64,000 nt of DNA. It comes from Liolophura sinensis (Eukaryota; Mollusca; Polyplacophora; Chitonida; Chitonidae). Positions 1-64,000 of this stretch are shown here, piece after piece. Made by a program: the position numbers and the translations under genes. Position 1 is the stretch's first letter. The number at the start of each line of letters is the position of its first letter. The stretch covers positions 19,823,608 to 19,887,607 of the forward strand of contig NC_088300.1 in NCBI RefSeq assembly GCF_032854445.1. The letters are read 5' to 3'. A model generated the notes under the pieces. The model did not search any database. It saw only the letters and a program-made list of their open reading frames with translations, and was not told the DNA's origin.

Positions 1-1687
1 AGACGGTAGATGTGCTAATTGAAACGTAATTTTCAAATGAATCATCAGCTCCAAAACATTTATAGTCATTAACACTTACTCAGTTGAACATCTTTTCTTT
101 ATGATAATAATAGAAACTCTTAGCAATGTATGTGGTTATAACATCCGGTTCTGTATGGCATCAACAGCTGAATGTTTTTACAGCATATTTAGATATTGGC
201 TTATTAATATCCTGATGGATAATTTATTCATCAGTTTCTCCAAAATGTTTTTATTATACCTATATATTAATGACGGAGTGGCCAGTGTGCTCTGATATGT
301 TCATCAGTGTGTACCAGACGCATCTGTGGAGGCTGTTGTAGTTTACAGATGGTGAACAAAAACAACACCCATCAAATAAAAAAATTTATCAGTGATATGT
401 ACATGTACTTACTATGATTAAGTACAATGTAGCTGCGAAGTAAAAAAAAATATTATTTCTTGTTTTTGTTCGAAGGGGCAAAATTGATGTAAACAGTTGA
501 CTTGTTTAGTTATTTGACCATTTGTTGTTAGCTAGACATTTTTTATGAAAATTGCGCTCATCGCAACATGGGCATGTTCCAAATTATGTTTCCTTCCTAT
601 TTAAATGTTTTCATACATGTATTTTGAGACTTTACTTCTCTTCAACTTTGTGCATTCATGTTAGTTAAATTGCTTTAGGAAATGTAAACATGTAAAAGTT
701 TTCAATGTCAACAATTTGATTAAATATTATGAGTATGTACAGGTCTCTTACATGTAACTGCAAGAGCCTTAATCCATGCAGTTGGCCCTTTGCAGACAGA
801 TTCTGTGTATACTTTATTGCACTTTTGGGAAATGTTTCCTCTAAACTGTGTATATTTACCATGCTTTGCTACAGATATTTTTGCTGCTATGTGCCATATT
901 TGTCACCTGAGCATATTCTGAACTGATGGACATTTTTATAAAAGTTGTGAAGAATTTGTCATGAACATGGTGTGTTTTTAGGAGTTCAGATATTCAACAT
1001 TGTAAACACCTACATCAAGCTTTGCAATGCTCTGATCATTCGTTTTCAATCAAATAAATTTCTATGACAACTTTCAGTTGTTCATGTTTACAATCCGTCA
1101 GCATACAGCCGATAATACAGGTAACAGAAAGATTGTAAATGGAATAAAATCCAGTGTTGTGATCAGCTTTGTCTATATTTTTTAAAGCAGTGTAACACTT
1201 AACTGTCAGTGAAAAGTGTATTTAGGGTGTGTGACTTCCACTGTAACGGATTCAGTCAGCTATGTTCCCATTTGTCTATGTGTAATATCCATGAAGGAAT
1301 TGCTGCAAAATCAACAAATGTTTATTGTATACGTGTAGGTCATGCCCACAATCACAAAGCTGTCTTATACTTTGTCTTAACTTTAAACAGTGTAATGCTC
1401 TAAAATTGTGGCTCATCTTAGAAATTTTATATTTTAATATTTAGACTTGTGTCTTAAGACATTAATGGCAAAATTGAAAATTTGCGTTAATGTTCAAATA
1501 TAAGATTACAAATAATGCCGCAACTTAAAACAAAGTCTGACCTCAGTTCAAAAGAGCTTCATGATCCTCGGGCCAAAGTTCTGAAGTATAAATGTGGCTG
1601 AATTAATATTAATTATGTCACAATCATTACTTCTGGTTTAAATGGCCAGAGTAGCCAGGGTAGGCAGCTACAATGTATAGTGAGTAA
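1..1687. other. AT-rich non-coding DNA, no gene recognised
   Basis: Only short, unrelated open frames occur here and none resembles a known protein. The stretch is AT-rich with homopolymer runs. A canonical AATAAA at 1053-1058 on the plus strand could be the poly(A) signal of a gene whose coding part lies left of the window. Nothing else supports a transcript. Confidence 0.5.
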
Positions 1688-1975
1688 ATGCTTGAGGTTT
1701 AATGTCGTACTCAACAATTTTTCAGTCATGTGTCGAAGAAGGAATCCTTAGGGTGTATGTAATGTGCCTCTTTGTAGCAGGACAGATTTCCATTGCTCTT
1801 TAATATAGTGCTGCTTCACTGAGACGACTTAACGAAGGCAAGTAAGCCGCCCAGCCCGAGCCATTATACTGATACGGGTCAAACAGTCGTTGCACCATCC
1901 CCCTTCCTGCTGAACGCCAAGCGAGGAACTTAAACTTCCTCTTTTAAAGTCTTAGGTGTGACTCAACCCACAGTG
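1688..1975 (-). repeat. tRNA-derived SINE, family B, truncated at its tRNA end
   Basis: The block matches the fuller copy at 25412-25747 over its whole length. Shared modules include 'gtcgtactcaacaatttttc', 'aaggcaagtaagccgc', 'gccattatactgatacgggt' and 'ttaaagtcttaggtgtgact'. The tRNA-like head seen at the right end of the other copy is missing, so this is a 5'-truncated insertion in minus orientation. Confidence 0.8.
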
Positions 1976-2477
1976 ACAGCAGTGGACAGTCTGTGCAGCC
2001 TGCTGCTTACACCTTTTGCACTCTGTAAATTTGGGTTTGTAGGAAAATGTGGAACCCTAGTGACAGTTGATATTTTAATTTTTTGATATTTTTTATTTTG
2101 AAATGGCCAGAAAGAGATAAAATGGTATCACCAATACTGGGTTCACGTCACCTAAACCTTGTAAAACATTATTCGGGTAAAGACTACACAACAATGAAAC
2201 TAAAACTTGTCAATAAAAACTAAACTGACTTGTTTAATACATATTTTGATTTATTTCATTATTTCTGTGAAGATTCAGTGTGAAAATGTCTGAAGCCTTG
2301 ATAATAGTGTTACATGCAAGGCCTTTCTCGTCGAAATTCAGCTGCACTCTATTTAGTACATCTGTATACAAAGAAAACAACATAAATCAAACACAACAAC
2401 ATAAAACTATACACTTACATACAAGATTACAGTGATAAAATCATTGAAGAAAAAACAAGTCACTGATTCAGCAATGA
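1976..2477. other. AT-rich non-coding spacer
   Basis: No open frame of note and no recognisable RNA gene. This is low-complexity AT-rich DNA between the SINE fragment and the hAT element. Confidence 0.5.
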
Positions 2478-2495
2478 ACACAACAGGCATGGCAA
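2478..2495. repeat. left TSD and terminal inverted repeat of the hAT element
   Basis: Target duplication ACACAA(CA) starts at 2478 and the inverted repeat CAGGCATGGCAA starts at 2484. The two bases CA are shared between the 8-bp reading of the duplication and the repeat, so the exact junction is ambiguous by 2 bp. Confidence 0.8.
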
Positions 2496-2498
2496 TTC

Positions 2499-2514
2499 TC
2501 CGCCGATCGGCGGA
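2499..2514. repeat. 16-bp perfect palindrome next to the left TIR
   Basis: TCCGCCGATCGGCGGA equals its own reverse complement and starts 3 bp inside the left terminal repeat. Subterminal palindromes can bind hAT transposases, so a role in transposition is possible. No copy was seen at the right end. Confidence 0.6.
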
Positions 2515-2798
2515 TTTCCGCCGTTTTTAAAAATTCTAGAGGGCCATTTTTCTAAAACGTTAAATTTCGCTAAAAAAAAAATTAAAAAAATAGGGTGGGT
2601 AATGTACCGTAACTTCATCGGTCCGTGCATTCTAGGCACGGTTGGTGCGTACTGTCAGAGAGCGCTCTGTTGTATCCTTCTATTTTAAGAAGCCTTGGGT
2701 TGGGTTTGAAACGGCTGTTTTCATTGGTTCAGGGGTCATTCCTCCAGCCAATCACTCGATCTGTTCTATTCAATTTCGCGCTATGTTACAAATCGAAA

Positions 2799-5700
2799 AT
2801 GGCGAAAACTTTGACAAGAGACCAGGAATCGGCTGTCCGAGAAATTGATAAGACTGTTCGCAACAAATTTAGATGGGAGTGGCTTGACAGAAGCGTTACA
2901 GTTCGAGTAAAAATCGGAAAGAATTTCGAAGACGTAACAGAGAAGTTGTCAAACTTTGTGAAAAAGTGCGACATCCCTGGTAAAGCACTCTGCACCTACT
3001 GCAACGACATCATCAACTACGGCTCTAGGGGATGCGTTGCATTGACAAACCATGCCATGAAAGTTTCAAAACACGCTGAGAATATGTCAATTCGGCGTTC
3101 GAATTATTCGCTGGGATCAGCGTTCACAAAAAAGAGCGCTGTGACTGATGCTACACGATGGGGGACGCTTGCAAAACCTACCGAGAAGCGGGACTCGGAG
3201 TCGGAGCCACTCACCCCAATTGCTGATAGACAAGTTCATTCTGAGGTAAACTTATATTGACTGCCTCTTTACCTTTTTTATGTTTGGAAAAACTATTTGA
3301 TTGTCTGATTTTCAATATTCACAGTATTGTCGGCATGAATGTTTGATTTAATTGACAGCCTTTGTTTAATGTAATCACAACCTTAATTTCATTACTTCAT
3401 CTTTATTTTATTTTTATATACATTCATGCTTAATATTAATTAACCTATTTGCAACAAAATCAAAAATATTTTATTTTTTTCCTTTTTTGACAGCGGTCAG
3501 AAGTAAGTCTTTTGGTCCTAATAAATCTCTGCCCTTGCACTTTTCCTGATGGTTTTGGTGAAGGATTTCTAATAGTCTACTGCAACACTAACTGTAGTGC
3601 TAGCTTCATATTTAATGCTATTAATTTGGATATGGCTTTGCTTTATAATTGGGTATGTAAGTCTCGATGAAAATGAGCGAGATTTCACAATTTCCGGGTA
3701 CCTCTGACACTGAAACCAACGTCTTAGTGACGTTCATGCTCGCTTGGTGACGTGGTTACATTATCACGTCGCAAGCAGGCGTCATGTTCGAACGCATAAT
3801 TCGGGGACGCATGCCTATACGCAGCAAGGGTACCCAGAAGTGCAAAGAATTCCGACGAGACTTACATGCCCTATACTGGTGTAGTGCACGCTCTACTTCA
3901 TTTGCTTCAAATTTATTACTCATAATCATTACTATCGGACTTGGTTAGTTTGTAGAGTGCTATTGTAGAAAAGGAGGCCATTCTGCTGCATATATTGTTT
4001 GTCAGGATCTTCAGGTAGTAAATCTATGGCTTCTAGAAACTCCTTGATATTCCCTAGAGAGTTCATTTTACAGTCGATTGCTGTCTGCCTATAATTAATC
4101 AATTGCTGTCTTCCTGATTTAAAGTCTCTCTTTGACTTCTTGAAATAATTTAAATTTATACAACAGCTTAGAGGTATATCTAGACTACACCCCCACCCCC
4201 TTCGCATTAATAAGTAGTGATTGTATAATGATTAGCTGAGCAATATTAAAGATCTGCTTGGATCGTCTCTTGTGGGATCATTTTGTTGTATTAATTTGAC
4301 CTAGACACACACAAATATCATTGTTTTTTGACAGAGAGAGATCTATGGAACTAAAGATATTATGTACATATTAAATTATTTCTTAAATTAAAATTTTAAT
4401 TATTGTTTTTTCAGGCTCTGGTCCTCTCTGTTCTAGCAGAACACAGCTTGCCCTTGAGCCTCGTGCCAGTGATTGTCCAAACAGCCTGTGAACTTGCAAA
4501 GGACCCGAGAGCCCTGAGTTGTGTTAAATTGGAACGAAAGACTGCAGGATACAAACTGACACATGGCCTGGGAAAGACTTTTTCAGAAGATACAGCCAGT
4601 GCATTACAGTCTCAGCCTTTCAGTCTCAATATTGACGAAAGCACATCTAACAGTGACAAAAGGATGTTAGCTGTATTAGCCAGTTATTTCAGCGTGGAAC
4701 AGAAGAAAGTTGTGGTTGAACATCTTCGATCAGTTGAAGTCTTCAAGGTTGACACTAAGAGCATTCTTGCTACTCTTGATTCCCTTTTCACTGACATGAA
4801 ATTACCATGGAAAAATTTAGTCTCCATTTTGATGGATTCGTGCAACGTGATGCGGGGTTCTAAGAATGGTCTGGAAGTTCAAATTCGGAGAGAGAGAGCT
4901 CCTAACTTGCTTGATATTGACGGGGATTCTTGTCATCATGTACATAATGCGTGCAAGAAATTCTGTTCCCCTTTTGAAGGATGGGTTGAAGGTCTAGCCA
5001 ACGACTTACATAATGATTTGGTGTGGAGTACAGATCTAAGACAGCTTTTCAGTGAAATATGTGAAATGCTTGATACACCATTCACCATGCCAAAGAAGTT
5101 TATTCCTCACAGGTGGCTTTCTTGTTATGACACAAGCTTGGCCAACCTAGTCATGATGGATGCCTTTGCTGTATTCTACTATGGGTTCCTTAAGGAAGAC
5201 GATAAAAAACTGTACCAGGAACCTGTAAATGGAATTGTGGACCAACAAAAATTGACAGCTGATGGCTTAAATAGATTAGACGAAATTTGGGCAGAGCTTG
5301 CGCAGAAGAAAACTACGGCAGATGGTAAGGAGAGAAAGCGCAGGATTATTGAAAAAGTCTTGTTCCAGTCCAAAAAGACCCATTTAATCATGTCATTATA
5401 TTCTGCAGTCCTGGGTATGCTGAAAGAATTCACCTGCCTCCTTCAAACAAATACACCCATGATTCATGTGTTACACAACAAACAGGAGCAATTATTCTCC
5501 GATTTTCTGGCATGCTTTGTAAAAGCTGAAGTCATCGCTGGGAAATCTGCAGCTCAGTTGAAAGTGCTAAATTTGAATGATGGTAACCTGTTTGTCAATA
5601 TCAAGGACATGTTTGTTGGAAGTAATGTGGAAGAAATCATTAAGAGTAGTCACCCAAAGGACACAACAGTAACAGAGTTTCTGAAGCAAGTTTCTGCAGC

Positions 5701-6449
5701 TTATGTTGCATGTGCTCAGCATTTGCAGAAAAAACTACCTCTTGATAGCAAGCTTCTTCGGTCAATTTCTGCTATTGACCCATCAGCAAGAGGCCACAGT
5801 GAAACTGTTAAATGTCTCAAATATTTAGGTGAGAGCTTGAGACCTTTCCTTACAGATGAAGAACAATCTAGTGTGTCACTTGAAGCTCATAGATTCCAGG
5901 TACAATGTAGACTTGAGCCTAACAAGTCTAATTGACAGAAGTGTCCACGACGTTGATCAGTGGTGGGCAGCCTTGGACGAAGCGAATAAGTATCCAGCCC
6001 TTTGTAAACTTGCCAAAACAGCATTAACATGTTTCCATGGACCCATGGTGGAATCATCTTTCAACCTTATGGGTGACATAATTGATCCCCGGTCATCAAG
6101 AATGAATGTTAACACATTTAATGCATTCCAAACTGTAAAGTATGCACTTAAGGCCAGGAACACCACTGCCATCAAACTTTTTGCCAAGACAGATGTGAAA
6201 CACACCAAAGTGGACAAATCATTGTGTATCAACATGAGGGCAGCAGCCGAGGAACAGAAGAGGCTGTGGGAGGAACAGAAGACATTAAAACAGAACAGAC
6301 TAAAAAACATCAAATCTGCTGAAAAGGTGGTCCCTCCCAGTACAGTTGTTAGAAAAGGGATAAAGACTTTGGAGAAGGTTGCTCAGCAACAGAAGAGGAA
6401 AGCCATTGAAAGATTAACTGCATTACAAGCCAAAAAAAGGAAAAAGTAG
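2799..6449 (+). pseudogene. hAT-like transposase, two exons, broken by one frameshift
   Basis: Exon 1 (2799-3245, 149 codons) starts at an ATG that opens MAKTLTRDQES and contains a BED-like zinc-finger pattern: CTYC near codons 65-68, then paired histidines in NHAMKVSKH. A GTAAAC donor at 3246 and a TTTTCAG acceptor ending at 4414 join it in phase to exon 2. Exon 2 encodes the RNase H-like core: NIDEST (first acidic residue), a conserved LMDSCNVMRG block, then HHVHNACKKFC. The frame ends at 5935, and the continuing protein is found one frame over from about 5900: DQWW, then VESSFNLMGD (the hAT glutamate and dimerisation region) and a lysine-rich tail to the stop at 6447-6449. One extra base in 5890-5935 explains the break. 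Family membership is from motif recall, not a search. Confidence 0.75.
3651..3871. mobile_element. MITE-like inverted-repeat element nested in the hAT intron
   Basis: The ends GGGTATGTAAGTCTCG (3651-3666) and CGAGACTTACATGCCC (3856-3871) are inverted repeats with one mismatch over 16 bp. The 221-bp body has no coding potential. A clear target duplication is not visible beyond a possible TA, so the superfamily is uncertain. Confidence 0.6.
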
Positions 6450-6731
6450 ACACTGTTCCAAGAAGTATGTCAGAAATTACATGTGATGGGACATTACCGT
6501 TAATGAAATGCAGTGTTTTATTATGACATACATGTATTCAACATGGCTGAATACTTTATTTTCTGTTGTGTGGCAGGTAAAAATACACTTTTATCCTTTA
6601 TTTTTGTCGTTATTAATCTTGTATTAAATGCTCTCTAGTGCTTTCTCACTCCCCGAACCCCAAAGACCTGGTCCCGGCGGCTGGGGGCCACAGACCCCCT
6701 GCTGATGTTCAGCTGATTTCAGAATTAGCTG

Positions 6732-6751
6732 TTGCCATGCCTGACACAACA
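6732..6751. repeat. right terminal inverted repeat and TSD of the hAT element
   Basis: TTGCCATGCCTG (6732-6743) is the reverse complement of the left terminus, followed by ACACAACA (6744-6751), which matches the left flank. Confidence 0.8.
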
Positions 6752-9700
6752 AATGTGTAAACCCTCTTACTGAAGGACAATGGAGTTGTTGGGTGTCGCC
6801 TTATAAACTGCAAGAAGCAAATTATTAAGGCGTGTCTTAAATCAGATTGCACTATTGACGCAGTTATACATCTAAACGTTCACTAATATATGATGTTCTG
6901 TCATTTAGAGAGAAAAATAAGCAGTGTACAACTGTGATATGATAAATATAAAATATGTACACATAACAAAATCACCATCCGTCATCCCCCATCAAATATG
7001 CCCAGATAATAGACTGAAAATATCCCTCATAGCAAAGCAAAGGCTCTTCAACCATTTGATCACAAACTAACCCAAGACTTCACACACATACATAGTACCA
7101 TTGGATAGAAGTGAAAACAGAAATGCATGAACATTTATCTATTGCATTTCACAGGTATGTTGTCATGCCAAGCTCAAATATTGCAGATGAACACAAGAAA
7201 CCTATTTCAATTTAGAATTAAATGTAAATAAAAAAATTATTTGGCAAAGCAATACACATCTTCCCCTAATATTGGTGTTATTTTAGAGATGTTCAGAGTT
7301 TATGATAACAAAAGATTTCTTACAACTATGTAGCCCACCAAAAGGACACTGCACTCTTTGGAAAAAAAAGTTATTGGTTTTGATTCAGACCAAGTGCATG
7401 TTTTGGAAAAGCATAACATCAAACAAAACATGAATGTGAATTGGTTTGTTCCACTTAGAGAGCAATGTCAGACTTGGACATAGCTATAAAATAAATACAA
7501 CAAATGTAAAATATTAGGAAAAAAAATCTGTTTAAAATAAATACAACCCTATAGTACATGTAGATGTAGAATACATAATTGTGTATAATGCAAAATGGTT
7601 ACAAAAATATAAACATACACCATCTCTACTGGTGGGATAATATAACTGAGTATTCCATAGTCTGGATTTGTCCATATTGTCAATATAATGAAAATATTAA
7701 ACGGCAGAAATGTAGCTATTGTTTTACTGTTCAGCTTTCCTCAAGGTACGGTGGTAGTATATTCTCTGGTGAAAAAACGAATGGCAACAAAAGTCAAAAT
7801 TGCAGAAATAATTAACAAATTTGAGCATCTTTTAGCAACTATTATTCAATGTCTGTAATCTGTTGTGGGTGTTCTAATGCAGTTTTGTACACAATATACA
7901 ACTAGAAACATCTATAGGCTACCATATACAATATCTGATAATTAATGATTGTATGTACGCAAAGGAATTAGTTCAGTTAAAGCTATCAAAGCAACTGATA
8001 ATACAACGTTGCTTGCTCTCTAATTAATGCACATATTCATACATGGGTATAAAATATTTAACTGTAAATATAAGGAATTATAATGGCCTGCTTCAAATAT
8101 ACATATACAATATGTAAACCCATGTATTGGCTAAGTGTATAGCATTGGCAGACACTGATTATTACATGTACTTCATACAGAGTATATGTATAAGTTTATA
8201 GCTGCATCATACTTCCCTTTACACAGGTTTGTTACCTGCTTATCTATTACACTGCTTCATTTTAATTGGTGGTAATGGAGTAACATTTTGTGAAGTCCAA
8301 AAAAAAAAAGACCCTCTAGAAAAGCCTGTGCATTGGTACTTACTGATGAAATAACACATTTGCAAAGGTTCTATACATATTCCAACAAACTACACATAAT
8401 TTTTGTCCTTCAGAAAATAACAACATTGTGAAAGCACTTTGAGGAAAGGAAAAATGGTTGAAAAGAAAAACCTGCATCTCTTCAAATATCATTTCGTATG
8501 AGACTAGAAAGGTTGAAAATAATAAACAAAGAGTGAAATACATGTAACGGTTAATCATTCATAAAGTAGCAGCTGCACGTCAAACACTGGGTCATTAATA
8601 TGATGTACACAACCACTTAAGTGCGGGGAACTTCAATGATAGTTTTACTATCAACAGATGAATACTTACGGGATATTTAGCTGTAAATAAATAATGACTA
8701 GATATGTAATGGCGGGTATCAATGATGAACTATTATTTACTTTTACACTAACATGCTAAATCAGCAAAAATTCTCAATAATGAGAAATCTATCCAAGAAA
8801 AACTAGACATGTTCAACATGTACAAACGCTGATCAGCCAAAGATTCCATTGATTTTAACACAAGCAATAAAATCATACATGTAGTGGGTGTCAACCAGGG
8901 AGCTTGTCTAATTGGCACATTCCATACCGTACCATAACCATTGCACAATCAAACTGCACAATTATAAATCATCATCATCCCGATCAACTTGCTTAATTTA
9001 AGCCGTCCATAGTGTATGCTCCCAGACAATGACCAATACCACACGTCACAAGACCTTGGGGCTGTTCTAAGTCTAGAAATCTGAAACTGCCAACTGTGAT
9101 CAGCCTATGACATCCTTCTCCAATTCCCCAAAGGTTTGGATAGAATTTTCAACAGTGGCCAGTTTTATGGGTGGAGGATGGTACTGATTAAATTCTTTAC
9201 ATTTACATGTAATTGTATCAGTATCTAAAAATTTCAGTTTCCCTCCAACCTTCTCTACCGCTTTCAGCTTTGCCATATTAGACCCACTGAATATGTAACT
9301 TTGTCATCTTTGTGTGCTACTGTACATTATTTTCTGAATTTATGAACTGTATGACTTAAGAAATGTTTAATGACACCATTTTTCTGGCACCACCACATCC
9401 CCCTGGAATGAGTAAAAGACATTTACCACTTCATTGAGATTTGGGAAATTTCTTATCATACCCTCAGTTATCTGCCCTTACATTCCTGTTCTAAATGAGG
9501 GTATTTTGCATCATCCATATTTTGTATAATAATTGTGTATTTGTGTGGTTTTGTTCTGGACACCAAATTCATACCCAGCACATACAATTTAGCAAGGAAT
9601 AAGTCACACCTGGGACTAATATAAAAGATATAATAAATGTTATATAAGTCCCAGCTTACACCAAGACACTCAACAGATATATCGATATGTTTCAAGCAAA

Positions 9701-10334
9701 TAAGAAATAACTTGCCAAGCAGGCATTAGTCATGCTTATGAAATGGCCTTGGGCTAAAAGGAGTGGTGAAGTGAGCTCCCTTTAAAATTTACAGGTAGTT
9801 TTGAGCAGTTATAGCTGAAGCACTAATTTTAAGCTTTGTTAATGCTTTACAGCTTTGTGGTTCAAGTCTGACAGTGAGAACAAAAAATTGGAATGCCAGA
9901 AAACAATTTAACCTGTAAGCTGAAATTTTCCAAAACTAACCAAATCTTCCACATTAACAACATTCATAATTGGTTGAGAGAATACTGAAATGTTAGTGAT
10001 GCTTTTACATATCATTTAATTGTACTGATGGCATTAGGATTTTCTGATGTTAGAATCTGATCTACGAGTATTTATATCAAAAAAATAAATAAGTTCCAAA
10101 CTGACATAAGCAGTTCCACAAAAGACTACGGCAACATGTAAGTTTCAAAGCAGGCTCATGCCTGTGTGGTTCAAGTGAGAACATGATTAGCTCCCCTGGT
10201 GTACATATAGCTCTTCTTGATCGCCTGCATTCCCATATATCAAATATGGCTGTGTGATAGTTGAAGAAGAGACAAAAAAGTCACAATTGTAATCACACAG
10301 TAAACTCTGTTTGTGGGTGAAAGACTTGTTAGAA
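6752..10334. other. 3' flank and probable 3' UTR of DAAM, no other gene seen
   Basis: The DAAM stop codon is at 10335-10337 on the minus strand, so its 3' UTR must run leftward into this stretch. I found no convincing AATAAA on the minus strand; ATTAAA variants occur near 10015 and 9366. No other gene, RNA or clear repeat was recognised. The end of the transcript cannot be placed from sequence alone. Confidence 0.5.
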
Positions 10335-10495
10335 TCATGGCTTGCTGGTGCCGTTGCTACTAGTGCTATTGCCAGTCCGTTCCCGAGACATATCTGTGGA
10401 CTGAGCACCCCTGCGTCTAACTCTCTTCATCTTCGCTATATCTTCCCCAAACACATCGCCTGTTCTCAGAGCTGAGATTAACTCATCAAATTCAC
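10335..10495 (-). other. DAAM: DAAM exon 26: DAD autoinhibitory tail and stop
   Basis: [16 protein letters not shown] followed by KMKRVRRRG fits the Diaphanous autoregulatory domain: an amphipathic helix then a basic cluster that docks on the N-terminal DID. A Ser/Thr/Gly-rich tail of about 20 residues follows, ending in SKP and TGA. Confidence 0.92.
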
Positions 10496-13400
10496 CTGTA
10501 ACAGAAAATACATAGTATTAGGACACAGAACTACAAATCTGTTTATAGATGTTGCCTTACTGAAATGACTGATTGGGCTAAAATATTTAACTTTACCAAT
10601 GGGGTGGATTTCATGAATGGAAGAAGTATCTAAACTAATAAACCATCTGCATTTGGAAAGTAACTGATTAACTTTCCGACTTGCAACACACATTTTTCAC
10701 TAGCAGAAGCAGTTCCTCAATGTGTATTCGATATTGGTGACAGACAAGAGACCTCTAATTAAATCACAAATTCAAGCACAGTCCCTCAAGTTACAGTTAC
10801 TAGAACTGTGTGTAGAGAGGATAACTGGCTAAATGATGCAGAAATGCATCATGTATTGTATTGTTCTGATTGTGTGACGTACATGTATAATATAAATCTA
10901 TTCCATTTTAGTAAATTCTCAAAAAAATTAAACAACAAACAGATATTTAAAGTTACAAAATGCTACAGAATTCTTCAACCAAACGTTTCTTGGTACCAAA
11001 ATGCATGTGAAGATATGTTGAATGTTCTGACATTTTTCTGTGCTTATATATCCCTTACTGCCAGAGCCGATACAGATATAAGTCTCAGACCTGAATCTTG
11101 AGATGCCACACCATTAGTACATTTCCCGTTTTTCGTATCTCCACCTCCTCTCCTCAATAACTTCTGTTTCTCCTTTTCTTTGCGCAGCTGGAAATGTTAC
11201 ATTGTTAGCTGGTTAGATGTGGTAGTACAGGTTAACCACACACAATCACTACCATGCTACACACACAGATATAAGAAATAAACAGTATCTGTATACTAAC
11301 AGCAACTCAAAGTTGGTCAAAACAACGTGGATATGCAATAATGATTATGGCTTAATGCCACTGCAGCCATATTTACCGTATTCAAATCATCTAAAATTTC
11401 ATGTAATTTTTTACCAACCAATCACCTTTCTCCACAAATTACAGTACAGAATGGTGGTTAGCTGGGAATAAATTATGTAAAGTTATACATCATATATAGC
11501 CATATAACACATATATTTACATATGATTTTTCACCAAATTTGTACAACAGGGTAATTAGTTCTTGACAAATTCCATAGTATTATAGGCGATGTTAATAAT
11601 GTATTTAAATTTCTTGCAATGTTTTTATGCCAAAAAAAAATTGTCCCCAATAGCATGGAAAAAGAACAACACTACACATAAAGTCACACTCAAAATGTGT
11701 TAAAGATCATTAATAAAGTTAATATATGATCAAACAGGTTCTAACATCTGCAGTCATCTGCAGTGCTAACTGACAAACATTCCACGTCTTCACCATTTAT
11801 GTCACATTCAGTGGAATTATTCAATCTACATTGATTCAAAACACCATGTAGTGTATTGCTGAGTTCTAGGGAGCCAAAATCAACCAATTAAAAGTCAAAA
11901 ACTTCACTTGCTTATACTTCATTTATAACAAATTAAGTATAAGCAACTGAAGTTTTCGACTGAACAGAACATCAATGAGAGAAAACAGCACTGTCCTTAA
12001 CACTCTGTTTATTTAAAGGATCACAAAAATGAATAACAACAACATTGCTTATTTACTTTCATGCCAAAAGAAAATGAACATCTTCACGTGGAAAACATTA
12101 CCTAAGGACTAACAAACCTGATTAAAATATGAGACCCAAGAAAACAACAACTGCACTTCAAACAGCACACAGATTCAATCTGTTATATATATATATACCT
12201 ATCATTATTGTTATAATTATATCCAACTGACTATTAGACAATGTTATCAAAGAAATCACCTGTTCTTCCAAACGAGCTCTTTTAGCCTCCTCTTCACGCT
12301 GTTTCTTAATTCGCTCATTTTCACGCTTGGCTTCTGCGAAAGATGTCAAGAAAGTGTCGAAAATCCCAAAGAACTCATCGGGTTCGCTAGAGACTGGATC
12401 CTCTCCATACGCTTTTGTCACTGTCTCAAACTGGAAGGCACGATGAAGAGTAACAATGTTAACACAAAGAATGACTTTCCCTTATTCTAAATATGTCCCA
12501 CAGTTGATTACAGTTAATACTAATATGATATTTTTTTATTTATTTATTTAGTTGGTGTTTTATGCCGTACTCAAAAATATTTCCCCTATACCACAGCGAC
12601 CAGCATTATGGTGGGAGGAAACCATGCAGAGCCCAGAGGAAACCCACAACCATCCACAGGTTTGTGACAGGGCCTTCCACGTACTGTACTCAGATAATTC
12701 AAATGTAATTCTACATGTCCAGGTATAAGTAATAACCTTATATCCAAGTTTTGATATCTCTCCTAATATCTTTTTATTTTACACATCAACATGTTGGTAA
12801 GAAAGTACACGAATTCCACAAGTATCCTGTGATCCAATCTTAAGAGAATGATAAACATTCAAGTATGTATAATGTAATTCTTCAACCTTTTCACAAGATT
12901 GCAAGGTGTTTATTCAAGCATATTCGGATGGCACTATGCAGTGTGGACTGATAAAGTTAAACTTTTTGTGAAGTTCTGTAATTAGTCAACCAATCTGATG
13001 TAATTAATCTCTAAAAGCAAATTAAAAGGTGCATAAATCTTACTGAAAGCTGCCCTTTCATATGGAAAAATGTTGACAAATTAGGGTACTTGTAAAAGCC
13101 ACGTAAATAGCAAACCTTGTGTTTCATTTCTGTGTAAGCCTCCTCAATTTCAGAGAAGTTGTAAGAGGCTAGCGTGACAAAGTCACCCATCACACTGACA
13201 AACTTGTCCCCTCGTTCCTTAGGCCTGTTATCCAAAAATGTGATCTCCTGAAACATCAAGACACAAGGGTAATACCCCATACTGACAGAGCTCTCAGCTA
13301 TCACACTGTCCTCAAACCATATGGAACAAGTAAAATATACATGCACAGTAAATCATGGTCTTTTTCACCTGCTGTACAAACTGTAGCAAAGTACAGAAAA

Positions 13401-16400
13401 GCTGGTAATTATACCTGGGGAAAAATTACATGAACAGTACATGTAGTTAAATGTTATTTACTGTAAATCAGGTACAGCTTCACAACATTTGAGTTCATAT
13501 GCTTATATGACTGGTGTTTTACGACGTTTTCAAGAATATTTCACTTATATGGCGGCAGTCTGCATTAGCGTGCACAACATCTGACACCAATGTAATACAG
13601 CAGGGTAATCATATCTTTCATGAAATATTCCATGAAATAACAGGTTTGAAAATATAAATGTAGCTCGACAGTCAAAATTTTGCAGAGTGAGATAAGTTTC
13701 AGTCAAATTTCCTGTCGTGAATGAGTAAACAGGCCCAGGACACACCACAACTCACCTTCTCTATCTCTCGTAAACCTGACCGTATCATGCTGATGTCTTT
13801 ATCCAACTCCTTAAAACTGTAAGTAACAACAACATTTGTATTTCTGCTTTCTATGTGATAATCAACACAGGCATATATCTAAGAATCTCAAAAGTAACAT
13901 AGTTTTATGTTAAATTCACACACTTCATGTCATTTACTTCATGTTGTTCAATTACCCCGAGGAAATTTCCTCCCAAAAGGATTACTTTCTTAGACTGTTA
14001 TATCTGATTAACACAGCTAGTACTTCCATATTACACTTAAGATCAGTGTAGAAACCAAGGCAGAGTTAAACCTACAGGATTTAGCCAGTTACTAAACAAT
14101 GGATAGCTAAAAGAATTGGTAAAGTATCACTTACTTGACCTTTGCAGCTACTCGCACCTGGGCTAATTCCTGATCTAATTTTAGGACATCTGGGAACTGA
14201 AACAACAACAACAGTACAGGTGGAAACCTCAGTAGCTATGGAAAGTCCTGATATCAGATATAGTAACAATATCTCTTAATAAAACAAAATTGATTTTCTA
14301 ATTAGTTCCAGAAGCCACCAAAGTAACCAATAATCAGACAGGTTCTAATATTTGCCTACTGCCCAATAATTTTTGTAAAAATATTTCTACCAGACATGTG
14401 AAGGAGTATTTTTTTTGAACACTTTTGCTGTTTTTGCTTTGGTGTTTAATAAATAGTGAGACACAAGAGATTTAAACCACACATACCTTCTTTTCTAGGG
14501 TCTCCAGTAAATAGTTGAGTAAAGTTACACTGCGGTTCAAACTGGATTTCGTGTCTATGATTTTGTTGAGACTGCTGAGTTTGAATCCTCCAGCATTTCC
14601 TCTCTGGCCACGATTCATGAAATTACCGAAGGCGAGCACGATCTCCAGCAGCTTCTTTAACTGTTTACTACGTATTACCTGCTTGGAGGCCTCAAACACA
14701 GCTGTTGTGGAGAAAAACACATTATAATAACACATGTACAATTCATCACAACTACGGAGACACCTACTGTAATTATATTTTATGGGCGAGCCAACACTGT
14801 TGGAATAAAAAAAAAAATGGAATAAAAATAGAACTAAAAATCTACCTTTTTGTTTTGCTCGATCACGATGATTTTCTGATTTTCCTGCTCTTGAAGGCTT
14901 TGGATCATGTAAAACATGTCTTGCCAAGGATAGTCCACATTTTTCACAAATTAGAGGACTTTATTTCTATACTCTCCTCCAACAGTGATAAAAGATTTAT
15001 ATCACCAGTAAAATCTATTACATTAAAACTGTTGTGGCCTAGCCAGGAATTGCAACAGTTGGATTTATGTTGCCCTAGGCTTAGCTTGCTAAAGCTTGAC
15101 TGACTTCAGGATCAATGTGACGATATTAATTCTACCATACATGCACGTGTACTCTGAGTACAGACTGGACAGCCTAGCTTATACTTTAACAGATGATCTC
15201 ACTTCAGCAGATGAGGGATGTATGTTTCAGAAGATTAGAAGGAATTTAATCAAATGCTCACTTACCTTCAATTTTTGGCTTTAGGTCACACATCCTCTCG
15301 GGGAATTTCTTTTTGAAATGAAGAGCTTTTAACCTCTGTTCATAATGAGTGATTCTGAAAAACAGAACAGAACAGACTGTCAATTTACTTAGTTCAGATA
15401 AAAATATTGCATTTATTCACACTGCAACAAACAGATGAAAAGATAAAGAAAACCAAAGAAGGCAAAAAAAAACTTTACAGAAAAACACAAAACAGAATAA
15501 ATGCTCCTGGGTAATGAAAGGCTGGAAGAAAATGATATCGTAAGTACTTTATCTTGGCAGACATTAATAACAGAGGCAGCTGAGTTATAGTTGGTCTTAC
15601 TTGCTCATCTCGTACAGGAATTTGTCGGCTCGGGCCATACTGTCCATGTCATTCCCATGCTCTGCCAACAGCTGGGTCTCCTCCACCGTGGGGACAAACT
15701 TCAGCAGCTGAGGATGAAATACAGAGGTAAAGATAAAACGCTCATCAGCACAGGTATGATATGATCAAAACTGAGACTGGTTTTGTATTAAGCAAAGATT
15801 ATGGTAACCAAAGCTAAATTAACATACATGTACTACTTGATTCCACATTTCCTTCACCCATTTAGTTACTATGAATAGTTCCGGAATAAGCCTGATAAAT
15901 ATTGTATCACAAGGTTCACCTGTTCAGATCTGTCACATGCGCCTGTATGATTAAACTTTTTTTTAACAATATGCTTTACAGTTACCAGATACCATTATGG
16001 CAGTATTACTTGATCATGTATCATGTATGTAACATTTGCACGGCCACTTTACCTGATCAAGAATGAAAGACCTATATGACAATTTTAGATGTTCAGGAAT
16101 CAAAGAAATGTATGGTCATTATGCTCGTGTCTAATGTATGACAATTTCAGATGTACCTGATCAAGTGTCAAAAACTTGTATCATAATTTTACATCAAGAC
16201 ATGCATGACCATTTCAGCTGATCAAGTATCAGACCGGTCGCCTGTAAGATATACTTTAACCTGTTCCCATATATTAATCCGATATCCAATATTTTATCTG
16301 TTCAGGTATCGATAAAGTATAGCAATTTTACCTGTCCAGGTATCAAATGCCTGTTTGTGGTCAACTGTTCTGTTACTGAAGACCTGTATAATCAGCTCAC

Positions 16401-19400
16401 CCGGATTGACAAGTTTACAAGCACCTGATCGAGTACAAAACACATGTCTAATCAGCTCACCTGTTCCACCATATCTTTGGGCAAATCCTCCTGGGCATCC
16501 ATGTTGAGCACAGCCCGGGCCAGCTCTGCATTGGATAGTTTTAGTTTGGACAGGAGGATTGTACAGTTTTGAGCCCGCCTTCCATCAATCACAGACAACT
16601 CCTTTGCCTTTTTATTAACATTTTTCAGATCATCATCATCTCCAGCAGTTTCATTCAACTTCCTCTGGTATGCAGAAAATGTCTTCTCAAATTCTTCAAG
16701 GTCAAGCACCTTATACAGCTGTAACAATATAGCAAGTAAAATTTACAGATGGAACAGTACAGCAAGTAAGATATACATGTACAACTTGTACAGTACAGCA
16801 AGTATAATATAAATCATGAAAATCTGACATCATTCCGTACATGTGCAAATGAGAATAATTTAAGAATAGAAAAATGACATGAAGGTATGTAATTTAAGAC
16901 AGGAAGTTTTACCAGAGAACTGATGCATATAAACATACAGGTAAATTTAATACCTTTTCATCCTCCATATCACGCCACACTGTCCCTACTAGTTTATTCT
17001 GAAACAGCAAACATTGAGAAACTATATAAAAAAAACTCAAAGTATACACAGATTGATTTTTTTTTTTTAATTTAGACTCTCAGGTTAAATCACGATTATA
17101 AAACACTAATTACCTGAAATACATCATATGATAAGACTAAGTTATATAACAGATATAATATTACATCTAACATACCTGGAAAGGAAAGGTATTTAAATAT
17201 AAAAATACATATACGTGCTCAACTGCTAAGAAACCAAAATTTGATAAAGATTTAGTTGTTCAGATGTAGAGTTTTTGGAAATTTGATTATCATGCATCAA
17301 ATTTATTTACTTACGAAAGATCTCTAACACTTTCTCAATGTTGTAGTTATTTTTGTGTACAGTTATCAAGGCTGTGCTAGTTTTTCACACCTAAATCTTT
17401 ATCAAATCTACATGTTCAGATCCATCTGAACACTATCAGATATAAAATTTAACTAAATGTCTTGGTATTGCCAAGATTTTATACTTACCTCAGGAAGTTT
17501 GGACCAATTGAATGATTTGAGAGGATGAGAAGGTTTGGGAATGTTCTTCTGTAGTGGAGGTGAACACAGTCCTGGAGCTCCAGGAGCACCTGTCAAGGGA
17601 AGCAACTCTGCATTTATTCATAAAATATCTTGGTATCTTGTTGATTTAGTCTGAATTGATGGTAGAAACCTGCTCAAAATATAACACTGTTTCAAAATTG
17701 TTATTACATTCAATTAATAATGCCTAAAAAATAACCATAGCAAGGAATGGCAATTTACTTTAAATGTAATAAAATGTATTTGCTAAAATGAGTTTTTATT
17801 GGAGAATCTTGTATAAAGTTTACCCATCTGGAAGGTCATAATCTGCTACACCTTAAAGGGGTACAAGGGTTTCATTGCATTATGCTGACTGATTAGTACA
17901 AATTTCTATCAATGCATAAAAAAGACCTATGCTTAAACATAATATTTCTAAATAGAAGAGGAATGAATTATTTTCACTTAATACAACATAAAAAGTATTT
18001 CAGACCAAATCAGCACAAATAAAAATTATCGAAAACATTGGAAAGGAACAGTTGTACGATGCCTGCTTACCTGGCGGGGCTGGTGCTGGTGGGGCCCCAT
18101 TAGGAAGAGGTGGTGGTGGAGGTGGGACACCGCCTCCAGGCGGTGGTGGTGGAGCTGGCACACCTAGGAACAAGGGTGGTGGGGGAGGGCAAGACCCCTT
18201 GTCAGACACTGACATACTGGTGTGGGTGGAGAAACCCATCTTAGCATCATCAGGTAAACTGCCTGTGTTAATGAGGTGCTGTAGTTTACCGCGCTCTGCT
18301 CTCTCTAGCTCCAGCTAAGAAGTAATAACAACACAAAAGTCATATATACATAGCCCTGTACTGATCAGACACAGCTGAGGAATAACTGTCATCAAGAGAT
18401 AACCTGGTACTGGGTACCACCCAGGAAAATCATGATCAGTTTGTACCACCCAGGAAAATCACGATCAGCTTGTACCACCCAGGATAATCACGATCAGTTT
18501 GGGCAGTATCGTCTATGTGTCCTGCAATTCTAGTACCAAAACATTTTACATTCCTTTATCTTTTTTGTTCAGAAAAAATGAACAAATCCATGATTAAATT
18601 TTCCAGAAATCCTCTTTTTTCAAGAATTTTTGAATGATCAGCACATCTTAAAGTGTACAAGAAGTCAAAATAATGTGTGCCTCAAATGAACAGTAACACC
18701 GAAATGTGTCCAGAAATTCCACAAAACATTTTTGACATTTCTCCTTATGAAGAAATATCATATTTTCTTTTTATTTTCTTTTTGGGGCTCTTGAAACCAT
18801 ATGTCCCAAAGGCTTATCAATTTATTTTGAATGCACAAGAATCCATTAATGCTTATTAGAATGATCCTCAGGTAGTTTACCTGAGATGATTTTAAAGAAA
18901 ATAGCTCAAAAAGTTCCGTACACAAGAAAGGCAAAGCTTTATGGATAAAGTGATATGATATCACATCACTGTCATGTCAATGTCACATCACTTAGATGTG
19001 TTCTGAAAAGGCCACCATTTTGTATTCCACTTTAAATGATTTTTATGGCATATCAAAAATTCTAAAATAATGCAGAAAAATAGTTTTGGGTACAGTTTTG
19101 CACTGACTAAAAAAACTATAAAAGTATAATTTCAAACTACTCCCTAGCCACTCCTAACAACTGGCATGAAAAAATCTTCCACTTACAGCTGCTCTAAGCT
19201 CTGCTATCTCACTGGTTAACCCTGTCACTTGACTTTTTGTCTCCTGATGCAAGGAGACTTCCTTGTCCAGTTTGGTCTTCATTTTGTTCACTGTTGAGAA
19301 CAATTCCTCCTAAAACACAAATACAGAAAACGCCTGATAATTAGGGAGCTGATACTTACATACTATATATATTATTGCTGCCACTGATATTGAAAAATCC

Positions 19401-22400
19401 AAGACATAATTACTCTTGGATGTTGATTTGGCTGTTTAAAACTGTTAGCAGATCATCCAGGATAAATAAAAATGTTGTTTAATGCATCAATTATAATATG
19501 TAGTTAATTTCCAGTTACCTTTTCCTGAGTTCTGATTTCACATTCCCTCTCTTTTTTAGTGAGCTTGGATTTGAGATCATCACAAATTTTTTCAACTTCT
19601 CGCAACTTCTGTTGTGTGGCCTTTATCTCCCCTTCTTGTGACAATCTACAAATAAAATGAACGCCATACAAACACTGTATTCCGCCAGTGATAACATAAT
19701 GTATAAGGATAAATTGTCTTTATCAACCTGCAACTGTTCTCAACCTGTAAATACTTACTGCCTTATAATTTGCTTCACATTAATTTCCAGTGGGGCACAG
19801 TCGGGATTTTCCCCATTTTTCTGTTGAAGGGTAATCTGCTGGACAATACGATCAAGCAGCAGCCAAAGAGACAAGGAGTTGTTACCATTTCCGTCTGAAA
19901 AACAAAAGTATAAGAAAAAACATCTTAATTACTTTATCCCAATGTAGTGAGCACAGATGGTATTTCATAGTTTTTAAATGATCAAATCTGTTTTAAAATT
20001 TCTTTAAGTCTTGATTTAAATATCATACAAAAATGGAAAAAAATAAAGTCAAGTTGGATTTTATAGGAGGAAAATAAAACTAGGGTTTTTAAAGTTTTGC
20101 TTGACTTGTTTTAACTGAGTACTGAATAATGAAATTGTCTTGGTATAAAAGTCTGCCATCACTTCCATACTTACAAGGCAAAAGAAGCATGTGCTGTAGA
20201 ACTGACAACAGATTGGGGTACGCTACAGAGAAGGCCAGCTTCTTACGCAGAAGCTCAAACATGTTGGTTGCGCTCTTTGTATCCACATGTGACTAGTAAA
20301 GCAAAATAGACAAAACATTAATAAACAGCCTTCATTTGTTTTTGAGATGAGAATTTATGTAACGCTTTATTTAATTATGTTCAATGTGATTTAAAAAATT
20401 ACAGAAATAAAAGTCTCACAATGTTTGCATTCATGACAACATGGAAAGTGCAATGTACTATTTGGTATTCCCACAATGTCTGCATTCATGACAACATGGA
20501 AAGTGCAATGTACTATCTGGTATTCCCACAATGTCTGCATTCATGACAACATGGAAAGTAGAATGTACTATCTGGTATTCCCACAATGTCTGCATTCGTG
20601 ACAACATGGAAAGTAGAATGTACTATCTGGCATTCCCACAATGTCTGCATTCATGACAACATGGAAAGTGGAGTGTACTATCTGGTATTCCCACAATGTC
20701 TGCATTCATGACAACATGGAAAGTGCAATGTACTATCTGGCATTCCCACAATGTCTGCATTCATGACAACATGGAAAGTGCAATGTACTATCTGGTATTC
20801 CCACAATGTCTGCATTCATGACAACATGGAAAGTGCAATGTACTATCTGGTATTCCCACAATGTCTGCATTCATGACAACATGGAAAGTGGAATGTACTC
20901 TCTGGTATTCCCACAATGTCTGCATTCATGACAACATGGAAAGTGGAATGTACTATCTCGTATTCCCACAATGTCTGCATTCATGACAACATGGAAAGTG
21001 CAATGTACTATCTGGTATTCCCACAATGTCTGCATTCATGACAACATGGAAAGTAGAATGTACTATCTGGTATTCCCACAATGTCTGCATTCGTGACAAC
21101 ATGGAAAGTAGAATGTACTATCTGGCATTCCCACAATGTCTGCATTCATGACAACATGGAAAGTGGAGTGTACTATCTGGTATTCCCACAATGTCTGCAT
21201 TCATGACAACATGGGAAGTGCAATGTACTATCTGGCATTCCCACAATGTCTGCATTCATGACAACATGGAAAGTGCAATGTACTATCTGGCATTCCCACA
21301 ATGTCTGCATTCATGACAACATGGAAAGTGCAATGTACTATCTGGTATTCCCACAATGTCTGCATTCATGACAACATGGAAAGTGCAATGTACTATCTGG
21401 TATTCCCACAATGTCTGCATTCATGACAACATGGAAAGTGGAATGTACTCTCTGGTATTCCCACAATGTCTGCATTCATGACAACATGGAAAGTGGAATG
21501 TACTATCTCGTATTCCCACAATGTCTGCATTCATGACAACATGGAAATACTTACACATTCAAATCTTTTGGCAAGTTCTTTCTCATCCTCATTTCGCACC
21601 ATCTCAAAGAAATCTAAATGTCTGCGAATGGAGAAAAGCACAACAATTTCATTTCTACTTATTCCATGCTAACTTTCTATCAGAGCACATCTATGAAGGA
21701 ATAGTTAATATTTACTATTTTAACAAATGACTTAAAAAATCACTGGAATATAAAATGAGCACACAAAGCTTTTCATCATAGATTTTCCTGGATGTTGAAA
21801 GAAAAAAAGGGGTAGCTTACCGATCGAGTGTTGCATTCTCATGAGTCCTTAGCTTGTCTATAACAGGCTGGATTCCCAACATTAGCAGCTCATACCGTAA
21901 GTGGATACGAAATTCTAAATAGGTCTGAAACAATATTAGTACATACATGTAACACAAGAATTCCACATATGGTATACCAAAGTGAATTCTGCACAAAATT
22001 TTGTCATCCAGTATACAAATTCATGAAGTGTGCATAAAATGTACTTAAATTTAAGTTAAAGGTAGAGGTTGACAGAATGAATGAATGATTAGTACTGAAC
22101 TCTACATTGCCAGTGTTTCAGCCATACATGTACTTTGGTGAGAGCATATTACAGGAAAACAATTTATTAAAGGAAACAATTATGGTTTTTAAAATGAAAT
22201 TGGGAAAAAAAAAAAAAAAAAAAAAACAGAGAGACACAGATTATTTGTGGCTTTATGTTTTGCTCTCTGCTGACCCTTTCCTTACCTGGCCTGGTCCGTA
22301 TCGTAAAGCCGCGTTGAGAAAGAACATGATGGCAGTCTTCAGCCCCACCTCCTCTCTGTATTTACCCACACTACAGTCCAGCATGTTCACCAGGCTCTGT

Positions 22401-25400
22401 AAAAGACACAAAAAACCAGTTAGCAATAACAGAATTGCATGGGTAAAGATCAGACTTATCTCCCTTTATGACAGCAATGGCTATGTAAAACTTCAATTAA
22501 ACCTTTACAGTGATTAGCAGAGTTTAATTAGTTTTACAGTTCTGACAAAACTAACAGTAACAGCATTTGTTAATGTCTGCAATTGATCATATAAAGCAGC
22601 AAAAGACCTTATAATAAACATTTAACATAGGCTCCAATGTTTGGGTAAATAGGTGTCTACTTTGAAATTAATTAAGGCACACTACATTGTCCATTCTCTA
22701 TAAAAACAGCATATGACAAATTATTAGCAAGAATTGTCTTGATTCTTAAGTATGTTTCTCACAATATCTTATGTGAACATGTTCCCGTTTTTGTTTTAAG
22801 AGGTCCATTTCTTGCAATATCTTACCTGGAATCGTGTTCGTTCACAGGTGTATTTCTGGTAATGTAGCATGGCCTCCAGAACTTTCTTGTGTCCTCCAGG
22901 GATGAGACAGACAGCACCAAGAATCTCCAGGGCAGCTATTTTGGTTTTGACATTTTCTGACGTGAGACTCTGAGCAATGATGTTGATTCCATCAGGATGG
23001 GCCAAGACGTGAGCTCTTCCTTCCTGGAGCAGGAAAAGGTAAAACAAATCAAGCGTCATGAACCATAAAATGGAATAAATGGGCAATGATTGTATAATAT
23101 TCTATAACTATATATTCTATAAGCAAGAAGATAGTGAATAAGAGACATTTTTACAGCTCAAACACATTGGAAGAACAGGCTCTTCTGGACGAGCACGTAT
23201 ATGTACTATATGCATTTCTTCCCCGATGGTATATTTTATGAATCTGTTATTAGTCTTTTGGAGTTGAATAATGCAATCCAATGACACAAAGCCTGCATTA
23301 TGAAATGAAAGAATAAAGGCAGTATTTCAGCCATACATGTATCTTGACTGCATTATGAATTGAGAACACAAAAAATTCCTATTTTCCCCACGCACTGTTG
23401 TCTTAAAAGGTATTTTCTTACAAATAAAAAAGACCACAAACCTGATTGTTCATAAGTGCCTTAATGCAGCCTATGACAGAGGTGTGAATGGAATTCTGGG
23501 TGGTTTCTTGGTCCATGTTACTGAGGAAGTCCAGCAGACATTGTAAACCATCTAGCTCAATGAACCGTAATACAAAGCTGCAAGGAGAAAGGTAAGAAGC
23601 CCATTATATAAATTATTCTTAAAAATAAAAGTAAATATTTCAATCATTTAATCACTCAAATGAGACTTTATGCTTTGATTTAAGATACTTTCATGAAAAT
23701 TTTAACATTTTTAAATGAATATTCTCCATGAAAAAATGCTCATCATATCTGAAAGGAGAAGTCTTCAGAATCAAACAAAATGAAAAATATGTGAGAAAGC
23801 AATACTGCTACAGCTAGATGAGCTTTAAAACAGGTCAGATCACAAACCTCATTGGTTGGGTCCTGAGAGCAGTTTTCAGATTGTCCACTAAAGTTGTTCT
23901 TAATTTCACCTCATCATCATTAAAACTGAAGAATACCTGAGGAAAAAATAAAAAGTTAAACAATAAACAAACTTTAATTTCTAAATCAGGAATAAAATGT
24001 ATTAAGCCTTTCAGGCAGAGTGGATTGCACAGAGCATTAAATCTGGTCAACTGGATATACATGTATATTAAAACATTCTGATTTGACACTACTCACTAAT
24101 GTGCTTTCCATAGAGAATGAGGTGAAAACCATCCCTGTAAATTTTCACGTAATTCTCTGTTAAAGGCATTTTGTGGAAGGTCAGACAAAGTATTTATTTA
24201 TTCATTTGACCGGTGTTTTATGATGTACTTAAGAATAGTTCACTTTTATGATGGCGGCCAGCATTATGGTGGGAGGAAACCGTGCAAAGCCCTGGGGAAA
24301 CCCTCAACCACCTGCATGTTGCTGCTGACCTTCCCCACGTACGGCAGGAGAGGAAGCCAGCATGAGCTGGACTTGAGCTCACAGCGACCGCATTGGTGAG
24401 CGGCTCCTGGGTCATTACCCTGCATTAGCATGCTTACCAACTGAGCATGCATACAGGCAGTTAAACAGATTAAGTGTTTGTTTTAATTTATTGTCGATAC
24501 TCTTCAGACTGAGCACAGGGCAAGGTGTACCAAAGTGGGCATGCAGGAATCACTTGCTAAATTACTTTCAGTTCAGCTTTTTTACTTCATTTTATTCATA
24601 AACTTCTGAGTTCTTGGATAGATACAGTAAATAATAACTTCTAGTTCAATAGTGACGGTTATGTGTTCACCTAGTGAAATAAAGTGAATCTGTGCTTTTT
24701 ATCCACACGTATCTGTCTACAGCATTTTAATGGTGTACAGTATACAAGTCTATTTCACTCACAGACGACATGGTGTTGATCCTCTCTATGTAGTAGTCAG
24801 GCCAGGCAGTTTTGGTCGGGTCATCTTGGTCCTGGAATACAAACAACCACCAGACATGAGAGGAAGGATTGTGGGGGGCATATAGATCATTGTCACAAAT
24901 ATCCTAATAAAAACTTAACCAAATGCTATCTGGTGACATCACTGATAGTGTGAAATGCTTCTTGGTTCATGACCAACCCTTAGGTGCTAATTCATCTTGG
25001 CATACAAGTACCTTTTTGCGACTGCAGTAGATCTGCCATTTCTTCTCTGGAGGCAGATTGAAGAGAGCATCTCGGTGAGGTTTGTCCAGCCCAAGTTCTG
25101 CCTGCAAACAGTAATGTACGTGTGTAATTGCCAAACATAACTGGTACCCTGCAAAAATGCTTACAATCATTGCTCTGTGATCATTATGTACAAGTATAAC
25201 AAGCAAAAAAAATACTGGTACAAGTTTCGCAGGAGACATCACTCATTACAACAATCATCATAAGTTAATGTCTAATTAACGTCTCTGAAATGTTCTCACA
25301 GTTTATCAAAGATGTGCTCTCAATAAAATACATGTACAACCGATAAGAACCAATTTCTAAAAGATTGTATTTTTGGGGGGGGGGGGTGTTGGGGTTGGGT

Positions 25401-28400
25401 GGGGGGGAGGAGTGCGAGTGAGTGCTTGGGGTTTAACGTCGTACTCAACAATTTTTCAGTCATATGACGACGAAGGAATCGTTAGGGTGCATGCACGTGT
25501 AATGTGCCTCCTTGTTGCAGGACGGATTTTTATTTAGTGCTGCATCACTGAGAAGCCTTACCGAAGGCAAGTAAGCCGCACCGCCCGAGCCATTATACTG
25601 ATACGGGTCAACCAGTCATGCTGAACGCCAAGCGAGGAAGTTACAACTTCCTCTTTTAAAGTCTTAGGTGTGACTCGACCAAGGATTGATCCTGGATCTA
25701 CCAGTCCCGAAGCGGACGCTCTACCAACTGTGCTATCCAGGCTGGTCGGTTGGGTGGGCGGGGTGGGGGGAGGATATCTTTATTCTTTATCAGTGTAATG
25801 AGTCTTGAGGATTGTCTTCTATATCCTTATATATGGAGTTTAGGATGTAGCCAAACATAAAAATACAAGAAATGGGGTGTAAAAATGGTTTTAACTACAG
25901 TAATGCTGAGGCCTCAGCCGTGGGTCATTCTCCAACTTAAGTAGTCTGCTGTGGTGATGTCAACAGTGATAACTATCAACACAACTTTGTTGGAGGAAGG
26001 TCACGAATTGGGAGTGCTAAGCTCGTCACCGTATTTCGTGTTTCAAGTACCTTAATCAAGGACCTCATTTCTGAATTTTTCCGAGCACTGATGGAAAATA
26101 TGCATAAAATATAAAGGTTGTTAAGAAATATAAAATATGCCTCAAATATAGAAGACAAAAATTATCACTGTTTTGGTATATCATTTTCCTTGAAACCATA
26201 TTCTTTGTTTCATAGTAAATGAACCTTCTCGTGTATGCTTAAAGGCATAAATATTTATTTGACTTATGTGATTGGTGTTTTACGTGGTACTCAAGAATAT
26301 TTCACTTATGCTACAGCAGTAAGAATTACGCTAGGAGGAAACCAGGCACAGCCCAGGGGAAACCCACTAAGATCTGAATGATGCTGGCAGGCCTACCCAC
26401 ATACGGCCAGAGGGGAAGCCAGGACGAGCTGGACTCACTGCGACAGCATTAGTGAGAGGCTCCTGGGTCATTGCGCCGTGATGGCGTGCTAACCACCTTG
26501 GCCATGGAGGCACCTTAAAGATAACAATAAGTGCCTAATTCATATAACTTCATGTGTAGGCCTACAACGTACCTGCACCACTGATGAGCAACTCTCCTCT
26601 CTTAAAACTAGGAATATTAAGTTACTTCCTCTGATCTTTCAGAAACTATTAATTTTAATTAAACTTCAATGTTTAATTTCGTTTTCCCGAGCATCCTCAA
26701 TTGCCTGCTTTCACATGACAGGATCTAAATAGACATCTACATGCATGTTTGATGATGTGTTGACAGATATAAACACTTATTCTGGCCAACAACTACATGT
26801 AGATCCATCACTTCGAAAATAACGCTCCAATTCAGTTTTACAAGTAGCCTCTATCTTGTGTTTAGATTGACTTGATAACCACAGGCCAATGACAGATTAA
26901 CACCCTGTCAACACAGCAGCCACTTTAAAAATAACACAGGTTTTAAACAGCCTGGAGGCATGGCATAGTTATGTGCTAGGCCTGATAAAATCTGTGATGA
27001 ATTTATTATCATCGGGATAGGTTCACACATCACAGCAGATACAAGCCTGTCCCGCTGATATCTACTGGCTGATAGAAATGTTCCACAAAGATGTAAGGTG
27101 ATACTGTTAATTTCTGATCTCTAAATATCTATATACATGTACTTCAATAGACTTCAAACACAGATACATTTATATACCAATACAGCAGGAAGGCAAAGAG
27201 CTTCAAACACACCACTGTAATTAATTAAGTACAATTAATTACCACAAAGGAATTTTAATATGAATACTAATCAAATAAAAAATTAAATTAAATGTAAAGC
27301 TGAAATGATACTGTTGAGTCCAGGTTTTAGACTACAGGTAAGAAGAGATGAAACAGGCTGTAATACAAATGTGTATTCCTACATGATAGCATACACACGT
27401 ACAGATTTCATTTATACAGACAGGTTTGGCATGCTTTCTAGAATTGCCCCATGATTTACCCTAGGTGTTCATATTTTCATCATCAGCCTGGTATTTATAC
27501 ACAGAAAAAACAATGCACAATTGTTTTGCTTAGATGACAAAAATAGCTTTATCCCTGAATATTAAACGACTTCATGTTTTTGTTTTTTAATAAGCTGACC
27601 CACTATTCCAAAATCATTCCTAGTCATCAATATCGACAGATCTGAGTGGACGTGTATTATCAGTTTATAGAAAACTTTATACAATGTATCAGTATTTACA
27701 TCTCTCTATAGAGTACGCTGTGAAGTAGATAGAGATAAGAGATATGGATGGCATCAATATAGATCAGTTTCAAGAAATGTTAATTGGTTTGCAAATATGT
27801 CGAGACGTACAAGAATAGGCCCAGGAATTATAAAGCTTTCAGAGAATCAGCATTATCACTGAGACAGGTTCTGCTCGCAATGTCACAACATTGTCACAAC
27901 AATATACACTTGCTTATTAACACTTGTAGACATGTGGGTTAAGTTTTGCACCTAAACTACAATCATAACATCACAAAATTATCTGTGTACCTCTACCCAT
28001 TCAGCCATTTAGGGCTGATTCTGCGTCTCTTGAATGTGTACAAAGGGCTTGTGGTTTTATTCTGGGAACAAAATGCACAAAGCCACTTTCGATCATTAAA
28101 TGTCAAAAATTTAAAACTTCCATATGTTGCATAAAGTAGTTACATGTATGAAATAAGAAGTCCAATTTGTGACAAACAGAAGCAAAAAGACTGCAGAAAT
28201 ACAGCAGTTCAAATTTTACATTTTGACAAAATTGGCTTTGGGGGAACAGATCCGTAAACCTAAATGCATGTACAAGTATCTATTACCAACAAAGATACAT
28301 CTGCATGTACTGTGCATGTACCCTACAAAAGTATTGGAAAATATAAATGTGATTGTTATTCATCAAGGAAAAAAAAGAAAGAGAACACTAATGTCCTCAT

Positions 28401-30415
28401 CACACTTCATACATGTTCAGTGTATACAGTTATGTTTTAATTAAGAAATAAAACACAGATTGTCTTGCTCAAACCACCAAGATAATGCACAGCAGACATG
28501 AGCTTGAGAACAAGGGGTCGCAGGCCTCTGGTGTTAAAAACACTCTAAACAACTGCTCTCCTCTTTTTGTTAATATGTAACGATTTAAGTTGTTTTGTTA
28601 TGATTTTGGACAAGTCCACGCCTGGACTCATTCCAGTGGCCAGACACGGACATTATCCCCTGTATTCCAACACCAGCGTGGCTCAGAACAGTGGCTGAAG
28701 TGGCGCGGAGACAGTGGTTTGTGTACCGCCAACTGAGTTCTGTACCGACTAAGCACTGCATCATGGGAGATCTCTGCCATCATCGAGCACAAGCTGTTCT
28801 CTCCCATCGCTTGCTTGTAATACCAGCAATCTGCTACTTTTGGAGGGGTTACAAGTAAGAGAACGTTGAAAAAACGCATCAATGTCCATGCTGCGCTTAT
28901 CCAGATACATTACCTAGATGCTTGTTGTCTGATGCCACCTCTTTATATCTCATACATGGGATAAGTGCCTATTGCCCACATGATGTTGGTAACAGTAAAT
29001 AATTCCCCTTTAAATCTAACTGCCTGACCAATTATACGTAAATCCATTTTGCCTTTGTCTTCGGAAAATAATAGCTGTCAAATCTTGAAGAAAACATGCA
29101 TTCTGACAGCACAACCCAGCCGTCCTATTTTATTAGAGAAATGGAACCGTCCCATCTCCCATGACAAGGACGGCAACTGTGTATAGATTGTCAATTTGAG
29201 CACACTTCGCCCACCATTGCTATTAGTGTTAAAGTTTTTGGAGGTATGCTAGAATTCAATATTGCATTCACATCTATAATGATCATAATAAGCATTTTAA
29301 AAGTTCACTATATTATATGTGCTCTGCACAATTTAAATACCATTTGTCTTTTCTCAGATCAAGGTAGCACCATTTAAAAGATGATATCATTCTGCATGCT
29401 AGTTTCATATTATTGTAAATGTATACTTAAAACTCCCGTATAATACTGCTGAATTCCCATGAAACCTGTAACTCTCATATTCCATGTGTCTTTAAAATAT
29501 TTAAACCATATAAATATGTATTGAGTCCCATATGCACATGTTCTGTCTGATGAGGTACATGCCACGCATGGTTTGTGCATTCTCATTAAACATGCTGGAA
29601 CTGCAGCTTGATAATGAATATTCAAGTAGTTTAATACTTCTCAATGTATGGCTAAATATTTACATGAACTGATGTATATGTATACAACGTATGTGCAGTA
29701 AGGGGTTTAGAATAGTGAAAATGAACCCATTCATGAAGTTGGTCTTTAAATTAGGTCATGCACTGACACACATTTTTTTTTGTTACATCAGGTTACAATA
29801 CTAATTAACTAGCACATCCTGCAAGTTAATACATTCAAAGTGCTTTACAGAAGTTAAGTGATTTAGGTTATAATCTTGAACAGGAAGAGACCAGCCATAA
29901 TAAGTTTAGTTCTCTTCCGTTCATGGGACAGTTCATTACAAAATTACCATCTTTATTAAATACCCTAAAAATAAACTGACAAGAAACACTCATACATGTA
30001 CATGTATGCAATCTCATGCATGGATCATATACATAGATTATACAAGCAGAACTCATGTATAAATGTTGTGCAACCTCCATGTACTTGTATGGACTAATGT
30101 ATTCAATTTGATGTGTTCAAAGTAAGGTGTTCCTTGTCCGCATGGGTATAAAAATTCATGTACATGTATCTGTAGGACATGGATTAACTGTTTTACTGTA
30201 AATAGTAAATAATAGCAAGGTTAATAGCTTGACAAACCAAAACTTGGAAGACTTACCACAAGTTCTGAGAATTTGGCATCCAGTTCTCCCTCGTTGGTGG
30301 GCATAGGCAGATCTACGGCCATGGGTTTGAGGGGCATGCCAATATCCACATCGTACGTGATCTCTGGCGGGCGACTGCCCCCGAAACACCAACACAAGCC
30401 TGGCTTACCTGGCAT
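10335..30415 (-). CDS. DAAM: DAAM formin (Dishevelled-associated activator of morphogenesis), complete, 26 coding exons
   Basis: Diaphanous-related formin that nucleates and elongates actin filaments downstream of Dishevelled and Rho in planar cell polarity (family knowledge). Exons in transcript order: 30415-30257, 25101-25012, 24831-24763, 23936-23848, 23577-23442, 23023-22826, 22396-22286, 21924-21821, 21621-21555, 20292-20175, 19894-19759, 19645-19519, 19309-19187, 18314-18071, 17589-17489, 16998-16954, 16718-16461, 15707-15601, 15354-15266, 14701-14487, 14196-14135, 13816-13756, 13247-13116, 12430-12260, 11187-11091, 10495-10335. They sum to 3270 nt, giving 1089 residues plus stop, close to the roughly 1070-1080 of vertebrate DAAMs. 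All phases join. Hallmarks seen: [11 protein letters not shown] near the N terminus, [59 protein letters not shown] and a C-terminal DAD. Whether it is closer to DAAM1 or DAAM2 is not decided; one invertebrate DAAM is expected. Confidence 0.95.
12531..12692 (-). repeat. tRNA-derived SINE, family A, head-truncated
   Basis: It begins with the TTTATTTATTTA tail and continues 'gttggtgttttatgccgtac', the GGGAGGAAACC module and 'aaacccacaaccatcca', matching the full copy at 62853-63096. The tRNA head is missing. Confidence 0.8.
13505..13573 (-). repeat. SINE family A fragment
   Basis: About 70 bp of the 3' module (ACTGGTGTTTTACGACG then CAAGAATATTTCACTTAT) lies in the intron between DAAM exons 22 and 23. 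Confidence 0.7.
15890..16460 (-). repeat. degenerate ~60-bp tandem repeat next to the DAAM exon 17 donor
   Basis: Read on the transcribed strand, the real donor CAG|GTGAGCTGATTA at 16460 is copied exactly 60 bp downstream (GTGAGCTGATTA starting at 16400). Further diverged CAG|GT motifs follow near 16330, 16153, 16052 and 15920, several inside GATCAGGT. The array is old and irregular, so its left limit is approximate. Confidence 0.55.
18071..18314 (-). other. DAAM: DAAM exon 14: FH1 proline-rich region
   Basis: The exon (codons 510-590) ends the coiled coil and then encodes three main polyproline tracts ([25 protein letters not shown]) followed by an APPAPAPPG stretch. FH1 recruits profilin-actin for filament elongation. 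The tract count looks lower than in vertebrate DAAM1, an impression from memory. The plus strand shows an open frame here that is only a shadow of the repeats. Confidence 0.9.
18414..18500. repeat. 29-bp tandem repeat, three copies
   Basis: Unit 'gtaccacccaggaaaatcac' plus nine bases, repeated three times with two or three substitutions, in the intron upstream of the DAAM FH1 exon. Confidence 0.85.
19187..19645 (-). other. DAAM: DAAM exons 12-13: coiled-coil linker
   Basis: Codons about 426-509 are rich in Glu, Lys and Gln with heptad-like leucines (for example [18 protein letters not shown] and [11 protein letters not shown]). They match the coiled coil between the DID and FH1 in DAAM proteins, which aids dimerisation. 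Confidence 0.8.
20415..21548. repeat. 55-bp minisatellite, about 20.6 copies, with higher-order structure
   Basis: The unit begins 'acaatgtctgcattcatgac' and is 55 bp long. Variant markers (gtgcaatg, gtagaatg, gtggagtg, tcgtgac, tactctct, tctcg) occur in the same order twice, so a block of nine units was itself duplicated with one unit gained. The array fills the intron between DAAM exons 9 and 10 and stops 2 bp from the GTAAGT donor of exon 9 (21549-21554). Confidence 0.95.
22201..22226. repeat. poly(A) tract
   Basis: An uninterrupted run of about 20 adenines within a DAAM intron. It lacks a neighbouring retroelement body that I can recognise. Confidence 0.7.
24190..24450 (-). repeat. tRNA-derived SINE, family A, near full length
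   Basis: From left to right it shows the AT-rich tail, the GGTGTTTTATGATGTAC module, GGTGGGAGGAAACC, 'aggagaggaagccagcatga', and a tRNA-like head containing 'gagctcacagcgaccgcatt'. Reading the minus strand gives the tRNA end first. Short frames here are repeat-derived. Confidence 0.85.
25376..25411 (+). repeat. G-run tract with quadruplex potential
   Basis: A run of about 13 G is followed by GGGG, GGG and GGGGGGG separated by 2-5 bases, satisfying the G3+N1-7 pattern on the plus strand. A second G-rich tract, GGTTGGGTGGGCGGGG (from 25748), lies on the other side of the SINE. Confidence 0.75.
25412..25747 (-). repeat. tRNA-derived SINE, family B, full length with TSD
   Basis: The minus strand starts with a tRNA-like head: GCCTGGATAGCACAGTTGG (A box), TCCGCTTCGGGACTGG, then GGATCAATCC (B box). 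It continues through the modules shared with the 1688-1975 copy. GGTTGGGTGGG and GGGGGGAGGA occur on both sides (25393-25411 and 25748-25774), consistent with a target duplication. Confidence 0.85.
26252..26513 (-). repeat. tRNA-derived SINE, family A, near full length, diverged
   Basis: It carries TTTATTTGAC, ATTGGTGTTTTACG, GGAGGAAACCAGGC, 'ggaagccaggacgagctgga' and a tRNA-like head ending 'ggccatggaggcacc'. Several indels separate it from the 62853-63096 copy. Confidence 0.8.
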
Positions 30416-30454
30416 CTTCTCCCACTTAGCTCAGTGACATCTCAGAGGGACAGG
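30416..30454 (-). other. DAAM 5' UTR segment with a five-codon upstream ORF
   Basis: A CTTTCAG acceptor (30455-30461 on this strand) precedes the start codon by 39 nt, so the first coding exon probably begins at 30454 and at least one noncoding exon lies upstream. Within the 39 nt sits ATGTCACTGAGCTAA (30426-30440), ending 10 nt before the DAAM ATG in another frame. Such a short uORF may damp translation. The DAAM ATG itself lies inside ATGCCAG|GTAAGC, a strong-looking cryptic donor. Confidence 0.55.
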
Positions 30455-31380
30455 CTGAAAGTACACAACACACATCATATACACGTATATACAGGATGGC
30501 TTTTTTCTCAAAACTGTAGGCCAACACTTGTACTGAAATGGTAACAGTAATTATATATGCTCATTGAAGCTTTTGTGCTTCATTCAAAAAAACATTCAAC
30601 AACAAACACATGACACAAATTTTAGACAAAGTCAACTATAAACAAAACTGTTCCCCACAAATAAAAGTACTGAATGCTTCGTGTGTAAAGTCTAACATAC
30701 ATGACAACATTGCTAATGAAAAGATGAAAACAAATTTTGACAATGTAACATATGTCTGTACACAGTGTATGAGAAGGTAGCTGAACAGCATGAGGATATG
30801 TGAATATGTAATAAGTACATGGGCGCTGAAAGATTAGCCATGTTAACACATGTAGATACATTTATAGAGCATGATGAATAACATGTACAATAGTGCACGA
30901 GTCTATTACAGATGGACATAGGCATGTGAAAAATGACTCTTACACAGTTTGGGGCTACCCCCAGCATCTGCAATGTATATACATGGGTATGATGGACTTC
31001 CTCATGATTCATTCTCATTACTTAAAATACATCTACATTAAAATCTGTAATAAAAAGGCTACTTAAATATGTGGATGAGTATGTATATGTTTACACACAA
31101 GGGGCTGCTAAGCCTACTGCTACATGTGCTGAATTATATACCAGCAATATATGTGCATGCTTATATTTTATGTATGTTTGGTGATAGGTTGCAATTTGTA
31201 ACACTGGATTGAAACTAAATCTGCAGATCTAGGCATATATATGTATAAATAACAAAAATGTGATGGATTTTAGATTTTAGCTGAAACCAAGGTATCTAAA
31301 CGTTTAGACGATTATTTTAAACCACTAATTGGACAATCATCACATACAGTGTAATCTACACAGGGCTGTGTTAATACATG

Positions 31381-31654
31381 TATGTGCACCATACCCCATA
31401 AATGTAAATGTATGTATACCATACCCCATACATGTACATGTATGTATACCATACCCCATACATGTAAATGTATGTATACCATACCCCATACATGTACATG
31501 TATGTATACCATACCCCATACATGTAAATGTATGTATACCATACCCCATACATGTACATGTATGTATACCATACCCCATACATGTAAATGTATGTATACC
31601 ATACCCCATACATGTAAATGTATGTATACCATACCCCATAAATGTAAATGTATA
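31381..31654. repeat. 30-bp minisatellite, nine copies, 60-bp dimer pattern
   Basis: The unit starts TATGTATACCATACCCCATA and ends in either CATGTAAATG or CATGTACATG. The two endings alternate in the first part of the array, giving a 60-bp higher-order unit. Because 30 is divisible by three, frames stay open on both strands; they are not genes. Confidence 0.95.
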
Positions 31655-34065
31655 TGTTAATCTAACCACACCATACACATGTATGTACAATGTTCTATAT
31701 ACATTCTGTATCATCCAAGAATATCTATGTCCAGGGGATGCTCTAGTTATATCACTAGTTCATAAGCTCATCAAACAGTAGAACTGATGTACAATGTACA
31801 CATACAGTATTGTAGGAATGCCTTATACATGTAACAATGATTTTCCCATGTATTGATATTTGGCACTCAACCAGGATAAATTAACACAATCAGAATCAAA
31901 TGTCAACTGTACAGGTAGCCCAGATTGGATGTGCAGGTCTAGCACAATTAATACCAACTGTGATATAGCCGCCCAATCTTATACTAGGGAGAGAGAAGGG
32001 AGAGGAAATCCATATAATATACAGTGTGGTGTACACACAGAATCAGATCTGGCTGATGAGATAACCAGCCTTCAGAAGTGGCATTCTCGCAGTACCTTGA
32101 GGCATGGAAGCTGTGTGAAGGAATACAACCAAGGGATACGTGTACATGCTGTCACAGTTCCAGAGTCAGCTCTAGCCACACCTGTAAGAGGTTACTATAC
32201 AAGATGTATAAAGTGTGCTTGCTGTATAGAGGTCACTATACAACATGTATAAAGTGTGCTAGCCAGACTTGCAAGTCTCTTGTAAAACACATATGGTCTC
32301 TTTCTAAATCTGATCAACTAAGACCACTTCAAATTTTGTATATGTACCCAATGTCCATTACATGTACCAATCAGGCCTACAAGCTCATACATGTACACAT
32401 GTGAAGACAAAGTTTATGCTGAGGTTTATACATATAAAAATTACAAAATCAAATCCAAATGTAACTACATGTATATTTGCAGGCACAGTATAACAAAATC
32501 CAACAATACCTGTGTTTTCAGTCCACCTCAGTTAATGCATCCACAAGTACAATGTACCAGTCCCTGATGAGAACTCACCTACCTAAGGAAGCTAAAATGT
32601 CCTTATATATTGCTTCATACACCGTAATCAGAGCCTGGCTGACACAGAGACATAGCCATAGGTTCATCCCCTCACACCTGTGTTAGACAGACTGGGCCAT
32701 CAACACACTCGCCTCTCTCTACACCTGTACAATACCTGTCATTCACAGCACACGTGCATTAACTTCCTTCTTTATGATAATATCCAGCCAGTGGTCCCAC
32801 TCGTACATCTTAATCTCCAGTCATTCAGAGCTTTGGTATACCGGTTTTCATGCATGGCTGCCTCCTGGCTCCATTCAGGTCATGGCATTACCACAACAAA
32901 TGAGAGCCACAGGACATCTGTTATGGGACAGTGTTCGTATTACAGAAGAGATTATCACAAAAGCCCCCCAGCATCATGCTCTGCTGGTTACACAACACTG
33001 CTAACATATGAAATGCAAAACCACTTAAGGTTTCCACCAAGCCAACACAGATTAACATCTGAAAGTGTAACAATATTTTTTTGGATGGATATGAGTAATA
33101 TTTTTACAAACAGTTTGTTTGGGAAGCTTATTCATATCAATAATATACATATAATGTAGACTACATAATAAGCATGTGAAAAACAATAGCATGTGCTCGT
33201 GTAAAGGTGAACTTAAAGCTAAAATGATAGGATAAAATGTCACACAATACATTTTTTTTGTTAAGCCGATTGTATGCTAACCACATTTTTTCCTGTCATT
33301 AAACTACATCTGGACAAAAACATGTAAAGTTTCTAAAAAGTCTCTAAAAAGACACTTTCAGACGGACATCAAGACCTTAAAAAGATACCACTGATGTTAT
33401 TTTCTAATACGAAATTAATCAAATTTCACAGTAAACTCTTAATAGATGAATTATGATAATCAAGCAAAATATGTCAAATGAAAAAAAACTCCAGGTGAAA
33501 AGCACTGAGTGAGGAAACCCACAGGTAAGAAAACATAAGGTAAGCAACAGTACAGTTCACATGTATAACAAAGTGAAAATTCTGGTTTCTGTGTGGCTTG
33601 TTATTCAAGATGTAATGTATAATAACATGTATGGGAGATAGAGGTGAGGGAAGAGGTGTAGAACAGACCAAGTACATGTATGTGTACAAAGCCTGCATAT
33701 TTCCACTGACCTTGGCACTCCTCTCACAACTGCTTCTCATCAACAAAACCCTGTCAACATTAATTTGTTAATATTTACAGTTTGCCAACTCAACTAATTC
33801 CTCTAAAAATTCAGATGCCAAAAAGCTTTCAGTATGAAGAGATTACATTCAAATGCCTAAAAAACAATACAGACAGGATATGGCATTCACTGACGTTAAT
33901 ACATTTCAGCTTACTACGGCCTTCTGAAAAGCTGTATGCATTTATATCTATACACTTCATACAATACATGTAATGTACACTTGTGTTTACAGGCATATTA
34001 TATTTGTTAATGTACACATGAATGATGCCCATGTAATCAGCACAAATACACATACACCACACCAT

Positions 34066-34165
34066 ACTACTCTGGACTTGAATTCACAGCAACCGCATTG
34101 GTGAGAGGCTTCTAGGTCATTGCTCTGTGCAGGAGGGTTAATCACTGGCCAGGGAGTCCACCTCC
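34066..34165 (-). repeat. SINE family A, tRNA-head fragment
   Basis: 'cacagcaaccgcattggtga' followed by GAGGCTTCTAGGTCATTGC matches the tRNA-related end of the family A copies; the body is absent. Confidence 0.65.
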
Positions 34166-35285
34166 CACCTCCCCCAACCACTAGCTGGTTGATAGTACAG
34201 CTTTTAACCCAAGCCAACAAACATCGCTCAAAGTTAATGTCACATTTCTCTCAGTTCCAAATACTTTTTTGGCAGCAAGAATTTTGAGTTGAAACACATT
34301 GCCTGACAGCATGTTAATTTATCAGCATTTATCAGGAAAGCTGAAAGGTTGATCATCACTGGTAAGTGTTGATGTTCTACTCTAGACTACACTGCAGTTA
34401 AACTGACTGTCAAATTGAATGATCAGTCTGATAGCTTTGCCCAGATGTCAATTCATGCACTCTAAAAAAAATATACAAACATTTTTCTGCACCTGAATAT
34501 AAATAATTTACTACAGAACTTTCACATGTAGTACATGTAGATGTAAATGCAGTACAGTAAACCTTAACATTATTGCCTGACCAGTGTCTGTTGAGAAGTC
34601 TAGCAGGATTCCAGTTCACCCAGCTGTGGCCCCAAGTCTACAGACTGATCCTCCAGGAGGCCATACTGAGCCCAGTGTAAACTGATGGACAGCTGACAGT
34701 CAGACTGGTCAAGCACAAGGGGATGTAAACCTCCAAAAAATCTCAACATTTCAAATCACTCCACAGTTTTACTTTCCTTGGTGTAAGAAGTCATACAATG
34801 TCATGAAACACTTCTATCAAAAGGGTAAATATCATATACTATTTAAATTTGATACTTTCATGACAAATTAGTGTGAATAGTAAATATGTAACTCCAGATA
34901 AATTAATTGGTTTTCTTGCTTCTTTTTTTTAAAGGCTTTCATGCTTTTAAAGTTCCTGGAGGTGTTTGAACATTTCTGCTGTGAGGAGTTAAGACAAGTT
35001 GATTGACAGGCCTGCTGACCTTACCTGACTGACCCTACTGAGGCACTGTCTCTCCGTACCCCCAAACCCCTACCACTCTTCTCCTAAAAAAAGGCCCTTA
35101 CTAAGGGCCTAACCTTTCACAAACAAGGCAAGTTGGCAAAGGAGTCAGAGTTCAACAATGACTGCCTTTACCTGATCACTACATGTATAATTGCTGATTG
35201 AAACACAGCCTACAAACAAGTACATAATTCATGCCCACACTGTTTTGACACTACACCGAGTTCAATTGGCTTCTACATCAGCATT

Positions 35286-35417
35286 AATTTATTTATTTAT
35301 CTGATTGGTGTTTTACACCATATTCAAGAAATATTTCACATGTATGAAGGCAGCACACATTATGGTGGGATGAAATCGAATCGAGCCCCGGGGAAACACG
35401 ACCATCAGCATGTTGCA
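35286..35417 (-). repeat. SINE family A, head-truncated
   Basis: TTTATTTATTTATCTGATTGG, then TGTTTTACACC, ATTATGGTGGGATGAAA and 'gccccggggaaacacgacca' match the body of family A. A run of about 24 A at 35621-35644 lies downstream. Confidence 0.75.
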
Positions 35418-36038
35418 TCTCAACACTGATAACTGGTACATCGGTACGTCATGTACACATCTTAACAGCCATCCCTGGCCTTACACATATACATGTACCT
35501 GTACAAGCAAAGGTGGGAATCATATACATCACAGGATTTTGGAAAAATTGTGCACACAGAGGAACAATTGTCAGTGTCAATACTTTATGATAATTTCAAC
35601 TTCTGTGATAATTTCTTGACAAAAAAAAAAAAAAAAAAAAAAAAATAATCATAATAAGTCTTCTAACCTATTGCTGCTTCAGTGGGCTTTGACAGGGTGA
35701 TTAGCAGGATGTTTGTTACACATACATCTACAGTGTGTTCTGATCACTGATCCCAACATCACAGCCTTACCTAATGTTAAAACCAGATATCAAACAGTAT
35801 AGCCCTATATTGTTATAACATCAACATGCACATAAAACCGACCTCTCACTCTAACGGTGAACATATCTGGCTGGTGATCTTCCTTATATCAGTGAAGAGG
35901 ATGTCACAATGTAGAAACCCGAGATGAGTAACGCTTTGTTCTAGGTTCTTTATTTCCTGATATATCAAAAGTCACGATGACACGTGTGCTGAAGACAAAT
36001 AGGGAAGTGGTGTGTTTCTCATTACCAAATCAGTCCAC

Positions 36039-36062
36039 ACACACACACACACACACACACAC
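36039..36062. repeat. (CA)n microsatellite
   Basis: About twelve uninterrupted CA dinucleotides. Confidence 0.9.
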
Positions 36063-36609
36063 GCCTGCTGGAATTTCCCACCCACATGACAAGATGAAGT
36101 GGAAACCAGCTTGACACATCGTCCTGAACAAAGATTTCTCATTTTTTCTAAATGACTTTACCATTTTGACGATTTTAATTAGTAGCCTATGCTGGGCTGT
36201 GCTCAGGTTACCAACAACCCTAAAGCTGACAAAGTCCCGTAACTTGTATCAGTACACTATAGTACAGGATAAGTAAAAATGGTCACACTACTACTCAGTT
36301 CACAAACCACACAAAGAACCCCAGCAAAGTCAAACACACCAAGTTTACAAGAAGTTTTGACATATATACTGCAGGGACTCATGGACAAATTAATGGGTTC
36401 CAGATTTGAACTAACGATTATCTTGTAATACGCTAGAGATTAATCCAAACAATAGAAAATAATGGTTATACAGGGCTGTCAAAAGGCTTGATTAACAGAG
36501 ACATACATGTACAGTCGTACCAGTGTATGTAGAGTACCATATATGGAAAATGGACTACAAGTCCTCATGGAGGAAGATATAGCTGAAACAACATGACAGT
36601 AAGTCAGCT

Positions 36610-36885
36610 TCATGCACAGTACGTACATGTGTGTGGCTGTCCTTGACATTAAGTACCATTACACATGTACAAGTGTGTGAGCTATCCTTGACAAATAAAT
36701 ACCATGATACATGTACATATGTGTGGCTGTCCTTGACATATAAGTACGATACATGTACATGTGTGTGAGCTATCCTTGACATATAAGTACCATGTACATG
36801 TGTGAGCTATCCTTGACATGTAAGTACCATGTACATGTGTGTGGCTGTCCTTGACATGTAAGTACCATGATACATGTACATATGC
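36610..36885. repeat. irregular minisatellite
   Basis: Tandem units built around TGTGTG(G/A)(C/G)CT(G/A)TCCTTGACAT, TAAGTACCAT and ATACATGTACAT, about seven copies with lengths varying from roughly 35 to 60 bp. Confidence 0.8.
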
Positions 36886-37964
36886 AAGTCAGTTCAAACT
36901 AAGTTATCCTTAGCTAATCTGGCAAGCTGTTTGATCAGGATCAAGATTTTGTGCACTCATTCTCCTTTATAGTGATTGTCATCAAACAATTAAGGCTGGG
37001 TGACCCGCTGAAAAAAATGTTATCAGAAAAGATATACATACATGGCACTACCATCTCACAAAATACTAATACTCAGGCACATTTTAATGTATGCAACTAC
37101 ATGAACCAAACAAAGAAACACTGAGGAAATCTCCTTAGTTACCCTCTTAAGACAAAATCAGTCTAGAAATAATCAATACACATGACCCACTGACCGCCTC
37201 ACAAACAGATCTACACCATCTCTCTGATCTGACAGAGACAAGCAAGATTTACATGCAGAGCAACAACAAAACCTTCAGGAATCAGTCATGCAGAATCAAT
37301 AAATTTAATTACAGGACAGATTTAATATTTCACTTTCTTCCACATCCTTGACTCTCTGGAGGTCACTGAACAAGTGAACATTAACCTGCTGTAATTGACT
37401 AAACCATTCATCTGCGGTGCCCCGGGAGTTAAATCATGGCTACAAGATAACCAAGCTTCAAATAAACTCAGCTAGCTTAATGTGGTAAGATGTTCTAGGT
37501 TGTACAGAGGCTCCAGCTTGATTTTCCACAAGTATGCACTCTGATATATCTATACACAAGGCTGTGTGTTCTGATATCAGGCATGACACACCTCCCTATA
37601 TAGGTGATAGAACTCTCAATAATTCAGAAGCCTTGTGAGTATTACTGCTGGGATGTGTCCATCACGTCAGAATAAACTACAGGAATTCTGCTGATGTCTG
37701 CAGTCTATACATAAATCTGTCGCTACCTCCACACTAGGCAGCGGTCATTGTCCGCAGCCACTGACCATTCCTCTGGTCATCTGGTCATGTATGGAAGACT
37801 GACATGCTATCTTGTCTGCACTGAAGAGCTATGATTGGTCAGTTACATGTGGTTATATCAGTCTAAGGATGGACAGATGTCGCTGTGCGATGCCTGACTC
37901 ACTGGAGTGCCCACTGCATAATGTATATAGTATACATACAGACTATACTAACTCTATAATAGTT

Positions 37965-38097
37965 GACTGATTGGTTGATTTTCATTTAACACCAAATCAG
38001 TACTCAAAATTTTGAAGCATTTACATCGATAGAGGAAACCAAAGGTTTGCACAGGATAACCCAGCAACCTTTAAAAAGTTACCTACCAACTTTCCCA
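37965..38097 (-). repeat. diverged SINE-like fragment related to 39125-39285
   Basis: ATTTAACACCAAATCAGTACTCAA, 'agaggaaacca' and 'caactttcccacat' parallel the module order of family A and of the 39125 copy, with many substitutions. Confidence 0.45.
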
Positions 38098-39124
38098 CAT
38101 AAAAATTCCCACACCACACAAGGGAAAACAAGGGATCTTTAACAAATGCAAGACAACACGTACTTACACAACTACATGTAACTATGAGCAGTGACAGAGG
38201 GAATTCTATCAATTCCCTGTCCACGGCCATGATACGCTGTTTTCTATATTTAAATACCCACAACTGTTTCACACCAAAATCCAATTTTGCTGTTAACAGG
38301 ATAATGGAGAAGTGAATTCAGTGCAATAAAAATACACCAACACCTGAGAATACAAACATAGATGCCATGCTACGTTCGCTTTTTATCTTCTTTTCTATAC
38401 ACACATATATCCAGCTATTGGGAACTTCAAAACCAATGAATTTTTATCCCATCGACTGCCCCTCAATACAATATACAGTTCCACTCTACAGCCTTTATAG
38501 ATTTCATAGTCCAGGCATGTCGCATTAGTGATTACTGTACCTGTTCATGATTGTTTCCGATTTCCAGGTTGACGGTGGAACTCATTCATGTCTACATTCA
38601 TTTTAATCATGCAATAATCGTTGAAGTAAAATGCAACTCTGACTAGTCACATTTTACACAAGATTTAGAAAAAAGTAACCTGTGTAAAATGTGGTTTTGA
38701 CCCATTACAATTAAGTCCAGTCTCACCTCAAAATTCCCCCACCAGGTCATGGGCGATCTCATTATGGAATGTATGCGTGTGGGGGGGGGGCGACGGATAA
38801 GGTGTTTGTCTTCTGTAGGACAAATGTGCAAACCATGTTACAGTTCTGCACAGTTACAACTGTTCATACATGTAACAGTCAACACCGGCAAACCTCTGTC
38901 AACATCCCTACATGAGCAAATCCACAGCTGGCAACAACTTGACAAAAATCCACAAATTGATGTGAGTGGACAGAGCATTGTCATGTGGCTGTGTGATCAT
39001 GTTTGTTTTGTCTGGTCAATGGCTTGAATGACTTGTGGTCAACAGCTGTCTCCACAGCATGACCATACCTGAAGACAACTTCCGCCACAGGTCTGCACCT
39101 TAACTAACTGCATTATCATCTTCA

Positions 39125-39285
39125 ATTTATTTTTTTTATTTCATTGTTACTTAATGCCATACTCAAGGATTTTTCTCTTATGTGACAGCAGGTAGTTTAT
39201 GGGTAGGGGAGGCTGGTTTGCCCAGGGAAAACCACTGAACTCTGGCTGGTCATTGACAAACTTTCCCACATAGAGATAATATGCA
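39125..39285 (-). repeat. SINE-like repeat related to family A
   Basis: The order TTTATTTCATTG, 'acttaatgccatactcaagg', CCCAGGGAAAACCAC and 'acaaactttcccacat' follows family A but is a separate, diverged lineage. Confidence 0.55.
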
Positions 39286-42200
39286 AACTGACCAGTGGAA
39301 GTTGTCTTCAACAAACGACAGACTGGTCAAATGACCTCTGTGAGTTGTCGAATGCTTGCTGTTAAGTTCCCAAAACCTATAAGAGAGGGATCTTCAAATT
39401 CTGTCAGGAGGACAGGTTTGAATCCACAATGTGTTCGTTGCCATCAGCATTATCTGAAAAAGACCTTAATGTACATGAACCTGCAAAATGAGCACAGGTG
39501 ATCACTTTTACAGCCAACACTGGAGTTAGCTGGCTTATTGATTAGTTGACCTAAAAGATCAATCGCACAGGAACCTATAATGATGTCCTCACCCTCGGGT
39601 AATGTCTACATAAATCCTTACCTTGGTCAGATGGTCAAGCTATGCCAGCTGCCATTACTGTGTCCAGGCACACAAAGTATAACATGTTTCCCCAGATGTA
39701 CCAGTGCAATAGTTTTGACACCACAATTAAGTACTATAACTAATGTATTTAATTACCTTAACTTTCAGCAGAAAGGCACTTAACCGTGATACAAATTGCA
39801 CACAAGAAAGGAGAAAAAAAAAAACACTGACGTCACACTAACAGAGCTTCGTCCCTCAAAATCGGGGGTATAATATATACAAAAACAGGTATATGTGTAG
39901 CTGTACATGAACTGGAGATACAAGCACATTTCAAAATCATAGGCCAAAAACTAAAATGACCTGAATTTTTTTTTACAAGTCCCTCTCTGTTGAGCACTGC
40001 AACAGTGTCAATCAACAAAATACATGTACTGAAAAAAGAAAACCCTATATTAAATGTGCACCTGTACATGTAGAACAGGACCTGAACCTGTTTATGTAGC
40101 TTTATTACAGCAGGATGTCCAGAGCAGCATGAAGACACGTGAAATCCAGGAATTGTAAGTTCCTTTTGTCAAGTGGGTATACAACAGGCTATCAGGTTCA
40201 TACATGTAAGTGTACAGTGCATATAAATCTCTTAATTATATCACACTATATACAACAGCACTTCAGGCCCCTGGGTTTTATTTCCATTTTTTTGTCAGTA
40301 CTGGAGCAAAAAACAAATTCATCAACTTCTAGAGCCATGATTGTCAATTACCCTACAAAAACAACTTCATGGACAGAGTGAATTTACATGTAACACATTA
40401 TGCTTTCTTTTTACGATGTTCAGATTGTGAAACCACTTTTTCAATGATTAAAATTCACTACACAACCAAGATTTTTTGTTTCTGTAAATTTTCAGTCTCA
40501 CCCAATTAAATAGATCGACATTCCTGCAGTTTTTTTTTAACTATGAACATATAAAATTAACCAAACATAGGAAATACAAACCAGATTGGCAATTTCATAT
40601 TCATCGTATAATGATGTGAGCAAAACTTTTTGCCCTCATTCCGTCCACTAAGCTGCGTCATATTGTGAAATCCTCATCACAGCTACATTGTATGCGTTAC
40701 ACATTAGACGTATATACAGTTCAATGTTTACTATTCCGACATTTAATATTATATGATAGTCTTTTCTCAAGATAAAATATGAAGATACATGTACCTTTCT
40801 GAATGCTGTATCAAGTACCTGAAATGTACACCAGGGAGTTGACATTACCTGTATGGGCCAACAGGCAGAGTGAAGAGACATTCACACTGTAAATTTCTGA
40901 AATCTACCACTTGACATGCTTGCACACAAAAAGACAGGATCCCAAGGTTCAGCTGACTGTCAATGGACACACAGCGCAAGTGTGTCAGCTATTGTCAGGT
41001 AAGCAAACACCACTGAGCACTGAATAACAACCATCTTCAGCCTTACAGAATCAGGCCCAATTACTTCCTAATAAATGCCCAATAAAACATCTTTCCAGAA
41101 TGAATGCATTTTCTCAAAACCCAATTTTACCCATGAGCAATATTACTGTTTTGTTAGCAACTTTTTGTAGATGCATACGGACAGTGAAAGTAAGAAACTG
41201 TAGCCTATACACATGTACATTTGTACCTGTTCATGATTAACTTGCATGAAAGAGCCACTGCATGTACAACTCGACCTTGTTTTTTTTTTTATAAAATTTC
41301 TAATAATATATGAAGAAATACACTGAATATAGTGGTTCATGACATATTTATATCTGTACATGCTATAATGTAATATACATGAGTTACATGTACAATGTAC
41401 ATAATTTGTTTTAAGAACGTCTCTCATTTAATTCATTCTGCAGTTTGTGCAGTAGCCAAGCACCTTTTACAACCATGTACACACTGTGAATGACAAGAAA
41501 AAAGTGTCTTGTTAATTAATATCAAAATTCCATCTTTACTGTCTCCTTAGTACCAAATTGCTAACAGATTTTAGTGGCACAGTAACTAAGAGGTTTTCAC
41601 CGCACACTCAGCTCTACACAGCTAGAGACATGCACAAATACATTGTACGTGTGCATGTAATTGTCAGGACACATTATGACATTTAGACACTGGAGAGAAA
41701 AGGTTGGAATCTACCTGAAAGTAGCTCTAGATTACCATGGTTAGGGAGGATCAGAACAGCCTGCTTACATACCTCAAGTATCTGGCATTACAGCATCAAT
41801 GACACTGTAAATACGCTAAAAATCTACCCACAACACCAGTCTGGCTTACAAGCATATTATATGCAGCTCTACTTGAATTTGCTGCATTTCGTTAAGAAAA
41901 ACAATTCATCTGTGACTCTTCAACAGATTACATGACTCGCAGAATGTGGGATTCTAAAATTCTGACATCATATCACTGTAACATTCTGACAGATTCTGGC
42001 GATATTTATGCCAAACACAACAGATGTTGAGAAATGTACACTGACAGTTGGCAGACCCAGCAGGCAGCAGCCTGTGCATTCCTGGACTAGGGGTGTTACA
42101 TAACCTCCCTTCCCCTACTAATGAACTGGGAGAGCCCTGGCTATTACTCCATGGGCTCTCAACAATATTAGTACTGGCAGGCAGACTGGTATTTCTGTAG

Positions 42201-45200
42201 GAACAACACTCGACTGGCTGCCTCATCAGTAACTCATTCACACCATGCTACTGATATAGGCATGTATGCCTCACAAAACACATGTCAGATTCACAAGGAA
42301 ATGCTTTAGACGAGGCAGAAGTGCAACATCAGAGTTTCAGTAAAATTTTATTTATACAGTGCATGTACTGTACCATTGTTTTCTGGTTCATGGGAAACAT
42401 ACATCCCATGTTAAATACTGAAAATGCATGGACAAAACAGGCTTTTGAAACTTGAACTTGGCCAAAAAATGAATCTGAAACCTTGATCAAAACTGGAAAC
42501 CAGTAACCAATAACTCATCAGAATAAAAGAAATATACACCTGCACAGTAACAATTATCAAAATCCAGCAGTATTTGGTGCAGTTCAGTCAGGGGAACAAA
42601 AGTATAAATCAATATCCCTTGCTTTCACAAATGCTTCAAATAAACTCTTGATCTGAAAGAAAGGAGACAAACTACAGCACATGTAGTGTAAATTTTACTA
42701 AACTGAATCACTGCTGCGGAATTCAAGATAATACATTGAGTACATGTACAGCCAGTAATTTCTTTACCAGCACATTCTTACTTCAACATTTGGTGTGATC
42801 AAGGTTAACTTAGTAGGAATGGTACACAACACATTATAGTATGTGTCACAACTTCTTGCTTTAGTGTTAATCCAGGAAAATCTACATATTTAGGACACAT
42901 GTGTGTTTTCTATGCGTATGCAAGAACTTTGTTCTTTTGTCAGACAGCACAGAAATGACATGTAAATGATGGATTAATGAAGGCTCTTTCCAAATAAAGA
43001 AGAAATCCATTTATGTAGTGTGATGACACGAGTTGGAAATAAGAGACAAATAAAAAAACAAAACCGCAGCAACAAGGAAAAGCACATTTACAAAAAACAC
43101 TCTGACATTATCACTGAAATTAGCCATCCAATTACAGACTTGCTGCATTTCAGATTACCAACAAGAGCGCTAATATAAGATAAAACACTTCACATTAAAA
43201 CAATTTACCGGAAGAAGATTCAATTCAACAGCAGGCCCATGATATTTAGCCCTAGGTTATAAAACAATCAGAGCATTTAACTAATGACATTACAAGATGT
43301 CAGCCTGGTTGAGATGATATTACAACATCTACACCATATGTGTTCATGAACATGTAACTTTACCAACAGAAAAAAGTGTGTGTTGTTTTTCAATGATGTT
43401 GAACTGCTGTGTTAAATCACTTAGAACAAGAAATTAAACAAGTTCTATGAGCAATACATGTTAGAAATGAACATGTATAGTAAATGTATAGTAAACTACA
43501 ATATCTGGGCATGCACTACTACATTTACATGTCTAGCATTACATAAATTACTCAGTAATTTAAGTGATGCAGTACACCCTGGTACATGTACCTGACTGTA
43601 AAAAGTGGCAGTATTCTCATCTCATACAACAATCAGAAAAAAACTTATTTACATGCATCATGCATACATGTATATAACACACTGTGTTCATTGTAAACAC
43701 AAGCCTTATACTTTAGGAGGGCAATTAACTGTTCCAGTTCAACAAAATGAAATGCTTTGGTCAATACTGACATTATGTACGTGTAAGTTGTGTCGTGAAA
43801 AAGTGAAATAAGGTAAAGGATTCCTCATATTTGTATGTACGACATTGATGACTTTTTCGAACATTACTTATAGCAGTATACATTATAGAACAAACAAAGC
43901 AAAGACTTTCTGATAATAAAGATACAAACACAACCCTACAGTTTGAAAATCTTACCTTATGAAACATGAGGGTCAAGCAGTCATGCATATCACTCACACA
44001 TTATCTGAAATGACCTTAGAAGCTGTGAACAAAATCATCCCAGACATTCACGGGAGAAAGGTATGCTGGTCACTTGGATTAAAGTCAAGCCAGAGAATCA
44101 TGCCCCCATAAGATGATGTGTACTGCCTCAGGCACATCTCAAACACTCACAATAACTGCCTTTAATTTGTTGAGTCCTGACATCAATTTGTAAGTCACAT
44201 TCACACAAGACAGCAGTGTTTGATATAATTATTAACAGACAACTCCCACCATTTTTACCTATCACTTATGGACTTGACAAAGGCTTCTTTAATCCTAAAT
44301 GTTAATCCAATATTCACTTCATTAAGATGTTTATCTGATGCACATAACAGTGACTTCCATGTAATTAACAGCAGCGATCATTCAACTTGAGTTCCTGTAG
44401 GTACATGAATGCGTGCTCAGGTGTATGGAGAGCTTTACGAGCACCTTACCAAATAACAAGTATACATGTACATTTCCGTGAGGTAGGGCAGATTCTTCAA
44501 TTAGTATGCATACAATCAGCAGGTGGCCTCATGTAAATATCTCCTGTCGCACACTCAAATCGATAAAAAAGTAAATGCAAGAAAGTAAAACAAATTCAGA
44601 TTTCCAGTGTGAGAAGAACAATACAGTCATCAAACATATACAGTACATGAGGGACCTGTCATAATTAAGTGTCAGAATCATTAACAGATGAAATCACAGA
44701 TCAAATCAATCATTACTCAGCCTTATTCTTTCCAGGTGAGGAAATAAACTTAGGACTTACATGTACATTTAATGAAAACTTCCTGTCTCATATAACGTGC
44801 ATGTGGCTTGATGTAAAGTACAGTATAAAATACATATAAATTAGCACTGCACAAATTTGTAGATCTATGCATATAAAACATAGACTAAGTACTGCTCATT
44901 CTTCGAAGATTTTTTACACCAAATCACTCTTGTTTTCAACAATGACATCTGATTTATTACTTTTTTGCCTTGAATAAACACATCTGCACCACATTTAATG
45001 TCTTACATAGACCTGTTCATATGTTCAAGCTTCAGGAAACACTAAATCAAGAAAACAAAACTGCCGTGCCAGGTGAAGTGTGAACATAACGAGGTCACAA
45101 CAAGGAAATTACTCATGCCAGGGCTGATTTGATCAAAGTCTGCATTGGCTAATAGCAATCTGCAGCATAAGCTGCTTTAGCTGGAGCTGTTAGTCATACT

Positions 45201-46555
45201 CCACCACTAAATCAGTGGTCATTGGCCTGCCTGGGAGTGGTCAGTCCATCCCTATCAAACTCAAGGTCAGCAATATGATTAAGGCTATTTTTCCACATGA
45301 TACCTGACAGATAAGGCAAGTACAAAATACCATTACATACTATAGTGCCAAACAGCTACATACCTGTAATCAGTAGCTACAAAGGGATGACAACAACAAA
45401 ACACATCTGTCATAAGACCCTTAGCTTATCACCAGGTAAATGTACACACACACACAGGTATAAATGTGATGACCAGCATTCTCAGGACTAAGAGTCATGG
45501 TTAAGTCTGGTCTGTAGGCCTACAACTAGATACCAACCAGTTAAACTACTGAAAGTTAGTGCAAAAAGTGTATGTTAAAATTCAGCGTGTAAACATGTAA
45601 ACATTGTCAAACTTACACATTTACTATGGTGTTCATTGTGAATCCTTGTACATAGAACGCAAAGCAGTGAAGTATTAAAACGTCTGCATGTACTAAGTTG
45701 ACTTCAAACAATTTAACAGTGTCAAACCTTTTGACTTGAGTTCCGTGGGAACCAGGTCAATATTACATGAATGCGTGACATAATAACTACTGTAAATAGG
45801 ATGGGTAATGATAGACCTATACATCCTGCTGAACATACACAAACTCTGTCTGTACACAACTGAAGTAAACTAATTGTCATAACAAAATAGTTAACCACTT
45901 CACTTCTGGAATGCTGTAAGAGTGGAAAAGATTGCATTGGCATATCATACACATTTCATACAAAAAAAAAAAAAAATTACCGAAAGTCTAATATAGATAT
46001 ACAAACTTCAGGGAAAGTACTATACCATTCATCTGAGATGAAGAATGCGTAATTAACATGTAATATACCAGAGGTTAACAGTCAATAACGGTTTTAAATG
46101 AATTTTAGTAAAAAAATGTAGCTTAATTTTTATGGTAGTTATACACAGGTTGATCGGTCGATTCTTTTCTCACTGACCTAACGCTGGATGTATATTAAGC
46201 CAGAGGTAAAACAATCAGAAAGTACTTGTGTTGACAAGGACAGGAATGATTTCATTATGTTAAATAAACTGTTGCATCCAAAAATCTGATTTAACATCAT
46301 CAGAAAAAGCAATTTAATCATTGAAAATGAGATAATATTTGACACCATACATTATCACGAGGGACTTTTAAACTGACACATATTTTGTGGCGGTACTGCA
46401 CGGTTTAGGAAGCCTACGGTAATCAAGATCATTGATATAGCAAGCGTTAGGTTACAATTTTCAATCAGTTTGAACTTTGAAAATCAGAAACAGTCATGAG
46501 TGGCAAGGTATAAAACTGTGACACAGAAATATAAGTATCTGGCATACACTCCATC

Positions 46556-47065
46556 GCTTACGCTGAGGTCGCGTGCGTGGAGGGGTACATCCAGCCTCAT
46601 CACACGGCGTTTACACACGCCTTCTACCTGAAAGCTTATGGACGATAAATCCTAAGGAATCTGCTCAATAAAGACGTGAGTGCCTGGCCGCAAGCTATTC
46701 AGGTATGTACATTTTATCACACAGTCAGAAAGAATAACAAAAGGCGTCTTACCGGTTTTGCAATCCTTTTTCACTGCCCACGGCCGCAGATGACATATAT
46801 CGTCTGTATCATCATAATTTCGTCCGCATGTCAATTTTGCTCAGCTACGATCTTTCCCGAGTGTGACCGGAAGTCAGGCGAATACTGCCGAACCTTTGGG
46901 AAGGATTTCAACCAATGGACGCCTGAATTGTTCGGAACTGCAGTGCTTGACATTTTTGACATGATGGCGGAGAAAGGTGTAAACAAATGATATGTTGTGA
47001 TATGTTTAGAGGATAATTTCGATGTTACAAAGAACCTTGGGAAAATCCAAGACAATTTGTGAAAT
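46556..47065 (+). promoter_or_regulatory. CpG-containing promoter/5' UTR region of KIF6
   Basis: CpG dinucleotides are common here in contrast to the flanks. Motifs close to the gene are ACCGGAAGT (ETS type, 46866-46874), CCAATGG (CCAAT box, 46912-46918) and ATGGCGG (YY1-type, 46964-46970). Such clusters mark broad, TATA-less animal promoters. A TGA stop is in frame two codons before the KIF6 ATG. On the minus strand a donor-like CAGC|GTAAGC near 46562 could end a DAAM noncoding first exon, which would make the region bidirectional; that part is speculative. Confidence 0.5.
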
Positions 47066-50000
47066 ATGGTGAAGAGCACAATCCAAATATTCGCTCGTGT
47101 CAAACCTACACGTGCAAAGACCGGCGTAAGTAACTGTTTTGTGACAGCTAAGTTGACATTCGCACACATTCGTCCACATTGACAATCTTGCTGGTGATAG
47201 AGCCAGCATCTATACCTGACAGTATCCATCAGAGTAATGTGTTGAGCTGTGACATTTTGAGATTTCAAAACATGTCATTCTGTTAACTTTAAACTAGGGT
47301 TTCAGAGACCATTAGCTATACCGTCTGAATACGAATTCGACCATCTTCAGACCATTCGAAACCTAGTGACAGGCCCAAACTGTTGTCATTTATAACATTT
47401 TGTTATTTTTGTCATTTATCAAAGTGATATGCAGAAGAAATGTTTAGGAATAAACATTCATAGAAATAAAAATGTGTCGTAGAAAGATGTAGGCCTATAT
47501 TGTACTAGTCTGATTAAACTGACTGTAGTGGGTTCAGAAATATTAGATACACAGTAGGGCATATGAGAGATACAAGTTCTCTGGAGTTTTCTGCCTGGGG
47601 GCGCTTGCACATATACCACATATTTGGATTAGATTACATGTTTGACCCTATGCCTATGTGTATTACAGTGCATCCTGTTTTTAACCCGACACACGGTAAC
47701 CTTACATTGTGACGTGTGCTAGTTAATGCTTAGTTAGTCCGTCTAGATGGACTCAGTGTGCTAGTTTAAAACTCTGACATTCATTGTAACAGACTGTAGT
47801 CCATCGTCGTCTCTCAAACAAATCACTGCACATCTGCGACCTCCAACTCAATGGGACTGATTTCAATGAGGTCACTGATGGAGCCCAAATTTACCTGCTC
47901 TAAAAATAGTTCTTTTTTATGCCTTTTTGGATTGAATTAAGAATGTTGAAGTTGTTCTTGCAAATGGCAGTCGAAATATACCTGTTTTTTTGCTGATTTT
48001 AATGCCAAGACTCAGTTGCATTTCAAACCGAGAAGTAGGTCATGTGACACTTAAAAGTGGCTGGAGATGGAGAGACACCTAGTAGTGCTGAAGCTCTAGC
48101 AGTGAATTTGACCACCACGCAGTGAGTTAATTAGTTTCATAGGTGAGGATAGTAAATTCAGGGATTCCACCATAAAGTTACGTATAAATGAGCTGAGGAG
48201 GTGAGATAGATTGTCATAAGTGAGAAGGAGATGGGAGTTTGAAATCTGTGGCATGTTTGTTGACAGGTGGACTTAGTGTTATGATGAATGTCAAAATTTT
48301 AAGTTTCTAGATGATCTAATGCTTGGTGTGATCTAAATAAACTACTGACATGTCTGAATATCACCTCGAAATGAAAAGAAGAGAAAACAATTAAGTCATG
48401 AGCACAAATGGAGTGTAGATTTTTTTAAAACTGAGAGCATGCTCCATTCGCCCAACACTCATGTACGTGAAAACCGTGTACTTAGTCAGAGAACCCGCCA
48501 CACACAAGTTTGTAATAATATTCCATTTAAGTATCATTTCTTGGTTTTGGTCCGGCATGTCATTACCCAGTTGAATATAGGTGAGGTGTTGAGTGTTCGG
48601 CCAAGCTGAGAGGTAAGAGCCACAATTGACACCTGTTTTAGACTTTAGACATCGCTTAGAAAGGACTTAGGCTGGGCCGCTGGGGTGAAACATTTTATAA
48701 TTTACCGCGGGTTACCACTGTGACTATAAAACTCCACCAGCCCAGTGCAAAGAGAGGAGCTAAAATAGCCACTTGGGGTTGCTGGACTCCATAGTACATG
48801 TACTATAAATAACAGAATTCCAAAGCGAATTCCACTGCAAAAATAATTCCAGTAACTTAACAAATCACTAAGAGAAAAGAAAAACTATAGAAATCTGCTT
48901 ATGGGCACATTTCCAAAATGACCCAATACCACTTAATATCCATAATTTGAGTGATCAAGAAAAGCAGAGTTAAACTAATGAGGCCTTGAAGGAGAACCCA
49001 AACGACTTTATTTTCACACTAAATTTTCCCCTGACACAATTTTTATACTATGTTAGTCTGTAAATTGCATTTAAAAATATCTTAGGTGAACTAGTTCCAT
49101 TTAAACTACCATTGAATTATGGTAGTATCTGTGGAGGAGAATTTGGCACGGTTTCGTAGTCCACTATAAATTTTTATAGCCAAATCAAGTGATACTGGCT
49201 GCGAAACGAGGAACCATGGGGTCCGGCCAGCGAATTGTGAGTTGCAGTGACGACGACTGTCTGTGAAAGTAACAATGGAGCTAATGTTTTATGTCTCAAA
49301 AAAGTATCACCTGCAAAAGAAGATAAAGGTTGAATTCTATTGAAGGGAAACTGCTATTATTAACACATAGGAATGCTAATTTAAATTTTGTCTAGATTCA
49401 CATTACGGGCATCAAAGTATGGCACACACAGTGACTTGTGGGTGAGGTGTGAACTGAGCCTCATGGCCATTGTAGGGCAAAGGCTAGTGGCTCCCCACAG
49501 TTTGTGTCTTAGTAGGATGTTTCAAACATGCAAGTAGCTACTCAACTTTTACAGTCTTGGAGCGAAAATTTGGACGTCTTCTTTTTTGTTTGTTTTTTGG
49601 GAGGATATTTACAAGGCTCGTCCTTTGGCCTTTTCTTTCAGAAGGTATAGCTCATGCGACTAGGATCGAGTTCCCCGTAAATCAAAGTGCATTTTTAATG
49701 AGATCTGGTCCATATTTTTCAATCTGTGGCATTTTTAGTTCATGTATTTAACTTTACAGTATCCTGCCTTGTGTTATTGGAGTCGCAAGTCACACTTGGA
49801 ATGGAATAATCTTAAAATTGGCTGTAAATGTATAGCGCTTGTCTCCTGTTCTCCGTGTTGTACAGTTAGCGAAGACTCAGATGCGTGCAGCAAATGTACT
49901 GCTGTGACGTCGTAAGGTCAATGGTGGCTCGATCATAATGGAGTAGATTTTCTGATGGATGATCACCAAATTCGGCCATTTTTCTTCCGTTTTCAGTGTT

Positions 50001-50231
50001 TTAACTTATTGGAATTGATTTAGGTGGTATCAAACCATCAGTTTAGAAGACGCAGCACTGAGATCTACTTTAAAATAAATTTATTTTGACCAAATAACCT
50101 TGTTTCTGACATTAAATATCCATTGCTGGAGGACCCTAGCCTAGAGACAAGGTAAATATAATTAAGGTAGGCTAAGGCCATATATGTAATTGTAAGCTTC
50201 TCAAGTCTATCAGTGTTATTCGTGACATCAC

Positions 50232-50263
<32 letters not shown>

Positions 50264-53200
50264 ATATACTTATATACTTTTCAGTAAACCAAAATTTACA
50301 GTTACTGTTATGCAGAATTTTCTGTTTTAAATGAGATATCACACAATAAATAACAAGGTTGTACAATTAAACTTTGGACTAAATGCTGTACATCATCATG
50401 TATATCTAGGTATAATAAAAAATGACTAGAAATAATACATTCTAAATTACAATTATAATTATTGCATATTATTGACTGCAACATTGTGAGGCAGAATCAA
50501 CTGTTGAGAGCCTGAAATCCTGATTTTCCTCTCTACAACATGCAATAGCTGTTTTATTATACTGATTCACATTTTATGGCTTACTGTGGTCAACTGGTTA
50601 TAGAGTGCTTATGCAGCACAGTTACACAGGAGCCTTTCACCCATGTGATCGCTGTGAGTTCAAGGCCAGCTCATGCTGGCGCCCTCTAGTCGTACATGGA
50701 ATGGTATGCCAGCAGCATGTGGATGATCATGTGTTCAAAGCCCATTTTCCTCCCGCCATAATGCTGGCTGCTGTTGTGAAATATTCCTGAGTATAGCATG
50801 AAACACCAATCATATCAATAAATAACAACAAGATGTTAGACATGACAGCGTGTTGCTTTCTGCTGAGTAAAGCACGGCGAATACATGTAAGATGTCCATG
50901 CATACATGTACGAAACTGACTAAAGCAGACAACGTACAAAACAGATCACAGCTTGTGTCGAACCAAAAATATGTGTGATGTAGCAGTGTTGGCTCTAAGA
51001 TCTGTACTGTACCTTGAAATTGCAATCTCAAATAATGATAGTATTTTACTAAAACCATTTTCTAAATGACATCCAGTAATACATGTATTACCTTTGTATC
51101 GTTTTAAATGTCAGTGGATGTGATCCAGACAGCACTCTCCCAACAGTACATCAGCACATTGATTGTGGGGAAAGATTTGGGAAGATTGCATAATTTCTGT
51201 AGGCCATTTTGTTTATGATTTAAGCTCTCCTATCAGGTTTACGATAAATGACCTAAAGTTTTGCCCGTGACAAAGTTGTACATTTTGCCTGATTCTAAGA
51301 GTTCTATGAAGGTTTTTTGGGGATTGTTTGGATGATAGGGTGATATCCTACTGGAGAAATCTAAGCTTCAGCTCCAAAAGTGATATTTTATGACATTTAC
51401 TGACATAACTGATCACCACCATGTCACTTGGAAGAATTTGATTAAAATAGTCAAACCTCAGCTTAAATATGGCAACCTAGATTAAGTTATCTTTTTTACG
51501 TTCAAATATTATTTTGAAAGAATGACAAGATCTTTATTATTGCTTATGCACGGATCATTATATTAGCAGACAGTAATGAAAAAATTGTTCTTGAGACTTG
51601 AAAATTTTTTTACTTTGTAACAGTTTCTCTCGCAATGCACAATTTATGAATCCAGAAGGAAAAGTTGTTGGCTTTTTACCAGTGATGTATCAGTGTGATA
51701 AGCTGGTGGTTGGAGATACCTTTCAAAGTAGTTTGTTCAGTTAATTTACCTTTTAGTTAATTATTAATGATGCTGGCTAATTAGACTGTGAATGTGAAAC
51801 ATTGCCATTACATCTAGTTACACACTACTGTGTACATATATGTTTATATATGAACTCCTTGGCCATCTGTTAGTGTGTTAATTAAAGAAACTATGAATTG
51901 ACTCTTTAACTGTAGTGAAAATAACACAGATGTTGTCTACCATCTATCAGTTGTAGAACTAAGCAGTTTTAATCGGGATAGCAGTTTTGGACTAACACTG
52001 CAGCTAGTTTGATCTGCCGTTAACATGCGTGTACCTGTTTTTCAGCCGTACTCAGTGGACGATGATGAGGAGGGTCACCCACGACTGAGCTTCAACGTCC
52101 CCAAAGAATTGGCTGATGGATTTATTAATAACAAGAAGGAAAACTACAATTTCAGGTGTGGCATGCGTGCATTTTTATAACTACAATATTGGTTAGCATT
52201 TTACCAAATTATTTTCTTAATGACTTTATGAGTTTGGTAGAATTTATAAAAGACTACTATACATGTAGCGCATTACACATGCTTACTGTATAGATATTCA
52301 CACTGAGCAGTAAGGTTTATTCTCATCACATTGTGGTATATGACGACAATGATAATACATTGTACATGTACAATTTCTGTGGAAGTTCTGATTTGAAAGT
52401 GTCTTAATTTGATGTATATATGTAAATAGCAGCACTATGACCCAGTAGCCTGTCACCAATGCAGTCGCTGAGTTCAAGCCCAGTTCATGCAGGCTTCCTC
52501 TCTGGATCTACATGGGAAGGTCTGACAGCAACCTGTTTCCCCCCGGGCTCTGCCCAGTTTCCTCCCACTATAATGCTGGCCGCCGTCGTCTAAGGGAAAT
52601 ATTCTTGAGTACACAGTCAAAACACCAGTCAAATAAATAAATATTTTGTATATAATGTGTGATGTGTATTATGTATCATGAGTATGGCATGTCCCATGCA
52701 GGTTCCAGCAAGTGTTTGATCAGAAAACTAAACAAGAGGATGTGTTTGAAGCTGTAGCCAGGCCTGTGATTGACAAGTAAGTCTCTCCTGGGTCCTGCTT
52801 TATTAATTAAGATTAAGCCTTCTTACTTTACTTACTTTTATATCAAGGGCTAGTATTGTTCATTTCTTGACCTCTGCCACACAATCTTATTATCAGAGTT
52901 GGCAGAGTATACTGGTTCAAACTCCTGGTCATTTGGCTCGGGTTTTTAGTTAGAAGGTATGTCAGGGGGATGCCTATCGAGGTGCTGTGATTTTTCTCTG
53001 CTTCTTTCCAATTATTCCTACCATAAATCTCACTTTCCTCATTTTAGATGAAATATTCTTCAGTGTGATATAAAATGCTAATGAAATAAATACCATTTGT
53101 GTTATCTATATTGGGCAGAAATTTTCTTTTTTACAGTAGAAGTCTATGTAACATTTTTAGATGGTTAATATATTCTATCTGTGTGATCTCAAGTGGGCAG

Positions 53201-56200
53201 AAATTTCTGACAGTAGAAGTACATGTAAAATTTTCGGTGGTTAATAATTCCCACAAGCAAAAATTGTTGTTTCATGTATGTCTTATTCCTTCAGAGGTGT
53301 AGAGTAATAGATTTCTGACACACATGTTGTTTTATATTTCAGTGTGCTGGAAGGCTACAATGGAACCATATTTGCATATGGACAGGTGAGTGCTTTCTGA
53401 TCTGTGCTTACGCTAGCCTTTTTTTCCCTTTCGCCAACTATGTGGCTAACTATTCAAAACTTTTTTAGCCATTTTGACAATTATATAGTCATAACAAAAT
53501 TCGCAACTTACAAACTCAAAGCAAAGCAGAGAATCATTCAAAAAAAATAAATAAAAGGTGCGGTCGCTGTGAGTTCCTCAAGCTCAGACTGACTGCCTCT
53601 GTGGAGGCATGCCTGTATATCGGAGTAGATTTTCCCCACCATAAAGCTGGCCGTCATCATACAAATTAGATCTTCCTACAGCACGAAACACCAGTGAAAT
53701 AAATAATAAAATGTGATGTTAATATTTATAGCCCCAGTCTCTACTATCCCATCAAAAGAGTTCGCCACTTTAAGACAACATTTTCCACATTTCCTGCTCA
53801 AGGACTACATGTGGTGTCGCTCGTGTAAAGGGGAGCAACTCAATACACACACATGTACATGTTAACATACACAGGCCGGATGCTTTTCCTAGGTTATTTT
53901 CCCTGAATACGAAGTGCATGCATTAACAAGTACAGACTGAACTTTTGTAGCTTTCAGTTTGATGATCGACAGTGCGAAAGTCGCAGTCCCGACACAATTC
54001 TGAATAAAGAGGAAAATGCCTCTGAAACAAAGTAGTTTTGCAACATGGTAGTATGGTACCTGCTTAGCCATGGTGGCAACGTTATCGGAAAATAATTTTG
54101 CAAAACTGAAATTATGTTCGCAAAATGTGCAAATGGCGATCGGTAGTGCTAGCACAGCATTTATTTGTGAGATATACAAGTATCGCTACAACCGGTGAAG
54201 CTTGAATTACAATATATATCTGTGAACATAAATTATATTAACCTGAAACCATCTTACAGTTTAAGTTTATAAAGACTTATCTCTTAGAGGATTCGCATAA
54301 GCAGTTCATACATGTTTCTGCTTCAGACTGGTAGTGGGAAGACATTTACCATCACAGGAGGAGCAGAGCGGTACATTGACAGAGGCATTATCCCCAGGAC
54401 TCTTTCCTATATATTTGAGCAGTATGAGCAGGTATGTTAAAATAATGATGCTGTCCACATTAAAATTACATATATGTATAATTTTGTTCTGGTAAGGCTG
54501 ACTGACTTGTCTGTTACCTTGTAATAAGCAATAACTTTTGTTGAAATAGTTTTCTTCCTCCAACATATGTGATGTTTTACGCAAACTATTTGATAATTAA
54601 TGCAATTCCAACAGGATTATGGGAATTATTCTGTGATAAGGTTTGGTAATTGTGTGAAATGCCACAACAACATACATGTTTCTCTTCTTACATGTATTGT
54701 TAAAGTTGCTTTGAATATATCATTTTTAGTCTGCAGGCTTCCAAAATACCCAAATACTTGTACCTGCTAATATTTATCCATGTTTCCTACCATCAGAATC
54801 CTGATAAAGAGTTCAGCTTGCATGTGTCCTATCTGGAGATCTATAATGAAAGTGGTTATGACCTGTTGGATCCAAAACATGAGGCTGCCAAACTGGAAGA
54901 TTTACCGTGAGTTAATTACCCTTGATGGTTTCTTACTAGTTGTTTGATGAGAAAAAGGAATATTTATGGAGAATCAGAAAGATGCACAATGGTGTGAAAC
55001 ATTTCAGCAGATTAACAGCAGACACAATAATAGTGTTCCAGATTTTAATAATCCTTTTAATGTACAGTTTTAGAGTTACGTCATTACGACAGCAGAGTGC
55101 AATGTCCCAGTGCAAAATGATGTTGCCACTTTATGGCACAGTAGGCGTATTTGCCTGTCTTATAACATGGCAGTGATAATGTTGTGATCAAATTACTGTC
55201 AGAATATCAGTATATTTGTAATGTTGGTAACCAAAACCCAGCTAAGTGCATACATCATAAGATCTATCTAATATTGTGTAATTAGTTTTCTGTCTTCTGT
55301 ATTCCACCCCTAAGTTAGATTGTACAAATTGATCCTACCATGCTGTAAAGTGATAACATCACATCTGCCTGTTGTTGTTATGTCATATCTCAAAACTCCA
55401 GTATCAGTAAATAATGAATATCTTAACCTCAAGTCGTAGCTTTCTTTTTCTTTTGTGTTAATCATTGTCTTGTTTTCAGTAAAGTGTCATTACTGGAGGA
55501 CTCTGATCAGAACATCCACCTGAAGAACTTGTCTGTGCACCCGGCTAATAATGAGGAGGAAGCCCTCAACCTGCTTTTCTTGGGAGACACAAACAGAATG
55601 ATAGCCGAGGCGAGTACCTAGGCAGTATCAGATTCCAGTTGTCTTGTCATTGAGTGCTCCATTGTATAGAGTGAAAAGAGAAACCCACCATTACCGTATA
55701 TTCCTTTTTATTCTGAAATTGGCATTTACCATAATACATTTATGTGGGCAAAAATATGATTAAAATAATCTGAGCCTGAATAGGAATGGTGACAAATTGG
55801 AGCATTGGTATCGTGTTTATATGGACAGCATGTATATGCATGTATATAGTGGATTGAACTACTGGAAGTAAATCAGTTGATGTGATGTTTCTGTTATCAG
55901 ACACCGATGAACCAGGCATCCACACGATCTCACTGTATCTTCACCATTCACATCATGTCCAGAGAGACCGGCTCAGCAACCATACGGCGATCCAAACTCC
56001 ACCTAGTGGACCTGGCAGGGTAAGGAAAGATAACTCTGTAAATTGATACATTCAGAACATTGTGATATTGTTATTCCCCTTGCGAATGCAGTGCAACTTT
56101 CATACACACTTTCTTAAAGAGCATTGCCTTGTTTTTTATCAAATTACAGATTTGGGACTTTTACAATTTTGTTTGCATTTCAGTGAGCTGGTCTGAACCA

Positions 56201-59200
56201 CTCATATGTTGATGTGCTTTTTGATATTAATAAACACAAAAAGGGGTCGAGGCATATGTGTTAAAAGATAGAGAACACTGTTCAGCCTTTTAACGTGAAA
56301 GTTCCTTCACAGGGGTAAACAAAGCACGTACACATTCACTTTGTCGTGCTTAAATTATTTTCAGATCGGAGCGTGTATCTAAGACTGGAGTGAATGGTGT
56401 GCTGCTGACAGAAGCCAAGTATATCAACCTCTCTCTTCATTTCCTGGAACAGGTGAGTTGGGTGCCAGGCCAATTTCCAAACCCAGCAAGTAAAAGTATC
56501 CAGTTAACAGATGATATATTTTGATTACTCACAGCCATCAGAGGACACAAATGTTGAGTAAAAAAGACAGACTTGAGTTTGTAAATAGAATTGCCATGCT
56601 TTGGGTGTGTGGAAAGAATAAACATTTTAGGGGCTGGTTGTGAGTGTCCTTGAAGCTTAAGCTGTTGAAAACATAAAAATGACGTAGAGTTCAGATGAAA
56701 AAATGTGAAAAGTTAGCAGTAAATATGATCATCAGTATAATTTTTTTTTTTTTGTTTTAAAGAGAAATGACACCTGAAAGTAATTTTTGTATGGTGGGTA
56801 TTTGGGATCAGCTCTACATTGTAATAATGTTCTAAAGACGGATGTAATGCATGTTTAATAAATATATTTGTGCCAGAATTTTGTATTATTTAGAACATTA
56901 ATATACAGAGACGATATACATCAAGAGGTGGTCCCAAATACCTACCATACAAAAAAATTCTCTCCTGAAAGGAAAAATCAAAACACAAGATCATATTAAA
57001 GATCATATTTGCAAATATGTTTCATGTTCTTTCATGTGATATTGGCTTCTTCTCCGAATACCTTTAATTGTTGAGTATTTGGTTTTCGTCAACTGTTACT
57101 ATAAGTTTTGTCTGATTATTGTTCATAGTCCATTATTGTTCATAGTCCATGGTAATGCTGATTGATTGTGCATTGTCCATGGTTATGTTGATTTATAAAA
57201 TGATTGCCCTTTTCCAGTTTAGTGGCCTGTACATTTACATGTACATGTAAATCAGCCTAATGCAAATAACCATACCTGATGGATGTACCAGTGCTGACAA
57301 TGACTTTGTATGCAAATGTTTTAAGGTGACAGATGTCTATTTGGTGCAACGTAGACTGTCTTCATAAACAGTGGATTTAGTACATCTTTAAACCCCAGTC
57401 CTGAGTGTAATGTTTAAAGTTTCCATAACACAAAGCAAGACATATACATATATATACAAGTTATATTTAGTTACAGCAATGGGTCAGCTTGTTAAGATGA
57501 CTGCCATTACATGTCATAAAAGTTACTAATGATGTGACATTATATCTGACTGACGCATACATGTGGTTTTTCTGCTATTACATATTGACCTTTTCCCTTG
57601 TTGTCAGGTGATCATCAGTCTGGCAGACAAGAGCCGTCAGCACATCCCCTATCGTAACTCTATGATGACGTCTGTGCTGCGGGACAGCCTTGGGGGCAAC
57701 TGTATGACCACCATGATAGCCACATGCTCGGTGGAGAAAAAGAACATTGATGTAAGTCGAGGGGAGACAACTTTGGATGCACATAATTTGTTAGGAATGT
57801 TTACCACTGGAGCCCTATCCATGGTCTCCTAGTTGTGTATTTTAGAAAGAGTTCACAAAGTTATGCTATTAACTTCTGTGTTAAAACATTTTCCAGTACA
57901 TTCTTTGGATAAATGTAGGTCATGAAAATTTTCTCTGCCACAATTTCAACCATATTGTGGCAAGAACTTCCTAATATAATAGGGCCTTAAGTTGTGGGTG
58001 TTTTGAGGCAATGTCCAGTGTAATTGTCTAGGCTCTTTTCTTCACGGTATAAGAAATGTGCCCGTATCAAACACCCTCTGTAGGCCTATAGTTTAGCATG
58101 TTACTATAAATATCCTTCTTCTGCAGGAATCCATTTCCACATGTCGGTTTGCGCAGCGTGTGGCTCTGATTAAGAATGAAGCTATACTTAATGAAGAGCT
58201 TGACCCCAAACTGATGATTGCCAAACTGAAGAGAGAGATCCAGCAGCTTAAAGAGGAGCTCGCCATGGCAACAGGAGAGCAGAGGACAGATGAACTAACA
58301 ACTGAAGAATTGCAAAGGTTGATTAAAATAGTCCATCTGCTTTTTCCAAACATTCACATTTAACATGCTAATTACAAGCCACATATTCCAGTCAAGAATC
58401 TTAAACAGTTACGAAAAAATTGTGTGTGAGGTTTCTGTAAGTTGTCATCTGTGCGCAGAACTTATTGTGTTTAGAACCTGTTATTAGATGTACCTCTTTG
58501 AAAGAGATTGTGCTATTTCTGCCGTTTCATTTTCTCCATGTCCATGTGTCTTTTGTGCACAGGTTAGCAGTGGCATATTCTTCATCTTTGACAGATATGA
58601 CAGGAGTATTGTCCCTATGTTTGTAGTGCAAGATTGTGTGTATTCATTTGAATCTTGTTAATTTCACAGCTGATATTTTTCTGAAGGCTAGTGTAATAAT
58701 GACTTGTCTGTTTGTCATGTCAGATGTCAAGAGATTGTACAGACATTCCTCAGTGACCCAGATGTAGACACTGTCATCAATGTGGGAGCAGACATGAGGA
58801 AGATTCAACACTGCTACAAGCTCTTAAAGGTGACATAATCATACGTGGGAAGGACTGCCAGCAACTTGCAGATGGCTGTGGGTTTTCCTCGGCCTCTATC
58901 TGGTTTCCTCCCATGATAATGTTAGCAACCATCGTTTAAGCCAAATATTCTTGACTACGCTGTAAATTTCCGATCAAATAAATAAACAAAAGTGACATAA
59001 TGATTGTTGTTTAGTCATAAGGATGGGGATCGATAGTAAAGTATTTAGGAGCTGTGTAAACTAACTCTTTCGAAAATTAAGTCTCATTTGGAAGGAATAA
59101 ACAATACCTTGCACGTTTGTATGGTGATACATGTTTGTAAAGTTTGATGGTTCCACTGTTAAAGTTAATAGTCTTTTGTGTTGTCAAAATATTGTTTTCA

Positions 59201-62200
59201 ACAAATGTGGAAACCGGCTTTATTTTAATGTCCTAAACATAACTGTATAATATAAATTCATCAACAGTATCCCTTTGGCAAATCTTTGATCATCATTATC
59301 CAAGAATTAGTGATGGGAGTTGGGATCTGTACTGTGGCGTATTGTAAGGTGGAAGCTTATGACAATTTGCATGTGTAATGTAGAAATATCATGTGTTCAC
59401 AGAAAGCAGTTCTGGAGAAACCGTCCCCAAGCTCCTCTGACATATCCCTGACCAATGGCCATCAGGTCCAAGAGGACACCGGTCCATACAGCAATGCAGA
59501 AGTCAGCAAGCTCAAGGATCTGGTGCTGCAGAGAGATAACGAAATCAGTATCCTTTTGTTATTTTGTACATCATCCAGTTTGAGAGTAACAGTGTTTACT
59601 AGAACTAAGAAGAGAGGGGACTTTCAGGAACTAGGATTTCTTTAACAAATATTGACATCTATTGATCCAGTGATCAAAAGGGGATATTATTTCCCATTGT
59701 GGCGATGTAGCTGTTTTAGTGATACCGAGGGCTCTGCCCTTGGTTGGGGCGATGGGCGGGCCTGCCCGACTCTAAAATTGTGCGCCCAGTGTCAGACTTG
59801 AAATCTTGATATGCCCCGCCCTCCAAAATCAAGATAACTTTATTCATAATTTATGGAAGGCAAAATAGATTTTACAATTGATTCTACCGTAAGCGATCAC
59901 ACTGGCGCTAGTGATTACAATTGTGGTAAACAATGCCGAAAAGTGGCACGTGCAGATGTTCACGACACTGCCTTCAGTAAGCAGAGATTCCTGAGGATCT
60001 AACCAACCAAACTAGACTGTCCTTATTGTGATGTATGTGTTTAGTGTCCGTTCACAGCAGCAAATGCAGACGTAAATAACAAACCATGACAAGACAGCCT
60101 ACTCACAGTTCTTTTCTCGTAGGAAAGCAATCCAAACAACAGAAACAAGCCCAGTGTCAGTTAAGAAAAGAAAAAAAAAGAAAGCACTTGTCAGGAATTG
60201 CCATAAAATGCATTGCAAACTTAAATGTAGGCAATGCCAGAGTACCCAGAAAACAACTACAACACTGAATTTACACTCTAGTCTACACTGTACAGTATAC
60301 AGTATTTTGCATCCTACATTTCTGCTGATGTACACACACAGCTCACCATGTAATGTCACTTCACCAGTTTGCCCCTCCAACTACATATAGCGCTAGTGTT
60401 CCAAATGGCATTTTCTATGATAAAGACAAGCGACAACAGGTAGTCAAACTGGTGAAGATACTGGGCTCATTATATGTTATTTGATTGGCTCTGGTATGCA
60501 GTACAATACTTTGTATTCATTTATATCAACACACATTACCCAAAAAGCTTTCCTTTTGTGATTTCAACATTTGATATCGGGAGTATCTCCCCACCCCCTT
60601 GCATACCCCACTCCTCACGTGCGTGCTCGCTCGTTCATTCGCTTTGCTTATTCACAAATTGGTGCCCACCACTCAGTATTTCCTGGGCCGAACCCTGGGT
60701 ACCAAATGTCAGTTTTATGTTTGATTTTTGGAAATTAGACTGTGCCAGTCATAGTCACATTCTTTAAGATGCATGAAAGTTTTGATGAAAACCATTCAGG
60801 AGAAGTCAACATATTTAGAGAAAGTTACTAAAATGAAAATTATCTGAAAAAGAAAGTATGAATTTAATTTTATACCCTCATGTTGTTCTGTTTTGTTAAC
60901 ATTGTTATCATTGTTATCATTGTTAATAAAGAAAACAAGACAAACATAAACATGTGATCCTGGACATATAGGTTTCTTTAACTAGTGTCTACAGACATCC
61001 TAGTGGGAATGTTAAAGAAAGAGAAGAAACGCGCCTCAGATGCTATGACGATGTTGGAAAAGGCCGGCCAATCAAATCACAGATCCCTAATAAGCTCAGT
61101 CAATCAGCCAATTAATGGTGAATCAAGTCATCAGGTCAGAGGTCATTCTGAGGAGTCAGATCATCAAAGCCGGCGGCCTGCGAGTGACAGTCGACGGCGC
61201 AGTGATCGAGACATGAGGGTCAGTGAGAAAGAGAAGGCTGATGAACAGAAGTATAACCACACACAGTACAAGATATGTGAGTCCAGAAACATCTGTAATG
61301 TCTACCTAACTCAGTGACAATTAACCCTCAAAAATGGCTGAAGTATGATTTTTTCTTCATTTTATATCAGACCGTATTGTACACGTATAAAAGAGACTTA
61401 TTGTCAGGCAAACTAAGCCATGTTGAGATTTCTCCAACATTTCTCCAAATTACTTCTGACATTACTTTTATATCTGTCCAGTCTGTCTTTATTGGTAAAT
61501 TTATATGTTTCTAAATATATATTGATATTATAAGCTACACCTTTACTCAGTCATATGATATTCAAATATATTATGTCAGTAATCCTCATATTATGATGGT
61601 TAGGGACGCTATATATTTCTGAATCGTATCACTGAGTAACAGTGTAATGAATTTATCCTGCAAAGACCCATCAGTTCAGTGCAAAAGCTGTATAGGAGAA
61701 TTGCTGCAGCGATGTGACCATTGTATTTACAACCCTGCAAAGGGAGTTAACCTACTGAACATTTGACATCGTCTGTAGGACTTGAGAATATATGTGTACC
61801 CCTTGTGACCGTTGTTGTTCAATGAAAAGCGGAGTATTTTGTCTGATGCAAGATAAAAAATGTTGTGGTTCATTATGTTGTTTTTTTTTTTTTTTGTTTT
61901 TGTTCAGTGGGAAATATGTCAATGGGTCGTCAAGAGGCCTTTGAAATCTTCCGTCGAGATTATAGAGAAAACCATACAATAGAGGACCAGAAGAGGGTGT
62001 TAAAACTACGCTACCAGGAGGCCAAGAGAATGGGAGAACAAGTAAACCAGGCGAGGGCAAATATCAGTGAGTTACTGGTTCTGTGTACATACGCAGGAGC
62101 TACAAACATAGTGTAGAGCAAGAGTGTTGGAGAATGTGTGAACCAGGCGAGGCAATTGTCAGTGAGTTACTGATTCTGTGTACATTGGCATGAGCTACAA

Positions 62201-64000
62201 ACATAGTGTAGGGCAAGAGTGTTGGAGAATGTGTGAACCAGGGGAGGCAATTGTCAGTGAGTTACTGGTTCTGTGTACATTGGCATGAGCTACAAACATA
62301 GTGTAGGGCAAGAGTGTTGGAGAATGTGTGAACCAGGCGAGGCAATTGTCATTGAGTTACTGGTTCTGTGTACATTGGCATGAGCTACAAACATAGTGTA
62401 GGGCAAGAGTGTTGGAGAATGTGTGAACCAGGCGAGGCAATTGTCATTGAGTTACTGGTTCTGTGTACATTGGCATGAGCTACAAACATAGCGTAGGGCA
62501 AGAGTGTGAGGGAATATGTGAACCAGGGGAGGCAATTGTCAGTGAGTTACTGGTTCTGTGTACATTGGAATGAGCTACAAACATAGTGTAGGGCAAGAGT
62601 GTGGGAGAATGTGTGAACCAGGCGAGGCAATTGTCAGTGAGTTACTGGTTCTGTGTACATTGGCATGAACTACAAACATAGTGTAGGGCAAGAGTGTTGG
62701 AGAATGTGTGAACCAGGCGAGGCAATTGTCATTGAGTTACTGGTTCTGTGTACATTGGCATGAGCTACAAACATAGTGTAGGGCAAGAGTGTTGGAGAAT
62801 GTGTGAACCAGGGGAGGCAATTGTCAGTGAGTTACTGGTTCTGTGTGCATTGTTTTATTTATTTATTTGTGTGGTGTTTTACGCCGTACTCAAGAATATT
62901 TCACTTATCCCATTATGATGGGAGGAAACCAGGCAGAGCCCGGGGGAAACCCACAACCATCTGCAGGTTGCTGGAAGGCCTCACCAGGTACGGCCGAATA
63001 GGAAGAGCGCATGAGCTGGTCTCGAACTCACAGCGACCGCATTGGTGAGAGGCTCCTGGGTCATTGCGCGCTAACCAACTGAGCCACGGAGGCCCCCTGT
63101 GTACATTGGCATGAGTTACAAACATAGTGTGGGACATGAATATTCATATTCATCATTTACTGTATAGTCAGTGGTGACAGGTTTATGGTTCTAGTACAAT
63201 ATATGTATATATATATGTATATCTACCTATTTTTGGAAGTCACACAGCCATTCTCTGTTATATTACAGATCATATTAAGGGGCAGATTGAACAGTATAGG
63301 ATGACTCAAGCAATGCAAGGTAAAATTGATTCTACTCCATGATGAACACAGATTGTTACATATATTAAAATGCTCCGCATGCCACTCATGACAGGTAAAA
63401 ATGTGTATACTTTCTTGTAACACCAACCCATCATAGGGCTGTGGCAGTTGTAAGTAATTTCAAATGAACATCTGTTGGGTAGTGATCTCCTTCACTCACA
63501 CTGGGAAGGGAGTTTTCTTGACATGCACATGTAATTCAGAGAGAAGGATACACCTTTCACTCAGCTAAGAAAATTAAATCCAAGAGTCAATTTGATGGGA
63601 CAGTTATAAATCAAATGATATCTGCACCATCACTATTGTATGTAAGTGTATATGTAGATGAATTCAGCATACCTAAGGGTAAGTCAGGTGTGTCTTGATA
63701 TTTAAGTACTGTGTCATGGTTGGTAATCAGGGGAACTCCAAAACCTGATACACCTTATAAATGACTTCTGTGAGTGAGTTGGCTTGCTTAATGGAATTTA
63801 CATTATTTGGATGATTTATTGGACAGGACTGAGGGATGTGAATCAGAGTGGGCCAGATGAGACAGAACAAAGATTGAGGGACAAAATTGAGGAGGAAAAA
63901 GCTAGGTATAGCAGTTATGACTTCTGGTAGATATGATAGACACTACTGGATATAGCCAGAGATGTCTTTCTCATATAAATTTTGTAATGTAATAATAACA
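47066..64000 (+). CDS. KIF6: KIF6, kinesin-9 family motor, 17 exons seen, 3' end outside window
   Basis: Plus-end microtubule motor of the kinesin-9 family, linked in vertebrates to motile (ependymal) cilia. Exons: 47066-47125, 52046-52155, 52702-52776, 53343-53385, 54327-54431, 54797-54906, 55480-55609, 55901-56019, 56365-56452, 57608-57751, 58127-58317, 58724-58829, 59403-59547, 60995-61276, 61908-62066, 63269-63319, 63827-63905. Phases join throughout (1997 nt, 665 codons). The start [14 protein letters not shown] closely matches vertebrate KIF6. Further agreement: [57 protein letters not shown] across an intron, [25 protein letters not shown] and [11 protein letters not shown]9 is the nearest alternative, but these blocks favour KIF6. 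About 80% of a roughly 814-residue family protein is present. Confidence 0.95.
50220..50275. repeat. (AT)n(GT)n microsatellite
   Basis: ATATATATATATAT runs into GTGTGTGTGTGTGTGTGT and then TATATA within KIF6 intron 1. Confidence 0.9.
50586..50826 (+). repeat. tRNA-derived SINE, family A, plus orientation
   Basis: The tRNA-like head is at the left (CAACTGGTTATAGAGTGC and 'gatcgctgtgagttcaaggc'), followed by 'ttcctcccgccataatgctg', 'gaaatattcctgagta' and a final ATCAATAAATAA tail. Confidence 0.8.
52436..52646 (+). repeat. tRNA-derived SINE, family A, plus orientation
   Basis: 'gtcgctgagttcaagcccag', 'tttcctcccactataatgct', 'gaaatattcttgagtacaca' and a CAAATAAATAAATA tail, between KIF6 exons 2 and 3. 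The head is partly truncated. Confidence 0.8.
52900..53096 (+). repeat. strongly diverged SINE family A relic
   Basis: 'gaaatattcttcagtgtgat' and the GAAATAAATA tail, preceded by a TTCAAACTCC B-box-like motif, follow the family A order with low identity. Confidence 0.45.
53556..53710 (+). repeat. SINE family A, internally deleted
   Basis: 'gcggtcgctgtgagttcctc', 'ccaccataaagctggccgtc', 'gcacgaaacaccagtgaaat' and AAATAATAAA reproduce the family with a shortened middle. Confidence 0.75.
58842..58990 (+). repeat. SINE family A, head-truncated
   Basis: 'gtgggaaggactgccagcaa', 'ggtttcctcccatgataatg', 'ccaaatattcttgactacgc' and 'gatcaaataaataaacaaa' lie 12 bp downstream of the KIF6 exon 12 donor. 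Confidence 0.8.
59690..60420. other. unexplained patch in KIF6 intron 13
   Basis: It begins with a GC-rich segment (59725-59825, CCGCCC-like runs unlike the surrounding intron) and continues into a cysteine- and lysine-rich short frame around 60154-60390. It may be the relic of an inserted element, but I recognise no family and no splice sites that would add it to KIF6. Confidence 0.3.
62045..63147 (+). repeat. 95-bp minisatellite carrying the KIF6 exon 15 donor, interrupted by a SINE
   Basis: The first unit overlaps the end of exon 15 (AACCAGGCGAGGGCAAATATCA|GTGAGTTACTGG). Eight more copies of the exon end plus intron start follow every 95 bp, with donors near 62162, 62257, 62352, 62447, 62542, 62637, 62732 and 62827. 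Five keep GTGAGT and three read TTGAGT. The last unit is split by the SINE at 62853-63096 and resumes at 63097. Confidence 0.9.
62853..63096 (-). repeat. tRNA-derived SINE, family A, full length with TSD
   Basis: Reading the minus strand: GGCCTCCGTGGCTCAGTTGG (A box), 'gcgcgcaatgacccaggagc', 'gtgagttcgagaccagctca' (B box), the CCTCCCATCATAATGGG module, GAATATTCTTGAGTACGGCG, and an AATAAATAAATAAAA tail. It is flanked by CTGTGTGCATTG (62841-62852) and CTGTGTACATTG (63097-63108), one mismatch apart. Confidence 0.9.

Follow-up and report, generated by a model that had tools for sequence, protein, structure and literature searches.

In Liolophura sinensis, DAAM and KIF6 appear to form an old divergent pair in which a single region at 46.0–47.1 kb contains the starts of both, the gap between their coding regions being a 5'-UTR intron of DAAM (probability roughly 0.56, judged from sequence features). 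Coordinates are those of the window, namely the whole 64,000-nucleotide stretch of DNA that was analysed. On this reading, the DAAM transcript would begin at about 46–47 kb, a long way upstream of the DAAM ATG and within the CpG-rich patch that also contains the KIF6 start; splicing would then join a noncoding first exon to the ATG exon across about 16 kb. As these 16 kb resemble a first intron of DAAM, both genes probably start from one promoter region, and DAAM and KIF6 would thus have a bidirectional promoter region in common. A break between the two starts would consequently damage one of the genes, and this cost would keep the pair intact, perhaps aided by enhancers that lie in the long DAAM intron.

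The retention of gene pairs for more than 500 million years has been answered in rival ways, by a common promoter, by enhancers of a neighbour or by inertia, and if the start region is common, DAAM-KIF6 becomes a concrete and testable case. Transcription itself would then couple a planar-polarity cytoskeletal gene with a ciliary motor.

The two genes and the interval between them

The coding regions are arranged as follows:
10335..30415, minus strand: DAAM coding region, 26-exon model, stop codon included (spliced alignment, Pfam, PDB)
47066..64000, onward to about 66999, plus strand: KIF6 coding region (spliced alignment, Pfam, PDB, identity to human KIF6)

The minus-strand gene encodes DAAM (disheveled-associated activator of morphogenesis), and the identity, strand and coordinates given in the initial annotation are borne out by spliced alignment, Pfam domains and structure matches. 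With a human DAAM1 sequence as guide, the alignment yielded 26 exons running from 30385 to 10377 in a single frame without internal stop, the C-terminal exon included, with the start codon at 30415–30413 and the stop at 10337–10335. Drf_GBD, Drf_FH3 and FH2 exceeded the Pfam cut-off in the order GBD-FH3-FH2, and FH1 scored below the cut-off only. Two DAAM1 chains were the top matches among solved structures (549.5 and 502.3 bits), followed as next-best formin by DIAPH1 (218.8 bits); no other formin in this set of structures comes as near to the protein as DAAM. The assembly yielded a single DAAM locus.

KIF6 has its start codon at 47066 on the plus strand and is incomplete within the window, which ends ~3 kb before the gene does; C-terminal sequence is recognisable up to about 66999, and the model is unclean near that end, with an in-frame stop and very short exons. 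Kinesin motor and kinesin-9 tail domains (PF00225, PF16796, PF23735) exceeded the Pfam cut-off, and the best solved match was 7n61, an unspecified 'kinesin-like protein' (333–345 bits). A KIF9 paralogue lies on a different contig (C4:24.86–24.88 Mb). KIF9 was considered as an identity for the kinesin in the window and rejected, as the solved KIF9 (9ijj) scored 517 bits against the C4 locus and 306–328 bits against the window protein. Human KIF6 shares 59.7% identity with the window protein and 32.9% with the C4 model, for which the window protein had served as guide. The kinesin-9 in the window is KIF6, not KIF9; its earlier naming, strand and start coordinate agree with the alignment, the motor and tail domains and the KIF9 comparison.

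The two genes adjoin head to head with an ATG-to-ATG distance of 16.65 kb (30415 vs 47066), in line with the ~16.6 kb first estimated. The accompanying claim that no gene is recognised between them also stood: none of the 10 interval open reading frames tried with Pfam exceeded the cut-off (a few gave weak matches below it), and neither Rfam at its gathering threshold nor ARAGORN returned a match inside the interval. The treatment of the 16.6 kb as a spacer between separate starts is by contrast probably wrong, given the CpG depletion, the strand skew and a splice acceptor before the DAAM ATG (see below).

Dispersed repeats make up 1.4% of the interval vs 8.0% of the DAAM part, 6.8% of the KIF6 part and 3.1% of 1–10.3 kb, as percentages from a small library of about 206 kb. 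Such a repeat-poor stretch is what functional noncoding DNA might look like, and would suit a model in which each gene has its own promoter, the two 16.6 kb apart, and the pair is held by enhancers in DNA that is truly intergenic. Cis-regulatory constraint is among the accepted reasons why conserved pairs persist (PMC5429095). This arrangement is nevertheless unlikely in view of the DAAM ATG, which is without a CpG-rich patch (o/e 0.20–0.54 in 500-bp bins, 28–31 kb) and has a strong acceptor just before it, and of CpG content and skew that are gene-body-like all through the interval.

Strand skew and CpG content

The features bearing on the start region are:
30455..46000, minus strand: putative DAAM first intron (5'-UTR intron), formerly read as intergenic (G+T excess, CpG o/e)
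46001..47500, no strand: CpG-rich patch, putative common start region of DAAM and KIF6 (o/e up to 1.05)

In nine of nine gene stretches of known strand, the sense strand carried a G+T excess (0.019–0.088); these controls include DAAM and KIF6 themselves and had their exons left unmasked, and in the DISP3-like control the value was about one standard error off zero and GC skew alone was wrong-signed. On the sense strand of DAAM, 30455..46000 has a G+T excess of 0.090, with a CpG o/e of 0.24 and none of its 150 windows of 500 bp reaching an o/e of 0.7. The median CpG o/e was 0.21 for the interval (15 bins), 0.34 for the DAAM body and 0.42 for the KIF6 body; two presumed spacer stretches gave 0.76 and 0.82. 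In oyster, methylation climbs sharply past the transcription start site and remains high along gene bodies, as described in an excerpt of PMC4378273. By base skew and CpG content, 30.46–46.0 kb thus looks like a minus-strand gene body.

The end of this stretch was located by a change-point scan of 10.3–61.9 kb, of which 43,104 bases were left after masking of exons and repeats. The G+T change-point fell at 46742 with a 3-lnL range of 46003–47472, which takes in the KIF6 ATG at 47066, and its log-likelihood ratio (LLR) was 69.8 vs a maximum of 27.9 in 500 block shuffles. A split placed at the DAAM ATG exon reached an LLR of only 7.0 in the same scan, and the skew changes little at 30.4 kb, which is a further point against separate promoters. 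At 46.74 kb, the strand switch lies a short way upstream of KIF6 and within the largest of the CpG-rich patches, which extends over the KIF6 ATG and would also contain the start of DAAM. A CpG-rich patch upstream of the first clear coding exon of the KIF9-like gene likewise speaks for this reading. A CpG-rich common start region is typical of bidirectional promoters, and the present pair has both divergent coding regions and a CpG-rich patch at the putative start. Most of the 16.6 kb is therefore probably transcribed with DAAM, and the true starts probably lie near each other at 46–47 kb. More generally, DNA that seems intergenic when only coding sequence is considered can be recognised as a long 5'-UTR intron from strand skew and CpG depletion.

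The signal is less distinct in a raw scan with repeats unmasked (1,610 positions over 170 kb, absolute contrast), in which the contrast at 46.9 kb was 0.146, between the 90th (0.121) and 95th (0.162) percentile; two divergent switches exceeded it, both beside tandem arrays. CpG-rich runs also occur elsewhere: there are four more at 8–67 kb, one of them inside DAAM at 25.1–25.9 kb, and others within control loci L023 and L025 and the KIF9-like gene.

Skew and CpG depletion suggest minus-strand transcription without specifying the gene, and compared with the DAAM body the interval is somewhat more skewed and CpG-poorer (p=0.004 for CpG). Both observations would also fit a separate, unrecognised minus-strand noncoding transcript that spans the interval from about 46.7 kb, with DAAM starting near 30.5 kb. 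We regard such a transcript as distinctly improbable, since an acceptor immediately precedes the DAAM ATG and no CpG-rich start is present at that point, both of which speak for a single continuous unit.

Splice sites and promoter words

The putative DAAM intron is bounded by:
30416..30454, minus strand: 5'-UTR part of the DAAM ATG exon, 39 bases, directly downstream of a strong acceptor
46753, minus strand: candidate donor CCG/GTAAGA ending a noncoding DAAM first exon (8.7 bits)

The acceptor AG at 30456–30455, 39 bases before the DAAM ATG, scored 11.1, the best of 51 AGs within 1 kb, and it was outside the training set of the scoring. Only 3 of the 936 minus-strand AGs in 30416–47065 reached this score, the DAAM acceptor included. 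The candidate donor at 46753 ranked top of 140 minus-strand GTs in 45.5–47.4 kb, and it is unexceptional because 18 minus-strand sites in the interval score at least 8. A plus-strand donor at 46702 scored 11.1, above the minus-strand donor, which suggests that KIF6 too may possess an upstream exon.

The stretch 45.9–47.2 kb has one ETS, one CCAAT and one YY1-like word (at 46867, 46910 and 46964, respectively), and a TATAAAA lies at 46509 and an E-box at 47109, all counted without a chance control. The promoter-word scan near the KIF6 start gave no RFX half-sites and one loose X-box match.

Age of the pair and reasons for its linkage

Eight haemocyanin units in a row on contig C8, an arrangement characteristic of molluscs, agree with a molluscan genome. 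The vertebrate linkage of KIF6 and DAAM2, which had been put forward earlier, is seen in gene lists: an excerpted cattle list for one region reads '... KCNK16, KIF6, DAAM2, MOCS1' in succession, and an excerpted alphabetical list for a 1.1-Mb region in chicken contains both genes. This linkage and the present genome suggest that the mollusc-vertebrate ancestor already had the two genes side by side. In human, KIF6 and DAAM2 are presumably divergent, with starts tens of kb apart (about 67 kb), as opposed to the neighbouring starts proposed here, and the other neighbours differ as well. It is conceivable, if rather doubtful, that this ancestor had one bidirectional promoter; molluscs would have retained the common start, with a long 5' intron between it and the DAAM ATG, and vertebrate starts would have separated without loss of linkage or orientation. 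The original tie may accordingly have been a promoter rather than a long-range enhancer.

The reasons for linkage were graded on a separate axis from the start-site alternatives. That DAAM and KIF6 were joined independently in molluscs and vertebrates is a reading to which the comparison of one mollusc with vertebrates lends itself, and it is highly improbable: with both genes on one 82.5-Mb contig, the chance of a divergent start within 16.65 kb on either side is p about 1e-4, or 4e-4 with four possible human neighbours, in an arithmetic that presumes the human arrangement and ignores the number of windows read.

A stronger contender is passive retention, in which the pair has simply stayed unbroken, without a regulatory bond, on a chromosome of conserved content. 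In a family-model search, three of five additional human 6p21-region genes (MOCS1, SAYSD1 and NFYA, the last matching at two places) were placed on the contig of the pair, C6, which makes up 13.5% of the assembly, with GLO1 on C1 and BYSL on C3. We take NFYA and BYSL to lie near human 6p21; MOCS1, SAYSD1 and GLO1 appear in excerpted cattle lists around KIF6-DAAM2. Low recombination has moreover been named as an alternative to function in an excerpt of PMC8851819. Against passive retention, all three genes on C6 lie far from DAAM-KIF6, at distances of about 4 Mb for MOCS1, 18.6 Mb for SAYSD1 and 59–61 Mb for NFYA, and the recognised neighbours (LGMN-like, TEX30-like and DISP3-like) are absent from the cattle KIF6-DAAM2 list, so the surroundings were reshuffled with the pair intact. 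The five placements do not point to a larger block having survived. One pair cannot decide the matter, and we hold passive retention to be possible, somewhat short of an even chance.

Among 5.39 million papers, none combined DAAM2 and KIF6 with 'microsynteny' or 'synteny', and those naming KIF6 with DAAM2 (11 papers) or DAAM1 (3, two of them among the 11) were, by title, genome-scan, population, clinical, mouse-model and single-cell studies. The pair is unmentioned in the titles and abstract openings of the listed matches on conserved pairs and bidirectional promoters, and KIF6 and DAAM have no occurrences in the main text of PMC5429095, PMC12407938 and PMC8851819.

Comparison with known gene pairs

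Divergent pairs with a common start region are a kind already known. The KIF6-DAAM2 neighbourhood of mammals and birds likewise has the two genes together. Irimia et al. (2012) reportedly catalogued conserved ancestral microsyntenic pairs, in which, as here, two unrelated adjoining genes are retained between distant animals; there, enhancers lie in the bystander gene, whereas a common promoter is suggested for DAAM-KIF6. ICK-FBX9 (PMC2876993) is an example of a head-to-head pair with a bidirectional promoter, and its genes are divergent like DAAM and KIF6. Unlike in such pairs, the arrangement proposed here is read from sequence, and a 16-kb 5'-UTR intron would lie between the start of DAAM and its ATG. 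A similar configuration is present at the left of the window, where a TEX30-like gene (minus strand) and an LGMN-like gene (plus strand) are divergent, with a CpG-rich patch between them at which the skew changes sign; their recognised coding sequences, unlike those of DAAM and KIF6, are about 2.8 kb apart, and therefore no long 5' intron is required.

Identity of the Gene Pair

The initial annotation's proposal of a minus-strand DAAM gene and a plus-strand KIF6 gene about 16.6 kb apart was borne out by spliced alignment together with domain and structure searches, the guides for the window's alignment being human sequences.

Genes modeled by spliced alignment
30385 to 10377, minus strand: DAAM, 26 exons; ATG at 30415, frame closing at 10337-10335
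47066 (ATG) to about 66999, past the window, plus strand: KIF6

The domain search, run on this genome's own letters, placed GBD, FH3 and FH2 of DAAM above the cut-off and recovered a kinesin motor and a kinesin-9 tail in KIF6. The best solved relative of DAAM in the structure search is DAAM1 (549.5 bits; next formin, 218.8 bits), and all seven assembly matches to its N-terminal half (291 residues) fall at the window locus, in a type of search that weak matches can escape. The kinesin-9 tail model has three matches at two places in the assembly, namely two exons in the window and one at 24.88 Mb on contig C4. The window kinesin was rejected as KIF9, which is a separate locus on C4: against solved KIF9, the C4 protein reaches 517 bits with its motor part and the window protein 306-328 bits. 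Toward its C-terminus the KIF6 model is unclean, with a stop within one predicted exon, and several of its very short exons may be artefacts.

Character of the Interval Between the Start Codons

Four lines, namely CpG content, strand skew, a CpG-rich patch and a splice acceptor, suggest from sequence that the 16.6-kb interval is not a spacer. Its median CpG observed/expected ratio (o/e) is 0.21 (15 one-kb bins), as against 0.34 in the DAAM body (20 bins), 0.42 in the KIF6 body (19 bins), and 0.76 at 68-81 kb (13 bins) and 0.82 far left (23 bins), the last two being spacer by assumption and not shown to be gene-free. The interval lies below both assumed spacers (p = 9.8e-6 for 68-81 kb, 7.1e-7 for far left), and o/e reaches at least 0.7 in 0 of its 150 500-bp windows vs 68 of 125 at 68-81 kb; eight random 10-kb loci range from 0.41 to 0.90. 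An oyster methylation study describes a sharp rise after the transcription start and high levels along the gene (PMC4378273), from which we infer that in molluscs a low CpG content is a sign of a methylated gene body. The interval is also CpG-poorer than the DAAM body (p = 0.004), which counts against the two forming a single DAAM unit.

The sense strand carries a G+T excess in all nine gene stretches of known strand (0.019-0.088; exons unmasked, DAAM and KIF6 included), the smallest belonging to a 3-kb DISP3-like piece that is about 1 standard error from zero and whose GC skew, taken by itself, is of the wrong sign. On the DAAM strand the interval shows an excess of 0.090, and a skew size above 0.09 occurred in 1 of 16 random 5-kb pieces (0.117), loci that may be genes too. 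With exons and repeats masked, the best single change-point over 10.3-61.9 kb is 46742 (3-lnL range 46003-47472), with a log-likelihood ratio of 69.8 vs at most 27.9 across 500 block shuffles and only 7.0 if the split is placed at the exon with the DAAM ATG. We chose to stop at 61.9 kb, which drops the strongly G-skewed 62-64 kb, a stretch that would have favored the same switch. An unmasked scan of 1,610 positions gives a contrary result: its contrast of 0.146 at 46.9 kb falls between the 90th (0.121) and 95th (0.162) percentiles of absolute contrast, and two divergent switches, both adjoining tandem arrays, exceed it. At -23927 to -21618 and 98358-100358 (window coordinates; flanking stretches L009 and L004-L005) there are two long, strongly skewed tandem arrays that contain open frames, neither of them assigned to a family.

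Five runs with CpG o/e of at least 0.7 occur between 8 and 67 kb, so that the patch is not alone. The longest and richest, at 46001-47500 (o/e up to 1.05), spans both change-point 46742 and the KIF6 ATG, and none of the five is at the DAAM ATG. Among control loci, L023 has two such runs, L025 one, and L022 and L024 none. In the KIF9-like gene on C4, a CpG-rich patch (up to 1.13) precedes the first clear coding exon, and there is a second run elsewhere in the gene.

The acceptor TGTGTTGTGTACTTTCAG ends at 30455, leaving 39 exon bases before the DAAM ATG. Scored with a training set of 43 acceptors that did not contain it, this site ranks first among the 51 AGs within 1 kb, and its score is reached by 3 of 936 minus-strand AGs across the interval, itself counted. 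Because so strong an acceptor stands just before the ATG, the ATG exon is probably not the first DAAM exon.

A Candidate Common Start Region

Judging from these sequence features, both transcripts most likely begin in a single CpG-rich region at 46.0-47.1 kb. The KIF6 transcript would run right from it and the DAAM transcript left, with a noncoding DAAM exon spliced across about 16 kb to the ATG exon.

Candidate donors in the CpG-rich patch
46753, minus strand: best minus-strand donor in the patch, of ordinary strength (the interval holds 18 sites scoring at least 8)
46702, plus strand: strong donor CAG|GTATGT, scoring above 46753

The plus-strand donor possibly ends a noncoding first KIF6 exon. 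As the minus-strand donor is ordinary and the plus-strand donor stronger, the candidate 5' ends of DAAM and KIF6 might overlap.

A similar arrangement is seen 16-21 kb left of the window, where a TEX30-like (minus) and an LGMN-like (plus) gene also diverge around a CpG-rich patch (-18.2 to -15.6 kb), at which the skew turns from negative to mostly positive. A break between the DAAM and KIF6 starts would then disrupt a promoter serving both, which would account for their lasting adjacency; enhancers inside the putative long DAAM intron are possible as well. DAAM is a formin of planar polarity and KIF6 a ciliary kinesin, and a functional tie between them is speculation.

Linkage and Gene Order

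In human, KIF6 and DAAM2 are neighbors on 6p21.2 and also diverge. With both genes on the 82.5-Mb contig C6, the probability that they would lie so near each other and divergent is about 1e-4 by our own arithmetic, or 4e-4 allowing four human neighbors. In a cattle study, the list for chromosome 23, 12.67-13.94 Mb, runs KCNK16, KIF6, DAAM2, MOCS1, a list order that is not a proven map order (PMC12075139). A chicken study lists KIF6 and DAAM2 at 28.9-30.0 Mb on chromosome 3, alphabetically, and hence attests linkage without gene order (PMC8469556). Given the low chance of such placement, the adjacency was likely inherited from a common ancestor, on the basis of one mollusc and these vertebrate lists. 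Of the initial picture of an ancient pair, perhaps held by regulatory DNA in the interval or the introns, the ancestral linkage is thus retained as likely, whereas the interval is probably not the spacer that it presupposed.

C6 makes up 13.5% of the 609-Mb, 632-contig assembly and carries the window at 19823608-19887607. Three of five further genes tested from the human neighborhood (MOCS1, SAYSD1, NFYA) are on C6, each megabases from the pair, and GLO1 and BYSL are off it. To the left, the recognised neighbors encode a TEX30-like hydrolase on the minus strand and a legumain-like peptidase on the plus strand; to the right, next after KIF6, comes a Patched/Dispatched-like protein (minus). Pfam gives families only, and TEX30, LGMN and DISP3 are the names that we presume. 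With neighborhood genes megabases away and different neighbors beside it, the pair's surroundings are rearranged and the pair itself is not. The Patched/Dispatched-like protein is one long open frame (87763-90804, minus, window coordinates; L003:7763 onward into L004). NFYA domain exons occur at 78.995 and 81.259 Mb on C6, perhaps a duplicate. Contig C8 has eight haemocyanin units in a row, a molluscan arrangement.

Repeats and Transposon Remains

By a small library, dispersed repeats are scarce in the interval, making up 1.4% of it as against 8.0% of the DAAM part, 6.8% of the KIF6 part and 3.1% of 1-10.3 kb.

Repeat features in the window
4400-5935, plus strand: open reading frame, DUF4371, below cut-off
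5841-6449, plus strand: open reading frame, hAT dimerisation, over cut-off
31378-31653: minisatellite in the putative DAAM intron, period 30, 9.2 copies
36623-36884: minisatellite in the putative DAAM intron, period about 45/88

The two open reading frames, in different frames, are remains of a hAT-type transposase (4400-6449, plus). A tRNA-like match inside a DAAM intron (25671-25742, minus; Rfam 30.2 bits, cut-off 29) is probably a tRNA-derived SINE, and the stretch around it recurs at other loci.
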